From Luteibacter aegosomaticola (GTDB lineage Bacteria > Pseudomonadota > Gammaproteobacteria > Xanthomonadales > Rhodanobacteraceae), in the NCBI RefSeq assembly GCF_023078475.1, contig NZ_CP095741.1, forward strand, positions 806,001-870,000: a stretch of DNA of 64,000 nucleotides, written 5' to 3'. Positions 1-64,000 of the stretch are shown here, piece after piece (positions within the stretch are counted from its first letter, which is position 1; each line of letters begins with the position of its first letter). The notes beneath the pieces are model-generated. The model was given only the letters and a program-made list of their open reading frames with translations, was not told the DNA's origin and did no database searches. The position numbers and the translations under genes were made by a program.

Positions 1-1
1 G

Positions 2-241
2 CGCGATGCGATCGTGCAGGCGAGCCTGCTGCGTTTCCGTCCGATCATCATGACGACGCTCGCCGCGATGCTTGGCGCGTTGCCGCTGATGCTAGGTGGC
101 GGCATGGGCGCGGAGCTGCGCCATCCGCTGGGCGTTGGCATCTTCTGGGGCCTGCTGGTGAGCCAGCTGCTCACGTTGTTCACGACGCCGGTCATCTACC
201 TGGCGTTCGAGCGCGTGCTGAGCGCGAGGCGCGCGGCATGA
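2..241 (+). CDS. RND efflux transporter subunit, C-terminal fragment (MdtB-like)
   Basis: Partial gene: only the last ~79 codons lie in the window, reading in frame from the left edge to TGA at 239-241. The fragment matches the C-terminus of inner-membrane RND proton antiporters: the [18 protein letters not shown] segment is the usual TM11 region and the [12 protein letters not shown] stretch is TM12. The stop overlaps the start of the next RND gene (ATGA), so the two are translated together. Two adjacent RND subunits followed by an outer-membrane factor is the MdtABC arrangement, in which MdtB and MdtC form a heterotrimer; the periplasmic adaptor would lie to the left of the window. Confidence 0.9.
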
Positions 242-3200
242 ACCTGTCCCGGCTGTTCATCGATCGACCGGTGGCGACGACGCTGCTGTGCCTCGGTCTG
301 GTGATTGCCGGCGCGTTCGCGTGGCGTTTACTGCCGATCGCCTCGATGCCCGAGGTGAATGTGCCCACCATCAAGGTCTCTGCGGCGCTGCCCGGCGCCA
401 GCCCGGCCACGATGGTGTCGGCTGTCGCCACGCCGCTCGAGCGTTCGTTGGGCCGCATCGCCGGCCTGACCGAGATGACCTCGGTGAACACGGCCGGGCA
501 GACCGATATCCGCCTCAGCTTCGATCTGTCGCGCGACACCGTCGGTGCCGCGCGCGACGTGCAAGCGGCGATCAACGCGGCGCGCAGCGACCTCCCCCCC
601 GATATGCCGGGTAGCCCGAGCTACCGCGAAGTGAGCTCGGCCGATGCGCCTGTGCTGGTGCTCGCGCTGACCTCGCGGCGCGCGACGCCGGGGCAGATGT
701 ACGACACCGCCTCCACCACGTTCAGCCAGACGCTCGCGCAGGTGGATGGCGTGGGTGATGTGGAACTGGTGGGCGGCTCCGTGCCGGCATTCCGCGTCGC
801 GTTGGATCCGCAGGCGATGAGCCAGCGCGGCGTGGGTTTCGAAGATGTCCGCCACGCGCTCGCGGCCGCCATCTCCAACCAGCCCACCGGTGTGGTGGAG
901 GTAGGCGACCGCGCGTTGCAGGTGGCCACCAATGGCCAGCTCAACTCGGTACAGGCGTTCCAGGCACTGGTGATCGCGCACCGCGATGGCGCCGTGGTGC
1001 GCCTGGGTGACGTGGGCCGGACCACCGAGGATGTACGCGATCCGCATACGGCGGCGATCGCCAATGGCACGCCGGCTGTGCTGGCACTGGTCCGTCACAA
1101 GCCGGGCTCGAACACCATTGCCGTCATCGATGGCGTGATGCAGCGCCTGCCCCTGCTGCGCGCGTCGCTGCCGGGCGATATGCAGGTGAGCGTGATCGTG
1201 GACCGGGCGGCCACCGTGCGCGGGTCGCTGCGCGCCGCGGAGCACACGCTCGCGCTTGCGGTGGTGCTCGTGGTCGTCGTGATGCTGCTGTTCCTGCGCG
1301 ACTGGCGCGCCGCGCTGATCGCCAGCGCCGTGGCACCGATCGCCATGCTGGGCGCCATGATCGTGATGAAGGCGCTGGGTTACAGCCTCGATATCCTCTC
1401 GCTGATGGCACTGACCATCGCGGTGGGCTTCGCGGTGGATGACGCCGTGGTGGTGGTCGAGAACATCTCGCGCCATCTCGAAGCCGGCCTGCCGCCGCGG
1501 GAAGCGGCGCGGGTGGGCGCGGGCGAGGTGGGCCTCACCGTCGTCTCGATGAGCGCCGTGCTGATCGCCGTGTTTATCCCGATGTTGTTCATGGGCGGCT
1601 ACGTAGGCCTGTTCGTGCGCGAATTCTCGGTGACGCTGGCCACGGTCATCGCGATTTCGTTGCTGGTGTCGCTTACCGTCGTACCCATGTGGTGCTCGCA
1701 GTGGCTGCGACCGGCCCGGGACTCGCGCCTGCATGGGCGTCTCTACCAGTGGAGCGACCGCACGCTTACGCGTCTGGCCCAGGGCTATGACAAGAGCCTC
1801 GTGTGGGCGCTTCGCCATGCGCCGCTCACCATGTTGTCGCTGCTCGCCGTGCTCTGCCTCAGCGTGGTGTTGTACATCGTGGTGCCGAAAGGTTTCTTCC
1901 CGCGCCAGGATACCGGCGAGCTCACGGGCGATTTCGATGCCGGTGGCAGCATGGCGTTCCCGCTGGCCAAGGCGTACCTGGGCGAGTTTATCGACACCGT
2001 GCGCGCCGATCCGGCCGTGGCATCGGTGGCCGGCTATCTCGAGCAGAACGATGGCTCGCTGTTCGTCACGCTGAAGCCGTTCTCCGAACGTAAATCCAGC
2101 GCCGACGAAGTCGCCGCTCGCCTGAACACGCAGCTCGCGAAGAAGACCGGCGGTGTCTACACCGTGACCTCGGTGCAGAACATCCGCGTGGGCGGCCGCC
2201 GCAGCCGCGCCTCGAACGAGTTCACGTTGCAGGCGGATTCCCCGGAACTGCTGCGCCTGTGGACGCCGCGCGTCGTACAAGCCATGCTGGCCATCCCTGA
2301 GCTGACGAATGTGCACGGCAAGGCGGGTAACGTCGGCACGGCGACGTCGCTGGACGTGGACCGCGACACCGCAGCCCAGTTTGGCGTCGGCTATTCGCGT
2401 ATCGACGGCGTGCTGCGCGATGCGTTCGCGGACCGCCGTGTCACCACCGTCTTCACGCCATCCAGCCAGATCCCCGTTGTGATGGGCGTGGACCCGGCGC
2501 AGGCGCAATCGGCGCAGGCTTTTGACCGCCTGACGGTTCCCGGCACGGGCGGCAGCAGCGTGCCCTTGCTGGCGCTTGGTCGGGTGAGCCAATTCGATAC
2601 ACCACTGGATATCGCGCACTACGGGCAGACCGTGGCAGCGACGATTTCGTTTGACCGTGCGCCGGGCATCTCGCTGGCGAAGGCCTCCAGTCTCATCGAA
2701 GCGGCGCTGAAGAAGATCGCCATGCCCACCTCGGTGCGTGGCAGCTACCAGGGCTCGGCAGGCGCGGCGCGCCAGGTAGCGGATAGCGAGCCGGCACTGA
2801 TCCTGGGCGCGTTCCTCACGCTCTTCATCGTGCTGGGCATCCTTTACGAGAGCTGCGTGCATCCGATCACCATCCTGTCCACCCTGCCTTCGGCGGCCGT
2901 GGGCGCGGTGTTCGCGCTGCTGCTATTCCGCACGGACCTGGACGTGATCGCGCTGATCGGCATCTTCGCCCTCGTGGGCATCGTGATGAAGAACGCCATC
3001 ATGATGGTGGACTTCGCCCTGGCCGCCGCCCGCGAAGGGCGCCTGGACCCGTTGGAAGCGATCCATGAGGCGTGCCGGCTGCGTTTCCGCCCCATCCTGA
3101 TGACCTCGCTCGCCGTGATGGTGGCCGCGGTGCCGCTGGCACTGTCGCGCGGCAACGGCTCCGAGATGCACCAGCCGCTGGGCATCGCGATGGGCGGTGG

Positions 3201-3351
3201 CCTCATCCTCAGCCAGGTGCTGACCCTGTACACGACCCCGGTTGTGTACCTTTACCTTGATCGATTCAGCAGGTGGACAAGCCAATGGCTGCACAGCATC
3301 GGGACCCGGCGCGACGCGGGATACACGACCGGCAAGGGGCCGCTCGCATGA
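238..3351 (+). CDS. RND multidrug efflux transporter subunit (MdtC-like)
   Basis: 1037 aa, the normal length for the AcrB/MdtC family. Inner-membrane proton-driven export of drugs or bile-type compounds through a tripartite pump. The N-terminus ([20 protein letters not shown]) is TM1. The proton-relay aspartates are at D401/D402 ([15 protein letters not shown]) and the partner lysine is K918 in the TM10 [14 protein letters not shown] motif, so the pump should be active. The [13 protein letters not shown] stretch is typical of the MdtB/C branch. It starts inside the stop of the upstream RND gene and its own TGA overlaps the start of the outer-membrane factor, so the three genes form one operon. 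The exact substrate cannot be read from sequence. Confidence 0.93.
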
Positions 3352-4715
3352 GCGCACTGCCTGTGAATGCCCTGGTGCGCACACTGGCCGCGGCGGGTGT
3401 CGTCGTCGCCCTTGCCGCGTGCACCGTCGGCCCGGATTACGTGCGCCCCTCGGCGCCGACGCCGGCCGCATTCAAAGAAGCACCGGCCCAGGCGAGCACG
3501 GCGGCGTTGCCCGCCGGCAAGTGGTGGTCGATCTACAACGACGCCACGCTCGACCAGCTGGTTTCGCAGGTGCAGGTGAACAACCAGTCGCTGGCGGCAT
3601 CGGCCGCGCGCGTGCGTGAAGCCGAGGCGCTTGCGAAGGCTGCCGGTGGCCCGGCGTATCCGTCGGTGGGCGTGGGCTCGTTCAAATCGGGCCAGCGCAA
3701 CGAGAACGATTTTGGCCTGGGCGTGAGCTGGGATCTGGATTTGTGGGGCCGTATCCGCCGCGACGTGGAAGCGCACCGCGCCTCAGCGCAGGCCAGCCAG
3801 GCCGATCTGGCCGGCGCGACGCTCTCGATGCAGGCGCGTCTGGTGCAGAGCTATTTCGCGCTGCGCGAAGACGATGCGTCCATCGCGTTGCTGGAGCGCG
3901 CCGCCGATGTCGGTACCCGCTGGCACACCATGGTGCAGAACCAGTACGCCCAGGGCCAGGCGTCCAGCGCGAATGTCGCGGATGCGCTCGTCCGCGCGAG
4001 CTCGGCGCAGTTGCAGCTGGCCGATGCGAAGAGCGGCCGCGCACAGCTTGAGCATGCCATCGCGGTGATGCTGGGCAAGGCGCCGGCCGATTTCTCGATT
4101 GCCCCGGCACCGTTCGATGTCGCCGTACCGTCGATTCCTTCCGGCGTCCCCGCCACCTTGCTGGAGCGCCGCCCCGACGTGGTGGCGAGCGAACGGCGCA
4201 TGGCCGCGGCGAACGCGCGCATCGGCGTGGCCAAGGCCGAAACGCTGCCTTCGATCAGCCTGGCCGCAGGCATCGGCGTGCGCCGCGGCCCCACGGGTAC
4301 CGTGGACGCGCATGCGCCGCTGTTCGCCGGTGGCCGTCTCGAAGCGGGCGAAGAGAATGCGAACGCGGCCTATAGCGAAGCCGTGGCGAACTATCGCCAG
4401 ACGGTGCTCGACGCCTACCGTGAAGTGGAAGATGGCCTGGTCGTGACCAGCACGCTGGATGGCACGGCGCAGCTCCATGCCGACGCGGCAAAGGCCGCGA
4501 CCGAAGCCGATCGCGTCATGCAGAACCAGTACCGCGAAGGCGTAGCGGATTACCCGGCCGTGGTCGATGCCGCGAATACGGCGCTCAACGCCGTGCGTGG
4601 CGACCTTGACGTCCGTCGCCGCCGGCTCGATGCCAGCGTGAACCTGATCGTCGCCCTGGGCGGCGGCTGGCAGCCCGAGGCTGAACCCGCGAAAGAGGCG
4701 ACCGCTGCCCGCTAA
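3348..4715 (+). CDS. Outer-membrane efflux lipoprotein, NodT/OprM family
   Basis: 455 aa. Forms the TolC-like outer-membrane channel of the pump. The start ATG at 3348 overlaps the RND stop (ATGA); an in-frame upstream ATG at 3273 would add 25 residues but would spoil the signal peptide. A lipoprotein signal is clear: hydrophobic core then LAAC with the lipidated cysteine at residue 25, followed by TVGPDYVRP, the family hallmark. Two OEP repeats follow, including LLERRPDVVASERRMAAANARIGVAKAE. The stop codon overlaps by 4 nt the stop of the convergent gene at 4712, and a short palindrome (CCCGCT-AGCGGG, 4708-4721) sits on the junction. Confidence 0.92.
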   Translation: MSALPVNALVRTLAAAGVVVALAACTVGPDYVRPSAPTPAAFKEAPAQASTAALPAGKWWSIYNDATLDQLVSQVQVNNQSLAASAARVREAEALAKAAGGPAYPSVGVGSFKSGQRNENDFGLGVSWDLDLWGRIRRDVEAHRASAQASQADLAGATLSMQARLVQSYFALREDDASIALLERAADVGTRWHTMVQNQYAQGQASSANVADALVRASSAQLQLADAKSGRAQLEHAIAVMLGKAPADFSIAPAPFDVAVPSIPSGVPATLLERRPDVVASERRMAAANARIGVAKAETLPSISLAAGIGVRRGPTGTVDAHAPLFAGGRLEAGEENANAAYSEAVANYRQTVLDAYREVEDGLVVTSTLDGTAQLHADAAKAATEADRVMQNQYREGVADYPAVVDAANTALNAVRGDLDVRRRRLDASVNLIVALGGGWQPEAEPAKEATAAR

Positions 4716-5551
4716 AGCGGGTAGTGGGTCACCAGGGTTTCGAGGCGGGTGCGCGTCTGCGTCGAGAGCGGCGACGGCGTGCGGTAATCGCGCCGGCCCG
4801 AAAGCTGGTCGGCCACCATCTCGTCGTGCCGCGCGCCCATCAGGCCATTGATCGCGGCGAGGAAGCGCGACATCCGGAACGCGTGCTCATTCGGTCCGAA
4901 CGAGCGCAGGGTGTCGTAGTACGACACCTGCATGCTGATGATCTTGCGCACGGTATGGAACTGGTGGCCGGCGAACATCGTGCGGCCCATCACCTTCTTC
5001 AGGCGAGTGATCTCCGCACGCTGATGGGCGATGAAGCCCGCCTCGTTGTCGAGTTCCATATCGATGAGGCCGCGGCGGACCATGCGCCAGACCGGGCGGG
5101 AGAGCAGCAATTTCAGCTTCAGCCCCTGGCGCACCACGGCGCCGCGCTGGCCGCCGCGGAAGGCGTCCTGCAGGTGGCCCATGACACGCGTGATCAGGTC
5201 GAAGACGTAGCCGGAGCGATGGCGCTTGCCATACAGGCGCTGCGCAAAACGCAGGTGCTTGTAGCGCGCGCGGATGTTCTTGTACTGGATGCGGTCGTCG
5301 GCGCTGAGGCCTTCGTTGCGCAGCAGCTTCTCGACCAGGTGCATCAGTTCTGCGCGAGTGACACCGTCTTCCCAGAACTGCAGGCACAGCGCGTAGCAGC
5401 GCTCGATCCACTCGTCCGGGCAGGCCAGGACGATCGGGTCGGGCAGGTCGACGTGCGCGTCGACGACATCATCCGTATCGACGGCATCGAACAGTCGCCG
5501 AAGGGTTTCCTTCGGGAACCGCTGCCAGCGCAGGCCACTGATGCCGTTCAT
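4712..5551 (-). CDS. Conserved-looking protein of unknown function, last gene of the sphingolipid-type operon
   Basis: 279 aa, starting at MNGISGLRW (5551), where its ATG overlaps the stop of the flippase gene by 4 nt; this coupling favours this start over an in-frame upstream one at 5644. I do not recognise the family. The protein is rich in Arg/Lys, predicted mostly helical, without signal peptide or clear membrane segment; motifs that stand out are a WIERCYALCLQFWEDG stretch and a basic KHLRFAQRLYGKRHRSGY stretch. No GNAT acetyl-CoA-binding motif is visible, so it is not an obvious homologue of the known bacterial ceramide synthase, although that missing step makes it a candidate. Position at the end of a tightly coupled lipid operon suggests a lipid or envelope job; this is inference. 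Confidence 0.8.
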   Translation of the reverse strand: MNGISGLRWQRFPKETLRRLFDAVDTDDVVDAHVDLPDPIVLACPDEWIERCYALCLQFWEDGVTRAELMHLVEKLLRNEGLSADDRIQYKNIRARYKHLRFAQRLYGKRHRSGYVFDLITRVMGHLQDAFRGGQRGAVVRQGLKLKLLLSRPVWRMVRRGLIDMELDNEAGFIAHQRAEITRLKKVMGRTMFAGHQFHTVRKIISMQVSYYDTLRSFGPNEHAFRMSRFLAAINGLMGARHDEMVADQLSGRRDYRTPSPLSTQTRTRLETLVTHYPL

Positions 5552-6885
5552 GACTTCGCTTCCTCGGGCGCGTAAAACGTCAGCGCGTGCCGGTTGCGAT
5601 ACGCCCCGATGGTTGGGATCAGGGAGAACAGCGCATCCAGGCACTGGCCGCCGAAATAGGCGACCGCCGCACCCATGATGCCAAAGCTGTGGCTAAGGCC
5701 AATAAGCAGGGCCACATAGGCCACCGCGGCAAGCGCCTGGGCCACGAGGGCGGCGCGCTGGCGGCTGGCGATGTAGAGCAGGGATTCGAGCGGAAAGCCG
5801 GCCATGGAGACGACGAGGGCGGCGCACATCACCTGTAGCAGATCGTAGGCTTCCAGATACTGCTTGCCGAACACGGAGCCGATCAGTGGCTTGCCGACGG
5901 CGATGACCAGGATGGCGACGAGCACGCCAAGGCCGCCAGCCAGAGCGGCCGCGCGCAAGCCCAGCTTCCAGGGGCGATCACTGGCGGGGTCGAGGCGGCG
6001 AATCTCCGGGTAGAAGCTTTTCTGCATCAGCGAGGCGGGGGTGCCGGCCGCGTCGAAGAAGGTCAGCGCCACCTTGAACACACCCGCTGCCGCCGGGCCG
6101 AGCACGATACCCACCAGCACGTTGCTGCCGGCATTGCGCGCCGACCAGATCGAATGGGCGAAATTGGTGGTCCAGACGAAATCCCACGCGCCCTTGATAC
6201 GCCGGGCGGCGCTCATGAGCTTGGGCCGCAGCGCATCCTGGATGTTCTGTCGACGCAGCTCCTGCACGGCGAACCACCACAGCGTGGCGTCGCCGGCCAG
6301 GCTGGAGAGATACCAGGTCGCGATGAAGCCCGGGAAGCCCAGGTCGCCGAAGTAGGCGACGACGCTGCCGACGGCGCGCAGGAACGGCGTGATCGCCTGC
6401 TGCACGGCGATCAGGTCGAAGCGATCGATGGAGCGGAGGATGCCGGTGGGCGTCGCCGCCGTCATCGTCGGAATGAGGGTGCAGTAAGCCAGCGCCCACC
6501 AGAAATCCCCGGGCGGAATACCCACGGCATGGCTGAGGAAGGGCAGCAGGACCATACCGCCGACCAGCGCGATGGCGCCGCTGGCGAGATCGAGGCCGAA
6601 CGAGAAGCCCACCACGTCGCGGAACCGGTTCAGGTCCTTGTGCGCCAGGGCTGGCGTGCCGAACTGCACGACAAACTGCCAGGTCTGGAACTTGACGAAG
6701 TCACTGACGCTCTTGCCGTAGGCCTGCACCACGACCAGCACGCCGAACAACGCCGGGTGCAGGGCACGGCCGGCGCACGCGAGCGCCAGCAGCCCCAGCA
6801 ACGCGCCGACGACGTTGCTGGAGCCCAGGTAGGTAGCGTTACGCACGATGGCGCGGAAGGCGCCATCGGAGAACCAGTGTTTCAT
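5548..6885 (-). CDS. MOP-superfamily flippase (Wzx/polysaccharide biosynthesis type)
   Basis: 445 aa, about 12 hydrophobic segments spread over the whole length, starting with a short amphipathic N-terminus (MKHWFSDGAFRAIVRNATYL) typical of oligosaccharide/lipid flippases of the MATE-Wzx superfamily. Overlaps its neighbours on both sides by 4 nt (ATGA), so it is co-translated with the serine-palmitoyltransferase-like gene upstream and the unknown gene downstream. Wzx-like proteins normally flip undecaprenyl-linked sugars; in this operon without glycosyltransferases, flipping of a sphingolipid or derived glycolipid is a reasonable guess, but the sequence alone does not say. Confidence 0.85.
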   Translation of the reverse strand: MKHWFSDGAFRAIVRNATYLGSSNVVGALLGLLALACAGRALHPALFGVLVVVQAYGKSVSDFVKFQTWQFVVQFGTPALAHKDLNRFRDVVGFSFGLDLASGAIALVGGMVLLPFLSHAVGIPPGDFWWALAYCTLIPTMTAATPTGILRSIDRFDLIAVQQAITPFLRAVGSVVAYFGDLGFPGFIATWYLSSLAGDATLWWFAVQELRRQNIQDALRPKLMSAARRIKGAWDFVWTTNFAHSIWSARNAGSNVLVGIVLGPAAAGVFKVALTFFDAAGTPASLMQKSFYPEIRRLDPASDRPWKLGLRAAALAGGLGVLVAILVIAVGKPLIGSVFGKQYLEAYDLLQVMCAALVVSMAGFPLESLLYIASRQRAALVAQALAAVAYVALLIGLSHSFGIMGAAVAYFGGQCLDALFSLIPTIGAYRNRHALTFYAPEEAKS

Positions 6886-8099
6886 CGCTCGAGCGCGGTA
6901 GGGGCCGTGGCCATGACACTCTCGCGCGCCGGCCAGCTGGCGAACGCGGCGCAGATGGCATCGATCTGTTCCGGCGTATGGGCAGCACTGACGCTGCAGC
7001 GGAGCAGCGATTCGTTGCCCGGCGTAGCCGGCGGCACCATGACGTTCACGTACACGCCCTGCTTGAGCAGGTGGTGCCAGAAGCGCAGGGCCTCCACCTT
7101 TTCGCCCGCGAGCACGGCGACCACGGCGTTGGCCGGGGCGCCCAGGCGGAAGCCCAGGGCGGCCAGGCCGGCGTGCAGGCGCGCGGCATTCTCGCGGATA
7201 CGCTGGCGCAGGTCGCTGGCGGCCTCGAGCTTGCGCAGGGCCATGCGGGTGGCCGCGATCGTTGCCGGGGGCAGCGAAGCGGTGAACACGTACGGGCGGC
7301 TGGCGTAACGGAGCACTTCCATTTCATCGGCGTCGCCGACGCAGAAGCCGCCGGTGTTGCCGAGACTCTTGCTGAAGGTGCCAACGACGTAATCGATATC
7401 GTCGAGGAGGCCCAGCTCTTCACACAGGCCCTGGCCCTTCGCGCCGAGGACGCCCATGGAGTGGGCTTCGTCGACGAGCAGGGTGGCGCCGAACTGCTTC
7501 TTCACCTCGACGAACTCGCGCAACGGCGCGCGATCGCCCAGCATGCTGTACACGCCTTCCACGACGATCAGGGCGTTGGCCGCCTCGTCGCCCAGGCGGC
7601 GCATGCGCTTGGCCAGGTCATCCGGGTCGTTGTGGCGGAAGCGGATCGTGTTCGCACCGCTCAGGTTGCAGCCGTCGTAGATGCTGGCGTGGCTGTCGGC
7701 ATCGATCATGACGGTATCGCCCGGGCCAGCCAGGGCCGAGATCATGCCCAGGTTGGCCTGGTAGCCGGTGGAGAACACGATGGCGTCGCGCTTGCCGTAG
7801 AAGCGCGCGAGATCGAGCTCCAGCTCGCGGTGTGCCGCGTAGCTGCCGTTGGCCATGCGCGAGCCCGTGGTGCCCGTGCCGGCGCTCTCAAGCGCCTGGC
7901 GGGCCGCCGCGATGCAATCCGGGTCGAAGGTGAGCCCGAGGTAATTGTTGGTGCCAGCGAGGATCGTCTTGCGACCCTGGATCAGGCCCTCGGTGGGCGA
8001 CAGGATCTCATCGATCTGGATACCGAACGGATCGACGCCCAGGGACGCCAGTTCGCCTCGGACCTCCCGCACGGCACGGAGCCGGGGGTTCTCTTTCAT
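6882..8099 (-). CDS. spt: Serine palmitoyltransferase-like alpha-oxoamine synthase (PLP enzyme)
   Basis: 405 aa, fold-type I PLP enzyme of the alpha-oxoamine synthase group (SPT, AONS, KBL). The PLP lysine is K244 in GTFSKSLGNTGGF, and the upstream DEAHSMGVLG motif supplies the aspartate and histidine that hold the cofactor. Members condense an amino acid with an acyl thioester. A biotin role (BioF) is unlikely because the partners here are a dedicated acyl carrier protein, an acyl-AMP ligase and an SDR reductase, the set known from bacterial sphingolipid synthesis, where SPT joins serine and an acyl-ACP to give 3-keto-sphinganine. Starts overlapping the ACP stop by 4 nt. An autoinducer synthase (CqsA/LqsA type) is the main alternative. 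Confidence 0.85.
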   Translation of the reverse strand: MKENPRLRAVREVRGELASLGVDPFGIQIDEILSPTEGLIQGRKTILAGTNNYLGLTFDPDCIAAARQALESAGTGTTGSRMANGSYAAHRELELDLARFYGKRDAIVFSTGYQANLGMISALAGPGDTVMIDADSHASIYDGCNLSGANTIRFRHNDPDDLAKRMRRLGDEAANALIVVEGVYSMLGDRAPLREFVEVKKQFGATLLVDEAHSMGVLGAKGQGLCEELGLLDDIDYVVGTFSKSLGNTGGFCVGDADEMEVLRYASRPYVFTASLPPATIAATRMALRKLEAASDLRQRIRENAARLHAGLAALGFRLGAPANAVVAVLAGEKVEALRFWHHLLKQGVYVNVMVPPATPGNESLLRCSVSAAHTPEQIDAICAAFASWPARESVMATAPTALER

Positions 8100-8347
8100 G
8101 CTTTTTTGCCTACGTGCGTCTGGATCAGCGTGGCCAGCTGGCCGACGGTTTTGATGTCCGCCAGGGTGTTGAGCGGCACCGAGATCTCGTAATGATCCTC
8201 GACATCGGTGATGAGGTCCATCACCTTCAGCGAATCGAGCGCCAGCTCGCCGGTAAGCCCGGTATCCGCGGTGATGTTGGCCACGCGCCCTTCGGCGTGG
8301 GGTTTCACCAGCCTGATCACTTCGGCAACGACTTCTTCGTGGGTCAT
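8096..8347 (-). CDS. Acyl carrier protein dedicated to the sphingolipid-type operon
   Basis: 83 aa acidic four-helix carrier protein. The phosphopantetheine attachment serine is S39 in ELALDSLKVMD. It ends in a lysine-rich tail (HVGKKA), unusual for a housekeeping ACP. Overlaps both neighbours by 4 nt. In characterised bacterial sphingolipid clusters a dedicated ACP (AcpR type) is loaded by an acyl-ACP synthetase and feeds serine palmitoyltransferase; the acyl-AMP ligase at 9324 and the synthase at 6882 are the matching partners here. Confidence 0.9.
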   Translation of the reverse strand: MTHEEVVAEVIRLVKPHAEGRVANITADTGLTGELALDSLKVMDLITDVEDHYEISVPLNTLADIKTVGQLATLIQTHVGKKA

Positions 8348-9327
8348 GGGGGTGTTCCGTTCAAAGCGGTAAGGGGTTTGCCGAGGGTCTGGGCCAGGCC
8401 TTCCCGGAACGGGACGGCGGGCTGCCAGCCGGTGGCTTGCATGAAGGGAGCGCTGTTCGATACCCAGTCGGCATGCGTGATTTCACGCACCTTGCCTGGG
8501 GTCAGCATCGGCGCGTAGCCAAACAGGCGCGCGCCCAGGCGGTTGGCGCGAGCCACGAAACGCAGGACCGGCACCGGGATGTGCAGGCGGCGGATGGGCG
8601 CGCCATCGCGCAGCACCTGGGCCGCCGTGCCCAGCACGGTATCCCAATCGTAGCCGCGGGCGTGGCCATCATCGAGCTCGTAGATGGCGCCGCTGGCGCC
8701 CTCCGTGCCCAGCCAGGCCACGACGGCCGAGGCCAGGTCGGCCACGTGGATCAGCGAGAAACGTCCGTCGCCCGCTCCCGGGATAGCCGCGATGCCGCGA
8801 GCCATGCCCTGGAACAGCGGAAGCATCTCGCGATCGCCGGGGCCATAGACGGCCGGCGGCCGGATGGCCGCCCACGTCAGGCGGCCCGCACGAGCGGCGA
8901 GCGCCTGCTCGCCGAGATGCTTGCTGCGCGCGTAATCCGAGAGCTGGGGCTCGCGTGCGGCGAGCGAGGAGATCAGCAGGAAGCGTTCGCACGAGGGCGC
9001 CAGCAGGGCAGCCTCCACCGTGTTGATCACGCCCCGTTCGTTGACCCGGTCGAAATCCGCCTGGCTGGCGCCGCGAACGCTGCCCGCGCAGTGGATGACA
9101 GCGTGCGCGCCATCCATGACGGCGGCCAGCGCGTCTTTGTCGTCGAGGTCGCCGGCGATCCACTTCAGGCCCGATGCGCTGTGCATCACGCGGCCGCGGC
9201 GCGGCCGGTACAGGGCCCGCACGCGGTAACCCGCGCGGACAAGATGTTCGCTAAGCGCGGCGCCAATGAAGCCGGTGGCGCCGGTCAATGCAACGACCGG
9301 CCTCCCGTCGTCTGGCGTTTCGCTCAT
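8344..9327 (-). CDS. Extended SDR/NAD-dependent epimerase family reductase (CerR-like)
   Basis: 327 aa starting at MSETPDDGRP (9327), where the ATG overlaps the acyl-AMP ligase stop. Rossmann motif TGATGFIG at residues 15-22 and the catalytic YxxxK pair Y132/K136 (DYARSK) show an extended short-chain dehydrogenase. In bacterial sphingolipid clusters a protein of this family, CerR, reduces the 3-keto group of the long-chain base or ceramide. Operon position between the ligase and the ACP supports that role. An epimerase or dehydratase of a sugar nucleotide is the alternative, less likely since no sugar genes are near. Four-nucleotide overlap with the ACP gene downstream. Confidence 0.83.
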   Translation of the reverse strand: MSETPDDGRPVVALTGATGFIGAALSEHLVRAGYRVRALYRPRRGRVMHSASGLKWIAGDLDDKDALAAVMDGAHAVIHCAGSVRGASQADFDRVNERGVINTVEAALLAPSCERFLLISSLAAREPQLSDYARSKHLGEQALAARAGRLTWAAIRPPAVYGPGDREMLPLFQGMARGIAAIPGAGDGRFSLIHVADLASAVVAWLGTEGASGAIYELDDGHARGYDWDTVLGTAAQVLRDGAPIRRLHIPVPVLRFVARANRLGARLFGYAPMLTPGKVREITHADWVSNSAPFMQATGWQPAVPFREGLAQTLGKPLTALNGTPP

Positions 9328-11087
9328 CGCGAACCCGCGACCCGAAGGACGTGCTCCTGCGCCTGGCGTTCCAGGTAACCCTTGCGGGTGGCCGAGCGGG
9401 AAAGCTTGCCCGAGGATGTGCGCGGCAGCGTGTGGCGCGGCACGAGTTCGATCAGGCAATCCACGCCCAGTTCTTCCAGCAGTTCGCGGCGGATGCGTTG
9501 CACCAGCGCCACGCGAATGGCGGTGTCGTCGGTGTTGCACTGGACCACGACCACGGCGATCTCGGCACCCGTCGGGCCCGGCACGCTGAACGCCGAAGCG
9601 TCCTGCGAACGCAGTTCCGGCTGGCGCTCGACGATGCGCTCGATCTCCTGTGGCCAGATGTTGCGGCCGTTGACGATGATCATGTCCTTGTGACGGCCCG
9701 TGATCACGACTTCGCCATCGATGAGGTAGCCGATATCGCCCGTGTCGAGCCAGCCATCACCGGCGAGGACGTCATCGGTGAGTTCCGGCTGCTCGTAGTA
9801 GCCCGACATGATGCTCGGGCCACGAACCATGATCTTGCCTACGTGGCGATCGGCCAGCAGGTGGCCGGCGTCGTCGCGGATCTCGAGTTCGTGTTCCGGC
9901 AGCACCGGCCCACAGCGGACGAACGGCGTGCCCTGGCCCTTGGCCACCGGCGTCGCGCGCAGGTGGTCGGCCAGGTCGGTCGGGTCGATCCAGTCAACCA
10001 GCATGCCCTTGCCGAGCGGCGAGAAGCTCACCGCCAGCGCAGCTTCGGCCATGCCGTACGACGGCACGAAGGCGTTCGAGTTGAAACCCGACTGGCCGAG
10101 CAGCTCGGCGAACTTCTCCATCACTTCGGGATGGATGGGCTCGGCGCCAACACCGGCGATACGCCAGTTAGACAGGTCGTACGAAGCGATGTCGCCTGGG
10201 CGCACGCGGCGTGCGCACATGTCGTAACCGAACGGCGGGCTGTAAGCGATCGTTGCCTTCGACTGGCTCATGAGTTCGAGCCAGCGGCGCGGACGCATCG
10301 CGAATTCGCGCGTGTCCATGTAATCGATGGAGCGCTGTCCTGCCATCACGGTCAGCAGGCAGCCGACCAGGCCCATGTCGTGATAGAACGGCAGCCACGA
10401 TACGAAGCGGTCTTGCTCGTTCAACACGAGGCCGTGGTTGATCGAACCGCGCAGGTTGGCGAGCAACGCGCCCTCGGTGATCACCGCTGCCTTCGGCGTA
10501 CCGGTGCTTCCCGAGGTGAACTGCAGGTAGGCCACTTCGTCGGCGCGCAGCGGCTGCATCGGCGAGGTATCGGCCGGCAACTCGTCGAAGGCCGACGGCT
10601 CGCCCCACATCACCACGCCCAGGCCACGCACGGCTTCTTCCAGGAAACCCTGGAAGGATTCCGATGCCACGGCCACGGCGGCGTCGCACGCCTGCAGCAT
10701 GCCACGGAGCTTCTTGACGAAGGCGTCATGCCCGCCGAGGTTCACTGCGGAAGGGACGGCAACCGGCACGAGACCGATGTACTGGCAGGCGAAGAAGAAG
10801 CGCAGGAACTCCGGGCTCGTCTCCGCGATGATGGCCACGCGAGCGCCACGCGGCAGCTCGAGCGAAGCCAAACGCTGCGCAAGGTCGATCGCCTGCGTTC
10901 GCAAGGTCTTATAGGGCAGCGCCGTTGCCAGCTTGCCGCCCGCATAGAAATTCGCACCGGTCGTACCCGTCGCCGCGTAGTCGAGGACTTCGGCAAGCGT
11001 GTCGAAGTCACCCCGACGCAACGGCATCGAGTTGATCGTGGGTGTCGGTGACCCAGTGCGAGTAAAGATGCTTCCGTCTGCGCTCAT
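9324..11087 (-). CDS. Fatty acyl-AMP ligase / acyl-ACP synthetase
   Basis: 587 aa ANL-superfamily adenylating enzyme. The AMP-binding motif is LQFTSGSTGTPKAAVI, with later YGMAEAALAVSFSPLG and WLDTGDIGYLIDGEVVITGRHKDMII, the arrangement of FAAL-type ligases that pass the acyl group to a carrier protein instead of CoA. It is the first gene of the minus-strand operon and would load the ACP encoded two genes downstream. Start ATG at 11087 is not preceded by a strong Shine-Dalgarno sequence; a second in-frame ATG (MPLRRGDFD) lies at 11027. The leader in front holds a perfect 7-bp inverted repeat. Confidence 0.88.
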   Translation of the reverse strand: MSADGSIFTRTGSPTPTINSMPLRRGDFDTLAEVLDYAATGTTGANFYAGGKLATALPYKTLRTQAIDLAQRLASLELPRGARVAIIAETSPEFLRFFFACQYIGLVPVAVPSAVNLGGHDAFVKKLRGMLQACDAAVAVASESFQGFLEEAVRGLGVVMWGEPSAFDELPADTSPMQPLRADEVAYLQFTSGSTGTPKAAVITEGALLANLRGSINHGLVLNEQDRFVSWLPFYHDMGLVGCLLTVMAGQRSIDYMDTREFAMRPRRWLELMSQSKATIAYSPPFGYDMCARRVRPGDIASYDLSNWRIAGVGAEPIHPEVMEKFAELLGQSGFNSNAFVPSYGMAEAALAVSFSPLGKGMLVDWIDPTDLADHLRATPVAKGQGTPFVRCGPVLPEHELEIRDDAGHLLADRHVGKIMVRGPSIMSGYYEQPELTDDVLAGDGWLDTGDIGYLIDGEVVITGRHKDMIIVNGRNIWPQEIERIVERQPELRSQDASAFSVPGPTGAEIAVVVVQCNTDDTAIRVALVQRIRRELLEELGVDCLIELVPRHTLPRTSSGKLSRSATRKGYLERQAQEHVLRVAGSR

Positions 11088-11126
11088 GTTTTTACCGCTT
11101 TTCGACGCCAGACCGCGTCTTTGGGG

Positions 11127-11144
11127 GCAACACGGGGGTGTTGC
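11127..11144. promoter_or_regulatory. Inverted repeat in the leader of the sphingolipid-type operon
   Basis: GCAACAC (11127-11133) and GTGTTGC (11138-11144) form a perfect 7-bp inverted repeat with a GGGG centre, 40 nt upstream of the acyl-AMP ligase start. It could be an operator or an RNA hairpin in the 5' leader. No family of regulator can be named. The 179-bp gap between 11088 and 11266 also has AT-rich sequence (11156-11215) that probably contains the promoter. Confidence 0.4.
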
Positions 11145-11266
11145 AAGGCCATTACTGAACCTAATGGTACCCTAATTGGCGGCTATGTTAAGAATTTACT
11201 CAGATTTTCGTAAGCCCTATGGGGCTTGTCTTGTAAATTTTATGTGAAGAAATGGCGAATCCGCCC

Positions 11267-12025
11267 CTACTTCTGGCCCCGTTCCTTGTTCCATTTCGCC
11301 ATGTTTTTGATCGGCTGGCGCACGTACGGACTGATGCTGATTAGCCAGAAAATCAATCGGTTAAAGGCTGTTCCGAGCTTGTCCGAGGGGCGGTCGATAT
11401 CGATGAAAAGGACGGCCCGGAGCTCGTCCGTATCATTGTGAACTTCGTGTTCAAAACTATCGTCGAAAAGTACGACCTTGCCCTCGTGCCAGTGGAGGAT
11501 CTGATCATCCACGCGGATCCAGACGTTCTCCCAGTCCTGTGGGACGCGCAGGCCGAGGTGGGCGCGGATCACGGCCTTGGTCGGACCCTTGTGCGCCGCG
11601 ATGCGGTAACGCGGCTGCAGGATCGAGAACATCGCACTGCGCATGCCGGGCAGGGCGTCCAGCGCCGCAGCCGTGCGCGGGCAGACCGCGCAGTTCTCAT
11701 CGACGCGGTTGCCGTAAACGTAGAAGCCGAAGGTCTTCCAGTTATCGCCCTTGGAGATGCGCTTCTGGTCCGGGGAAATCTGGTGGAACGCGGGGATATC
11801 CTCCGGGTGCTCCAGAAGATGCTCCAGTTCCTGGCGGATCTCCGGCCAGGCGGCCTCAAGGCGCGGTACCCAGTCAAACGTATCGTTCGGCAGCACCGGC
11901 GTGGTGGCGACCAGCGAGTGCTTCGCCTGGAAACGGCCGCTCCAGCGCAGGAAGCGCTTGCCGGCACGGATGAGCATCCGGCGCCACAGTGGGGCCTGGG
12001 GAGCGTTCGAAAGGGTCGTGTTCAC
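11267..12025 (-). CDS. Aspartyl/asparaginyl beta-hydroxylase-type dioxygenase (LpxO-like)
   Basis: 252 aa with a GTG start at 12025 preceded by GAGG at good spacing. Fe(II)/2-oxoglutarate dioxygenase of the AspH/LpxO group: the HKGPTKAVIRAHLGL segment (145-159) and FDDSFEHEVHN (187-197) carry the iron histidines and substrate/cosubstrate residues. A hydrophobic C-terminal stretch (about 222-236) and a basic N-terminus suggest membrane association, as in LpxO, which hydroxylates lipid A acyl chains. Lying 180 bp downstream of nothing but directly beside a sphingolipid-type operon, it could hydroxylate a fatty acyl chain of lipid A or of the sphingolipid; the substrate is not readable. Last gene after two kinases on the same strand (23-nt gap). 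Confidence 0.85.
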   Translation of the reverse strand: MNTTLSNAPQAPLWRRMLIRAGKRFLRWSGRFQAKHSLVATTPVLPNDTFDWVPRLEAAWPEIRQELEHLLEHPEDIPAFHQISPDQKRISKGDNWKTFGFYVYGNRVDENCAVCPRTAAALDALPGMRSAMFSILQPRYRIAAHKGPTKAVIRAHLGLRVPQDWENVWIRVDDQILHWHEGKVVLFDDSFEHEVHNDTDELRAVLFIDIDRPSDKLGTAFNRLIFWLISISPYVRQPIKNMAKWNKERGQK

Positions 12026-12048
12026 GTCGCCTCGGGGTGCTGGGCAGG

Positions 12049-12783
12049 TTAAAGGGTGGATGGCAGCGAGGGCACGACGGTCGCGACGGCGCGCAGTGCC
12101 TTCTGCAGTACATCGGGGTAGGGGGCGCGCGTATCCAGATCGAACAGCGGTGCGCCGTTGTACTGGAGCCGGGCCATCACGGCGATCTTGTCGCTGAGTT
12201 CCGAGCGGCTGTGATCGGGCTTGCGCGCATAGGCGGTCGCGAGGTCGATATCGAGCTTGATCACGAGTATCGGCCGGTAGCGGGCCATGCGCTTGTACAA
12301 ACGCTGCTCGCGCTCGGCCAGCTTGCGCACCAGCCAGCCCTTGCTGCGTTCGAGGCCAAGGCCGGGGCCGTCGTAGCGAAAGCCGCTCACCTCGGCCTGA
12401 GGATAGCGGTCGGTGATAACCACCGTGCCGCTTTCGGCCAGCCGGCACACCTTGCGCAGGTGCGCTTCGCGCCAGATCGAGAGCCCGACCATGACGAGGG
12501 CTCCCCAGAAGCCGGGCGCCTTGTTTTTCATATCCTGCGCATGGGCGGCCTTGGCGGCGAGCCGCTTCTCGAGGCGCGGGCCGATCAGGGGCAGGTCCTT
12601 GATCTTGGCACCACTCTCGCCGGAAATAAGGCCCAGGTAGCGGCGCACGGTGGGCACATGGGCCCCCACGATGCGCTGCAGATCGTGCGTGAGCGTGGAT
12701 TTGCCGGTGCCGTCGCAACCGACGACCGCGATCAGGTTGGGGATCGGCGGAAGAGGTGCGTCGTCGTGGTCTGGCGTGGTCAT
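12049..12783 (-). CDS. Thymidylate-kinase-fold P-loop kinase, paralogue 1
   Basis: 244 aa. Walker A GCDGTGKST at 22-30 and a TDRYPQAE motif in the middle show the nucleotide-kinase fold usually annotated as thymidylate-kinase-like. It is longer than Tmk (~210 aa) and has a hydrophobic insert (GFWGALVMVGLSIW) followed by basic residues, which could be a membrane-contact helix. An ARKPDH motif near the C-terminus is shared with the two neighbouring paralogues. ATG overlaps the stop of paralogue 2 (ATGA), and the LpxO-like gene follows 23 nt downstream. True dTMP kinase function is unlikely given three adjacent copies; kinase acting on a lipid or envelope intermediate is inference. Confidence 0.82.
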   Translation of the reverse strand: MTTPDHDDAPLPPIPNLIAVVGCDGTGKSTLTHDLQRIVGAHVPTVRRYLGLISGESGAKIKDLPLIGPRLEKRLAAKAAHAQDMKNKAPGFWGALVMVGLSIWREAHLRKVCRLAESGTVVITDRYPQAEVSGFRYDGPGLGLERSKGWLVRKLAEREQRLYKRMARYRPILVIKLDIDLATAYARKPDHSRSELSDKIAVMARLQYNGAPLFDLDTRAPYPDVLQKALRAVATVVPSLPSTL

Positions 12784-13496
12784 GAGCGGTGAGCTTCCTG
12801 CGCCGCGCGCACCGCCTCCAGTGCTTCGTCCAGGACGAAGCCGGCGTTGTCGCGGCCATCGAGATCCACGATGTGGGCCCCGTTGAACGTTAAAAGAGGG
12901 ATATTGGCGATCTTCGCGCGGAGCGAGGACAGCTTGTGATCCGGTTTTCGCGCGTGGGCGGTTGCCTCATCCACGTTCAGGCGGATGACGAGCATGGGGA
13001 CGCCCGAAGCCATCCACGCATAGAGCTCCTGCTCGCGCCCACGCAGCCAGCGCACCCACCAGGAGCCACCTTCGGTCTTCGCCAGCTCGGCGCCGTCGAA
13101 GAGGAAGCCGGGGATCTCCGCCTGCGGATAGCGGTCGGTGACAACGAGTGTTCCCGTCGCGCACACGCGCAGCATGCGCTTGTACTTATGGGCTCGCCAA
13201 CGCGAGAGCAAGTAGATCGCAAAGGCGGTCACGCCGCCGGGTGCCTGCTTCGGCTTATCGTGTACCCGATCAGACTTGCGGGTGAGGTAACGCCCCAGCG
13301 GGCCGCCTATCACGGGCAGTTCGCGGATCCACTCACCGATGCGCCCCGACGACTGGCCCAGGTAGAGTTGTTCAACCGGGCCGCGCTCACGCAGGCGTGC
13401 CACGAGTGAATCAGCCAGTGTGGATTTGCCCGATCCGTCGCAGCCGGTAAGGGCAACGACCGGCAGGCGTTGGGAAGGATCGAGGTGTTTGGACAC
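12780..13496 (-). CDS. Thymidylate-kinase-fold P-loop kinase, paralogue 2
   Basis: 238 codons counted from a GTG at 13496 (VSKHLDPSQR), which leaves the Walker A GCDGSGKST at residues 18-26. The start is uncertain: no clear Shine-Dalgarno precedes this GTG, and a start further upstream would run into the promoter region of the divergent gene. Same architecture as its neighbours: VTDRYPQAE, hydrophobic insert GVTAFAIYLLSRW followed by basic residues, ARKPDH motif, and a C-terminal FNGAHIVDLDGRD segment. First gene of the minus-strand kinase-kinase-dioxygenase operon. Confidence 0.8.
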   Translation of the reverse strand: MSKHLDPSQRLPVVALTGCDGSGKSTLADSLVARLRERGPVEQLYLGQSSGRIGEWIRELPVIGGPLGRYLTRKSDRVHDKPKQAPGGVTAFAIYLLSRWRAHKYKRMLRVCATGTLVVTDRYPQAEIPGFLFDGAELAKTEGGSWWVRWLRGREQELYAWMASGVPMLVIRLNVDEATAHARKPDHKLSSLRAKIANIPLLTFNGAHIVDLDGRDNAGFVLDEALEAVRAAQEAHRS

Positions 13497-13527
13497 GGAG
13501 GGCCCACCGGACAGGGCGATGCAGACA

Positions 13528-13543
13528 ATACCTTTTATGGTAT
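13528..13543. promoter_or_regulatory. Small inverted repeat between the divergent kinase genes
   Basis: ATACC (13528-13532) and GGTAT (13539-13543) flank an AT-rich TTTTAT centre in the 148-bp gap between the two divergent kinase genes. It may be an operator or the -10 region of the minus-strand kinase gene. The arms are short, so chance is possible. Confidence 0.25.
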
Positions 13544-13578
13544 GCCCGGGTGCTTGTGCACGTCTACGTTGGCGTCCC

Positions 13579-13610
13579 TTGACGCCCTCCCGGGCGCGCG
13601 CTGCTATCCT
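13579..13610 (+). promoter_or_regulatory. Putative sigma-70 promoter of kinase paralogue 3
   Basis: TTGACG at 13579-13584 is a good -35 element; weak -10 candidates TGCTAT (13602-13607, 17-nt spacing) or TATCCT (13605-13610) follow. The start codon is at 13645, leaving a leader of roughly 25-30 nt with a GGA before the ATG. Confidence 0.4.
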
Positions 13611-13644
13611 TTCCGATGGACTTACCTTCACCGACGGAAACCGC

Positions 13645-14376
13645 ATGCCCGCAAAGCCCGGCCACATGGCTCCCCTGATCGCGATCATCGGCACTGATGG
13701 CTCGGGCAAATCGACGGTGTCCGACCACGTCGCCGGCTGGATCACCCGCTATGGTCCCGCGGGCCGGGCCCACCTGGGTAAGCAGTCCGGCAACATCGCC
13801 CGCGCCATGGCCGCCTGGCCGCTCATCGGGCCGGTGCTCGAGCGGGCCATTACGCGCAAGGTCGATACCGTCAACGACCGCATGAAGGTCGACAAGCAGC
13901 CGACGCTGCTGCCTGCGCTGGTCATCATTGGCTTTACGATGCGCCGCAAGCTCCGCTTCAAGCGCATGCTGGCCATGCGTGAGCAGGGCCTCATCGTGGT
14001 CACCGATCGCTTTCCGCAGGTGGCGATTCCCGGTGCGTACGATGGCCCGGGTTTTCCTAATGCCTCGCAGGGCTCGTGGCTGGTCAGGCAGCTCGCGCGC
14101 TATGAGCACTCAGTGTTCGAGTGGATGGCGAGCCATAAGCCGGATCTCGTGTTGCGACTGAATGTGGATCTGGATGTCGCCTGCGCGCGCAAGCCGGATC
14201 ATCGCCGCGAATCCCTCGCGAAGAAGATCGCCGTGACGCCATTGCTTAGTTATGGCGGCGCGCCGATCACGGATATCGACACGAATCTTCCGCTGGAAAA
14301 CGTCTTCGCGCAGGTAGAAGCGGCGATCGCGAACACCATGGCCGAATGCGGCTACGCGCCGAACTTTACCCCTTGA
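13645..14376 (+). CDS. Thymidylate-kinase-fold P-loop kinase, paralogue 3
   Basis: 243 aa from ATG 13645 (MPAKPGHMAPLIAIIG), the start that places Walker A GTDGSGKST at 16-24; a longer open frame begins upstream but its extra residues are read from the promoter region. Shares VTDRFPQVA, the hydrophobic insert LPALVIIGFTM followed by RRKLRFKR, and ARKPDH with the two divergent copies, so all three descend from one gene. Lies alone on the plus strand; its last 11 nt overlap the end of the convergent vapC-like gene. Function unknown, see the neighbouring paralogues. Confidence 0.82.
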   Translation: MPAKPGHMAPLIAIIGTDGSGKSTVSDHVAGWITRYGPAGRAHLGKQSGNIARAMAAWPLIGPVLERAITRKVDTVNDRMKVDKQPTLLPALVIIGFTMRRKLRFKRMLAMREQGLIVVTDRFPQVAIPGAYDGPGFPNASQGSWLVRQLARYEHSVFEWMASHKPDLVLRLNVDLDVACARKPDHRRESLAKKIAVTPLLSYGGAPITDIDTNLPLENVFAQVEAAIANTMAECGYAPNFTP

Positions 14377-14770
14377 AGGGATTCACCACGGTCACGGTAT
14401 GTTCGATGACCAGGCCGTGGTGCATGGCCTCTGACCAGACGACGGCCGCGCCGCTATCGATGGCGGCGGCAACGATGTTCGCATCATAAAACGACAGCTT
14501 GTGCCGCGCGGCGAGCCGGCGCGCGCTGTCGTGGATATCCGCTGTCAGGCTGACCACGGGGCAGAAATGCCGGATGCTGGCAAGGAATGCCGCAACCTCT
14601 TCCCACGACATGCCAGCCTTCTTGCGGCAAACGTTGGTGACTTCGTTCAGCACCTGCACGCTAACCGCCGGCCGCCGCGACAGGAGGTCCATCGCGATGT
14701 CGTGCTTCTCGGTATCTTCGGAAAGCAGGTAGAGCACCACGTTGCTATCGAGGAAGGTGAGCCCTTCCAT
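14366..14770 (-). CDS. PIN-domain toxin (VapC-like)
   Basis: 134 aa. PIN-domain ribonuclease: acidic active-site residues D8 (FLDSNVVLYL), E43 (VLNEVTN) and D96 (FYDANIVAAA) are in place; the fourth acidic position reads E114 (WSEAM) instead of the usual aspartate. VapC toxins cut tRNA or rRNA and are neutralised by the protein encoded just upstream. The ATG overlaps the antitoxin stop by 1 nt (TGATG), the normal toxin-antitoxin layout. The 3' end overlaps the convergent kinase gene by 11 nt. Confidence 0.88.
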   Translation of the reverse strand: MEGLTFLDSNVVLYLLSEDTEKHDIAMDLLSRRPAVSVQVLNEVTNVCRKKAGMSWEEVAAFLASIRHFCPVVSLTADIHDSARRLAARHKLSFYDANIVAAAIDSGAAVVWSEAMHHGLVIEHTVTVVNPFKG

Positions 14771-15000
14771 CAGCGCTCGTTGGCATCATCGCGATCGAAG
14801 CGGAAATCGGCGGGCAGCCGGCCCTTCAGTGCGCGCAGGCGCTCGAGGACTTCTTCATCGCGCGGGCCACGCTCCACGGCGAATTCGCGAGCTCCTTTTG
14901 CATACAACACGACGTCGTCTCCTTCTCTCAAGCCCAGTGCCTCCACGACGGCAGCCGGAAGCCGGATGCCAAGGCTGTTGCCCCATTTGGATACGCGCAT
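14770..15000 (-). CDS. AbrB/MazE-type antitoxin (VapB-like)
   Basis: 76 aa. The N-terminal half (MRVSKWGNSLGIRLPAAVVEALGL, then REGDDVVLY) is the SpoVT/AbrB swapped-hairpin DNA-binding fold; the charged C-terminal half would bind and block the PIN toxin. Such antitoxins repress their own operon, and a perfect inverted repeat sits 13 nt upstream of the start, overlapping the likely promoter. Confidence 0.88.
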   Translation of the reverse strand: MRVSKWGNSLGIRLPAAVVEALGLREGDDVVLYAKGAREFAVERGPRDEEVLERLRALKGRLPADFRFDRDDANER

Positions 15001-15012
15001 CGTACTCGCCTC

Positions 15013-15039
15013 GGATATACAGTCAATAAAAGTATATCC
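15013..15039 (-). promoter_or_regulatory. Palindromic operator/promoter of the vapBC-like operon
   Basis: GGATATAC (15013-15020) and GTATATCC (15032-15039) form a perfect 8-bp inverted repeat with an 11-nt AT-rich centre, directly in front of the antitoxin start. On the minus strand a TTGAGG overlaps the distal arm and TATATC lies in the proximal arm, spaced about 18 nt, so repressor binding would cover both promoter elements. This fits autoregulation by the AbrB-type antitoxin. Confidence 0.7.
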
Positions 15040-15064
15040 TCAATGACCGGGGGTGCTGCAAAGA

Positions 15065-17890
15065 TCAAGCGGCGCGGCAGTACTCCATCAACAGAGACGA
15101 GGGCAGGCGGCAGGCGGGGTGCATGCGGCAGAGCTGCACGATCGAGCCGGAGACGCCGCTCATCAGGCCCGGTGTGAATGCATCGCGCGCCAGGCCGCCG
15201 ACGATGCCGTGCTCCTCGATACTGGAAAGAATGAGCGCGATGCCGCTGGGGGTGCCCTCCGGCACGATGCCGGGAGCGACCCGCGCGGCCCTCGCCATGA
15301 GCTCCCAGGTACTGAGGTCGCCGTGGCAGAGCGTGTGGCTATGCCCCCAGCCGCCTGTCGCGGCAGCACGCACCGCGCGGCGCAGGGTATCGAGATGCCG
15401 GGGATGATGCGTGCGCTCGTAAAGGTCGGCCGCTGCAAAGCCAATGCCGACACTACCGTGGCACCAGGTGTCGGCAAAGTCGCGGCTTTCGGGTTTGCGC
15501 ACATCGGTCCAGTTGCCGGCGTCGCTGAGGAAGAGCGATTCCTCGAAGTCGAACGCGCGCTCGGCCAGGTCGAGCCAGCGGTGCCGGTCGTCGGCGTCAC
15601 CGGCGTCGCTCAGCCCCAGTCGCGTCAGTGCCCAGCCCGTCCCCGTGGCGCCATGGGCGAACCCACCAATCGGTTCATCGAATATGGATGCGGGCCAACG
15701 TGCGCCGCGTGCATCGACAATGGCGGTGGCCTCAAGGCGCAGGCCTGCGCGCCTTGCAAGATCGAGCCAGCGGCGTTCGCCGCTCGCTTCCGCAAGATTG
15801 AGGAGCGGAACGATCGCGCCACCTACACCTTCGAGGATATCGAGCACGCGTTCGTTATCGATATCCCATGTCTCCATGCGCGAGGCCTGGCGTAACGCGT
15901 CGTCGAGGAAACCTTCGCCGGGCTGGAGGTGGTCCAGTGTCAGCCACATCTGTACCTGCGACGCGAGGCCGATGAAGCCGCCAATCGCTTCGGGCTCGTC
16001 CGTGTCCTCCGCCGTGCGCATGACGCGAAGGACACCGCGCAAGGCATCGACGACGCCGTCGATCTCGTCGACCCGGCCATGGCGCGCTTCTTCCACGTAG
16101 CCAGCGAGCGCGAGCGCGATACCACCCAGCCCGACGTAAAGGTTCGGCTGCAGCGTGCGCATGGTCCATCCGCCTCGGCCAAGGATCGGGCTGATCCAGG
16201 TCATCGTGCCATCGTCGCCGCGCACCGATAGTTTCAACAACTGTTCCACGGTCTCGCGTGCCATCGTGCGTCGACGGTGGTCGATGTCGCCACTATGGAG
16301 GTTCTTCGCGGAGAGATTATAGGGTGAGCGTTTGTCGTCGTTGAGGCGCACGTTGAGGTGCGCCGTCACCAGCGCGCCGCGGATCGTCAGCTCCTCGAGT
16401 TCCATGCGCATGGCCGTCCACGCTTCAAACACCTCATCTTGTTGGGCCTGCTCCAGGATGTTGACGAACACGGGGACATCGCCGAATCGCATGTCTTCGA
16501 TTTCGGCCATGATGAGCGCCGGTTCGGAAGGGGCGATCGGCTGTGCGACGGCGTGGCGTGAGAGGAGGTCGCGGGCGCGCTCGATCGCTGCTGCTTCGTC
16601 ATGCAGCGACGCGGGATGCCAGAGCATACGCATGATCTCCACGTACACCTGTGTGGGACGGCGGATACGCCGGATACGCGTGCCGATGAACGGCTGCATC
16701 AATGGGAGAAGGGTTCCGTCGTGCAGGCGAGCGGCCAGCACATCGGTCATGCCACGGAAGCCCGCGACGATGTCCTCCCAGAACCGCGAGATATCTGGAT
16801 GGATACAGGGGTGGTTCTTGCCGATATCGATATCGACGCTGACCAGGCCGAGGCGGGCGCGCGTCGTACCGCCATCGATGATCTCGGGGACGCGGATCCT
16901 TGGCTGCTCGCCCTGCAGCGCGCCGATCGCGGAGATATCCACGCCATCGAGTCCGAGCACGGGCGCGCGGAACGGGACCAGTCCGGTACGCAGCACGGAA
17001 GAGCGGATGAGTGCCTGGGCGAGGTCGACGGCCTCGCCCTTGCCCGTGGGCGGCGTGGGTACTTCGGTGACGAACAGGCTTTCCACATCGACCACATAAG
17101 GAACGACCGACGAGGCGATAAGGTTCTCGTAGTGGATATCGGTGCCACCCAACAGACGCATGACCGCTAGCCAGCGGCCGATGTTCTGGTAGAACAAACC
17201 GAGTTCGATGTCATCGACACAGTGGATGTGCGCCACGTGACGGGCCCACCCGTAATCCCCTCGATCGAGAATCGCCGGCACGCGGATACGGTAGGCGTCG
17301 CCGGGCATCAGCGCCTCCAGGAAACCGTCGAGAGCCGCGTCGACGCGGAGTGAGCGCGGCTTGTACATCACGGTGCCGTTAGCGAAATGCAGGCATGCCA
17401 CGGATTGGCCGCCCTCGTGCACGTCTCCCTCGCCGAAGTTGATGGACTCCAGTGCGCCCAGGTCCATGCCTGCGAACATGCTGAGTGCGGCACGGTCATC
17501 GCTAAGGCGCTTGAGCAACGTGGCGATGGCGCCGACCTGCTGGTCAAGGGCGCGATGGAGCCGCGGCGTCAGCGCGGGGTAGCGTTGCGCGATGGCCTTG
17601 GCAAAGGTGGGCGATGTCGCGTGGCGAATGAATGCGTCGAAACCTTCTGTCTCGCCAGGGGGCAAATCGCCGGAGAGCCTCGCGGCGTGAAGCTCCAGGA
17701 GAAGTACGCGGTTGAGCTTGCGAGAAGCATTCTCAAGGAGGGCGGCATCGGCGGCTTCGCCAATACGCGTGCGCTCATCCGCTCCGAGCATTGGTTGATT
17801 CGCGATGGCGGTAGAAAGTGCCTGGCGGCTATCGGCGATCAGAAAGGCGATGACGGGAGCGAAAGCATTCTGCGGCGCCGGAGCATCCAT
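15065..17890 (-). CDS. lanM: Class II lanthipeptide synthetase (LanM)
   Basis: 941 aa bifunctional enzyme that dehydrates Ser/Thr of a precursor peptide and adds Cys to form (methyl)lanthionine rings. The N-terminal part (about 60-520) is the DUF4135 dehydratase domain, with MYKPRSLRVD and GGTDIHYENLI as recognisable kinase-like motifs. The C-terminal part (from about 560) is LanC-like, with GFAHGATGTGWAL and zinc ligands C810 (WCHG), C855 and H856 (LCHGD). ATG 17890 has AGGA 7 nt upstream; an in-frame ATG at 17944 lies inside a hairpin and is not preferred. The precursor gene ends 75 nt upstream and an exporter gene is divergent. All catalytic parts look intact. Confidence 0.93.
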   Translation of the reverse strand: MDAPAPQNAFAPVIAFLIADSRQALSTAIANQPMLGADERTRIGEAADAALLENASRKLNRVLLLELHAARLSGDLPPGETEGFDAFIRHATSPTFAKAIAQRYPALTPRLHRALDQQVGAIATLLKRLSDDRAALSMFAGMDLGALESINFGEGDVHEGGQSVACLHFANGTVMYKPRSLRVDAALDGFLEALMPGDAYRIRVPAILDRGDYGWARHVAHIHCVDDIELGLFYQNIGRWLAVMRLLGGTDIHYENLIASSVVPYVVDVESLFVTEVPTPPTGKGEAVDLAQALIRSSVLRTGLVPFRAPVLGLDGVDISAIGALQGEQPRIRVPEIIDGGTTRARLGLVSVDIDIGKNHPCIHPDISRFWEDIVAGFRGMTDVLAARLHDGTLLPLMQPFIGTRIRRIRRPTQVYVEIMRMLWHPASLHDEAAAIERARDLLSRHAVAQPIAPSEPALIMAEIEDMRFGDVPVFVNILEQAQQDEVFEAWTAMRMELEELTIRGALVTAHLNVRLNDDKRSPYNLSAKNLHSGDIDHRRRTMARETVEQLLKLSVRGDDGTMTWISPILGRGGWTMRTLQPNLYVGLGGIALALAGYVEEARHGRVDEIDGVVDALRGVLRVMRTAEDTDEPEAIGGFIGLASQVQMWLTLDHLQPGEGFLDDALRQASRMETWDIDNERVLDILEGVGGAIVPLLNLAEASGERRWLDLARRAGLRLEATAIVDARGARWPASIFDEPIGGFAHGATGTGWALTRLGLSDAGDADDRHRWLDLAERAFDFEESLFLSDAGNWTDVRKPESRDFADTWCHGSVGIGFAAADLYERTHHPRHLDTLRRAVRAAATGGWGHSHTLCHGDLSTWELMARAARVAPGIVPEGTPSGIALILSSIEEHGIVGGLARDAFTPGLMSGVSGSIVQLCRMHPACRLPSSLLMEYCRAA

Positions 17891-17922
17891 GGGCGGTCCT
17901 GGGTATCGGTTGGAGGGAGAGA

Positions 17923-17951
17923 GATAGCCGTGGTGGTTGGCCACGGCTATC
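17923..17951 (-). terminator. Hairpin between lanA and lanM (attenuator or processing site)
   Basis: GATAGCCGTGG (17923-17933) and CCACGGCTATC (17941-17951) form a perfect 11-bp stem with a 7-nt loop. It lies 14 nt after the precursor stop and 32 nt before the LanM start, with no T-run behind it. Hairpins here are common in lanthipeptide operons, where they lower readthrough so that the precursor is made in excess of the enzyme. Confidence 0.7.
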
Positions 17952-17965
17952 GCCGCTACTGCGTG

Positions 17966-18154
17966 TTAGCAGCAGAGGCCCGGCCGGGAAGCCGTACACG
18001 AGCTGCAGTTCGAAGCCAGCGCCATCTCGGCGTTGGTCATCGCCACCATCGTCTGTGCCTGACCCTCGGTGTAGAGGGAGCCAGCAGGATTGTCATACCC
18101 ACCTACGCTATCCGCACCGCTCAGCCACCCGGCCAGAATCTTGTCGGTCTGCAT
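17966..18154 (-). CDS. lanA: Lanthipeptide precursor peptide (LanA)
   Basis: 62 aa, starting at ATG 18154 with a strong AAGGAG six nt upstream; a longer in-frame reading to 18304 has no such site. The N-terminal leader carries a NPAGSLYTEGQAQ segment and an acidic end (TNAEMALA). The C-terminal core is about SNCSSCTASRPGLCC: four cysteines (C50, C53, C61, C62) and five Ser/Thr (S48, S51, S52, T54, S56), enough for up to four rings. There is no Gly-Gly or Gly-Ala cleavage motif at the expected place, so the cut site is unclear. Directly upstream of lanM and co-transcribed through a hairpin. Confidence 0.88.
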   Translation of the reverse strand: MQTDKILAGWLSGADSVGGYDNPAGSLYTEGQAQTMVAMTNAEMALASNCSSCTASRPGLCC

Positions 18155-18369
18155 GGAAAACTCCTTGGTGTGTAACGGGTATGCGCCCAGTAGTTTTACT
18201 GTCGGCCCGCAGCGGGCGCGTCCGCGGCGACGCCCGCCGATTCTGCGCTTGATCGGTTCGTATGCCACATGTCGTGCCGTTTTTGCGTCGCGAACCAACG
18301 CCACACGCGCGTACGCACTCTGGCACGATGCGAAGACTCGGCAGTGATGAAACGTACGGAGGCGTTGTA

Positions 18370-20004
18370 ATGATCGTCTGGCGTTTTATCTTGCGACATC
18401 GCGCGCTCGTCGCCAGTGCAGTCGGCCTTTCGTGCGTGAGTGCGGTGTGCACGATGATGCTGCTTGCTCATATCAACCGCTTCGCCGCGGAAGGCGTTGC
18501 TGCGGGATCGATGCGCTGGCTGTCCGGCGTTGCGTGGCTAGCGGCCGTGCTTCTCGCAAGTACTGCCTCGCAGTTCATCCTGGCCCGCTTAGGCGGTGAT
18601 CTCGTGGCGCAGCTTCGCATGGATCTTTCAGCGCGTGTCATTCGGATGGAGTACGAGGCGCTGGCGCGCGATCGCCACGCCGTGGTCGATTCGCTCATCG
18701 AAGACGTCGCGGCGATAGCGCCGCTGGTACTGGTTGCGCCCATGCTGGCCTATAACGCGCTCCTTGTCGTTCTTTATGCGGGATACCTCGCGCAGGTGTC
18801 GGCACCTTTGCTGGGGATACTGGTCACCTTTCTTGCCTGTACGGCCGCCGCCTCTGTCGTCCTCGAACGTTTCCTTCGTCGGCGCTTCGATGCGCTACGC
18901 GATGCCAACGAAAAGGTCTTCGAGTTCTTCCGTTACCTGAGTGATGGCAAGAAGGAGATGGCTCTGCATACTGCACGAGCGCGTCATGTCAGTGATGCGC
19001 TGCTTGGACCCGCAATCTACCGCGCCAGGAAGCTGATGGTTCAGGTGCATACAGGTCTTGGGATCAACGAGGCGTGGTCGTCGGCGGTGGTCTACTCCGC
19101 CGTCTTCGTCGTGGTCTATGTCGGCTACGTCGCCTTGCGATTGCCGCCCGCCACCGTCACGCGCTTTGTCATCGGAGCCTTGTTCCTCGGCGGCCCCGTG
19201 GCGTTCATCACCAGCGCCGCCCGCCAGGTGGGTGTCGGCACGGCCAGCCTGCGGCATTTGCAAAAGACGGGTCTGAATTTGCACGGCGAGCCCGTCGATC
19301 ACGGCGATGATGGCCTGCGTGTCGATATTCCGTCGTGGCGGTCAATGAGCTTGCGCGGCGTCAGCTACCGCTACCCGGATGTGAGTGACGAGAGGTCCGC
19401 ATTGGGTCCGGTCGATCTGGACATCCAGCGCGGCGAGCTATTGTTTATCGTGGGTGGCAACGGCAGCGGAAAATCAACCTTGTTGCTTGTGCTTGCATCG
19501 CTGTTGACGCCAACCAGCGGCGAGGTGCTCGTGGACGGACACCCGGTTGCAACGTCGGTTGCCGCGCATCGCCAACGTTTCACCGGTGTGTTTGGTGACT
19601 TCTTCCTCTTCCCCCACGTGCTTGACGATGCGGGGCATGTGGTAGACGACGCACGTGTGATGGCGTGGCTTGAAGCTCTGGGTCTTGGCGCGCACGTGAG
19701 CGTCACGTCGGGTGAGTTGTCGCGCCTTGCGCTGTCTACCGGGCAGCGCAAACGGCTCGCTCTGCTGCAATGTTATGCCGAGGATCGTGACATCTTCTTC
19801 TTTGACGAATGGGCCGCGGATCAGGACACGCATTTTCGCGATTACTTCTATCGCACGCTGCTCCCTGAGCTGAAAGCACGTGGCAAGACGGTGATCGCCA
19901 TAAGCCATGATGACCGCTACTTTCCTCTCGCCGATCGCGTCGTAAAGCTGGAGTCGGGCCGGGTGGTAAGCGACATTCGCGCGCGCACCTCCGTGACGGC
20001 GTAA
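18370..20004 (+). CDS. ABC exporter, cyclic-peptide/siderophore type (probable lanthipeptide exporter)
   Basis: 544 aa from ATG 18370, preceded by GGAGG at 7 nt; an in-frame ATG at 18262 is less likely. One membrane domain (about six segments, residues 10-310) fused to one ATPase domain: Walker A VGGNGSGKST with K368, signature LSTGQRKRLALL, Walker B DIFFFDEWAADQD and H-loop ISHDD. The layout fits the PvdE/SyrD/YojI group of peptide exporters. It lacks the N-terminal C39 peptidase of the usual class II LanT, in agreement with a precursor without a double-glycine site. Divergent from lanA with 215 bp between, so probably the exporter for the modified peptide. Confidence 0.88.
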   Translation: MIVWRFILRHRALVASAVGLSCVSAVCTMMLLAHINRFAAEGVAAGSMRWLSGVAWLAAVLLASTASQFILARLGGDLVAQLRMDLSARVIRMEYEALARDRHAVVDSLIEDVAAIAPLVLVAPMLAYNALLVVLYAGYLAQVSAPLLGILVTFLACTAAASVVLERFLRRRFDALRDANEKVFEFFRYLSDGKKEMALHTARARHVSDALLGPAIYRARKLMVQVHTGLGINEAWSSAVVYSAVFVVVYVGYVALRLPPATVTRFVIGALFLGGPVAFITSAARQVGVGTASLRHLQKTGLNLHGEPVDHGDDGLRVDIPSWRSMSLRGVSYRYPDVSDERSALGPVDLDIQRGELLFIVGGNGSGKSTLLLVLASLLTPTSGEVLVDGHPVATSVAAHRQRFTGVFGDFFLFPHVLDDAGHVVDDARVMAWLEALGLGAHVSVTSGELSRLALSTGQRKRLALLQCYAEDRDIFFFDEWAADQDTHFRDYFYRTLLPELKARGKTVIAISHDDRYFPLADRVVKLESGRVVSDIRARTSVTA

Positions 20005-20142
20005 ACGTTCTCGCCAGCGGCGGCAGTCGCATACTCATCGTCTGCCGAATACGCTCATTCCGGGCTGGTCAAAACGTGACCAATCCGCTTGAAACGAGCG
20101 CTACGCTAGGGTCTCCACCCACCATGAAGCAGGAGATCCACC

Positions 20143-20313
20143 ATGCGTACTTTCGTCCGTTCGGCTGTTGCTTTCGTCGCCATCGCCATGACCTTCGCCG
20201 CCGGCAACGCGCTGGCCGTCACCGCTCATGCCTCGGGTGTTCACCACGCGCAGGCGTTCGACCTGCCGGTCAACTGCAAGAATCCGGCTGAGTGCAGCAC
20301 CAAGGGGAACTAA
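20143..20313 (+). CDS. Small secreted peptide of unknown function
   Basis: 56 aa, with AGGAG at good spacing before ATG 20143. The first ~25 residues are a clear Sec signal peptide (MRTFVRSAVAFVAIAMTF then AAGNALA), leaving a mature peptide of about 30 residues that ends in NCKNPAECSTKGN and has two cysteines six residues apart, which could form one disulfide. Lies 138 nt downstream of the peptide exporter gene, on the same strand, so it may belong to the lanthipeptide region, but it has no leader of RiPP type. Family not recognised. The convergent MASE1-like gene ends 27 nt away. Confidence 0.7.
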   Translation: MRTFVRSAVAFVAIAMTFAAGNALAVTAHASGVHHAQAFDLPVNCKNPAECSTKGN

Positions 20314-20340
20314 CCCATCCCGTTGCCACTGCTTCCTGCA

Positions 20341-21267
20341 TCACCGGTTCGCGTGAGCGGCCGGTGGTGCGATGGCGTGGCGGTGGCGCCAGCGGGCGCC
20401 CATCAGCAGCGTGCCCGAGATGCAGAGCGCCAATACGGCCTGGCAACGGATAACCGATGCATCGAGGAGCTCGCCGCCTGTCATGGCCAGTGCGATGCTG
20501 GCCAGCATGCCGCCGACAGCGGATCCGTGCCATCCGTGGCGCCATGCCAGGCCAAACATGGGAAGCACGAGGGAGAGCCTCGCCGTCTGGCGGAGCATGT
20601 CCTGATCGGTGGCGAACGCTACCCAGGCAAGGCCGACAAGCATCGGTGCGGCCCACGCCGCCAGATCGCGGGCGAGTGGGCTACGCCACAACTGGGCCAG
20701 GCTAAGGGCGGCTGCGGCGCTGACGCGCTCGTGCATGGCCAGCACCGTTGGCGTCAGCGTGAGCGCGCCCAGGAACGCGCCGAGCAGGTAGGACCAGAAA
20801 TAGGCGTACGCGGAAATCTCCGGCCATGCGCCGGGGTTGGACATCAGCGCGGCCTCCAACTGCATCGTGGTGGACACGGCAGTGACGATCGCGCAGCCCA
20901 ATGTGGCGGTAAGCAGCACACCGACCCGCAGGCTCCCGTCCGGTGCCCGCAAGGGCCAGCGCCGGCGCAGGGGGCCCACCACGGGGATCCACAGCAGCAC
21001 CATCGGCACTGCGGCAGCCAACGCCCATGCGGCCCCGAACTGGGGGCCATGCAGCAGGGCGTTTTCGATCGAGGGCAGGGTCTCGCCAATGACCAGGGCG
21101 AGCCAGAACCGGCGAGGTACCAGGAATAGGCAGGCAAGGCGCAGGCCCGCGGTGAGTGCCCAGTGGGAGTTCGTGAAATAACGCGCCAGCTCATAGCAGG
21201 CCGCATAGGCCGCTGCGATGGCGAAAAGCTGTCCCCAGGTAGCCCTGTTAGCCGTGCTTCCGTTCAC
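20341..21267 (-). CDS. MASE1-like integral membrane protein without output domain
   Basis: 308 aa with eight or so hydrophobic segments and almost no soluble part. The spacing and the LWIPVVGPLRRRW and WSYLLGAFLGALTLTPTVL segments resemble the MASE1 sensor domain that usually precedes GGDEF or histidine kinase domains; here it stands alone. GTG 21267 is chosen because GGGAG lies 6 nt before it, over a TTG four codons upstream. Role unknown; perhaps a sensor partner or a remnant. Confidence 0.65.
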   Translation of the reverse strand: MNGSTANRATWGQLFAIAAAYAACYELARYFTNSHWALTAGLRLACLFLVPRRFWLALVIGETLPSIENALLHGPQFGAAWALAAAVPMVLLWIPVVGPLRRRWPLRAPDGSLRVGVLLTATLGCAIVTAVSTTMQLEAALMSNPGAWPEISAYAYFWSYLLGAFLGALTLTPTVLAMHERVSAAAALSLAQLWRSPLARDLAAWAAPMLVGLAWVAFATDQDMLRQTARLSLVLPMFGLAWRHGWHGSAVGGMLASIALAMTGGELLDASVIRCQAVLALCISGTLLMGARWRHRHAIAPPAAHANR

Positions 21268-21416
21268 GTCTACTCCCAATGAGTGTCGTTACGTGCCAAG
21301 CGTGCCATGAACCGGGGAAGAAAATCCTGCGAAAACGCGGTCGATCCCGCACTTCTGGAAAGCTGTGCCGAATCTGCGCCTATGCTGCCGGAATAGCAGC
21401 TTAGGTAGCTTTTGCA

Positions 21417-21444
21417 GGCCGCCCGGTGCCTTCACCGGGCGGCC
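21417..21444. terminator. Strong GC hairpin downstream of katG
   Basis: GGCCGCCCGGTG (21417-21428) and CACCGGGCGGCC (21433-21444) form a 12-bp stem with a CCTT loop, 25 nt beyond the katG stop. On the plus strand it is followed by CTTTCG, on the minus strand by no T-run. It probably protects or ends the katG transcript; it could also end a short plus-strand RNA starting near a TATGCT at 21381. Confidence 0.55.
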
Positions 21445-21469
21445 CTTTCGTGCCGTACGTGTTTCCGGG

Positions 21470-23779
<2,310 letters not shown>

Positions 23780-23956
23780 TCATAGGCGCCGTTTGAACAT
23801 TGCAGAAATTGATTGATCTTATGATGACAAGAGGCTGGCTCTATCGATGGAGCGATATCTGCCAAAGGATCGCCAACCCGGCATCTTGGGAACATGAAGA
23901 ATGGCCTATGTAAATGGCCTATAGGGCTGTCGCCGAATTTGTCCTACGATCCCGGG

Positions 23957-24787
23957 ATGGAAACGTCCACTCAAACGAGCCAGAAGGTCGGTAGCCTTGC
24001 CGTGGTTGGCATGGGCATGACCCTGGGCTCCCATCTGACCCCCATTTCGCGCAGTTATATCGAGCAGGCGGACGTCGTCTTCGCGGCACTCTCCGACAAC
24101 CTGGTCGAGGAATGGCTGATGCGGATGAACCCCGACGTGCGCAGCCTGCAGGGCTACTACGCTGAAGGTAAGTCACGCATGGACACCTATTGGGAGTGGC
24201 TTGATCTCATCATGGCCGAGGTGCGTGCGGGCAGGCAGGTGTGTACGGTGTTCTACGGCCACCCCGGCATTTTTGCCTGGACTCCTCATAAAGCCATCGC
24301 CACGGCGCGTGCCGAGGGGTTCGCGGCGCATATGGAGCCCGGGGTGTCCTCGGAGGACTGTCTCTATGCCGATCTTGGCATCGACCCGGGCCGCTATGGC
24401 TGCCAGCATTTCGAGGCGAGTCAGTTCATCCTTTACGACCGCCAGCTCGATAACGCGGGCTACGTCGTGTTGTGGCAAGTCGCTCTCGCGGGCGACACCA
24501 CGCTGGCGCGGTTAAGTTCAACCGGGGCGGCGTATCGGCAAGTGCTCGTCGACCGCCTGGCCAAGGACTATCCGCTAGACCATCAGGTGATCATTTACCG
24601 AGGGGCGACCTTGCCTATCCAGGATCCGCGGATCGAGTACCTTGCGCTGGCCGACCTGCCGCAAGCGGACCTGAGCGTCGCCGACACCGTTGTCTTGCCG
24701 CCAGCGCGGGAAATGCGCCGGCTTCCGGAGGTATGGGCTCGTGTAGAGGCCTTGGATAAGGAAGGGGAGACCGTCACGCAATCGTGA
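23957..24787 (+). CDS. Borosin-type peptide backbone alpha-N-methyltransferase (OphMA-like)
   Basis: 276 aa SAM-dependent enzyme of the tetrapyrrole-methylase fold. It strongly resembles the methyltransferase domain of the fungal omphalotin enzyme OphMA, including the METSTQT start, YYAEGKSRMDTY (catalytic R74, Y78 and Y68 by alignment to OphMA R72, Y76, Y66), VFYGHPGIFAWTPHKAI and PGVSSEDCLYADLGIDP. Unlike OphMA it has no C-terminal peptide substrate; a 105-aa candidate substrate is encoded 59 nt downstream, the split borosin layout. Iterative methylation of backbone amides is the family reaction. Start 23957 is chosen by homology; an in-frame ATG at 23894 is possible and neither has a strong ribosome site. 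Confidence 0.88.
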   Translation: METSTQTSQKVGSLAVVGMGMTLGSHLTPISRSYIEQADVVFAALSDNLVEEWLMRMNPDVRSLQGYYAEGKSRMDTYWEWLDLIMAEVRAGRQVCTVFYGHPGIFAWTPHKAIATARAEGFAAHMEPGVSSEDCLYADLGIDPGRYGCQHFEASQFILYDRQLDNAGYVVLWQVALAGDTTLARLSSTGAAYRQVLVDRLAKDYPLDHQVIIYRGATLPIQDPRIEYLALADLPQADLSVADTVVLPPAREMRRLPEVWARVEALDKEGETVTQS

Positions 24788-24846
24788 CATAATCGGCAAA
24801 GCGCAAGGGGGGCAGGGGGCCTTCCGCGTTCCAGGGGTACAAACAG

Positions 24847-25164
24847 ATGTCCGATTCGATCGATTTCCTCGAAGCCATTGGCCGCGACGCATCGTTGCGT
24901 CGGCTGCGTCCGGATGAACTCGCTCGCCGGCTTAAGGAGGCGGGTGCCTCCGACGTGCTTGCACGAGCTGCCGAGGCACGCGATAGCAATCTTCTCTGCG
25001 AGGAGTTTGGCGTCCGCGTCATGTACCACCCGAACGGCACAGACTCGCCGTTCCGCGAAGCACCGAAACCGCTCAAGGTCCCCTCGCCTGGTGAAGATCA
25101 GGACGATGAGGGGGAGGACGATGCCCCGCAGCAAAGCCTGCCGGCTCTAGAACGAGTACATTGA
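24847..25164 (+). CDS. Split borosin precursor peptide (candidate)
   Basis: 105 aa. The N-terminal half (DFLEAIGRDASLRRLRPDEL, then ARRLKEAG) is a helical region like the borosin-binding domain of precursors such as Shewanella SonA (pattern FxxxhGxDAxL). Residues 55-64, GVRVMYHPNG, match in position and pattern the methylated SonA stretch near LVISHGNGD, so V56, V58, M59 and Y60 are the likeliest methylated sites. Unlike SonA the protein continues for 40 more residues: a Pro-rich piece and a strongly acidic tail (GEDQDDEGEDD). Follows the methyltransferase by 59 nt; the next gene starts 9 nt after its stop, so it may share a transcript with the diguanylate cyclases. Confidence 0.75.
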   Translation: MSDSIDFLEAIGRDASLRRLRPDELARRLKEAGASDVLARAAEARDSNLLCEEFGVRVMYHPNGTDSPFREAPKPLKVPSPGEDQDDEGEDDAPQQSLPALERVH

Positions 25165-25173
25165 GGTACGAGC

Positions 25174-26946
25174 ATGCTGATGGCCCTTCGCAAGTACGCT
25201 ATAGCGTGGTTCGCCGGGGCCATTCTGGCGATGTGGGTTGTGCCTGTCTGTGCCGCGGTGGCGATCACGGATGTCACTACCTTCCTTGATCAAGCTGATG
25301 CCATCCGTTTGACGGATAACGCGCGTTTTGCTGCGATGCTCGCGCAGGTACATGCGGAACAGCCACCGATGACGCCACTCCAGCGGTGGCGCCTGCGCTA
25401 CCTGGATGCGGCCCAGGCGCAGTTTACCGGGCACTACCCGGAGGCAGAGAAGGGCCTTCGCGACATCATTGATCATTCCGGGCACCCCGGGATGATTGCG
25501 TTGGCCATGGGCAAGCTCATGAAGCTTCTGAGCACGACCCACCGCTACGAGGAAGTGTTCACGATCGCGCGGCGCGCCGTTCCGTTGCTGCCTTCGGTGA
25601 AGGACCCCGTCGCTCGCCGGGCCCTGCTGGATATGCTTTCGCAGTCCATGACGTTCGCAGGCCACCCCGAGATCGCCATCCAGTATGCGGCGATGATGCG
25701 CGCCGATCTTGCGCCGGGCGACTCTCCGTGTCTGTCCATGACCGATGAAATCGCCGCCCTTTATATGCAGAAGGCGTTGCCGTCCGATAGCCCCCGGCTT
25801 GCAACGGCGATTGACGCATGTAATGCCCATGGCGTCGCGGTAATGAGCAACATGCTGGCGCTGACAAAGGCGACACGCCTGGTCGAAGAAGGCAAGCCGG
25901 CTGCCGGCCTGGCTCTTCTCGACAGCGTCGCGGCATCCATCGAGAAAGTCGGCTATTTTTCGGCCAAGGCATCGTTGTACAGCGTGCGTGCCGATGCCTA
26001 CCTCGCCATGAATCGAGACGCCGATGCGCGGAAGGCGGCGCTCGCGACGGTAGCGCTGTTCCATCCTGGCGATATCGATAACTTCCTCATGGACGCTTAC
26101 CACGTCCTCTACGAAGTGGAGAAGCGCGCTAAGCGGGATACCGTCGCGCTTGCGTACTACCAGCAGTACACGGACCAGGAACGCGATAACCTCAATGACA
26201 TGACGGCGCGCACCCTGGCCTACGAGACCGTACAGCAGCGCGCACTCCTGCAAGGCATCGAATCAGAGAAGCTTGCCCACCAGAACAGCTTGCTGCAGCT
26301 GGAACAGGCGCTGACAGCCAAAGCTATGGAAACAGGGCGGCTCTATATCGTCCTCCTCGTCCTGCTCCTGGCCTCCGTTTTACTTTGGCTCGTCCGTACC
26401 AAGCGTTCGCAGCTGCGCTTCAAGCGCCTTTCGTCGCAAGACGGGTTGACCGGCGTGTTTAATCATCAGTACTTCATGACCGAGCTCGAGCGAGAGCTGC
26501 ATGATCTTGAACGGCACGCTACGCCCGCGTGTCTCGTGTTGCTCGATCTCGATCATTTCAAGCTCGTCAACGATACCTACGGCCATGCCATCGGCGATGC
26601 GGTGCTGAAACGCGCTACGGCCACCTGCCGTCAGCAGCTGCGACCGGTAGATATCTTCGGCCGCCTCGGAGGTGAGGAGTTCGGCATCCTGTTGCCCGGC
26701 TGCCAGGGGGAGCAGGGTCTCGTCATCGCGAACTGCATCCGCGCCGCGATGGAAGCGGCGCCGGTCACGGTCGATGGCCACGTGGTGCAATACTCCGCAA
26801 GTATCGGCGTAGCGTGCACGCGGATCTCGGGATACGCATTGCAACACATCCGTCGTGAAGCGGACGCCGCGCTCTATCGCGCAAAAAGCATGGGGCGCAA
26901 CCGCGTGATGACCGATTTCCAGGATATCGGGCTCGTTAGCGCGTGA
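25174..26946 (+). CDS. Diguanylate cyclase with periplasmic TPR-like sensor region (copy 1)
   Basis: 590 aa, GAGG before ATG 25174. Signal sequence or anchor (MLMALRKYAIAWFAGAILAM), then about 350 residues of helical, TPR-like repeats predicted outside the inner membrane, one transmembrane helix (about 389-408, LYIVLLVLLLASVLLWLV), and a cytoplasmic GGDEF domain. The active site GGEEF is at 499-503 and the inhibitory RxxD site (RPVD) is in place five residues before it, so the enzyme should make c-di-GMP under product control. Overlaps its paralogue by 4 nt (GTGA). Confidence 0.93.
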   Translation: MLMALRKYAIAWFAGAILAMWVVPVCAAVAITDVTTFLDQADAIRLTDNARFAAMLAQVHAEQPPMTPLQRWRLRYLDAAQAQFTGHYPEAEKGLRDIIDHSGHPGMIALAMGKLMKLLSTTHRYEEVFTIARRAVPLLPSVKDPVARRALLDMLSQSMTFAGHPEIAIQYAAMMRADLAPGDSPCLSMTDEIAALYMQKALPSDSPRLATAIDACNAHGVAVMSNMLALTKATRLVEEGKPAAGLALLDSVAASIEKVGYFSAKASLYSVRADAYLAMNRDADARKAALATVALFHPGDIDNFLMDAYHVLYEVEKRAKRDTVALAYYQQYTDQERDNLNDMTARTLAYETVQQRALLQGIESEKLAHQNSLLQLEQALTAKAMETGRLYIVLLVLLLASVLLWLVRTKRSQLRFKRLSSQDGLTGVFNHQYFMTELERELHDLERHATPACLVLLDLDHFKLVNDTYGHAIGDAVLKRATATCRQQLRPVDIFGRLGGEEFGILLPGCQGEQGLVIANCIRAAMEAAPVTVDGHVVQYSASIGVACTRISGYALQHIRREADAALYRAKSMGRNRVMTDFQDIGLVSA

Positions 26947-28721
26947 GGCTGTTCTTGCTGTCCGATCGCGAGCGAACCGTGCTCTGCAGGGTGCTGGCTG
27001 TGCTGCTGGCGCTGGTCGCCGCGGGCACCTCGTCGACCGAGGGATCGGTGGATGCGTTCATCGCCACCGCGAAGAACATCCAGCTTGCGGATCATCCGCG
27101 CTTCGCCGCCCTGTTGGCAAAGATTCACGCGGATAACCCCGTCCTGACCGAAACCCAGCGTTGGCAGCTGCGCTACCTCGATGCCTGGGAAAACAGCTAT
27201 AACGGTCGTTATTCGGAAGCGTTGGTCATCTACCAGGATATCCTGGATCACTCGGGTGACCCGACCCTGGCCGCCAGGGCGATGGGCAAGATGCTTTCGG
27301 GTTATGCGTTCAACAAGCGCTACGAGGATGTCTTTTCCCTGGCAGAGAGAGCGGTCGCCGTGCTGGACCACACCCAGGATCCTGTCGCCCGGTTCGCGCT
27401 GCTCACCGATCTGTCGCAGTCGCTGAATTTCTCGGGCCAGCCCGAGATCGCCATCCGCTATGCGCGGATGATGGCCGATGTGGATCCGGAGGGCGACAAC
27501 ATGTGCGTGCCGATCGCAACCGAGATCGCTGCGCAGTACAGCACGCACACGTTTAGTTGGGACGATCCTCTTTTCAAGCGCGGCATCGACGCGTGCGAAA
27601 GCAAGAAGGATCCTGTTTTCACCAACATGATCTTGCTTACCAAGAGTGCCCTTGCGATCGAACAGCACAAGCCGGCCGAAGGGCTGGCCATTCTCGACCG
27701 TATCGCTCCGTCCATCGTCAAGACGAACTTCCACGCGGCGCTCACATCGCTCACGGAGACGCGCGCGCAGGCGCTTTATGCGCTGGGCCGTGACGAAGAA
27801 GCACGATTGGCTGCGCTCAACGTGTTGAGCATGTACGGTAATGCCGACATCGACGGGTGGCTGCGCGATGCCTACGAGATTCTCTACAACGTGGCCAAGA
27901 AGCGCGGCGATGCCTCCGCGGCGCTTGATTATTTCGAGAAGTTCTCCGAGCAGGATCACGGCCACCTGGACGACGAGCGCGCCCGTGCGCTCGCCTATCA
28001 GACCGTGCAGCAGCGCAAGCTGGTAGACAAGGTCGAATCGGAGAACCTCTCCCGGAAGAACGATGTGCTACGCGCCGAGCAGAAGCTGGCGACCAAGTCG
28101 CTTGAGATCGGCCGCCTCTATATTGCCTTGCTCGTCATCGTGGTGCTTTCCGTCGTGCTCTGGTTGTTCCGTGTCCGTCGGTCGAGGCGCCGTTTCGAAT
28201 GGCTGGCGCACCACGATGGCCTGACCGGAATCGCCAACCACCAGCACTTCATGGTGGAGCTCGAGGCGGCGTTGGCGGATCTGGCGCGAAGGAGGGCGCC
28301 TGGCTGCGTGATCCTCCTCGACCTTGATCACTTCAAGCTGGTAAACGATCGCTACGGGCACGCGGTAGGTGATGCGGTGTTGCAGCACGTGGTTGAGGTT
28401 TGCCGCGCATGCCTTCGTCGCGGAGATCTTCTCGGGCGCCTCGGTGGCGAAGAGTTCGGCGTTCTGCTGCCCGACTGTACGCCCGATGAGGGTATGAGGA
28501 TCGCAGAGGACATGCGCGAGGCGCTGGCTCAGAGCAGTGCGCACGTCGACGGTCAGGTTGTTTCCTGCCTGACCAGTGCGGGTGTTTCATCGACGCAGTA
28601 CTCCGGCTACAGCTTGAAGCAGCTGCGTAGCGACGCGGACTCTGCGCTCTATGTTGCCAAGCGGGAGGGCCGCAACCGCGTGGCGGCCGGCATGCGCGAA
28701 CGTAGTACGTTGCAGGCCTGA
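26943..28721 (+). CDS. Diguanylate cyclase with periplasmic TPR-like sensor region (copy 2)
   Basis: 592 aa with GTG start at 26943 inside the stop of copy 1. Same layout and clearly homologous throughout (for example RWQLRYLDAWE against RWRLRYLDAAQ, and YQTVQQRKLVDKVESENL against YETVQQRALLQGIESEKL). GGEEF at 501-505 with an RxxD site (RRGD) before it, so both copies look active. The sensor halves have drifted more than the GGDEF halves, as expected if the two sense different signals. Its TGA abuts the stop of the convergent EAL gene in the palindrome TGATCA. Confidence 0.93.
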   Translation: MRLFLLSDRERTVLCRVLAVLLALVAAGTSSTEGSVDAFIATAKNIQLADHPRFAALLAKIHADNPVLTETQRWQLRYLDAWENSYNGRYSEALVIYQDILDHSGDPTLAARAMGKMLSGYAFNKRYEDVFSLAERAVAVLDHTQDPVARFALLTDLSQSLNFSGQPEIAIRYARMMADVDPEGDNMCVPIATEIAAQYSTHTFSWDDPLFKRGIDACESKKDPVFTNMILLTKSALAIEQHKPAEGLAILDRIAPSIVKTNFHAALTSLTETRAQALYALGRDEEARLAALNVLSMYGNADIDGWLRDAYEILYNVAKKRGDASAALDYFEKFSEQDHGHLDDERARALAYQTVQQRKLVDKVESENLSRKNDVLRAEQKLATKSLEIGRLYIALLVIVVLSVVLWLFRVRRSRRRFEWLAHHDGLTGIANHQHFMVELEAALADLARRRAPGCVILLDLDHFKLVNDRYGHAVGDAVLQHVVEVCRACLRRGDLLGRLGGEEFGVLLPDCTPDEGMRIAEDMREALAQSSAHVDGQVVSCLTSAGVSSTQYSGYSLKQLRSDADSALYVAKREGRNRVAAGMRERSTLQA

Positions 28722-31679
28722 TCAGTTCGTCAATGCGGCGTTTCCAGTGGGCCGCGCACGCAGGAAATCCACCAGCGCATCAAATGCCATCGGTACGGCG
28801 CGATGGAATCCCTGCACGCTGTCGCACCCCGCAGTGACCAGCCAGTTGAGTTGAGCCTGCGTTTCCACGCCCTCGGCTACGACCGTCATCCCCAGGGTAT
28901 GGGCCAGCGTGATGATGGCCCGGCAGATCGATGCCGAACGTTCGTGCGTTGCCACGTCGCTGACAAACACCCGATCGATCTTCAGCGAATCGATCGGCAG
29001 GTCGCGTAGGTAGGCCATGCTGGAGAAGCCCGTACCGAAGTCGTCGAGGGACACATGCGTGCCCTGGGCGCTAAGCCGGCGCATGGCCGCCATGGCCGAG
29101 CGGCGGTTGGCCATGAGGCTGCTCTCGGTCAGCTCGATCGCCAGCGCGCCTCGCGGTAGCTCGTACCGAGCGATGACGGCACCGACGTCGGTCGCCACGT
29201 CCGTCCTTTGGAACTGCACGGCGGATACGTTCACGGCGATCGCGAGTTCACCGTAACCGGCACGGGCGAGGGCGACATGGCATTGCGCCGCCTCATCGAA
29301 CACCCAGCGGCCGATATCGACGATCAGCCCGGTTTCTTCGCTCAGCGGAATGAAGTCCTCGGGCGGCACGAAAATGCCATCCGCACCGGGCCAGCGCAGC
29401 AAGGCTTCGAGCTTCTGCACGCGGCCCGTCGTCGCATCGAGAATGGGTTGGAAGTGCAGTACGAATTCATTCTGCTCGATACCCTGGCGGATCCGCGAAG
29501 CCATGCGCAGACGCTCGATCGACCGCTCGGCCATCGAAGCCTCGAAAGGGCGGGGCAGGCCCGAGCTCTCGCCATGGAAGTGTGCCGCCATGGCTGCGCT
29601 GGCGATGATCTGCTCCGCGCTCGTGCCATCGGTGGGGTGCGTGGCCACGCCGATCTCTGGATCAAGCGCATGCCACGTACCGTCGAGCAGGACGGGCTCG
29701 GTGACTGCCGCGGTGAGCGCCTCGATCGCGCGTTGGCGTTTGTCCGGATGCATCACGGCCAGCAGGAAGCGTTCGCTGGGGCGGTGTGCTGCCATGCCGA
29801 AATCGGTGCCTAGCGTGGCGAAGCGGCGGCCGACCTGCTGCAGGACAGTGCGGCCGGCTTCGAGGCCGTAGGTATCGGCGATCAGGTCGAGCCCGCGCAG
29901 GTGTACGTAGATCACCTCATACCAGCGCCGCGTGCCAAACCGGCGGTCGAGGAAATCGGTCAGGGCTTCGGTATTGGCCAGGCCCGTCAGCAGGTCGTGA
30001 GTCGCACGCCACGCGAGGTCGCGCTCGGCCCGGCTGCGTTCCGTCACGTCCTCGGCCAGCACCAGCCGTGCATGGTGGCCCATGAATTCCAGCGGGGTCG
30101 TGTGGATGCGCACATCGAGCAGGCTACCGTCCTTGCGCCGGTGGACCCAGGTGCGGCTCATCATCGTGGCCGTGTCCTGGGTGGCGAGCGCGTGCTGCAG
30201 CGGCGCCACTTCCGATTCGGGGCGGATATCGATGACCGCCATGCGCAGGAATTCCGCTCGCGAGTAGCCGTAGTTGCGCACGGCGGCGGCGTTGACTTCG
30301 AGGAACTCAAGACTGTCGATATCGAACACCCACGAGGGTAGCGGGGTTCGTTCGAACATGAGGCGGAAGCGCTGTTCGGCCTCTGCGAGCTGGCGCTGGG
30401 TTTCGATGCGGTCGGTGGCGTCGACGACGGTGCCCGTCATCGCCTTTTCGCCATCGGTGCTGGTGATGGCACCCGTGCCCGAGATCCAGCGTTGCGTACC
30501 GTCCGGGCGTAGCCAGCGGAAGTCGAGGTTCAGGGTGGCGCCGCTCTTCCAGGCGCCGACGAAAGCCGTGCGGGCGCGTTCCACGTCATCGGGATGGATA
30601 TGGCTGTAGAACGTCGTGTCGTCGACGCCCTCACCGCGAGCCGCCAGGCCCAGCATGGCTTCCACCTGGGTATCCCATGTGAGCCGGTTACGCCGTGCGT
30701 CGGCACGCCAGGTGCCCGTGTTGCCGAGCACCTGCGCTTGCCGCCAGCGTTCCGTGGCATCGGTAAGCTCAGCCACATGCCGGCGCTCCGCGACGTTCGC
30801 GTCGCTAACGCGCCGGATGAGAAAAGCAAATCCCAGCCAGTACAACACCCACACGGCGATGCTTACGCCGAGGAAGCTGTACCACGGGCCCATGTAATCG
30901 CGCACGGCGATCCCCACGCCCACCCCGATCGGATATTCGCCCCAGGGCGACGACGCCACCAGCCGTTCCGTGTGATCGATCTTGCTGGTGCCGATGTCGG
31001 CGCCAGGCCTGGAGGGGGTCCAGAGCATGCTCGATGGCTGGCCGATGACGCGGTCCGTGTCGGCGGACCGGGCCACGATGGTGTTGAAGCGGTCGATGAT
31101 GGCGATGACCCCGTGGCGCCCCGCATCCACGTGATCGACGACATCCTGGAACTGGGCCTGGCGTAGCCGGGCGAAGACCCAGCCCCCCGACGCGACCGGG
31201 ACCGCGATCGGCATGTTCCAGCGGCCGTCGGCGTCGCGTACCAGCGGCCCCATGGCCAGAGCGCCGGACGAGGCCGGCTGGGTCGTGGCCCATTCAGCAA
31301 GGTGGGGGTCGGGGAGGCCGGTGGTGATCGCGTGGCCGCTGGCATCCACCAGCATGAGGTCGCTTAGCTCGGCTTTGCGCGCGCTGACTCCGGCGATGTT
31401 TTGGGCGATGAGCTGGACGGCCTGCGCGGGGGCGGTGCGGTCGATATCCTGGGCGTCGCGAGCAATTCCCTGCATCGCCAGCTGCAAGCCGTGGAGCTGC
31501 GCCATGAGAAGCCGTTGGGCTCCACGGGCCAGGGCCAGGCTCTGGCTGCGCGCAGCCGCCGTGCGCCGGGTGTGGTCATGGATCAGCACCGTCGCCAGTA
31601 CGAGGCCGAGCGCGACGCCCACGACGATGCCCGCCGTGCGAATCAGGCGGATGGATTGGCGCGATGCTAGATCTGCCAT
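28722..31679 (-). CDS. c-di-GMP phosphodiesterase: Cache-like sensor, two PAS, degenerate GGDEF, EAL
   Basis: 985 aa. Two membrane helices (about 14-34 and 255-282) enclose a PDC/Cache-like periplasmic sensor; two PAS domains follow (about 310-420 and 430-545). The GGDEF domain is inactive: the signature reads RPSERF. The EAL domain is complete (EALLRW, NVSAVQF, ELTESSL, LDDFGTGFSSM, LKIDRVF, AEGVETQAQ, QGFHRA), so the protein should break down c-di-GMP. It faces the two cyclases end to end, giving makers and a breaker of c-di-GMP in one place. The 5' leader has a GCCCGCC-GGCGGGC hairpin (31701-31719). Confidence 0.93.
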   Translation of the reverse strand: MADLASRQSIRLIRTAGIVVGVALGLVLATVLIHDHTRRTAAARSQSLALARGAQRLLMAQLHGLQLAMQGIARDAQDIDRTAPAQAVQLIAQNIAGVSARKAELSDLMLVDASGHAITTGLPDPHLAEWATTQPASSGALAMGPLVRDADGRWNMPIAVPVASGGWVFARLRQAQFQDVVDHVDAGRHGVIAIIDRFNTIVARSADTDRVIGQPSSMLWTPSRPGADIGTSKIDHTERLVASSPWGEYPIGVGVGIAVRDYMGPWYSFLGVSIAVWVLYWLGFAFLIRRVSDANVAERRHVAELTDATERWRQAQVLGNTGTWRADARRNRLTWDTQVEAMLGLAARGEGVDDTTFYSHIHPDDVERARTAFVGAWKSGATLNLDFRWLRPDGTQRWISGTGAITSTDGEKAMTGTVVDATDRIETQRQLAEAEQRFRLMFERTPLPSWVFDIDSLEFLEVNAAAVRNYGYSRAEFLRMAVIDIRPESEVAPLQHALATQDTATMMSRTWVHRRKDGSLLDVRIHTTPLEFMGHHARLVLAEDVTERSRAERDLAWRATHDLLTGLANTEALTDFLDRRFGTRRWYEVIYVHLRGLDLIADTYGLEAGRTVLQQVGRRFATLGTDFGMAAHRPSERFLLAVMHPDKRQRAIEALTAAVTEPVLLDGTWHALDPEIGVATHPTDGTSAEQIIASAAMAAHFHGESSGLPRPFEASMAERSIERLRMASRIRQGIEQNEFVLHFQPILDATTGRVQKLEALLRWPGADGIFVPPEDFIPLSEETGLIVDIGRWVFDEAAQCHVALARAGYGELAIAVNVSAVQFQRTDVATDVGAVIARYELPRGALAIELTESSLMANRRSAMAAMRRLSAQGTHVSLDDFGTGFSSMAYLRDLPIDSLKIDRVFVSDVATHERSASICRAIITLAHTLGMTVVAEGVETQAQLNWLVTAGCDSVQGFHRAVPMAFDALVDFLRARPTGNAALTN

Positions 31680-31700
31680 GAAGCCCCTGCTGGTTCCGGT

Positions 31701-31719
31701 GCCCGCCCTGGAGGCGGGC
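31701..31719 (-). promoter_or_regulatory. Hairpin in the leader of the EAL phosphodiesterase gene
   Basis: GCCCGCC (31701-31707) and GGCGGGC (31713-31719) form a perfect 7-bp stem with a 5-nt loop 22 nt upstream of the start codon. It could affect translation. It does not resemble the conserved core of a c-di-GMP riboswitch. Confidence 0.3.
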
Positions 31720-31868
31720 CATGGATGCGGCTCCCCCCGGGGCCGCGGAGGCCACCTTTACCACACCTGAGATCTTTTCGTGTGCAAGGACGCGTCCGGC
31801 CAAGGTTGCAGAGGGGTGATGGCGTTATGCTTCCGGATCGAAGGCCTCACTTTCCCCAAGGAGTTCCC

Positions 31869-32645
31869 GTGGTCGACCGCAAAGACATTACCTGCTGGCT
31901 GACGGACATGGACGGCGTGCTCGTTCATGAAAACAAGGCGCTGGCCGGTGCCCCCGAACTGATCCGCCAGTGGCGCGACGGTGGCACACCGTTCCTGGTA
32001 CTCACCAACAATTCCATTTTCACGCCGCGCGACCTCAGCGCCCGCCTGCGCCGCTCGGGGCTGGACGTACCCGAAGAGCAGCTCTGGACCTCGGCGCTGG
32101 CTACGGCAGCCTTCCTGAAGGACCAGTCGCCGGGCGGCTCGGCCTTCGTGATGGGCGAGGCTGGCCTCACGACCGCCATGCATGAGGCGGGCTTCATCAT
32201 GACCGACACGGCGCCTGACTATGTGGTGCTCGGCGAAACGCGTACCTATTCGTTCGCGGCCATCACCAAGGCCATCCGCCTGATCGGCAACGGCGCCCGC
32301 TTCATCTGCACCAACCCCGACGCCACCAGCCCGAGCTCGGAAGGCCCGCTGCCGGCGACGGGCGCCGTCGCGGCGCTCATCACCAAGTGCACAGGCCGCG
32401 AGCCGTACGTGGTCGGCAAGCCGAACCCGATGATGTTCCGTTCTGCGATGAACAAGCTCGGCGCGCATTCGCACAACACCGGCATGATCGGCGACCGCAT
32501 GGATACCGACGTGGTCGCAGGCATCGAAGCCGGCCTGCACACCGTGCTGGTCCTCAGCGGCATCGCCACGCGCGAAGAAGTGGAACGCTACCCCTTCCGC
32601 CCCGCAGAGATCCTCAACTCGGTAGCCGACCTGCTCGACAGCTAA
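31869..32645 (+). CDS. HAD-superfamily phosphatase, NagD/class IIA type
   Basis: 258 aa from GTG 31869, which has AAGGAG five nt upstream; a longer open frame to 31725 has no such site. HAD motifs: nucleophile D13 and acid/base D15 in TDMDGVL, motif II LTNNS, the lysine in VVGKPNPMMF, and GDRMDTDVVAG. The cap arrangement and the TNPD motif are those of class IIA enzymes (NagD, 4-nitrophenylphosphatase, phosphoglycolate phosphatase types). The physiological substrate is probably a nucleotide or sugar phosphate. Single gene, followed by a REP pair. Confidence 0.9.
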   Translation: MVDRKDITCWLTDMDGVLVHENKALAGAPELIRQWRDGGTPFLVLTNNSIFTPRDLSARLRRSGLDVPEEQLWTSALATAAFLKDQSPGGSAFVMGEAGLTTAMHEAGFIMTDTAPDYVVLGETRTYSFAAITKAIRLIGNGARFICTNPDATSPSSEGPLPATGAVAALITKCTGREPYVVGKPNPMMFRSAMNKLGAHSHNTGMIGDRMDTDVVAGIEAGLHTVLVLSGIATREEVERYPFRPAEILNSVADLLDS

Positions 32646-32653
32646 CAGCCCCT

Positions 32654-32720
32654 GTAGGAGCGCGCTTGCGCGCGATGGGTGCTAGCCGCACCCCCGAATC
32701 GCGCGCAAGCGCGCTCCTAC
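32654..32720. repeat. REP-like inverted pair (family A)
   Basis: Two 23-bp arms, 32654-32676 (begins GTAGGAGCGCGC) and 32698-32720 (ends GCGCTCCTAC), are perfect reverse complements. The 21-nt centre has its own stem (GGGTGC-tagcc-GCACCC). The same arm recurs at 39762, 44705, 55581 and 57562. Typical of REP/BIME elements of Xanthomonadales and pseudomonads; located between convergent genes, where it may also stabilise or end transcripts. Confidence 0.9.
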
Positions 32721-32740
32721 AACAGCGGGCTTTGCGTTGG

Positions 32741-34606
32741 TTAGAAGTTCGCTCCGAACGACAGGGTCGCGAAGTCGTGGTCGGCGAGGTTGTCGTAGGT
32801 CTGGTGGCCGAGGTAGTTGGTGTAGGTGAGGTTGGCGAACCAGGTTTTGTCCAGCGTGGCGATGAAACCCAGGCTGGCCTGCTTGCGTCCGCCAACGAGC
32901 TGGCCGTCTACCGAGTAACCATGCACATCCTGGCCCAGGCCGAGCGAGGGGCTGAGGGCCCAGCGGCCGACGGCATAGTTCAGGGTGCCCTTGGCACGCC
33001 AGCCCCACGCATCCCTCGTGTAGAAGCCGCCGTTGCGGCAGCCTGCGGGATTCTGGATTGCCGGGCAACCGCCGCCGTTCAATTCGGTCGAGAAGCCCCA
33101 GTGGAAGCCGCGGCCATAACGCACGTCGCCAAGGCTGGGCAGGTCCGTGTGGTTGTAGACGGCTTCGGCGGCGAGTGTGGCGGTATCGGCGCCAAGCACA
33201 TCCTTGAAGGCGTGCGTGGTGTTGATCAGCAACTGCGTACGGTCATAGCGATCGTAACCGTAGAGGATGCCACCCGGCGCGATCAGCGTATTGCGCACAC
33301 CGATCGGCCCACCGCTGCGCGTCAGTGCCGCGAACATGTCTGCGGTGTTGATCTGCACGGGCAGATCCTGTGTGTAGCTCAGTTCGCCGCCGATCTTCCA
33401 GCCGCCTACCGTGGTGCTGCCCGAGAGGCCCCACAGGCGGATATCGTTCGGGTATTCCCACAGCACGTGGATCGACGACAGGCGGGCCGAGAGCTGCGCA
33501 TCGCTCAGCGGCGCGCCTGCGGCGACCAGTAGCGGCACAACGTTGTTGTTCTGGATCGCCGGATCGATTGTCGTGGCGTCGAGGATCGGGTTGCGTGAGT
33601 TGTAACGCATGTAATACGCGGCGAGGTACGTGGCCGGGCGATCGAAGGTGTAGCGCAGCGTGGCGCCATACTGGCCGCTGTTCTTGCCCTGGATGTTCGC
33701 GTAACGCGGCAACACGCCGCCCACCGAATACTGGTAGCCATCGCTCAGCCACTGGCCAGCGCCGGGGCTGTAGGCGTTGATCGGGTAGTACGCATTGCTC
33801 TCGATGCCACCGCAGCCCGGGTCGATACCGAGATCGGTGCCGGCGAAGAAGGTGCCGCACGGATCCAGTTCGGAAGGCCGCCATTTCCACTGCCAGAACG
33901 CCTCGGCGCTCCAGTGCTCGCTGAAGGTCATCTTGCCCCAGAGCATTTCCACCGGCAGCTGCGCTTCGGTGACCGGATCGGTACCGGGGCGGTGCAGGGT
34001 GGTGTAATCGGTGGGGTTCACCTGGTTGATGCCCTGCAGGAACAGGCCCTCGCCCCATTTCACCGTCTGCTTGCCCACGCGGACATCCAGCGCACTCTCG
34101 TCGCCCATCGCGAAGTGGCCGTACGCGTACGCATTGAGCCACATGAAGCCGGAGAAATGGTTGGACTTCGACAAACCGTGGTCATCCAGCGGCTGGTTCG
34201 CGGCAAAGCCACTCGCGCCGCTGCCCTGGGGCACGTCCTTGTTCTCGAGGGTGTTGTCGTACCAGGTGCGGGCGCTGGCGACGATGCCGACGTTGCGGTA
34301 CGAGAGATCGAGCTGGCTCACGACCTTGAACAGGCTGGAATACACATCGCCCTTGCCGTAGTTCAGGTTGCCGTCGTCGGCGGTATCCGCGCCATCGCCG
34401 CCCTTGGGCTTGCCATCGGAGCGGAAACCCTTGCCTACAAGATGTTTCGACGGGTCGTTCAGGCGGACGCCGGCACCGGCCACCACGCGCGTCTTGAGAG
34501 TTCCTTTCACCTCGCCGTCTGCAAGGGTAAAGTCCGTAGCATGCAGGGCGGAAGACGAGAGTGCCGCGAACGACACCATGGCGAGCAGGCGACAACGTGA
34601 ATGCAT
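32741..34606 (-). CDS. DUF1302-family outer-membrane-associated protein
   Basis: 621 aa from ATG 34606 (MHSRCRLLAMVSFAALS); four codons upstream lies another ATG (34618), but the -10 element is so close that the inner one is likelier. A signal peptide ending near LHATD is followed by a Gly/Tyr/Trp-rich beta-strand pattern with many aromatic residues and the family piece VRVGKQTVKWGEGLFLQGINQVNP. It ends in a phenylalanine (LSFGANF), typical of outer-membrane beta barrels. DUF1302 proteins often pair with DUF1329 proteins for export of hydrophobic compounds; no DUF1329 gene is present here. Substrate unknown. Confidence 0.85.
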   Translation of the reverse strand: MHSRCRLLAMVSFAALSSSALHATDFTLADGEVKGTLKTRVVAGAGVRLNDPSKHLVGKGFRSDGKPKGGDGADTADDGNLNYGKGDVYSSLFKVVSQLDLSYRNVGIVASARTWYDNTLENKDVPQGSGASGFAANQPLDDHGLSKSNHFSGFMWLNAYAYGHFAMGDESALDVRVGKQTVKWGEGLFLQGINQVNPTDYTTLHRPGTDPVTEAQLPVEMLWGKMTFSEHWSAEAFWQWKWRPSELDPCGTFFAGTDLGIDPGCGGIESNAYYPINAYSPGAGQWLSDGYQYSVGGVLPRYANIQGKNSGQYGATLRYTFDRPATYLAAYYMRYNSRNPILDATTIDPAIQNNNVVPLLVAAGAPLSDAQLSARLSSIHVLWEYPNDIRLWGLSGSTTVGGWKIGGELSYTQDLPVQINTADMFAALTRSGGPIGVRNTLIAPGGILYGYDRYDRTQLLINTTHAFKDVLGADTATLAAEAVYNHTDLPSLGDVRYGRGFHWGFSTELNGGGCPAIQNPAGCRNGGFYTRDAWGWRAKGTLNYAVGRWALSPSLGLGQDVHGYSVDGQLVGGRKQASLGFIATLDKTWFANLTYTNYLGHQTYDNLADHDFATLSFGANF

Positions 34607-34625
34607 CAGTGGTTCCATCGAATAC

Positions 34626-34672
34626 TTGACTGCATTCTAGTCATGACAGCTATATTGCATGCAAGGCCGTCT
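34626..34672 (-). promoter_or_regulatory. Probable promoter of the DUF1302 gene
   Basis: On the minus strand TTGCAT (near 34660, within the palindrome TTGCATGCAA) is followed after about 19 nt by TAGAAT, a 5/6 match to the -10 consensus, about 15 nt before the first possible ATG. The spacing is slightly long. Confidence 0.4.
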
Positions 34673-34740
34673 GGACGTCCGAACCCTAATACCTTGGTCC
34701 AATAGCCGGCCCATCCACGCAGGTTTCTTATCTACTCCCC

Positions 34741-36048
34741 ATGAGCGCAACCCTCGATACCGATCTCGCCGACCACCGTCCCCTCGGCCGCAGCGATGCG
34801 AAAACGCTGGTTCTTGCGGCCCTTGGCGGCGCGCTGGAATTCTATGATTTTGTGATCTTCGTCTACTTCGCGAAGACTATTGGCCATCTGTTCTTCCCTG
34901 CGGGCGCATCGGATTTCATCGCGCAGTTGCAGGGCTTCGGGCTGTTTGCGGTGGCGTATCTCGCACGACCACTTGGTGGCATCGTGATGGCGCACTTCGG
35001 CGATCGCGTGGGCCGCAAGCGCATGTTCACGCTCAGCGTGTTCCTTATGGCCGTGCCTACGTTGCTCATCGGCCTGCTGCCCACGTACGAGAGCATCGGC
35101 CTGCTCGCACCGATCCTCCTTACGCTGTTCCGTGTCGTTCAGGGCCTGGCCATCGGTGGCGAAATCCCGGGCGCCTGGGTCTTCGTGGCGGAGCACGTGC
35201 CACCGAATCGCGTGGGCCTGGCCTGCGCCAGCCTCACCTCGGGCCTCACCGCCGGCATCCTCATTGGCTCGCTCGTGGCGGCCGGGCTCAGCGCGCGGCT
35301 TGCCCCGGAAGACATGCTTTCGTACGGCTGGCGCATCGCGTTCGTGCTTGGCGGCATCTTTGGCTTCTTCGCCGTGTACGTGCGCCGCTGGTTGAGCGAA
35401 ACCCCGGTATTCGCTCGTATGCGGGAGCGTAAAGAGCTGAGCGCTGAGCTACCGGCGTGGGTCGTGCTCCGCGACCACCGCGCGGGCACCATCCTGTCGA
35501 TGCTGGTCACCTGGGTGCTCACGGCCGCTATCGTCGTCGATATCCTCATGACCCCGACCCTGATGCAGACGGCCTTCAAGGTGGAGCAGGCGCGTGCATT
35601 CAGCGGTGGCAGCCTGGCCGCGCTGGCGCTGTGCTTCGGTTGCTTCTTTGGCGGCTTGCTGGTCGACAAGGTGGGGCGTGGCCTGGCCATGCTCGTCGGC
35701 TCGATCGGCCTGGCGGTATCCACATACGCCCTCTATTTCGACCTGCGCGCGGGCGGGGCCAACCTTATGCTGCTGTACCCGCTGGCGGGCCTGTTCGCTG
35801 GCGTGGCCGGCATCATCCCGGCTGTCCTCGTGGCGGCGTTCCCACCGGCTATCCGCTTCTCCGGCATCTCGTTGTCCTACAACATCGCCTACGCCATCTG
35901 CGGCGCGGCGACACCGCTGCTGGTCGGCTTCCTGGCCAAGTCGGCCGGTGGCCTTGGCCCGGCGCATTACGTGGGGGCTGTCGCCCTGGTCGGCATCGGC
36001 TGTGGCGTCTATCTCCTGACCACCCGCCGGCGCTTTTTCCTCGACTGA
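34741..36048 (+). CDS. MFS transporter, metabolite:proton symporter (MHS) type
   Basis: 435 aa with 12 predicted transmembrane helices. The N-terminal GALEFYDFVIF, the ARPLGGIVMAHFGDRVGRKR loop and LFRVVQGLAIGGEIPGAWVF are the hallmarks of the MHS family (shikimate, citrate, proline/betaine, dicarboxylate carriers). Inner-membrane uptake of a small polar metabolite is expected; the substrate is not readable. No Shine-Dalgarno sequence is evident before ATG 34741 (CTACTCCCC). Divergent from the DUF1302 gene. A GTGACGGCC/GGCCGTCAC hairpin lies 33 nt after its stop. Confidence 0.9.
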   Translation: MSATLDTDLADHRPLGRSDAKTLVLAALGGALEFYDFVIFVYFAKTIGHLFFPAGASDFIAQLQGFGLFAVAYLARPLGGIVMAHFGDRVGRKRMFTLSVFLMAVPTLLIGLLPTYESIGLLAPILLTLFRVVQGLAIGGEIPGAWVFVAEHVPPNRVGLACASLTSGLTAGILIGSLVAAGLSARLAPEDMLSYGWRIAFVLGGIFGFFAVYVRRWLSETPVFARMRERKELSAELPAWVVLRDHRAGTILSMLVTWVLTAAIVVDILMTPTLMQTAFKVEQARAFSGGSLAALALCFGCFFGGLLVDKVGRGLAMLVGSIGLAVSTYALYFDLRAGGANLMLLYPLAGLFAGVAGIIPAVLVAAFPPAIRFSGISLSYNIAYAICGAATPLLVGFLAKSAGGLGPAHYVGAVALVGIGCGVYLLTTRRRFFLD

Positions 36049-36081
36049 GACCGCCCCCGGTTTCACGGGTGCTTCATCGGC

Positions 36082-36107
36082 GTGACGGCCTGTGGCGGGG
36101 CCGTCAC
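36082..36107 (+). terminator. Hairpin downstream of the MHS transporter
   Basis: GTGACGGCC (36082-36090) and GGCCGTCAC (36099-36107) form a perfect 9-bp stem with an 8-nt loop. No T-run follows, so it is a weak terminator or an mRNA-stabilising hairpin. Confidence 0.4.
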
Positions 36108-36211
36108 CCGGGGGTAGTTGCATTCAGCGCTGGGCGTTCGGCATGCTTCGCAACGTAACCCGCCGGTACCCCACGGCTTGTCGTTCCCCCACCCCCACGC
36201 GCACCAGACCC

Positions 36212-36661
36212 ATGACCGCTGTCATCACCCTCGGCTGGCGCGAACGGCTCGCTCTTCCGTCGCTAGGGGTTTCCGTTCTCAAGGCCAAACTCGATACGGG
36301 CGCGCGCTCGTCGTCGTTGCACGTCGAGTGGTTGGAAGTGGACGAGCGTGAGGACGGCACGTGGCTGCGCTTCCAGGTGCGCACCACCCGCAAGGGTGGG
36401 GTCTCCGCGCCGTGCGAGGCGCGTGCCCTGGGCCGTCGGGCGGTCACGGATTCGGGTGGGCACACGACCCAGCGGTGGTTTATCGAAGCCGAGATCGAAC
36501 TGGCCGGCCAGCGTTTCCTGGCCGAGGTGAACCTGACCGATCGCCGGCACATGCTCTTCCCCCTTTTGCTTGGCCGGACCGCGTTGTTAGGGCGCTTCCA
36601 GGTCGACCCCTCGCTCTCTTACTCGCAGACGTCGCGCCGCGCCGTCCGGGAACCCACATGA
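36212..36661 (+). CDS. rimB: Retropepsin-like aspartic protease, RimB/ATP-dependent zinc protease family
   Basis: 149 aa from ATG 36212. The active-site triad motif [11 protein letters not shown] has the catalytic D28; the [16 protein letters not shown] segment is the second conserved block. Proteins of this family (DUF785, often called ATP-dependent zinc protease) are encoded next to RimK, where RimB trims the glutamate tail that RimK adds to ribosomal protein S6. Its TGA overlaps the rimK ATG (ATGA), confirming the pair. No strong ribosome site is visible before the start; a longer open frame begins at 36092. Confidence 0.85.
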
Positions 36662-37593
36662 AGATCGCCATCCTGTCGCGTAACGCGCGGCTGTATTCCA
36701 CGCAGCGCCTCGTCGAGGCGGCGCGCAAGCGCAAGCACACGGTGAAGGTGCTTGATCCGCTGCGCTGCTACATGAGCATCGCGCCGCAGTCGTTTGCCAT
36801 CCACTTCAAGGGCAAGCCGCTTGGCCCCATCGATTGCGTGATCCCGCGCATCGGGGCCTCGAGCACCTTCTACGGGACGGCCGTGCTTCGCCAGCTCGAG
36901 CTGATGGGGGTGATGACGCCCAACCCCTCCGATGCCGTGCTGCGCGCCCGTGACAAGCTGCGTTGCCTGCAGATACTGGCCACCCGCGGTATCGACATGC
37001 CGCTGACCGCGTTTGGCGATAACCCGGACGACACGAGCGACTTGCTGGCGATGCTCGGTGAGCCGCCGCACATCATCAAGCTCAACGAGGGTACCCAGGG
37101 CACCGGCGTGGTCCTCGCAGAGAAGCGCTCGGCCTCCCAGAGCGTGATCGAGGCCTTCCGCGGCCTGTACGCCAACTTCCTGGTCCAGGAGTTCATTCGC
37201 GAGGCCAACGGCAGCGACCTGCGCTGCTTCGTGGTCGGCAACGAGGTGGTGGCCTCCATGCAGCGGTCGTCGGCCCCGGGTGAGTTCCGGGCCAACCTGC
37301 ACCGGGGTGGCAGCGCCGCGTCGGTGGAGCTCTCCGACGAGGAGCGCCGGGTAGCGATCGAGGCCGCCTCGGCCCTCGGCCTGGAAGTGGCCGGCGTGGA
37401 CCTGCTGCGCTCCTCGCGTGGCCCGCTCCTGCTCGAGGTCAATGCCTCGCCGGGCCTGGAAGGGATCGAGGGCAGCACCGGGGTGGACGTGGCCGGGGCC
37501 ATCATCGCCCATTGCGAAGCCCGCCACGCCGCCCGGCCGGTGACCCCGAAGGCCCGCAAGGCCAGGTCTCCCAAGGGGTTAACAGCGATTTAA
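36658..37593 (+). CDS. rimK: ATP-grasp ligase RimK (S6 modification)
   Basis: 311 aa, full RimK length (E. coli 300). ATP-grasp enzyme that adds glutamate residues to the C-terminus of ribosomal protein S6. [20 protein letters not shown] and [20 protein letters not shown] are the typical N-terminal blocks; [18 protein letters not shown] is the ATP-binding loop and [15 protein letters not shown] holds the magnesium ligands. A basic C-terminal extension ([10 protein letters not shown]) is present. Co-translated with rimB. Confidence 0.95.
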
Positions 37594-37605
37594 ACGCTTA
37601 CCCCC

Positions 37606-37700
37606 TATAAAGATCCCACTGTGATTCCGCGAGACGGAGTGACGGTATCGGGGCAGTAGTTCTTTCGGCCCGGGCGGGTTTCCGCCCGGGCCTTTCTTTT
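37606..37700 (+). ncRNA. Candidate small RNA ending in a strong terminator
   Basis: After rimK a good -10-like TATAAA (about 37605-37610) is followed by ~80 nt that could fold into a small hairpin (ATTCCG-cgaga-CGGAGT) and then the strong terminator at 37667-37700. A short transcript from about 37615 to 37700 is possible. The alternative is that this is only the rimK 3' region. No known RNA family recognised. Confidence 0.3.
37667..37700 (+). terminator. Rho-independent terminator
   Basis: GGCCCGGGCGG (37667-37677), GTTT loop, CCGCCCGGGCC (37682-37692), then TTTCTTTT. Perfect 11-bp GC stem with a T-run: the clearest intrinsic terminator in the window. Confidence 0.93.
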
Positions 37701-37737
37701 AATGCTGTCCGGTTCACAGATTCCCCGTTAAGCTTGT

Positions 37738-37758
37738 TGTCGCAATACTCTTGCGACA
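37738..37758. promoter_or_regulatory. Inverted repeat before the two-component genes
   Basis: TGTCGCAA (37738-37745) and TTGCGACA (37751-37758) are a perfect 8-bp inverted repeat with a 5-nt centre, 18 nt upstream of the response regulator ATG and just before its GGAG. It may be a regulator site or a 5' hairpin affecting translation. Confidence 0.45.
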
Positions 37759-37776
37759 GCACAACGGAGTGCCGCA

Positions 37777-38463
37777 ATGCGCGTCCTGGTCATCGAAGAC
37801 AACACCGACATCGCCACCAACATCGGGGACTACCTCGAGGACAGGGGCCATGTCGTCGATTTTGCCGGCGACGGCGTTACCGGCCTGCACCTGGCCGTGG
37901 TCCACGATTTCGACGTGATCGTGCTCGACCTTACCCTGCCGGGTATGGATGGGCTCGATGTCGCGAAGAAACTGCGCCACGAAGCCCACAAGCAGACCCC
38001 GGTACTCATGCTCACCGCCCGCGACTCGCTGGAGCACAAGCTCACCGGCTTCGAGTCCGGCGCGGACGATTACATGACCAAGCCGTTCGCCCTGCAGGAA
38101 CTGGCGGCCCGCCTCGAAGTGCTGGCACGCCGCGGCAAGGGCCCGCAGAGCCGCGTGCTCAAGGTGGGCGGCCTTACCTACAACCTGGATACCCTCACGG
38201 TGACCCGTGAAGGCAAGTCCATCCAGCTGAACCCGATCGGCCTGAAGTTGCTCCAGGCGTTGATGGAGGCCAGCCCGTCCGTGGTGACGCGCCAGGATCT
38301 CGAGCAGCGCGTGTGGGGCGAGGAACTGCCCGATTCGGATTCGCTGCGAGTCCACATCCACGGCCTGCGCGCCGCTATCGACAAACCGTTCGAGAAGCCG
38401 TTGATCCACACCCGCCACGGTATCGGGTATCGCATGGTCGACCCGGATGCGGTCCCGACGTAA
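37777..38463 (+). CDS. OmpR-family response regulator
   Basis: 228 aa. Receiver domain with phosphoacceptor D51 (VIVLDLTLPGMDG), acidic pocket (VIEDNTD) and conserved lysine in DYMTKPFALQEL; C-terminal winged-helix DNA-binding domain (VTRQDLEQRVWGEELPDSDSL, then RVHIHGLR). GGAG precedes the start. The histidine kinase gene begins 17 nt before its stop. The downstream genes are a TonB receptor and a phytase-like enzyme; control of them by this pair (as for VgrR/ColR and a TonB receptor in Xanthomonas) is possible but not shown by the sequence. Confidence 0.93.
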   Translation: MRVLVIEDNTDIATNIGDYLEDRGHVVDFAGDGVTGLHLAVVHDFDVIVLDLTLPGMDGLDVAKKLRHEAHKQTPVLMLTARDSLEHKLTGFESGADDYMTKPFALQELAARLEVLARRGKGPQSRVLKVGGLTYNLDTLTVTREGKSIQLNPIGLKLLQALMEASPSVVTRQDLEQRVWGEELPDSDSLRVHIHGLRAAIDKPFEKPLIHTRHGIGYRMVDPDAVPT

Positions 38464-39730
38464 GCTTCGCTTTCGCCTGGTCGTCACGTTCACGCTGTTC
38501 GGGTTCAGCCTGAGTGCGCTGTTCGCGTTCGCGGCACTGAATATCCGTACCCGCGTCGAGGAGCAGCTGATCAACTCAGCGCTCCAGGACGAGGTGGATT
38601 CGATCAACCAGAAGGTCCGGGCCAACCCCAACGAGCCGCCGGCGATCGAGATCGTCAAGGCGGCGACCTTCAGTGACCGGACGATCTACAAGGCGCCGTT
38701 GGCCTGGCAGAACCTTGATACCGGCGTCCACGACATCTTTGAGGATGGGAAGGACGACAAGCCCCACCACTACAAGGTGGCGGTCCGCCGGGAAGGCGGC
38801 ATCATCAACTTCCTGCAGTTCGATGTGTCGCGCGACGAGCTGGGTAAGCGCCAGCTGCTCACCAGCGTTATCGCGGCCGTGTTCCTCTTCGGTCTGCTGT
38901 CGCTCGTGCTTGGCGTGTGGCTCTCCTCGCGCGTTCTGCGTCCGGTCACCGACCTGGCGCGGCGGCTGCGCGATTTCCGCCGCGTCGGCAAGGCCGAGGC
39001 GCTGGCACCGCATTTCGCCGATGACGAAGTGGGCGAGCTGGCGGTTGCCCTCGATGAATACGCCACACGCCTCACCGGCGTGGTGGAGCGTGATCGCGAA
39101 TTCAATTCCGATGTGAGCCACGAACTGCGTACGCCGCTTGCGGTTATCGCGAGCACCACCGAATTGCTGCAGGGGTCGCCGGACCTCACCGACAAGCTGC
39201 GCGAGCGCCTGAAGCGCATCGAGCGTGCCTCGCGCCAGGCCACCGAGCTGATCGAGGCGCTGCTGCTGCTCTCGCGTGCTGAGCGTCGTGGTCCCACGCG
39301 TGGCGAAGTCACCGACGTGGCCAAGGTGGCGAGCGATGTCATCGAGAGCCAGCGACCGCAGATGGGCGGCAAGCCCATCGAGATCGAACTCATCTCCGAT
39401 GGCACGGTGGCGGTGAATGCACCTGCGTCCGTGCTTTCGGTGGCGCTTACCAATCTGATCGGCAATGCCATCAAGTACACGATGGAAGGGCAGGTCACGG
39501 TCCGTGTCCTCGATGGCCGTATCGATGTGCTCGACACCGGCCCGGGCATCAAGCCCGAGGATGCCGAGAAATTGTTCCAGCGCGGTATCCGTGGCGAAAG
39601 CGCCACCGGCGGTGGCGCGGGCCTGGGCCTGGCCATCGTGCGCCGTCTCTGCGAGCTGTACGGCTGGGACGTGTCGCTGCGCCCGCGAGCTGAAATGGCT
39701 GGCGCCATCTCTACCATCGATTTCCGATAA
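38447..39730 (+). CDS. Sensor histidine kinase
   Basis: 427 aa. N-terminal transmembrane helix (about 13-33), a periplasmic region of only ~110 residues, second helix (about 142-162), HAMP linker, HisKA domain with H225 in DVSHELRTPLAVI, and HATPase domain (LIGNAIKYT, LDTGPGIKPEDAEKLF, GGGAGLGLAIVRRL). Overlaps the response regulator gene by 17 nt, so both are made together. The periplasmic part has many acidic residues (DEVDSINQ and others) and could bind a metal ion; a relation to the iron-sensing VgrS/ColS kinases is a low-confidence idea. Confidence 0.93.
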   Translation: MRSRRKLRFRLVVTFTLFGFSLSALFAFAALNIRTRVEEQLINSALQDEVDSINQKVRANPNEPPAIEIVKAATFSDRTIYKAPLAWQNLDTGVHDIFEDGKDDKPHHYKVAVRREGGIINFLQFDVSRDELGKRQLLTSVIAAVFLFGLLSLVLGVWLSSRVLRPVTDLARRLRDFRRVGKAEALAPHFADDEVGELAVALDEYATRLTGVVERDREFNSDVSHELRTPLAVIASTTELLQGSPDLTDKLRERLKRIERASRQATELIEALLLLSRAERRGPTRGEVTDVAKVASDVIESQRPQMGGKPIEIELISDGTVAVNAPASVLSVALTNLIGNAIKYTMEGQVTVRVLDGRIDVLDTGPGIKPEDAEKLFQRGIRGESATGGGAGLGLAIVRRLCELYGWDVSLRPRAEMAGAISTIDFR

Positions 39731-39761
39731 TTCTCATTCGCCACGCTAGCGCAGTGTCCGT

Positions 39762-39784
39762 GTAGGAACGCGCTCGCGCGCGAT
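39762..39784 (+). repeat. REP-like arm (family A), single and degenerate
   Basis: A 23-bp copy beginning GTAGGAACGCGCTCGCGCG that differs at two positions from the other family A arms. No matching inverse arm follows, so this is a lone remnant, 65 bp upstream of the Pho-box-like sequence. Confidence 0.7.
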
Positions 39785-39826
39785 TCCCGCGTGCCGCAGC
39801 GCACGTTTTCGCGATTGTAGTCTCAG

Positions 39827-39860
39827 TTGTCATAAAGACTTCATTTAGCCGTCTGAATAT
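39827..39860 (+). promoter_or_regulatory. Pho-box-like operator with -10 element
   Basis: TTGTCAT (39827-39833) and ACTTCAT (39838-39844) lie 11 bp apart around AAAG, matching the PhoB box pattern CTGTCAT-N4-CTGTCAT at 13 of 18 positions; a weaker third repeat (CCGTCTG) is in phase at 39849. A GAATAT -10 candidate follows at 39855-39860, about 10 bp after the box, as in PhoB-activated promoters that lack a -35. The operon behind encodes a TonB receptor and a phytase-like enzyme. Confidence 0.55.
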
Positions 39861-39939
39861 CACGGGCTTCCACGGCGCGTGATGGGTCGCCTCAGGGGAG
39901 GCTGGCCGCGATGCGCCTGCATTGAAAGGATGCAGAGCC

Positions 39940-42285
39940 TTGTTGAAGCAGACCGTCCTGGTCATGGCGCTAGCCATGGCCCTCTCTCCCGTCGTCCATG
40001 CGACGGACACCGCGGCCACCGATGCGGTAGATACCACCACCGCGAGCAAGCGCGAGAAAGCCCAGGACCTCGATGCGGTCTCGGTGATCGGCACAGGCGA
40101 ATCGCGCCAGGTGCAGCGTTCGCGGCCGCAGGACCAGAAGTCGTTGCCGCCCGGCACCAGCCTGCAGAAGGTGCTGAACACGCTACCCGGCGTGAACGCG
40201 CAGTCGATCGATGCGCTCGGCGCGAACGAACAGTCGATGACGCTCAGCCTGCGCGGCTTCAGCGGCACGCGCCTGGGCTACACGCTCGACGGCATGCCGC
40301 TCGGCGATAGTGCTTACAACAACTACAACGGTCTTTCGATCAACCGCGCGTTGATCTCCGAAAACTTCGCTGGTGCCGAGCTTTCCGAAGGCATCGGCAA
40401 TCTCGGTACGCCGTCGACCAGCAACCTGGGCGGCACCATCGGCTACACCTCCAATGACCCGCTGAAGAAGATGGGCGGCCGCGTTGTGCAGAGCGTGGGC
40501 AGCGACTCGAACCGCCGCACCTTCGCGCGATTCGATACGGGCGAGTACAACGGCTTCTCGATGTATCTCTCCGGTGCCCGTACCGAGTCGGATCTGTGGA
40601 ACGACCAGTCGGCTTACAACAAGTCGACCACCAAGCAGTTCAACGGCAAGGCCGTGTGGGATTTCGACTGGGCGCGCATCACCGGCTTCGCGGATACTTC
40701 GCGCACCAGCCAGGCCGATGACTTCTACCTGTCGAAGAGTGAAATGGCCCGTGGTCTTGGCTGGGACTGGGGTGGCTACGCGCCGGACTGGAACCGTGCC
40801 GTCGGCAAGGCCTACTGCAACTCGGGTACGTTCAACGCGAAGCTCTGTGACCGCTCAGGCGCCGATACCGACGCAGATGGCGCCTTCACCGCCGGCCAGA
40901 TCCTGCGCAACGACGACCTCTACTACCTCGCGGGTGACTTCTTCCCCAGCGACGCCGTGACCATCCATGCGATGGCCTATCACCACGAGGATGCGGGCGA
41001 AGGTCACAACTGGAACAGCGGCACGTACTCGTACCCGGGTACGGCGCAGCAGCTGCCGATCATCTTCCGCAACACGCTTTACACCATCAACCGCAGCGGC
41101 GCGATCCTCTCCGCTGGCTGGGATATCGGCAACCACCATATCGAAGGTGGCGTGTGGTACGAGCACAATATCTCGTCCGCCTCGCGCTACAGCAGCTATG
41201 TGAGTGGCCCGCGCGATCTCAGCGCGCCGATCGATACGCAGCCCGACCTCGGCGTTTTCGACCAGCGCACGGTGTGGAACACGCGTCAGGCCTTCCTGCA
41301 GGACACCATGAACTTCATGGATGATCGCCTCACCGTGGACGTGGGTGTGAAGAGCCCGCACGTCACCTCCGACGCCAGCGCGTTGCCGGGTGATGCCAAG
41401 AAGCCGATCGCCGCCAGCTCGAACAATCAGTTCGCGACCGGCAAGCTCAGCGCTAGCAAGGCACTCCTGCCGCAGGTGGGCGTGCGCTACAAGCTGGACG
41501 ATAAGCAGGAAGTGTTCGCCAGCTTCGCCAAGAACATCGCCATGTTCCAGGGCGGCTTCAAGCTAGGCCCGCAGGCCGTCAGCCAGGCGACGTGGGATTC
41601 GCAGGGTTCGCTGAAGCCCGAGAAGTCCCGTAGCCTCGAGGCAGGCTACCGCATCGAAGCCGGCTCGATCGCGGCGTCGGCTGCCGCGTACACCGTGCGC
41701 TTCGATAACCGCCTGCTTCAGTACAACCCGTGCGATTCGCGCAGCCCGGTCGGACCGACCTGCGGCAACCGCTTCTATAACGTGGGCGGCGTCGATAGCC
41801 ACGGTGTCGAGCTGACCCTGGTGTGGACCCCGATCGACAGCCTGCGCTGGTACAACTCGGCCTCGTACAACCGCTCGACCTACGCGAGCGATTACACCCA
41901 GGCCGGCGTGGTGCAGCACACCAAGGGCAAGATCCAGACCGATACGCCGACCAAGATGTTTGCTACGCAGATCGACTGGAACCAGGGTCCGTGGTTCGCC
42001 TCGCTGCGCGGCAAGTACACCGGCAAGCGCTACTACACGTACACCAACGATCGTGGCTTTGGTGGCTTCACCACGTGGGATCTTTCCGGCGGCTACGACT
42101 TCGGCAAGGCATGGTTCGCCGAGGATATCCGTCTGTCGGTCAACGTCACCAACCTCACCGACAAGCGCTACGCCAGCAACTTCGACAACAGCGTGTTCGC
42201 GCCTAGCGATCCGACCGGTTCGATCTACGTGTTCCACGCGTCGGCGCCGCGCCAGTACTTCGCCAACCTGGACGTCCGATTCTGA
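39940..42285 (+). CDS. TonB-dependent outer-membrane receptor
   Basis: About 781 aa. TTG 39940 is chosen as start because AAAGGA lies 9 nt upstream and it leaves a clean signal peptide (KQTVLVMALAMALSPVVHA); TTG 39943 is nearly as good. Plug domain: DLDAVSVIGTGESRQVQRSR, LQKVLNTLPGVNAQSIDALG, then TLSLRGFSGTRLGYTLDGMP. A 22-strand barrel ends with FANLDVRF, the usual terminal phenylalanine. Likely imports a phosphorylated compound (or a metal complex), judged from the Pho-box-like promoter and the phytase-like gene that starts in its stop codon (TGATG). Confidence 0.93.
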   Translation: MLKQTVLVMALAMALSPVVHATDTAATDAVDTTTASKREKAQDLDAVSVIGTGESRQVQRSRPQDQKSLPPGTSLQKVLNTLPGVNAQSIDALGANEQSMTLSLRGFSGTRLGYTLDGMPLGDSAYNNYNGLSINRALISENFAGAELSEGIGNLGTPSTSNLGGTIGYTSNDPLKKMGGRVVQSVGSDSNRRTFARFDTGEYNGFSMYLSGARTESDLWNDQSAYNKSTTKQFNGKAVWDFDWARITGFADTSRTSQADDFYLSKSEMARGLGWDWGGYAPDWNRAVGKAYCNSGTFNAKLCDRSGADTDADGAFTAGQILRNDDLYYLAGDFFPSDAVTIHAMAYHHEDAGEGHNWNSGTYSYPGTAQQLPIIFRNTLYTINRSGAILSAGWDIGNHHIEGGVWYEHNISSASRYSSYVSGPRDLSAPIDTQPDLGVFDQRTVWNTRQAFLQDTMNFMDDRLTVDVGVKSPHVTSDASALPGDAKKPIAASSNNQFATGKLSASKALLPQVGVRYKLDDKQEVFASFAKNIAMFQGGFKLGPQAVSQATWDSQGSLKPEKSRSLEAGYRIEAGSIAASAAAYTVRFDNRLLQYNPCDSRSPVGPTCGNRFYNVGGVDSHGVELTLVWTPIDSLRWYNSASYNRSTYASDYTQAGVVQHTKGKIQTDTPTKMFATQIDWNQGPWFASLRGKYTGKRYYTYTNDRGFGGFTTWDLSGGYDFGKAWFAEDIRLSVNVTNLTDKRYASNFDNSVFAPSDPTGSIYVFHASAPRQYFANLDVRF

Positions 42286-43784
42286 TGCGCGCGTCCCTCG
42301 CAGGGCTGGTCGCGGCGTGCCTGGTAGGGAGCGCCGTCGCGCAGTCCCTCGAGGTGCGCCAGCCGGATATCGCCACCTCGGCGCTGCCACGCAGCGTCGA
42401 GGTGGGTGGCACCACCTATGTCGATCATGGGCTGGTGGCGTCCGGCACGCTGCCTGCCGGCACCGTCGATTTTCTGGGTGACACGCTGGGTTCGTTCTCC
42501 TCGTTGATGATCGAGCCAGGCACCTGGAAGCGCGAAGGTGACACCTATACCGGCGTGCTGTGGACACTTCCGGATCGCGGCCGCAACGATCCCGAACACA
42601 ACCTGTTCTACGACTACGCCGGCCGCGTGAACCGTATGCAGTTCACGATGAAGCTGTCACCCGGTCCCGGCCAGATCACCCTGACCCCCGACGGCGGCAT
42701 CGAACTCAAGGACATTACCGGCAAGCCCTTCACCGGTGCCGAACCCGCCGCCGGCACGCTGACCCAGCACGGTGTCCTGCTTCCGTCCCCGGCGGAAGGC
42801 ATCGGCGCAGGCAAGATTTCGCTCGACGCGGAATCCCTGCAATTCCTGCCCGGCGGTGGCTTCTACATCGGCGACGAATACGCGGCGAACGTCTATCGCT
42901 TCGACGCCTCGGGCAAGCTCAAAGGCATCCTCGTTCCGCCCAAGGCCGTGCGTCCGGTCGACAAGGACGGCAAGGCCTATTTCACCTCGCTCAAGCCGCC
43001 GGTCACCGGCCGGCGCAATAACCAGGGCGTCGAAGGCATGGCGCTGTCGCCGGATGGCACGCGCCTTTTCGTGATGTTGCAAAGCGCCTTGCTGCAGGAC
43101 TCCTACGGTAAGGAAGGCGTTGGCCGGGCGCTGACCCGCGTGCTTGTGTACGACGTCAGCCGCAACAAGACGCCGGCCAAGCCGGTGGGCCACTACGTGG
43201 TGCAGCTCCCCGTGTACGACGACATGGGTAAGGGCGGCGCACCGACGCGCACCGCGGCGCAGAGCGAGATCCGCGTGCTCGATAACCATCGTTTCATCAT
43301 GCTTACGCGCGATGGCAACGGCTGGGGTGCGGATGGCGGCAAGCCGATCGTCTTCAAGAGCATTGTCATCGTCGATACCGACGGCGCGACCAATTTGGCT
43401 GGCACGCCCTACGAGACCACCACGAAGTCTGTGCTGGGCGAGGGCAGGGTGCTCCGCGCAGGGATCCATGCCGCGACGTGGAAGCCGTTGGTGAACCTGC
43501 TCGACCCGGCCGATCTCGCGCGCGCGGGTGTCGCGCTGGAGCCGGGCCGTGAAGGCCTTGCCCAGCTCTCCGAGAAATGGGAGGCGATGGACCTGCTGCC
43601 CGTGCTCGACGACGCGCATCCCGACGACTGGTTCCTGATCGTCGGCAACGACAACGATTTCATCGCGAAGCACTGCGTCATGGAAGGCCAGCCTTGCGAT
43701 TCGCCCATCGATAACGACAACCGGCTCCTCGTGTACCGGCTGACCTTGCCGGGCATGCGTTCCACCACCGCTCCCCACCACTGA
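42285..43784 (+). CDS. Secreted phytase-like esterase (PF13449 type)
   Basis: 499 aa with a signal peptide (MRASLAGLVAACLVGSAVA). Belongs to the family called esterase-like activity of phytase: a beta-propeller-like protein with GGFYIGDEYAANVYRFD, NNQGVEGMALSPDGTRLFVMLQ and LLPVLDDAHPDDWFLIVGNDNDF as recognisable blocks. Probably acts in the periplasm or outside on a phosphate ester such as phytate; direct evidence for the family activity is thin. ATG overlaps the receptor stop by one nt, and the next gene follows after 14 nt. Confidence 0.85.
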   Translation: MRASLAGLVAACLVGSAVAQSLEVRQPDIATSALPRSVEVGGTTYVDHGLVASGTLPAGTVDFLGDTLGSFSSLMIEPGTWKREGDTYTGVLWTLPDRGRNDPEHNLFYDYAGRVNRMQFTMKLSPGPGQITLTPDGGIELKDITGKPFTGAEPAAGTLTQHGVLLPSPAEGIGAGKISLDAESLQFLPGGGFYIGDEYAANVYRFDASGKLKGILVPPKAVRPVDKDGKAYFTSLKPPVTGRRNNQGVEGMALSPDGTRLFVMLQSALLQDSYGKEGVGRALTRVLVYDVSRNKTPAKPVGHYVVQLPVYDDMGKGGAPTRTAAQSEIRVLDNHRFIMLTRDGNGWGADGGKPIVFKSIVIVDTDGATNLAGTPYETTTKSVLGEGRVLRAGIHAATWKPLVNLLDPADLARAGVALEPGREGLAQLSEKWEAMDLLPVLDDAHPDDWFLIVGNDNDFIAKHCVMEGQPCDSPIDNDNRLLVYRLTLPGMRSTTAPHH

Positions 43785-43798
43785 AAAGGGTTCCGCGC

Positions 43799-44674
43799 AT
43801 GATGAAACGTAAGCTTCCGTCCCTCCTTGCCGCCGCGCTCCTGCTCGGCTCGGCCGCCGCGCATGCCAATTCACCGGCGTATGTCGACAGCAAGGAATAC
43901 AAGACGCTCATTGATCCCTCGCGCTTTGCCTCCAACCCGTCGAGCGCCGCGGCGACGCTGCTGAGCAACCTGTCGGCGCGCCTTTCGACCCTGGGCTTCG
44001 ACAAGACGATCACCGGCTCGTTCAGCGCGGGCGATCGCGACACGCTTACCTATATCGATACGCCGCATACCTGCCAGCTGATGAGCCGCGGCTATTCCGT
44101 GCGCACGCGCGCCGGTGACCACAACGATATCCAGTTCAAGTTCCGTCACCCGGATGAGGAGCTCTCGTACTGGACGGATGTGTCGGGTGCGGGCAAGAAC
44201 AAGTCCACTAAGCTCGAGACGGACGTGACGCCGGGTAACCTGGTGCTGGCCCATTCGACGAAGCAGGATGCGACCACCACGCCGGCGACGGTAGCCGACC
44301 TGATCAAGCAGTTCCCGGGCGCGTCGGCGCTTTCGGATCTCTCGGGAAGCGCGTTGTCGAAAGTCGCAGGCGTCAGCGTTACCCAGCAGGAATATGATGG
44401 CCCGACGTCCGATATCGGTCAGTCGGAAGCGGAGTTCACGCTCACGCTTTGGTATGTGGACGGCGCCAGCACGCCGACGCTCGCGGAGCTGTCGTTCCGC
44501 GTGGAGGCGGATTCAGACAAGTACTTCACCACGCCAGTGCTCCAGCGTTCGCAGGTGCTGAACCAGGCGATCGGTTCGATCGGCAATGGCTGGAACCTTG
44601 CCAACGATGGTGGCAAGACCAGCTGGCTTTACGCGTACAAGTCGTCGGCGTACCCGAACGGGTTCTGCCAGTAA
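43799..44674 (+). CDS. Secreted protein resembling CYTH/triphosphate tunnel metalloenzymes
   Basis: 291 aa with a signal peptide (MMKRKLPSLLAAALLLGSAA) and AAGGG before the start. I see a CYTH-like pattern: TLTYIDTPHTCQLMSRGYSV at 82-101 (family pattern YhDTPxxxLxxxGhxhRxR), R102/R104, K114/R116 (IQFKFRHP) and KLETDV at 138-143. These would be the strands and charged residues lining a triphosphate tunnel. Typical CYTH enzymes are cytoplasmic; a secreted one in a phosphate-type operon could split polyphosphate or triphosphate outside the inner membrane. The similarity is by eye and moderate; otherwise a hypothetical secreted protein. Confidence 0.8.
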   Translation: MMKRKLPSLLAAALLLGSAAAHANSPAYVDSKEYKTLIDPSRFASNPSSAAATLLSNLSARLSTLGFDKTITGSFSAGDRDTLTYIDTPHTCQLMSRGYSVRTRAGDHNDIQFKFRHPDEELSYWTDVSGAGKNKSTKLETDVTPGNLVLAHSTKQDATTTPATVADLIKQFPGASALSDLSGSALSKVAGVSVTQQEYDGPTSDIGQSEAEFTLTLWYVDGASTPTLAELSFRVEADSDKYFTTPVLQRSQVLNQAIGSIGNGWNLANDGGKTSWLYAYKSSAYPNGFCQ

Positions 44675-44683
44675 CGTAGGAGC

Positions 44684-44727
44684 ATCGCACGCAAGCACGC
44701 TCTTGCAGGAGCGCGCTTGCGCGCGAT
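44684..44727. repeat. REP-like arms (family A), tail-to-tail pair
   Basis: 44684-44706 is a degenerate copy of the arm on one strand and 44705-44727 a near-perfect copy (GCAGGAGCGCGCTTGCGCG) on the other, overlapping by 2 nt. The pair fills the 59-bp gap between two convergent genes. Confidence 0.75.
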
Positions 44728-44733
44728 CAGCGC

Positions 44734-45636
44734 TCAACCGTGCGGCGCGGCCTCGGTGCACGCGGCCGCATGGCACGCGATCTCAATCGGCGTGCTGGTG
44801 CCCGGGCAGGCACTGTAGAAATGTGCCTCATCACCCACAATGCTGCGCACGTGCAGCAGGCGCTCGCACTGGTGCATCGAAGCAAGATCCTGGGCCGCGT
44901 CGAACATCGGCTTGCTGACGCGATCGTCCAGGGCGGCGATGCCACCCGATGCCGGCTGGGTCGCCGGTGCGGTGGTGCTCTCGTCAGCCGGGGCCGGCGC
45001 TGCAGCCACGGCGGGCTCAGCGACCGGGGCAGGCGTCGCGGCGGCGGTCGCGGGTTCCTCTGCGGGCGCAGGCGGAGCGACCGTCGCGGACGCGGTAGCA
45101 GGCGCTGTCGCGGCTACAGGTGCGGGCTCGGCATCACGCGCGGGTGCTTCGACAGCTGGCGCCGCGGCGGCGGCGTTCATCTTCATGGCGGGCGCCATGG
45201 TCTTGAGCAGCTCGCACTTGTCTACGCCGACCTTGCCTTCGCTGTCGGACATGCGATGCAGCAGGCTACGCGCGGCCCACATGCCCATCTTCACTTCCTG
45301 CCAGACGTAGTACGCCTTTCCCGCCTCGGCATCGATGTCGAGGGTCGGGTTGGTCTCCGTGTGCGACATGATGGTGTGGTGGCCGGGTGCGACGGCTAGT
45401 TCGAGGAACGACTTCGGTCCGGTCTCACCAACGATCACGCCGTCGACCGAGACAGGCATCTTGATGGCAGATCCGAAGCTCTCGTCGCGGTAAATGTAGA
45501 GGACCGCCTTGTCGGCGATCGGGCTGAACACCTTGGCGTGTTCGCTATCGGCCTCGCTGGCCTTTTGCACGCTGGCACAGCCGCTCACGAGAAGCGCCAC
45601 CGCGAGGGCCGCGGCGGCGAAAAAGGTACGTTTCAT
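44734..45636 (-). CDS. DUF2846-type lipoprotein with long Ala/Pro linker
   Basis: 300 aa. Lipoprotein signal with lipidated C20 (VALLVSGC). Residues ~35-130 look like the DUF2846 domain (VLYIYRDESFGSAIKMPVSV, then GHHTIMSHTETNP). From ~155 to ~235 there is a low-complexity linker made almost only of Ala, Pro, Glu, Val and Thr, then a ~60-residue C-terminal part with four cysteines (CERLLHVRS, YSACPGTS, ACHAAACT). Likely sits in the outer or inner membrane facing the periplasm, with the linker spanning toward the cell wall. Function unknown. Confidence 0.85.
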   Translation of the reverse strand: MKRTFFAAAALAVALLVSGCASVQKASEADSEHAKVFSPIADKAVLYIYRDESFGSAIKMPVSVDGVIVGETGPKSFLELAVAPGHHTIMSHTETNPTLDIDAEAGKAYYVWQEVKMGMWAARSLLHRMSDSEGKVGVDKCELLKTMAPAMKMNAAAAAPAVEAPARDAEPAPVAATAPATASATVAPPAPAEEPATAAATPAPVAEPAVAAAPAPADESTTAPATQPASGGIAALDDRVSKPMFDAAQDLASMHQCERLLHVRSIVGDEAHFYSACPGTSTPIEIACHAAACTEAAPHG

Positions 45637-45722
45637 GGTTTGACTCCCCTGTTAGCCAGTCCTGGTTGGCTTTCCCCTGGCGCGCGCATCGTAACGCGGC
45701 GCCGGGGGAGGGGCACAAGGGG

Positions 45723-46640
45723 TCAGACCGGTTCGAGCCAGCCCCAACGATCCTGGGTCTTGCCATTGAACAGGCCGAAGTACAGATCCTGCAGGCGGCG
45801 GGTGATCGGGCCGCCCTTGCCGGTGCCGACCTTCTTGCCATCCACCGAGCGGATCGGGGTGACCTCGGCGGCGGTGCCGCACATCAGGATTTCGTCGGCG
45901 AGGTACAGGTACTCGCGCGGGAGGTCGCGTTCGACCACCTCGATACCTTCCTCACGAGCCAGCGTCATCAGCGTGTGGCGGGTGATGCCGGTGAGGATCG
46001 ATGCGCTGGCCGGGGTGGTGTGCAGTACGCCGTCGAACACGAGGAACAGGTTCTCGCCGGCGCCCTCGCTGAGCAGGCCCGTGGAGGCCAGGGCGATGCC
46101 CTCGCCGAAGCCCAGGCGGCGCGCTTCACGCGCGATCAGCTGGCCGGAGAGGTAGTTGCCGCCGGCCTTCGCGCCCGCCGGGATGGTGTTGGGAGCGAAA
46201 CGCTGCCAGCTCGATACGCAAGCGTCGATGCCGTTCTGCAGGGCCTCGGGGCCGAGGTACGGGCCCATCGGCCAGGTGGCCACGGCCACGTCGATCGGGG
46301 TTTCCGCCGAAAGGCCAAAGCCGCCCAGGCCACGGTAAGCCACCGGGCGCAGGTACGAGGCGCGCTGGTTGTTCTTCTTGATGACCGCGCGGCAGGCCTC
46401 AGCCAGCTCGTCGACGGTGTACGGCAGCTCCATGTCGTAGATCTTGGCCGACAGGAAGAGGCGATTGAGATGATCGGTGAGGCGGAAGATCGCCGCGCCG
46501 TCGGGCGTCTCGTAGCTACGGATGCCTTCAAAGACGGACGAGCCGTAGTGCAGGGCATGGGCCATGACATGGGTCGTGGCTTCAGCCCAGGGCTTGATCT
46601 GCCCGTTCTGCCAGATCCATTCGGGGTAGTTCTGCGACAT
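45723..46640 (-). CDS. ilvE: Branched-chain amino acid aminotransferase
   Basis: 305 aa from ATG 46640 (MSQNYPEWIWQNG), preceded by GGAG; a nine-codon longer frame is possible. Fold-type IV PLP transaminase for the last step of Ile, Val and Leu synthesis. THVMAHALHYGSSVFEGIRSY, the cofactor lysine K158 (GAKAGGNYL), LLSEGAGENLFLV and ILTGITRHTLM are all present. Cytoplasmic. Single gene between a lipoprotein gene and a DUF4124 gene. Confidence 0.95.
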   Translation of the reverse strand: MSQNYPEWIWQNGQIKPWAEATTHVMAHALHYGSSVFEGIRSYETPDGAAIFRLTDHLNRLFLSAKIYDMELPYTVDELAEACRAVIKKNNQRASYLRPVAYRGLGGFGLSAETPIDVAVATWPMGPYLGPEALQNGIDACVSSWQRFAPNTIPAGAKAGGNYLSGQLIAREARRLGFGEGIALASTGLLSEGAGENLFLVFDGVLHTTPASASILTGITRHTLMTLAREEGIEVVERDLPREYLYLADEILMCGTAAEVTPIRSVDGKKVGTGKGGPITRRLQDLYFGLFNGKTQDRWGWLEPV

Positions 46641-46715
46641 GGGAGCGCTCCGGTGGGGACCGCCCATGATAACGGCTAGCGGGGCCGCCTACATGGCGCA
46701 TCGCGCCATCGGGCC

Positions 46716-47225
46716 TCAGGCCGGTGGGCGCAGCCAGAGGCAGCCCGATTCCCGGGTCACGCTGAAGTGGACATGGCGGGAGGCGCCGCCCCCTCCGGGG
46801 ACGCGGGTGACGGCTTCGATACCCGAGGCTTCATCGCCCTCCAGGGAGAGCAGGGTCTGCTTCACGAGGGCGTCCAGGGTGCGGATGTTGTCGACCGCGC
46901 CGTCGCTGCCGTAGCCATTCCACAGTGTCAGCCCACCGATGCGGTTGGCGTCGCGCCGGTTAAACGCCTCAGCCACCGCCACTCGGAGAGTCGCCATGTC
47001 CTGGGCGCAAAGTAGCCCAGTGCTGGGTGCGGTGCCTTCGGGCGCCGCCGTGCTGGAGGCGGCTGGAGGGGCGATCGAGCGCGCTCCCAGGTTGCTGCAC
47101 GGCTGGTCGGTGAACACCGGGCTGCCGTCCTTGCCCACGCAACGGTGGACCTCGGTCTGGGCGGCGGCGGGCAGGGCGGTGAACAGCAGGATGAGCGATA
47201 GGAGCAGGAGGGCGGCGCGGTTCAC
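46716..47225 (-). CDS. DUF4124-domain secreted protein
   Basis: 169 aa from GTG 47225 (VNRAALLLLSLILLFTALPAAA), which gives a standard signal peptide; another GTG seven codons upstream (47246) is possible. The mature N-terminus has the DUF4124 pattern EVHRCVGKDGSPVFTDQPC with two cysteines. The rest has no recognised domain. Probably a periplasmic protein of unknown role. metF lies 87 nt upstream in the same direction on the minus strand. Confidence 0.8.
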   Translation of the reverse strand: MNRAALLLLSLILLFTALPAAAQTEVHRCVGKDGSPVFTDQPCSNLGARSIAPPAASSTAAPEGTAPSTGLLCAQDMATLRVAVAEAFNRRDANRIGGLTLWNGYGSDGAVDNIRTLDALVKQTLLSLEGDEASGIEAVTRVPGGGGASRHVHFSVTRESGCLWLRPPA

Positions 47226-47312
47226 GGTGGCGGCAGGTGGTGGCACGAGCCGCCATCATCCGCGAGCGGAGCTTAGCGATAGGTGACGGCGCGCACGTTT
47301 GCCGTCACGCGA

Positions 47313-48137
47313 TCACGCCAGGCGCTCGAGGACCGCCGTCGTCGCCCGGGCACGGTTGATCGTGTAGAAGTGCAGGCCCGGGGCGCCGCCATCGAGCAGC
47401 CGGCGGCAAAGCTCTGCCACGACATCGGCACCCAGCTCGCGTACTGCGGCGGCGTCGTCGCCGTGGGCCTGCATGCGCTTCACGATCCAGCGGGGGATTT
47501 CCGCGCCGCACTGTTCGGAGAACCGGCGCAGCTGGCTGAAGTTGGCGATGGGCATGATGCCCGGGACGATCGGCAGCTTCACGCCGAGCCGGGTCACGTC
47601 GTCGACAAAGCGGAAATAGGCATCGGGATTGAAGAAGTACTGGGTAATCGCACCATCGGCGCCGGCATCGCACTTCGCCTTGAAGTGGCGCAGGTCATCC
47701 AGTGCGTTCTCGGCCTGGGGATGGGTTTCCGGGTAGGCGGCCACTTCGATGTGGAAGTGGTCCCCGCTGTGCTCGCGGATGAAGGCGACCAGCTCGGCGG
47801 CGTAGCGGAAATCGCCCGGCGTGGCCATGCCCGAGGGCAGGTCGCCACGCAGCGCCACGATGCGGCGGCAGCCACGTGCCTTGTACTCATCGAGGAGGGT
47901 GCGGATCTCGGCCTTGCTGCCGCCCATGCAGGAAAGGTGCGGCGCGACCGACAGGCCGTGGTCCGCGCGTAGCTGGCGCACGGTTTCGCCGGTGTAGCTC
48001 AGCGTCGAACCGCCCGCACCGAAGGTGACCGAAACGTAGTCAGGCGCGTGGCTCTTTAGCCGTTCCACGGCTTTGTTGAGCTGGTCGCGCTGTTCGTCGG
48101 TCTTGGGCGGGAAGAATTCGAAGCTGACGGCGGGCAT
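47313..48137 (-). CDS. metF: 5,10-methylenetetrahydrofolate reductase
   Basis: 274 aa FAD-dependent TIM-barrel enzyme that supplies methyl-THF for methionine synthesis. VSFEFFPPKTDEQRDQL, VTFGAGGSTLSYT, RRIVALRGDLPSG and AKCDAGADGAITQYFF (the substrate and FAD-binding blocks) are all present. A perfect 11-2-11 palindrome lies 35 nt upstream of ATG 48137, probably the operator of a methionine-cycle regulator, since a similar site precedes ahcY. Confidence 0.96.
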   Translation of the reverse strand: MPAVSFEFFPPKTDEQRDQLNKAVERLKSHAPDYVSVTFGAGGSTLSYTGETVRQLRADHGLSVAPHLSCMGGSKAEIRTLLDEYKARGCRRIVALRGDLPSGMATPGDFRYAAELVAFIREHSGDHFHIEVAAYPETHPQAENALDDLRHFKAKCDAGADGAITQYFFNPDAYFRFVDDVTRLGVKLPIVPGIMPIANFSQLRRFSEQCGAEIPRWIVKRMQAHGDDAAAVRELGADVVAELCRRLLDGGAPGLHFYTINRARATTAVLERLA

Positions 48138-48171
48138 GGCGAGGCACCTGGAAGCGATGCGTTGAGTATAT

Positions 48172-48195
48172 ATCTTTCCATCCAGATGGAAAGAT
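48172..48195. promoter_or_regulatory. Palindromic operator upstream of metF
   Basis: ATCTTTCCATC (48172-48182), CA, GATGGAAAGAT (48185-48195): a perfect 11-bp inverted repeat with a 2-nt centre, preceded by GAGTATAT. A site of the same geometry lies at 50393-50416 in front of ahcY. Both genes belong to the SAM/methionine cycle, so a shared regulator (SahR, the ArsR-family SAH sensor, is a candidate) is likely. Confidence 0.65.
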
Positions 48196-48255
48196 GGCTA
48201 ATCGGGGATTCAGCCGCGCAAGGCAAGATGCGGGTATCGCCACGAATCCCCTGGA

Positions 48256-48741
48256 ATGCCCATGCCCGCGTTTACTCCTGCCGTTCCGCCCTGCACCCAG
48301 GCCATGGTCAGCTTGTCTGTCGACGCCAGCGAGGGCGACTTCAACGGCATGTCCCACAGCGGCACCTGGCTGGTGGTGGCTAACCGCGGCAGCCAGGCCT
48401 GCACGTTGATCGGCCTGCCCATGGTGGCGATGAAGGACACGAAGGGCCTCGTGCTGCCGGTGAAGCGCCAGGCACCGGTCGGCATGCATCCCGGGCCGGT
48501 GGTCGTACCTGTCCGCCTTGAGCCAGGCGCGACGGCGCGCATGTCATTGCGCTGGGTATCGGGCGACGTCTATGACCAGGGGCGCTGCGTCGACGCGACA
48601 GCCGTCGAAGTCACCTTCGGCAAGCTGGTCCTGCGCACCGGTCTGCAAGGTCACCTGTGCGGCGAAGGCGCAGCACCCATCCCCTTCGAACAATCCCCGC
48701 TCTCGCACACTGGTGGCCCCGTCCCGCCCGGCCAACTGTAG
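48256..48741 (+). CDS. DUF4232-like protein
   Basis: 161 aa from ATG 48256; a second ATG is two codons later. No signal peptide. SLSVDASEGDFNGMSHSGTW, NRGSQACTLIGLPMV, LEPGATARMSLRWVSGDVYD, and C-terminal HLCGEGAAPIPFEQSP follow the beta-sandwich pattern of DUF4232 (conserved TLxGxP and paired cysteines). Function unknown. Lies alone between metF and ahcY, whose terminator hairpin follows. Confidence 0.65.
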   Translation: MPMPAFTPAVPPCTQAMVSLSVDASEGDFNGMSHSGTWLVVANRGSQACTLIGLPMVAMKDTKGLVLPVKRQAPVGMHPGPVVVPVRLEPGATARMSLRWVSGDVYDQGRCVDATAVEVTFGKLVLRTGLQGHLCGEGAAPIPFEQSPLSHTGGPVPPGQL

Positions 48742-48778
48742 GGCCGTACAAGCACGCGATACGCGCTGCGATAACGCA

Positions 48779-48810
48779 CAAAAAAAGAGGCGCCCCCATG
48801 GGGCGCCTCT
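48779..48810 (-). terminator. Rho-independent terminator of ahcY
   Basis: AGAGGCGCCCC (48786-48796), CAT loop, GGGGCGCCTCT (48800-48810): perfect 11-bp stem. Read on the minus strand it is followed by a run of seven T (A-run 48780-48786), so it ends the ahcY transcript; it could also slow plus-strand transcription from the DUF4232 gene. Confidence 0.9.
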
Positions 48811-48834
48811 TCGTATCGAGCCTTGCCGTACCGC

Positions 48835-50268
48835 TTAGTAGCGGTAGTGGTCCGGCTTGTACGGGCCTTCCACCGGCACGCCGATGTAATCGGCCTGGTC
48901 CTGGGTCAGCACGGTGAGCTTCACGCCGATCTGCGCGAGGTGCAGGCGGGCGACTTCTTCGTCCAGCTTCTTCGGCAGGCGGTATACGGTGTTCTCGTAC
49001 TTGTCCTTGTTCGCCCACAGGTCGAGCTGGGCGAGGGTCTGGTTCGAGAAGCTGTTCGACATGACGAAGCTCGGGTGGCCGTGGGCGCAGCCCAGGTTCA
49101 CCAGGCGGCCTTCGGCCAGCATGTAGATGCTGTTACCCGTCGAAGCGAAGGTGTAGCGATCGACCTGCGGCTTGATGTTCTCGCGGGTCGCATCCTTCGA
49201 AGCGTTCAGGCGATCCATCTGGATCTCGTTATCGAAGTGGCCGATGTTGCAGACCAGGGCGTTGTTCTTCATCTTCGCCATGTGTTCCAGCGTGATGATG
49301 TCCTTGTTGCCCGTGGTGGTCACGTAGATATCGCCGAGGCCCAGCGTGTCTTCGATCGTGGTGACCTGGAAGCCTTCCATCGCGGCCTGCAGGGCGTTGA
49401 TCGGATCGATCTCGGTCACGATCACGCGGGCACCGAAGCCCTTCAGCGAGTGCGCGCAGCCCTTGCCCACGTCACCGTAGCCGCAGACGACAGCGACCTT
49501 GCCGGCGACCATGAGGTCGGTAGCGCGCTTGATGCCGTCGGCCAGCGATTCGCGGCAGCCGTAGAGGTTGTCGAACTTCGACTTGGTGACCGAGTCGTTG
49601 ACGTTGATGGCCGGGACCAGCAGCTTGCCGGCTTCGGCGAGCTGGTACAGGCGGTGCACGCCGGTGGTGGTCTCTTCGGAGACGCCCTTCCACTCAGCGG
49701 CGATCTTCTTGAACCAGCCCGGACGGGCGGCGGCGGTCTTCTTGACCAGATCCTTGATGACCTGCTCTTCGTGGTTGCCGCTCGGGGTGTTGACCCAGTC
49801 GCTGCCGTCTTCGAGCTCGACGCCCTTGTGGATGAACAGGGTGGCATCGCCACCGTCGTCCACGATGAGCTGCGGGCCGAGCTCACCCGGGTGGGTCAGC
49901 ATGTCGAGCGTGCAGTCCCAATACTCTTCCAGCGACTCGCCCTTCCAGGCGAACACCGGCAGGCCGCCAGCGGCCAGGGCGGCGGCGACGTCGTCCTGGG
50001 TGGAGAAGATGTTGCACGAAGCCCAGCGGACCGAGGCGCCCAGCTCACGCAGGGTCTCCGCCAGCACGGCGGTTTCCTTGGTGACGTGCAGCGAGCCGGA
50101 GAGGCGCACGCCCTTGAGCGGCTTCTCGGCGGCGTAGCGGGCGCGGATCTGCATCAGGCCCGGCATTTCCTCTTCCGCCATGCGGATGCGGCGGCGGCCG
50201 AGGTCAGCGAGGGAATAATCGCGGACCTTGAAGTCCTGCGAGGCGTTGTCTTTGGTGACAGCGTTCAT
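48835..50268 (-). CDS. ahcY: S-adenosylhomocysteinase
   Basis: 477 aa NAD-dependent enzyme that splits SAH into adenosine and homocysteine, keeping methylation reactions running. Diagnostic blocks: [75 protein letters not shown] (NAD-binding) and the C-terminal [10 protein letters not shown]. Downstream strong terminator; upstream shared region with divergent ppc containing an operator-like palindrome. The SAH removed here would come from enzymes including the peptide N-methyltransferase in this window. Confidence 0.98.
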
Positions 50269-50392
50269 GGTGGCGTAGCTCCGGATGGTTACGGGGGCGC
50301 CGTTCTACGGGAAGCCGTGCCGAGCCTGGCCACAGGGGGAAAACCCCTCCGGTCGCAGCGCCCCTCGGCGGGCAAGAACAGTCCCTGAGTAT

Positions 50393-50416
50393 ATCTCGGA
50401 ATCCGGATGATCAGAT
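50393..50416. promoter_or_regulatory. Operator-like palindrome between ahcY and ppc
   Basis: ATCTCGGAATC (50393-50403), CG, GATGATCAGAT (50406-50416): same 11-2-11 geometry and the same conserved positions (ATCT, ATC, GAT, AGAT) as the perfect palindrome before metF, again preceded by GAGTATAT. It lies 125 nt from the ahcY start and 52 nt from ppc. A second short inverted repeat (TACAT-ATGTA, about 50420-50435) lies between it and ppc. Confidence 0.55.
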
Positions 50417-50467
50417 GAATACATTTTTTTATGTACTCTCGGGGTTCGTCCCCCAGCAGAGTGACTG

Positions 50468-53173
50468 ATGGAAGCCGCACGCGATCCCGAATTCCTCCCC
50501 CACGACGGCCCCCTGCGCGAGGACGTACGCCGCCTGGGCGCCCTGGTAGGCCAGATGCTGGCCGAGCAGGGCGGGCAAGCCTTTTTCGAGCGGGTCGAAG
50601 CCGTCCGCACCGCCGCCATCCACCGCCGCCGCAGCGGCGCGGCCGTAGACGCCCTGGCGGGTACGTTGACTGGCCTGGGTGCCGGCGATGCCGAGGCCCT
50701 GGCCCGGGCCTTCGCCACCTACTTCCAGGCGGTGAACACGGCCGAGCGCGTCCACCGGATCCGCCGCCGCCGCGATTACCAGCGCGAAGGCCAGGCGCCC
50801 CAGCCCGAGTCGCTTTCCGCCGTGCTCGGCCAGCTCAAGGCCGAGGGGGTTACCCGCGACGAGCTGGCTACCCTGTTGGGCAAGCTCGATGTGGAGCCCG
50901 TCTTCACCGCCCACCCTACGGAGGCCGTGCGCCGCTCGCTGCTCGAGAAAGAGCAGGAGATCGTCCGCGCCCTCGTCGATGAGTTCGACCCGACGCGCAC
51001 CCCGCAGGAACTGCGCGATGACGATGCCCGTATCCTGATGGCGCTCTCCGCGGGTTGGCAGACGGCCGAAGCGTCGCCGGTGCGGCCCAGCGTCTCCGAC
51101 GAGTTCGACCATGTCGGCTTCTACATTGCCCGCCCGATCTACCGCGTGCTGCCCGCCTTGTACGAAGCGCTGGAGCAGGCCATCGCCGAGCATTACGGCG
51201 ATGACGTCGCCGTGCCGCGCGTGCTGCGCTTTGCCACCTGGGTGGGCGGCGACATGGACGGCAACCCGAACGTCAACGCCGATACCATCGCCGCCACGCT
51301 CGCCGCGCAGCGCGCGTTGGTGCTTGAGCGCTACACCGAGGGCGTAAACGAACTGGGCCGCCTGCTGAGCCAGACCAGCGACCGCGTGAAGCTCGACGAC
51401 AAGCTGGGCCGCCGCCTCGATGACTACCGCGAGCGGCTACCCGACGCGGCCGCGCGCATCCGCCCACGGCATGCGGATATGCCGTATCGCGCGTTCCTCA
51501 CCTTCGTGGCGGCGCGTCTCGATGCCACGCTGCATGAGGACGACGATGCTTACGCATCGGCGGGCGAGTTCATCGACGACATTGCGTTGGTCGAAAAGAG
51601 CCTGCTCGACCACGGCGGCCGCCACGCGGGCGCTTACGCGGTGGGTCGCCTGTTGTGGCGGGCCCGCACGTTTGGCTTCCATCTCGCGCGGCTGGATGTG
51701 CGACAGGATGCGCGCGTGCACGACGAGGCGCTGGCGGCATTGCTCGACGATGCCGGCTGGGCCGATCGCGATGTCGATGCACGGGTGAAGACGCTCCGCC
51801 CGTTCGCCGCGGGTGAGCGCAGTTTCGTGGCCGGGGAAGGGAACGAAGCGGCCGGCATGTTGCGCGGTGTCTTCGGCACGCTGGCGGATGCGCGCAAGCG
51901 CTACGGCACCGAAGCGACCGGGCTCTACATCATCAGCATGGCCGAGACCGCAGCCGATGTGCTCGCCGTGCTGGCCCTTGCCCGCCGCGGCGGCCTGCTC
52001 GAAGACGGCCGCGTGCCGCTCGACGTGGCGCCGCTGTTCGAAACGATCGACGACCTGAAGGGCGGCCCGGCCACCCTGCAGGCGCTGCTGGATGACCCTG
52101 TGTATCGCGCGCACCTGAAGGCCCGCGGCGATCGCCAGTGGGTGATGCTGGGCTATTCCGATAGCGGCAAGGATGGCGGCACGGTCGCTTCCAAGTGGAG
52201 CCTGCAACGCGCGCAGGTGGAACTGCTCGAGGTGGCGGCCAAGGCGGGCATTCGCGTGGCGTTCTTCCATGGCCGTGGCGGCTCGGCGAGCCGTGGTGGT
52301 TCGCGTATTACCCCAGCACTGATGGCTTCGCCGCGTGGTTCGGTAGGCGGCGTGCTGCGCGTGACCGAGCAGGGCGAAGTGATTCACCGCAAGTACGGCA
52401 TTCGCGCGCTCGCCGTGCGCAACCTGGAGCAGACGCTCGGGGCCGTGATGCGCGCTTCGCTGCGCCCACGTGTCGCCGAGGTGCGCGAGTCAGGGTGGAA
52501 GGACGTGATGGTCCGGCTCTCCGATGAAAGCCGCAAGGCCTACCGTGCGTTCGTCGACATGGATGGCTTCGTCGATTATTTCCGCGGTGCCACGCCCATC
52601 GACGTGATCGAACGTATGACCCTGGGCTCGCGCCCGGCACGCCGCCGCAGCATGAAGGGTGTGGAAGACCTGCGCGCGATCCCCTGGGTGTTCTCGTGGA
52701 CTCAGTGCCGCGCGGTACTCACCGGCTGGTACGGCCTCGGTAGCGCCCTGGACACCGTGGCGAAGGAAAGCGGCGAGGATGTGCTGGCACGCATGGCCCA
52801 TGAGTGGCCGTTCTTCGCCACCATGCTCGACGACGTCGAGATGGTGCTGGCCAAGGCGGATATCGCGATTGCCGAGGCGTTCTCGGAACTGGCCGGGCCG
52901 CTGCACCAGCGGTTCTTCCCGAAGATCCGCGAGGAGTTCGAGCGCACGGTGCGCTGGGTGCTGAAGCTGAAGGGGGCGGACGAACTGCTCCAGCGCGAGC
53001 CGCGCCTGGCCACCTCCATTCGCCTGCGCAACCCGTATGTCGACCCGATGAGCCTGCTCCAGGTCGATCTGCTCAAGCGCTGGCGCGCCACCGGCGGCAA
53101 GGACGACGCGCTGCTCAGTGCCCTGGTGGCCTGCGTCAATGGCGTTTCGCAGGGCCTGCAGAACACCGGTTAA
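50468..53173 (+). CDS. ppc: Phosphoenolpyruvate carboxylase
   Basis: 901 aa, full length. Makes oxaloacetate from PEP and bicarbonate to refill the TCA cycle. [20 protein letters not shown] (catalytic His), [52 protein letters not shown] and the C-terminal QNTG are all in place. Divergent from ahcY. No terminator is evident after it; a repeat-rich gap follows. Confidence 0.98.
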
Positions 53174-53206
53174 CCCTACGCACCAGTTGCCCGGTTGCCG
53201 GCTTGT

Positions 53207-53272
53207 CGGGTTGCATTGCTGGGTCACTGGGTCGCCGGGTCGCCGGGTTGCATTGTTGGGTCGCTGGGTCGC
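53207..53272 (+). repeat. Imperfect direct repeat
   Basis: Two 29-bp copies (53207-53235 and 53244-53272), both beginning CGGGTTGCATTG and ending CTGGGTCGC, with two differences, separated by an 8-nt CGGGTCGC unit of the same kind. Looks like expansion of a GGGTCGCC-type unit. Confidence 0.8.
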
Positions 53273-53274
53273 CC

Positions 53275-53402
53275 GTAGGAGCCCACCCTGTGGGCGACAT
53301 CTTTCGCGATAACGCCGCAGGCCCTGTGGCTCTTTCGCGAACGGCGTCGCCCACAGGGTGGGCTCCTACGCGAACGGCGTCGCCCACAGGGTGGGCTCCT
53401 AT
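53275..53402. repeat. REP-like element (family B), three arms
   Basis: A 24-bp arm beginning GTAGGAGCCCACC at 53275-53298 and two inverse copies at 53346-53369 and 53379-53402 (last base differs). The same element is at 63919-64000. The core CCCACCCTGTGGG is different from family A but the GTAGGAG outer end is the same. Confidence 0.88.
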
Positions 53403-53454
53403 ATGTGTGCGATACGCATCCGCGCGCGATACGCGTCTCACGGCGCCATGCGAT

Positions 53455-53481
53455 TAAAGCTGGGTAAAACCTTGCCGAAAA
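53455..53481 (+). promoter_or_regulatory. Sigma-28 (FliA) flagellar promoter
   Basis: TAAA (53455-53458), exactly 15 nt, GCCGAAAA (53474-53481): matches the FliA consensus TAAA-N15-GCCGATAA with one mismatch. The chemoreceptor start codon is 52 nt downstream, which fits a class III flagellar/chemotaxis gene. Confidence 0.75.
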
Positions 53482-53532
53482 CGGGTTTACATGCCCGAAA
53501 TTTGCGGGCCCTCAGCTTTCCGCAGGCTCATC

Positions 53533-55518
53533 ATGAAAGACACCCTCAGTCGTGCCCGCTGGCGCGGCCTCAGCGTGGGCGCACGCCTCACGCTTTTGGT
53601 CGTGGCCATCGTTTCCCTAGGTATTGCGCTGCTGACCGTGCTCGTTACCACGAAGGTCTCACGTGAACTGGAGACCCGCTCGCGTGATGACCTCGGTCGC
53701 GGCAGCCAGTCCATCATCGCCATGGTGAATACCTTCAGCGGCGCCTTGCTGGCGGAATCCGATCGCTTCCTCGCCGTCTTCGAAACCTATTTCCCCGCCG
53801 AAAAGCTCGCCACCGACACCATGCACCGGGTGAAGATGGGTGACCGCACCGTGCCGACGATGTCGCTCGGTGGCAAGCCGATCAATGGCGATTTCACGGT
53901 CGTGGACGAGTTTTCCGACCGCGCGCACGTCGTGGCCACGATGTTCGTCCGCGATGGCCAGGACTTCATCCGCGTCACCACGTCGCTGAAGAAGCAGGAT
54001 GGTTCGCGTGCCGTCGGCACCTCGATCGACCACGCCCACCCCGCCTTCCCCCTGCTGCTGTCCGGCAAGGGCTACGGCGGCCCGGCCATTCTCTTCGACA
54101 AGCCCTACATCACGCGGTACGAGCCCATCCGCGATGCCGCCGGCAACGTGATCGGCGCGTGGTTCGTCGGCGTGGAAATCAGCAAGGAAATGGACGCGCT
54201 GCGCCAACAGATCTCGTCCATCCGCATTGGCGAGACGGGGCACTATTCGGTGCTCGACGCGAGCGCCGGCAAGCGTTATGGCTCGTATATCGTCGACCCT
54301 GCGCTCGCCGATCCTGCCGCGAAGGCCGACGGTGCCGCGCTCAAGGTGCTGGGCGTGGATGGCAAGCCGGTGTACGCGCCGATGCTCACCGGCGGCAAGG
54401 GCGAGGCGCGCTATCGCATGGTGATGGATGGCAACGAGGTCGAACGGCTTGCGGTCTTTGCTACCGATCCGTCATGGCACTGGATGGTCGCAGGCACGGT
54501 CGATACCGATGAACTGTATGCGCCTGTGCGCCACCTGCGAAACGCGGCCATCATCAGCAGCGTCGTGATCATCGCCGTGCTTTGCGTGCTGTTGTTCATT
54601 GCCATCCGTGTGCGGATCACGCGTCCGCTATCGGCGGCAGTGCAGGCGGCCAGCCGCCTGGCCGAAGGCGACCTCACGGCCCGCCTTGGCTCAACCCGTG
54701 GCGACGAGATCGGCCAGCTCATGAACGCCATCGACGGGATCGGCGATGGGCTGGGTTCGATCGCCCTTTCGGTACGTCGCGCCACCGGCAGCATGACCAG
54801 CAGCACCTCGGAGATCGCGGCGGGTAATACCGATCTTTCCATGCGTACGGAGCGCCAGGCCGCCGAGCTGCAGATGACCGCCGCCAGCCTCGACCTGCTC
54901 ACCCGCACGGTACGTGACAACGCCGACAACGCCTCGCGCGCGAGCGAACTGGCGGAGGGTGCGAGCGTGGCCGTGCAGCAGGAAGCCGGCGCGATGGCGG
55001 AGGCGGTGGCCTCGATGAACGGTATCCAGGCCTCGGCGCAGCGCATCGCTGACGTCATCGGGATCATCAACGGCATCGCGTTCCAGACGAACATCCTGGC
55101 GTTGAACGCGGCCGTGGAAGCGGCGCGCGCCGGCGAGCAGGGTAGGGGCTTTGCGGTGGTGGCGGAAGAGGTGCGCAACCTGGCGCAGCGCAGCGCCACG
55201 GCGGCGAAGGAGATTGAAGCGCTGATCACTGAATCCGTTGCGCAGGTGGACGCGGGCCATGGCCTGGTCACCGAAGCGGGCCACAACATGCAGGCGGTCA
55301 TCGGGCGCATCCGCGACGTGGCGGACCTCATGGGCGATATCAGCCGCGCATCGACCGATCAGTCCGACCAGATCGGCAGGATTAACCAGGCTGTCGCGCG
55401 GATGGACGATTCCACCCAGCAGAATTCGGCCCTGGTCGAAGAAGCCGCGGCAGCGGCGAAGAGCCTGGAGGACCAGGCGGCCGAGCTGGCGCGCGTGGTG
55501 GAAGTGTTCCGCCTTTAA
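53533..55518 (+). CDS. Methyl-accepting chemotaxis protein with Cache sensor
   Basis: 661 aa from ATG 53533 ([12 protein letters not shown]), with AGG seven nt upstream; an earlier in-frame ATG (53491) lies too close to the sigma-28 promoter. First membrane helix at about 18-38, a large periplasmic Cache3/Cache2-type domain to about 335, second helix about 336-356 ([20 protein letters not shown]), HAMP, and a signalling domain whose tip is [20 protein letters not shown] followed by [19 protein letters not shown]. No C-terminal NWETF-type pentapeptide. Directs flagellar movement toward or away from an unknown small ligand. Confidence 0.95.
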
Positions 55519-55537
55519 TTGGCGTTGAGGTACATCG

Positions 55538-55603
55538 ATCGCGTGCAAGCACACTCCTACAAAAACACCGCAGATCTCTTGTAGGAGCGCGCTTGCGCGC
55601 GAT
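55538..55603. repeat. REP-like arms (family A), outward-facing pair
   Basis: Inverse arm at 55538-55560 (ends CACACTCCTAC, two changes) and direct arm at 55581-55603 (begins GTAGGAGCGCGC, perfect), with 20 nt between. Order is opposite to the pairs at 32654 and 57562. Lies between convergent genes. Confidence 0.82.
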
Positions 55604-55635
55604 AAGCCAACGAAGCGAGGCAGCCGCGAGGGCAA

Positions 55636-57516
55636 TCAGCCCTCGAGCTCCTCCCATCGTGCGAACGCCGTATCAAGCTCAGCCTGCAACTTCGCCAGCT
55701 CATCGTTGGCCCGCGTAATCGCCGCGGCATCCTGCTGGTAATACTTCGGATCGTTCATCGCTTCGGTGCGCTTTGCGATCGCGGTCTCCAGCTCTTCAAG
55801 CTTCGCCGGCAGCAAATCCAGCTCGCGCTGCTCCTTGAACGAGAGCTTCTTCTTCGCCGGGGCAGGTGCCGCAGCAGGTGCCGGCGCGGGTGCTGCCACG
55901 GGCTTCGCCGTCGCAGCCGCCGCGGCCTTCGCTGCCGCGACCACCGGCTTCTGCCGCAGCCAGTCGCTATAGCCGCCGATGTACTCGCCGATCTCGCCCT
56001 CGCCTTCGAGCACGAGCGTGCTGGTCACGACGTTATCGATGAAGTCACGGTCGTGGGACACGAGCAACAACGTACCGGTGTACTCGCCGAGCAGCTCTTC
56101 GAGCAGCTCCAGCGTTTCCACATCGAGGTCGTTGGTCGGTTCGTCCATCACCAGCAGGTTGGATGGCTGGGCAAACAGCTTGGCCAGCAACAGGCGATTG
56201 CGCTCACCGCCGGAGAGGCGGGTGATCGGCGCGCGGGCGCGCTCCGGCGAGAACAGAAAGTCCTGCAGGTAACCGATGATGTGCTTGCGCTGGCCGTTGA
56301 GCTCGATGTATTCGCGGCCTTCGGCCACGTTATCGAGCGCGTTCATGCGATCGTCCAGCGCGATGCGATGCTGGTCGAAGTACGCGATTTCCAGGCCGGT
56401 GCCCAGCACCACGGTACCTTCCTGAGGTGCGAGCTGGCCCAGCATGATCTTCAGCAGGGTGGACTTGCCGGCGCCGTTCGGCCCCATGATGCCCACGCGG
56501 TCGCCGCGCATGATCGTGGTCGAGAAGTCGCGAATCAGCGTGCGGCCATCGTAGGCCTGGGTCACGTGCTTCGTTTCGATGACCTTGCGGCCCGACGCCT
56601 GCGCGTTGGCCATGGTCATCTTGGCGTTGCCCTGGCCTTCACGGCGCTCGGAGCGCTCGTTGCGCATCGCCTTCAGCGCGCGTACGCGGCCTTCGTTACG
56701 GGTGCGGCGCGCCTTGATACCCTGGCGGATCCACACTTCTTCCTGGGCCAGCTTGCGGTCGAAGTGCGCGTTGGCCTGGGCTTCCGCGTGCAGGCGCTCT
56801 TCGCGGCGGCGCAGGTAATTGTCGTAATCGCCCGGCCAGCTGGAAACCGCACCGCGGTCGATCTCGACGATACGGGTGGCCAGCGCGCGCAGGAAGCTTC
56901 GATCGTGGGTGATGAACACGATGGCGCCGCTGAAGCTCTTCAGGAAGCCTTCCAGCCACGCAATGGCCTCGATATCGAGGTGGTTGGTGGGCTCGTCGAG
57001 CAGGAGCAGGTTCGGGTCGCGCACGAGGGCCTGGCCCAACAGCACGCGGCGCTTCATGCCGCCGGAGAGGTCGGCGAAGTCGGTGTGGCCCGGCAGTTCC
57101 AGCTTCTCGATGATGGCTTCGACGCGGGCATCGAGATCCCAGGCGTTATGGGCCTCGATCTGCGACTGCACCTCTCCCAGGCCGTCCATATCGCCTGCGT
57201 CGAGCATGTGGTGGTAGCGGGCCAGCAGGTGGCCCAGCTCGCCCAGGCCCTCGGCCACCACGTCGAACACGGTGCCTGCTGTGTCCTGGGGCACTTCCTG
57301 GGTAAGTCGCGCCACGCGCGTGCCGCCCTGGAGCCGGATTTCGCCGTCGTCGGGCTTCAGCTCGCCCGCAATCAGCTTCATCAGCGTGGATTTGCCGGCG
57401 CCGTTGCGGCCGACGATACAGACGCGCTCGCCCAGGTCGAGCGAGAGATCGACGTGTTCAAGCAGGAGGGGGCCGCCGACGCTGTAGTCGAGGCCAAGGA
57501 TCTGGATAAGAGACAT
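55636..57516 (-). CDS. uup: ABC-F ATPase, Uup type
   Basis: 626 aa soluble protein with two ATPase domains: Walker A motifs GRNGAGKST and GPNGAGKST, signatures LSGGMKRRV and LSGGERNRL, no membrane part. The C-terminus has an Ala/Pro-rich linker and a charged coiled coil (KKKLSFKEQRELDLLPAKLE) as in Uup, which acts on ribosomes or branched DNA structures. Alone on its strand with galM upstream behind a REP pair. Confidence 0.9.
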   Translation of the reverse strand: MSLIQILGLDYSVGGPLLLEHVDLSLDLGERVCIVGRNGAGKSTLMKLIAGELKPDDGEIRLQGGTRVARLTQEVPQDTAGTVFDVVAEGLGELGHLLARYHHMLDAGDMDGLGEVQSQIEAHNAWDLDARVEAIIEKLELPGHTDFADLSGGMKRRVLLGQALVRDPNLLLLDEPTNHLDIEAIAWLEGFLKSFSGAIVFITHDRSFLRALATRIVEIDRGAVSSWPGDYDNYLRRREERLHAEAQANAHFDRKLAQEEVWIRQGIKARRTRNEGRVRALKAMRNERSERREGQGNAKMTMANAQASGRKVIETKHVTQAYDGRTLIRDFSTTIMRGDRVGIMGPNGAGKSTLLKIMLGQLAPQEGTVVLGTGLEIAYFDQHRIALDDRMNALDNVAEGREYIELNGQRKHIIGYLQDFLFSPERARAPITRLSGGERNRLLLAKLFAQPSNLLVMDEPTNDLDVETLELLEELLGEYTGTLLLVSHDRDFIDNVVTSTLVLEGEGEIGEYIGGYSDWLRQKPVVAAAKAAAAATAKPVAAPAPAPAAAPAPAKKKLSFKEQRELDLLPAKLEELETAIAKRTEAMNDPKYYQQDAAAITRANDELAKLQAELDTAFARWEELEG

Positions 57517-57561
57517 CCGGGCATTTTACCCGGCCCGGGACCCAAACGCGCGTCGGTTCTC

Positions 57562-57627
57562 GTAGGAGCGCGCTTGCGCGCGATCGGGGCTTGCCGCGGG
57601 CCCCATCGCGCGCAAGCGCGCTCCTAC
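57562..57627. repeat. REP-like inverted pair (family A), overlapping galM end
   Basis: Perfect 23-bp arms at 57562-57584 and 57605-57627 with a 20-nt centre that has its own GGGGC/GCCCC stem. The right arm contains the galM stop codon (TAG, complement of 57624-57626), so the end of galM is made of REP sequence. Confidence 0.9.
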
Positions 57628-58667
57628 AGGGTGTCCAGCAGGTATCGGGTCGTTTGGTGGTAGGTGGAACCGGGGCGCAGGATGGCCCCTTCCGCCTCGG
57701 GCATGTTCACCTGGTCGGGGAACGCCTCGGCCTCCAGGGCGAAGCCGGCGAAGGCGCTGTACGGCCGCCCTTCGCGATTCACCTGGCCGGCCAGCTTCTG
57801 CCCGCTGTAGAACTGCAGGCCCGGTCGGTCGCTGGCCACGGTGAGGCGGCGCCCGCTCGACGGCTCGGTCACCACCGCTACGACGCGTGGCGCGGCATTC
57901 GACGGCCCACGCGGGATATAGCAGTGGTCGAACCCACCGGCTGCGCGCAACTGCGTATCGGGCCAGTGCAGCCGGGAGCCGATCGGCGCCGCTTCGCGGA
58001 AGTCGAAGGCCGTCCCCGACACATGCTGGCGATCGGTGGGGATCGCCTGCTCGTCGGTCGCGAGGAATTCCTCGGCATCGATACGGATCACGTGATCGCG
58101 GATATCAGCCCGGCGGTCGTTCAGGTTGAAATACGGATGGGCGGTAAGACTGAGCGGGGTCGGGGCATCGGTGGTCGCTGCATAGCGCAGGTCGAGCGCA
58201 CCGTCATCGTCCAGCGCCACGCGCAGCTGCACCTGCACTTCACCCGGAAAGCCGCCGTCGCCTTCGGGCGAGGTAAGCCGCAGCAACAACGCATCGCCCT
58301 CGGGCTCCACATCCCAGCGGCGCGCATGGAAGCCGTCGTGGCCGCCGTGCAGGTGGTTGTCGCCATCGTTGCGGTCGATCTTGTAGTCGATGCCATCAAG
58401 CGTGAAACGGCCGCCACGGATCCGGTTGGCCCAGCGGCCGACGATCCCGCCCATGAACGCGTTCGCCGCGAGGTAATGGGCGGCGTCGGGATGGCCGAGG
58501 AGCACCTCGCCGAAGACGCCCTGGCGATCAGGTGCCTGCCACGAAAGCAGGGTGGCGCCGAGGTCGGTGATATCGAGGCGCGCACCGCGCGCATTGCGCA
58601 GGGTCCAGCGATGGAGGGGGCGTCCGTCGGGCAGTTGGCCCCAGGCGGTGGGTTCAGAGATAGGCAT
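57624..58667 (-). CDS. galM: Aldose 1-epimerase
   Basis: 347 aa. Interconverts alpha and beta anomers of aldoses, here plausibly xylose since the xylose genes are next to it. DNHLHGGHDGFHARRWDVE and LTAHPYFNLND hold the two catalytic histidines; RAAGGFDHCYI and AGFALEAEAFPDQVN (catalytic Glu) are the later blocks. The xylR gene ends 29 nt upstream on the same strand, so the two may share a transcript. The last codons and stop lie inside a REP arm. Confidence 0.93.
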   Translation of the reverse strand: MPISEPTAWGQLPDGRPLHRWTLRNARGARLDITDLGATLLSWQAPDRQGVFGEVLLGHPDAAHYLAANAFMGGIVGRWANRIRGGRFTLDGIDYKIDRNDGDNHLHGGHDGFHARRWDVEPEGDALLLRLTSPEGDGGFPGEVQVQLRVALDDDGALDLRYAATTDAPTPLSLTAHPYFNLNDRRADIRDHVIRIDAEEFLATDEQAIPTDRQHVSGTAFDFREAAPIGSRLHWPDTQLRAAGGFDHCYIPRGPSNAAPRVVAVVTEPSSGRRLTVASDRPGLQFYSGQKLAGQVNREGRPYSAFAGFALEAEAFPDQVNMPEAEGAILRPGSTYHQTTRYLLDTL

Positions 58668-58696
58668 CGGGGAAAGCGTTCCGTGCCGGCCGTCGT

Positions 58697-59878
58697 TCAG
58701 GTGTCGGCCGTCGTCGTTCGGTGGGTTTCAAGGTATTGGCGCGGCGTGCAGTCGTACTCACGACGGAATACCGCATACATGTATTGCAGCGAGGTGAAAC
58801 CACAGCGCACGGCAATATCCGCGAGCGTGGTATCGCCGTGCACGATGAGGTCGCAGGCGGTATCGAGCTTGTGCTTCAGGATGGCCTGGTGCACGGTCTG
58901 CTTCAGTTCGCGCTTGAAGTGCTCTTCGAGCACGGTGCGCGAGACGCCTACGTAATCGGCCACCTGCTCGGTCTTGATACCCAGGCAGCCGTACTGGCGG
59001 ATGTAGTGGCTGGCTCGCATCACGTGCGGGCTGCGCATGGGCTGGAACCGGCTGGAGGTCTGCACGTTGATACCGACCGGCGGCACGATCACCCGCGTGG
59101 TCGAGCAATCCATGCCGCGCAACATCTGGTGCAGCACATGGGCGGCCGTGCGGCCCATTTCTTCCGCGCCCTGGATCACCGAGGTGAGCGGGATCCGGTT
59201 GAGCAGCTGCGCCATAGGGTCGTTGTCGATGCCGACGATGGCCACCTGCTCGGGGACGGCGATGCCTCCCATCACGCAGGCCTGCAGGAGCTGGCGCGCC
59301 CGGGCATCGGTGACGGCAATGATGCCGATGGGCTTGGGCAGGCCGGCCAGCCATTCGACGAGGTGCTCCACGGCTTCGCCCCAGCCACCCGCGCTGGTGG
59401 GCGAGCCCTCGTAGAGGATCCCCTCGACATTCTCGGCGGCCACGATGTGGCGAAACGCGTGCTCGCGTTCCTGGGCCCAGCGGCTCGCCGTGGTGGTCGG
59501 GATCCCGTAGAGCGCGAACCGGCTAAGGCCCTGCTCGATCAGGTGATCATAGGCCAGGCGCACGAGGCGCGCGTTATCGGTGGCGATATACGGGACGCCC
59601 ACCGGGTAATGCGATGGATCGTGGTAGGAACCGCCGACGGCGACCACCGGGATGTGCAGCTCGCGCAGCGCTTCCTCGGCTTCGGGGTCGTCGAAATCAG
59701 CGATGACCCCATCACCTTTGAACTGGTGGATGTCGCGCATGCGGCTGCGGAAATCCTCTTCGAGGAAGAGATCCCACTCCACACGGGTGCTATTGAGGTA
59801 ATGCCCAATACCCGCGATGACCTGACGGTCATAGACCTTGTTGGCATTGAACAGCAGTGCGATGCGATGCGGTGCCAT
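58697..59878 (-). CDS. xylR: Xylose operon regulator XylR (AraC family)
   Basis: 393 aa from ATG 59878 (MAPHRIALLFNANKVYDRQV). N-terminal periplasmic-binding-protein-like sugar domain (to about 275; LLFNANKVYDRQVIAGIGHY, TDARARQLLQACV) and C-terminal AraC double helix-turn-helix (VADYVGVSRTVLEEHFKREL, ADIAVRCGFTSLQYMYAVFR). Domain order and length match E. coli XylR, which binds D-xylose and activates xylA and xylF promoters. Divergent from xylA; the 152-bp gap contains the palindrome CGCAATTGCG (59960-59969) and GGAAA repeats that may be the XylR sites. No clear Shine-Dalgarno before this ATG. Confidence 0.93.
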   Translation of the reverse strand: MAPHRIALLFNANKVYDRQVIAGIGHYLNSTRVEWDLFLEEDFRSRMRDIHQFKGDGVIADFDDPEAEEALRELHIPVVAVGGSYHDPSHYPVGVPYIATDNARLVRLAYDHLIEQGLSRFALYGIPTTTASRWAQEREHAFRHIVAAENVEGILYEGSPTSAGGWGEAVEHLVEWLAGLPKPIGIIAVTDARARQLLQACVMGGIAVPEQVAIVGIDNDPMAQLLNRIPLTSVIQGAEEMGRTAAHVLHQMLRGMDCSTTRVIVPPVGINVQTSSRFQPMRSPHVMRASHYIRQYGCLGIKTEQVADYVGVSRTVLEEHFKRELKQTVHQAILKHKLDTACDLIVHGDTTLADIAVRCGFTSLQYMYAVFRREYDCTPRQYLETHRTTTADT

Positions 59879-59959
59879 GAACAGGAAAACTAGCAAAGAA
59901 TGGCGCTGGAGGCCATGACGCAACGCGGCAGGAAAAAGGCAGGCAGGCTCAACGGAAAT

Positions 59960-59969
59960 CGCAATTGCG
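59960..59969. promoter_or_regulatory. Palindrome in the xylR-xylA gap
   Basis: CGCAATTGCG is a perfect 10-bp palindrome about midway between the two divergent starts. It could be an operator for XylR or a global carbon regulator; AraC-type XylR proteins usually bind direct repeats, so this is uncertain. Confidence 0.3.
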
Positions 59970-60030
59970 CCAAAACGCGCCGCTGGCGAGCATCAGTGGG
60001 CTTCGTCCCCTCGTTCGTCAAGGAATCGTT

Positions 60031-61347
60031 ATGTCGTACTTCTCCAGCATCCCGAAGATCAGCTACGAAGGTCCGGGGTCTGATAACCCGCTGGCGTTCC
60101 ACCATTACGACGCCAATCGCACCCTGCTGGGCAAGACCATGGCCGAGCACCTGCGCCTGGCGGTCTGCTATTGGCACACGTTCGTGTGGCCGGGCTCTGA
60201 TGTGTTCGGTGCGGGTACGTTTGAGCGCCCATGGCAGCAGGCGGGCGATCCGATGGGCAAGGCCCGCGAAAAAGCCGATGCCGCTTTCGATTTCTTCTCC
60301 CGTCTTGGCGCGCCTTATTACACCTTCCATGACACCGACGTCGCGCCGGAGGGCAACAGCCTCGCTGATTACCGCAATAACTTCGCGGCCATGGTCGATG
60401 TGCTGGAAAAGAAGCAGGCCGAAACGGGCGTGAAGCTGCTGTGGGGTACGGCCAATGTGTTCAGCAACCCGCGTTATGCCGCGGGTGCCGCGACCAACCC
60501 GCAGCCGGAAGTCTTCGCTTATGCGGCCACGCAGGTGCGCCACGCGATGGAAGCCACCCACCGCCTGGGTGGCGCGAACTACGTCCTGTGGGGCGGCCGC
60601 GAGGGCTATGACACGCTGCTCAATACCGACCTGAAACGCGAGCGTGCCCAGCTCGGCCGTTTCTTCCAGATGGTCGTGGAGCACAAGCACAAGATCGGTT
60701 TCAAGGGCACGATCCTCATTGAGCCCAAGCCGCAGGAGCCCACCAAGCACCAGTACGATTACGATTCCGCCACGGTCTACAGCTTCCTCAAGGCCTACGG
60801 TCTGGAAAACGAAGTAAAGACCAACCTTGAGGCCAACCACGCGACCCTGGCCGGGCATTCGTTCCAGCACGAAGTGGCCACCTCCATTGCCCTCGGTATT
60901 TTCGGTTCCATCGATGCCAACCGCGGTGATCCGCAAAATGGCTGGGATACCGACCAGTTCCCGAACAGCGTGGAAGAAATGACCCTGGTCACTTACGAGA
61001 TCCTCAAGGCCGGCGGTTTCACCACGGGTGGTTATAACTTCGATACCAAGGTCCGCCGCCAGAGCCACGACGCGGCCGATCTTTTCCACGGCCACATCGG
61101 TGCCATCGACACGCTGGCGCTGAGCCTGGAACGCGCGGTGAAGATGATTGAGAAAGACACCCTCGCCGAGTTGAAGGCAAAGCGTTATGCCGGGTGGGAT
61201 GCGGACTTCGGTACGAAGATCCTCAACGGCGGCTTCACGCTCGCTTCGTTAAGCGATGAGGCTATTGCGCGCGATCTGCACCCGAAGCACGTCTCGGGCC
61301 AGCAGGAGTTGCTCGAAAATATCGTCAACCGTTATATCTATGGGTGA
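60031..61347 (+). CDS. xylA: Xylose isomerase
   Basis: 438 aa, AAGGAA six nt before ATG 60031. Converts D-xylose to D-xylulose in the cytoplasm with two divalent metals. [12 protein letters not shown] holds the catalytic histidine, [14 protein letters not shown] and [16 protein letters not shown] the metal ligands, [13 protein letters not shown] and DTDQFP further ones. Same length class as E. coli XylA (440 aa). Its stop overlaps possible starts of xylB. Confidence 0.97.
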
Positions 61348-61348
61348 T

Positions 61349-62860
61349 ATGAAACCCGTCATGGAAGCACGCTTGTACCTGGGCATCGATCTCGGCACCT
61401 CCTCGGTCAAGGCCGTACTCGTCGACGACGCTGGCGCTGTGTGCGCCAGCGCCTCCTCTCCGCTTACCGTTTCCCACCCCAGGCCGCGTTGGTCCGAACA
61501 GGATCCCGCTGCATGGTGGGCAGCCACGGAAGCCGCGGTGGGTGAGGTGCTCAAGGGCGTCAATGCGCAGCACGTCGCCGCCATTGGCCTTTCGGGCCAG
61601 ATGCACGGCGCGACGCTGCTCGATGCCTCCGATACGGTCCTCCGCCCGGCCATCCTCTGGAATGATGGTCGTTCGGACGTGGAATGCGCCGAGCTGGAAA
61701 AGGTGCCCGGCTTCCGCGAGGTCACCGGTAACCTCGCCATGCCCGGCTTCACCGCGCCGAAGCTGGCGTGGGTACGCAAGCACGAGCCGGACATCTTCGC
61801 CCGCGTGGCGAAGGTGCTCCTGCCGAAGGATTACCTGCGGCTCAGGCTCACCGGCGACTACATGACCGACGCGTCGGATGCCGCCGGCACATTGTGGCTG
61901 GACGTGCGCAAGCGTCAGTGGAGCGACGCCATGCTTGCCGCGACGGGGCTGGATCGCTCGCACATGCCCGAGGTGCTCGAGGGTAGCCAGCCCGCCGGAC
62001 GCCTGCGCAAGGAACTGGCCGAACGGTGGGGTATGCGTCCCGTCCCGGTCGCCGCCGGTGGTGGCGATAACGCGGCGGGTGCCGTGGGCGTTGGCATCGT
62101 CCGCCACGGCCAGGCCATGCTTTCGCTCGGCACGTCCGGGGTGTACTTCGCGGTGTCGGACGGCTTCCGGGCCAGCCCTGAAACGGCGGTGCACAGTTTC
62201 TGCCATGCGCTGCCGTCGACCTGGCACCTCATGTCGGTGATGTTGAATGCGGCAAGCTGCCTCGACTTCACCGCGCGCCTTACGGGGTATGCGGATGTGC
62301 CGGCGTTGCTCGCTGACGCTGAACGGACCGGCTGGCGCCAGGATGGCCCGTTGTTCCTGCCGTACCTCACCGGCGAGCGCACGCCGCACAACGACGCCCA
62401 TGCCCGCGGCTCGTTCACGAACCTGGGCCCGGATACCGAACGCACCGACCTTGCCCATGCCACGCTCGAAGGCGTGGGCCTGGGCCTTCTCGATGGCCTC
62501 CTGGCGGTGGAGGGCACGGGGCTGGTGTCGGATCAGATCACCGTGATCGGCGGTGGCTCGCGCAGCCATTACTGGACCCAGATGCTGGCCGATATCCTCG
62601 GCAAGCCGCTGGTGCTGCGTGCCGGCGGCGAGGTGGGGCCTGCATTGGGCGCTGCTCGCCTGGCGCGGCTGGCCGTAGAGCCCGATGCCTCGCTGGACGA
62701 GGTCTGCCCCATGCCGGAAACGTTAGCCGTGCGTGAGCCCGATGCAGCGCGTCATGCTTATTTCCTGCAAACGCGCCACCCTCTGTTCCGTCGCTCCTAC
62801 GAACAACTCAAGCCGCTGTATATCGACGCCGCCCTTGGCGACGCATTCCGCCCGTCCTGA
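61349..62860 (+). CDS. xylB: Xylulokinase
   Basis: 503 aa from ATG 61349 (MKPVMEARLYLGIDLGTSSV). FGGY sugar kinase that phosphorylates D-xylulose. GIDLGTSSVKAVL is the phosphate-1 loop, GLSGQMHGATLLD and LWNDGRS the sugar-binding parts, VAAGGGDNAAGAVGVGIV the catalytic-aspartate block. Other in-frame ATGs at 61340 (overlapping the xylA stop) and 61361 cannot be ruled out. Immediately downstream of xylA, one operon. Confidence 0.95.
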   Translation: MKPVMEARLYLGIDLGTSSVKAVLVDDAGAVCASASSPLTVSHPRPRWSEQDPAAWWAATEAAVGEVLKGVNAQHVAAIGLSGQMHGATLLDASDTVLRPAILWNDGRSDVECAELEKVPGFREVTGNLAMPGFTAPKLAWVRKHEPDIFARVAKVLLPKDYLRLRLTGDYMTDASDAAGTLWLDVRKRQWSDAMLAATGLDRSHMPEVLEGSQPAGRLRKELAERWGMRPVPVAAGGGDNAAGAVGVGIVRHGQAMLSLGTSGVYFAVSDGFRASPETAVHSFCHALPSTWHLMSVMLNAASCLDFTARLTGYADVPALLADAERTGWRQDGPLFLPYLTGERTPHNDAHARGSFTNLGPDTERTDLAHATLEGVGLGLLDGLLAVEGTGLVSDQITVIGGGSRSHYWTQMLADILGKPLVLRAGGEVGPALGAARLARLAVEPDASLDEVCPMPETLAVREPDAARHAYFLQTRHPLFRRSYEQLKPLYIDAALGDAFRPS

Positions 62861-62891
62861 AAGGGCGATCCATAAGAAGATGGAGAACAGC

Positions 62892-63905
62892 ATGAAGCAA
62901 AAGGCCCTACACACGTTGCTGGCCGTATCGATGGTGGCCGCAGGCGTCTTCGCGCCGCAGGCCCACGCAAGCAAGGACAAGCCGGTCATCGGCTTCTCGA
63001 TCGACGATCTGCGCGTCGAGCGCTGGACCCGCGACCGCGATTACTTCAAGGCGGCCGTCGAGGCCAAGGGTGGCACCGTTTCGGTGCAATCGGCCGATGC
63101 GAACGAGCAGAAACAGATCCAGCAGATCGAGAACCTCATCTCGCGCAAGGTCGATGTGATCGTCATCGTGCCGTTCAACGCCAAGACGCTCACCACGGTC
63201 GTGGCCGAGGCGAAGAAGGCGGGCATCAAGGTGATTTCCTACGATCGCCTCATCCTCAACGCCGACGTCGATGCCTACATCTCGTTCGATAACGAGAAGG
63301 TGGGCGAAATGCAGGCGAAGGGCGTGGTCGATGCCACCGGCGGCAAGGGCAACTTCTTCCTGCTCGGCGGCGCGCCGACCGATAACAACGCCAAGATCCT
63401 GCGCGAGGGCCAGATGAAGGTCCTCGATCCGCTGGTGAAGAGCGGCGCCATCAAGATCGTCGGCCAGCAGTGGACCGATGAGTGGCTGGCATCGAAGGCG
63501 CAGTCGATCATCGAAAACGCGCTCACGGCCAACAAGAACAACATCCAGGGCATCGTGGCTTCCAACGACGGTACGGCCGGCGGCGCCATCGCCGCGCTGA
63601 ACGGCCAGAAGCTCGCCGGCAAGGTGGCGGTCTCGGGCCAGGATGCCGATCTTGCCGCGGTCAAGCGCATCAAGGCAGGCACCCAGGCCATGACGGTGTA
63701 CAAGCCGATCAAGACCATCGCCACCGATGCAGCGAATCTGGCCGTCCAGTTCGCCAAGGGTGAGACCCCGAAGTTCACGTCGAAGATGAACAACGGTTCG
63801 AAGGACATCAACACCATCCTGCTCACCCCGACCCTGCTGACCAAGCAGAACGTCGACCTCGTGGTGAAGGACGGCTTCTACACCCAGGCGCAGGTCGGTA
63901 ACTAA
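62892..63905 (+). CDS. xylF: D-xylose ABC transporter, periplasmic binding protein
   Basis: 337 aa from ATG 62892 (MKQKALHTLLAVSMVAAGVF), GGAGA seven nt upstream. Signal peptide cleaved near AHA-SKDK. Type I periplasmic sugar-binding fold: IGFSIDDLRVERWTRDRDYF, VDVIVIVPFNAKTLTTVVAE, GIVASNDGTAGGAIAALNG and VSGQDADLAAVKRI are XylF hallmarks. Catches xylose for an ABC permease; the ATPase and permease genes (xylG, xylH) are expected to the right, beyond the window. Confidence 0.95.
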   Translation: MKQKALHTLLAVSMVAAGVFAPQAHASKDKPVIGFSIDDLRVERWTRDRDYFKAAVEAKGGTVSVQSADANEQKQIQQIENLISRKVDVIVIVPFNAKTLTTVVAEAKKAGIKVISYDRLILNADVDAYISFDNEKVGEMQAKGVVDATGGKGNFFLLGGAPTDNNAKILREGQMKVLDPLVKSGAIKIVGQQWTDEWLASKAQSIIENALTANKNNIQGIVASNDGTAGGAIAALNGQKLAGKVAVSGQDADLAAVKRIKAGTQAMTVYKPIKTIATDAANLAVQFAKGETPKFTSKMNNGSKDINTILLTPTLLTKQNVDLVVKDGFYTQAQVGN

Positions 63906-63918
63906 AGCGAACTCCCCC

Positions 63919-64000
63919 GTAGGAGCCCACCCTGTGGGCGACGCCCTTCGCCCAACCGCAACAGGCCCTGTTGCTCTTTCGCGAAAGGCGTCGCCCACAG
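63919..64000. repeat. REP-like inverted pair (family B), cut by window end
   Basis: Arm beginning GTAGGAGCCCACC at 63919-63942 and the start of the inverse arm (GTCGCCCACAG) at 63990-64000. Same element and similar centre (CTCTTTCGCGAA) as the one at 53275-53369. Located just after xylF. Confidence 0.85.

What the first reader, a model, noticed from the sequence alone, without database searches (positions are those of the whole stretch)
23957..25164. Split borosin locus: separate backbone N-methyltransferase and precursor
The 276-aa protein carries the OphMA catalytic block (YYAEGKSRMDTY) and neighbouring motifs almost intact, but has no peptide fused to it; instead a 105-aa protein with a borosin-binding-domain-like N-terminus is encoded 59 nt downstream. 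Borosins with backbone N-methylation are known mainly from fungi, with a smaller group of split bacterial systems (Shewanella SonM/SonA). This appears to be such a system in a Xanthomonadales-like genome, with a distinct precursor.
Basis: partly seen in the sequence, partly recalled or inferred. Interest (0 to 1): 0.9.

Follow-up and report, generated by a model that had tools for sequence, protein, structure and literature searches.

The report
Split borosin operon with diguanylate cyclases
A soil bacterium carries a gene pair that very probably N-methylates the backbone of a small peptide, and in most relatives examined the pair sits directly before a membrane-bound signalling enzyme, which points to a cell-signalling role for such peptides that can now be tested.

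Summary
Window 23957-24787 encodes a 276-aa homologue of SonM (PDB, E about 4e-76) with all four key SonM residues. Window 24847-25164, 59 nt downstream, encodes a 105-aa precursor: a profile of 34 relatives has SonA as best PDB match, the model is a five-helix bundle, and SonA is the only (weak) Foldseek hit. So it is a split borosin pair, a known kind of system. Methylation itself is untested.

Methyltransferase, precursor and TPR-GGDEF recur together in 72 of 80 named loci (5 of the 8 misses lie at contig ends), at a second locus of this genome, and beside a SonA-like precursor outside the family. In some distant genomes the partner is a TPR hybrid histidine kinase. In two family genomes TPR-GGDEF and methyltransferase are one protein. 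No other neighbour recurs widely.

I conclude that peptide and TPR sensor work together; that the peptide is the sensor's ligand is inference. A published figure legend already names GGDEF among borosin architectures, so I file this as a new member of a known kind.

The parts
23957..24787 (+). SonM-like borosin alpha-N-methyltransferase, 276 aa; Y68, R74, Y78, Y100 correspond to SonM Y58, R67, Y71, Y93
24847..25164 (+). borosin precursor, 105 aa
24847..25008 (+). borosin binding domain (residues 1-54), five predicted helices
25030..25053 (+). likely core region PNGTDSPF (residues 62-69); position inferred from conserved P-[QN]-x-x-[QD]-x-P at the register of the SonA core; methylated residues unknown
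   Evidence: SonA core 62-71
25057..25161 (+). predicted disordered acidic tail (residues 71-105)
25174..26946 (+). TPR-TM-GGDEF diguanylate cyclase 1, 590 aa; GGEEF and RxxD I-site present; predicted periplasmic helical (TPR) array 34-318
26943..28721 (+). TPR-TM-GGDEF diguanylate cyclase 2, 592 aa, GTG start overlapping the previous gene by 4 nt; no precursor of its own

Best explanation
The locus is a split-borosin pair inside a three-component module. The SonM-like methyltransferase very probably docks the precursor through its five-helix borosin binding domain and N-methylates backbone amides in the segment around residues 59-69. The third part is a dedicated inner-membrane sensor: a predicted periplasmic TPR superhelix joined through one TM helix to an active-looking diguanylate cyclase. 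Peptide and sensor work in one circuit; the likeliest direction is that the modified peptide, or the precursor with its acidic tail, changes the state of the TPR sensor and so c-di-GMP output. Shown by computation: family membership, key residues, binding-domain match, conserved gene order, enzyme-sensor fusion in relatives. Inferred: methylation, its sites, contact with the TPR, direction, export.
For: Enzyme. Precursor. Module: 72 of 80 named loci have precursor and TPR-GGDEF downstream on the same strand; of 43 methyltransferase genes in the window genome and 40 family loci, TPR-GGDEF follows 41, a precursor 41, both 40. 70 of 78 measured gaps from precursor to TPR-GGDEF are 0-52 nt. In 57 full-length loci only the methyltransferase and TPR-GGDEF clusters recur widely (55 each; precursors are mostly under the 120-aa filter); the next neighbour is in 9. 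Genome level: 157 genomes have both precursor and methyltransferase, 5 only the enzyme, 1 (86% complete) only the precursor (lists). Precursor clades A and B need one change on the TPR-GGDEF tree and one on the methyltransferase tree. Extra precursor + TPR-GGDEF units occur without a second methyltransferase. TPR hybrid kinases stand in the same place in distant genomes. TPR-GGDEF-methyltransferase fusion proteins follow a SonA-like precursor in the 2 of 5 such genomes examined. Precedent: in Vibrio RcbB the TPR domain represses the GGDEF and a partner relieves it (PMC12282931, abstract).
Confidence: 0.75

Rival explanations
1. The sensor acts upstream: the TPR domain senses something else, and c-di-GMP production and peptide methylation are two outputs of one switch. 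The peptide acts elsewhere.
For: In G036 and G034 the methyltransferase is the C-terminal, cytoplasmic end of the sensor protein, which fits a sensor that controls the enzyme. No export gene is conserved.
Against: Precursor + TPR-GGDEF units duplicate without the enzyme, and the acidic tail goes with the precursor next to the cyclase (111 of 113 against 17 of 40); both tie precursor to sensor more than enzyme to sensor.
Confidence: 0.3
2. An ordinary split borosin natural product (for example antibiotic or metal-binding peptide), with a diguanylate cyclase in the operon merely for regulation or lifestyle co-expression.
For: Known borosins such as omphalotin are bioactive products; clade-B cores hold Cys-Cys and the second precursor of this genome a run of six His, which could bind metal.
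Against: Only cyclases or kinases with a TPR sensor part recur, not GGDEF proteins in general, and no maturation or export genes recur.
Confidence: 0.2
3. Methyltransferase fold with a changed job: the enzyme binds the precursor but does not methylate its backbone (regulator, or another modification).
For: The window's core region is polar, with prolines at 62 and 68 that cannot be backbone-methylated.
Against: All four key SonM residues are invariant in 20 relatives.
Confidence: 0.08
4. Cobalamin or sirohaem methylase next to an unrelated small ORF.
For: Shared Pfam superfamily TP_methylase.
Against: Equivalog models far under cut-off; SonM at 4e-76; the small ORF is conserved and SonA-like.
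Confidence: 0.01

Closest known systems
Type IV split borosin SonM/SonA of Shewanella oneidensis (PMC8429565; abstract and four results sections read)
   Same: Separate SonM-like enzyme and adjacent precursor; Y58, R67, Y71, Y93 conserved; five-helix binding domain of about 53 residues, then linker and core at the same register.
   Different: Precursor of 105 aa with an acidic tail of about 35 residues after the core region (SonA's core ends at 71); core region Pro-flanked and polar; TPR-GGDEF genes adjacent.
Fungal fused borosins OphMA and dbOphMA
   Same: Methyltransferase domain (E about 1e-51 and 7e-53).
   Different: No clasp or core fused to the enzyme.
Borosin architecture with a GGDEF-sequence-containing domain (Figure 1 legend of PMC11395268)
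   Same: GGDEF is named in a figure of borosin architectures; possibly the kind seen here as a TPR-GGDEF-methyltransferase fusion in L223 and L224.
   Different: The figure is not held, so which type, and whether fused or neighbouring, cannot be told; the window's enzyme is not fused.
RcbA/RcbB of Vibrio vulnificus (PMC12282931; abstract and passages seen)
   Same: TPR-GGDEF cyclase whose TPR domain gates activity, with a partner from the same operon.
   Different: The partner is another TPR protein; the word methyltransferase does not occur in the text; no precursor peptide described in what I saw.

Membership tests
split borosin | SonM/OphMA-like alpha-N-methyltransferase | tested here: met
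split borosin | active-site residues equivalent to SonM Y58, R67, Y71, Y93 | tested here: met
   alignment, invariant columns; residue roles
split borosin | no core or clasp fused to the enzyme | tested here: met
   276 aa, SonM match to residue 254-255
split borosin | separate adjacent precursor with a borosin binding domain | tested here: met
   the seven best PDB matches of the family profile are SonA chains, E 0.00095-0.0031, next hit 0.025; five helices; sole Foldseek hit SonA, weak E 7.1
split borosin | core peptide after the binding domain | tested here: inconclusive
   conserved P-[QN]-x-x-Q-x-P segment at the SonA core register, but polar in the window and without site evidence
split borosin | backbone N-methylation of the precursor | not testable with these tools
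   needs mass spectrometry
split borosin | enzyme-precursor complex (dimer of heterodimers) | not testable with these tools
fungal fused borosin (types I-III) | core fused C-terminally to the methyltransferase | tested here: not met
cobalamin or sirohaem methylase | equivalog model score above its curated cut-off | tested here: not met
   six NCBIfam models with E up to 0.097, all far under their cut-offs
TPR-gated diguanylate cyclase | TPR domain and catalytic GGDEF in one protein | tested here: met
TPR-gated diguanylate cyclase | activity controlled by a partner bound to the TPR domain | not testable with these tools
   needs enzyme assay

The most novel reading that the evidence does not exclude
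Split borosins of this kind are dedicated signal peptides: each precursor is the cognate ligand of the TPR sensor encoded just after it, the TPR superhelix reads the backbone-methylated peptide, and evolution has swapped the sensor's output (GGDEF in Rhodanobacteraceae, hybrid histidine kinase in some distant genomes). That would be a ribosomal, backbone-N-methylated signalling system with its own receptor family, and would give bacterial borosins, perhaps SonA included, a biological role.
Probability: 0.4. Interest if true: 0.85.

Novelty: new member of a known kind. Interest (0 to 1): 0.58.

Why it matters
I saw no biological role stated for split borosins in the passages I read, and of 32 held papers with the word 'borosin' only PMC11395268 also holds 'GGDEF', in one figure legend. 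A sensor that recurs beside them in 72 of 80 loci, duplicates together with the precursor, and is fused to the methyltransferase in some relatives makes their function testable with gene removals and a c-di-GMP readout. If the peptide is the sensor's ligand, backbone N-methylation would be a signalling modification and not only a feature of drug-like products.

Tried and rejected
Single-sequence searches of the 105-aa protein: no Pfam or NCBIfam match and only weak PDB matches to two designed repeat proteins, taken as chance. The protein search gave 15 proteins, the window's own among them, all of the window's precursor type. Pfam and NCBIfam scans of 34 precursors gave nothing consistent.

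A maturation protease or exporter was sought by clustering neighbours of 57 full-length loci and none recurs. The DUF6229 gene and ABC transporter gene at 17966-20004 lie beyond the MASE1 and peroxidase genes and were not tied to the module.

Orphan precursors in the window's genome: none beyond the two known loci (a third hit at E 0.68 is taken as chance). The two TPR-GGDEF proteins without borosin genes (L178, L179) show no precursor-like ORF near.

No sigma-70-like promoter was found on the + strand of 23600-29000; the scan found no more sites than shuffles give. Three papers that could settle the published types (Imani 2022, from a reference list; two others by DOI from recall) are not held. 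Searches for omphalotin with diguanylate, and for backbone N-methyl with precursor peptide and diguanylate cyclase, found no held paper. The Foldseek and VIA lists for the cyclase model are filled by GGDEF domains, so nothing follows from TPR relatives that are not listed.

Dropped rows: of 13 non-family genomes, five with E from 1.7e-6 to 9.4e-4 (L162-L166) were not followed. The 40 loci were chosen by me across genera from the listed, better-scoring matches, so they lean to close relatives. One search kept the best 80 of 569 relatives, itself a capped list. One search leaves out precursors within 300 bases of a locus end or under 60 aa in one set, and misfiles some rows as not adjacent (L081, because its cyclase frame is over-extended; L147, at a contig end). 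In one search, with outside and unlabelled rows counted, clade B needs 4 changes on the cyclase tree, and 2 on the enzyme tree; both trees are quick trees without bootstrap.

Full report
WHAT IS THERE. On the + strand, 23957-24787 encodes 276 aa and 24847-25164 encodes 105 aa, 59 nt apart. Then follow 25174-26946 (590 aa, 9 nt after the precursor's stop) and 26943-28721 (592 aa, 4-nt overlap), both with a GGDEF domain, a GGEEF motif, an RxxD I-site, a hydrophobic N-terminus and one TM-like stretch near residues 384-414. A peroxidase gene (katG by my reading) lies upstream on the other strand.

THE ENZYME. Pfam gives TP_methylase at 9.6e-20. phmmer against PDB gives SonM first (4.2e-76), then dbOphM, OphMA and other fungal borosin enzymes. 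Corrin and sirohaem models stay far below cut-off. The SonM residues mutated in PMC8429565 (Y58, R67, Y71, Y93; sections on the structures and kinetics read) align to Y68, R74, Y78, Y100, all four invariant in a 20-sequence alignment.

THE CORE REGION. In 89 distinct clade-A sequences, positions 62 (Pro, 59 of 89), 63 (Gln, 60 of 89), 66 (Gln, 50 of 89) and 68 (Pro, 47 of 88) stand out after the binding domain, followed by acidic 71-72. In 60 clade-B sequences it is Cys60 (39), Cys61 (33) and Pro65 (44), then acidic residues. The window has P62 N63 G64 T65 D66 S67 P68. SonA's core is 62-71 with methyl groups on Leu63 and Ile65. The register agrees; the residues differ. I do not know which amides are methylated.

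THE MODULE. In the window genome (2 loci) and 40 chosen family loci, 43 methyltransferase genes were examined. TPR-GGDEF lies downstream on the same strand of 41 (not L044, nor the second gene of L054), a precursor of 41 (not L044, L045), both of 40. In 80 loci with organism titles (Luteibacter, Dyella, Rhodanobacter, Frateuria, Fulvimonas, Rudaea, Oleiagrimonas, Tahibacter and uncultured ones), 72 have both. Of the 8 others, L117, L134, L146, L147 and L148 end within 1,218 bases; L150 has a TPR-GGDEF frame cut by the end but no precursor found; L120 and L152 have a precursor and no TPR-GGDEF. Of 78 measured precursor-to-cyclase gaps, 70 are 0-52 nt (negative values come from over-extended frames). 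Clustering the neighbours of 57 full-length loci, only the enzyme and the TPR-GGDEF recur widely (55 each); the next cluster is in 9 (most precursors are under its 120-aa filter). Several loci carry further precursor + TPR-GGDEF units without another methyltransferase (for example L107, L110, L118, L123, L130). Arrays occur: 11 precursors in L040 and 6 in L037, where only the one next to the cyclase has the acidic tail. Over both sets, 111 of 113 cyclase-adjacent precursors have such a tail against 17 of 40 others.

GENOMES. Methyltransferase in 162 of 233 family genomes, precursor in 158 of 233. Comparing the two lists: 157 have both, 5 the enzyme only (one genus), 1 the precursor only (G081, 86% complete). 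The window's genome has a second full module at 1.87 Mb, 60% identical in the enzyme. It has 30 GGDEF-type matches, but only five align over the TPR part too; three of these are at borosin loci.

OUTSIDE THE FAMILY. 15 of 369 genomes of the class match at E 0.001 and 15 of 398 of the phylum at 1e-20, own-family genomes included. I read 21 non-family loci: 8 of the 13 of the class search, and the 13 new ones of the phylum search. Thirteen have a TPR-GGDEF or TPR hybrid histidine kinase gene beside them on the same strand (L167, L168, L202-L206, L208-L213), one (L207) has a GGDEF protein of that length on the opposite strand, and seven (L169-L174, L214) have none. Four of the thirteen (L202, L205, L209, L210) were recognised by whole-protein similarity only. 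In L168, L211 and L213 the partner is a TPR hybrid kinase; L167 has one of each. L204 encodes a strongly SonA-like precursor followed by a 592-aa TPR-GGDEF protein.

FUSION. The five enzyme-only genomes prompted a closer look. In the two that I examined, G036 and G034, one protein of 867 or 857 aa carries TPR repeats, a TM-like stretch, GGDEF and methyltransferase in that order, behind a SonA-like precursor. In the other three the match lies in open frames of 829-872 aa, not examined further. This is the strongest sign that sensor and enzyme share a task. It also places the methyltransferase on the cytoplasmic side of the membrane beside the cyclase.

TREES. The precursor clade (A or B) needs a single change on the tree of TPR-GGDEF proteins (77 labelled rows) and on that of the enzymes (77 labelled rows); shuffled labels need about 24-36. 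Linkage alone can give this, so it shows co-inheritance, not contact.

MECHANISM. Most likely the enzyme methylates the precursor after docking by the binding domain, and the product or the tailed precursor acts with the TPR sensor to set c-di-GMP. The route to the periplasm is unknown; no transporter or protease is conserved. The reverse direction, with the sensor gating methylation, is not excluded, and the fusion suits both.

LITERATURE AND NOVELTY. Split borosins are known: types IV-X, by the introduction of PMC11395268 and passages of PMC11285071. The Figure 1 legend of PMC11395268 lists GGDEF among borosin architectures, so some link of GGDEF and borosins is in print; I could not see which. 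Of 32 held papers with 'borosin', that one alone also holds 'GGDEF'. I therefore file the locus as a new member of a known kind and keep the signalling-module reading as the novel case.

Noticed in passing
L003:9597-12662 (about 1.87 Mb in the window's genome): A second complete methyltransferase-precursor-TPR-GGDEF module in the same genome; its precursor tail holds six consecutive His.
   Followed up: yes
L223:3306-6174 (G036); L224 reverse strand (G034): One protein carries TPR, GGDEF and borosin methyltransferase, directly behind a SonA-like precursor gene.
   Followed up: partly
L040 and L037 (coordinates of the methyltransferase strand: 5822-9412 and 7087-9082): Tandem arrays of 11 and 6 borosin precursors between methyltransferase and cyclase; only the last has the acidic tail.
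   Followed up: partly
L167, L168, L211, L213: Borosin loci of distant genomes have a TPR hybrid histidine kinase in the place of, or next to, the TPR-GGDEF gene.
   Followed up: partly
L171:7997-10722, L172:5764-7173, L173 reverse strand 10549-11874 (numbering): Three SonM-like genes of AT-rich genomes show no TPR partner, but each lies near genes for look-alike proteins of about 440-470 aa of unknown role.
   Followed up: no
L174 reverse strand 4917-5720 (numbering): A 267-aa protein just upstream of a distant methyltransferase begins with a stretch that looks by eye like a borosin binding domain.
   Followed up: no
L214 reverse strand 5638-9162 (numbering): A methyltransferase match lies inside a 1174-aa open frame in a genome outside the class.
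   Followed up: no
window 17966-20004: A DUF6229 gene overlapping head to head with an ABC transporter gene, possibly another small-peptide system.
   Followed up: no
C186 and C216 of the protein at window 25174-26946: Two cysteines in the predicted periplasmic part are invariant in a 45-sequence alignment, a possible disulphide.
   Followed up: no
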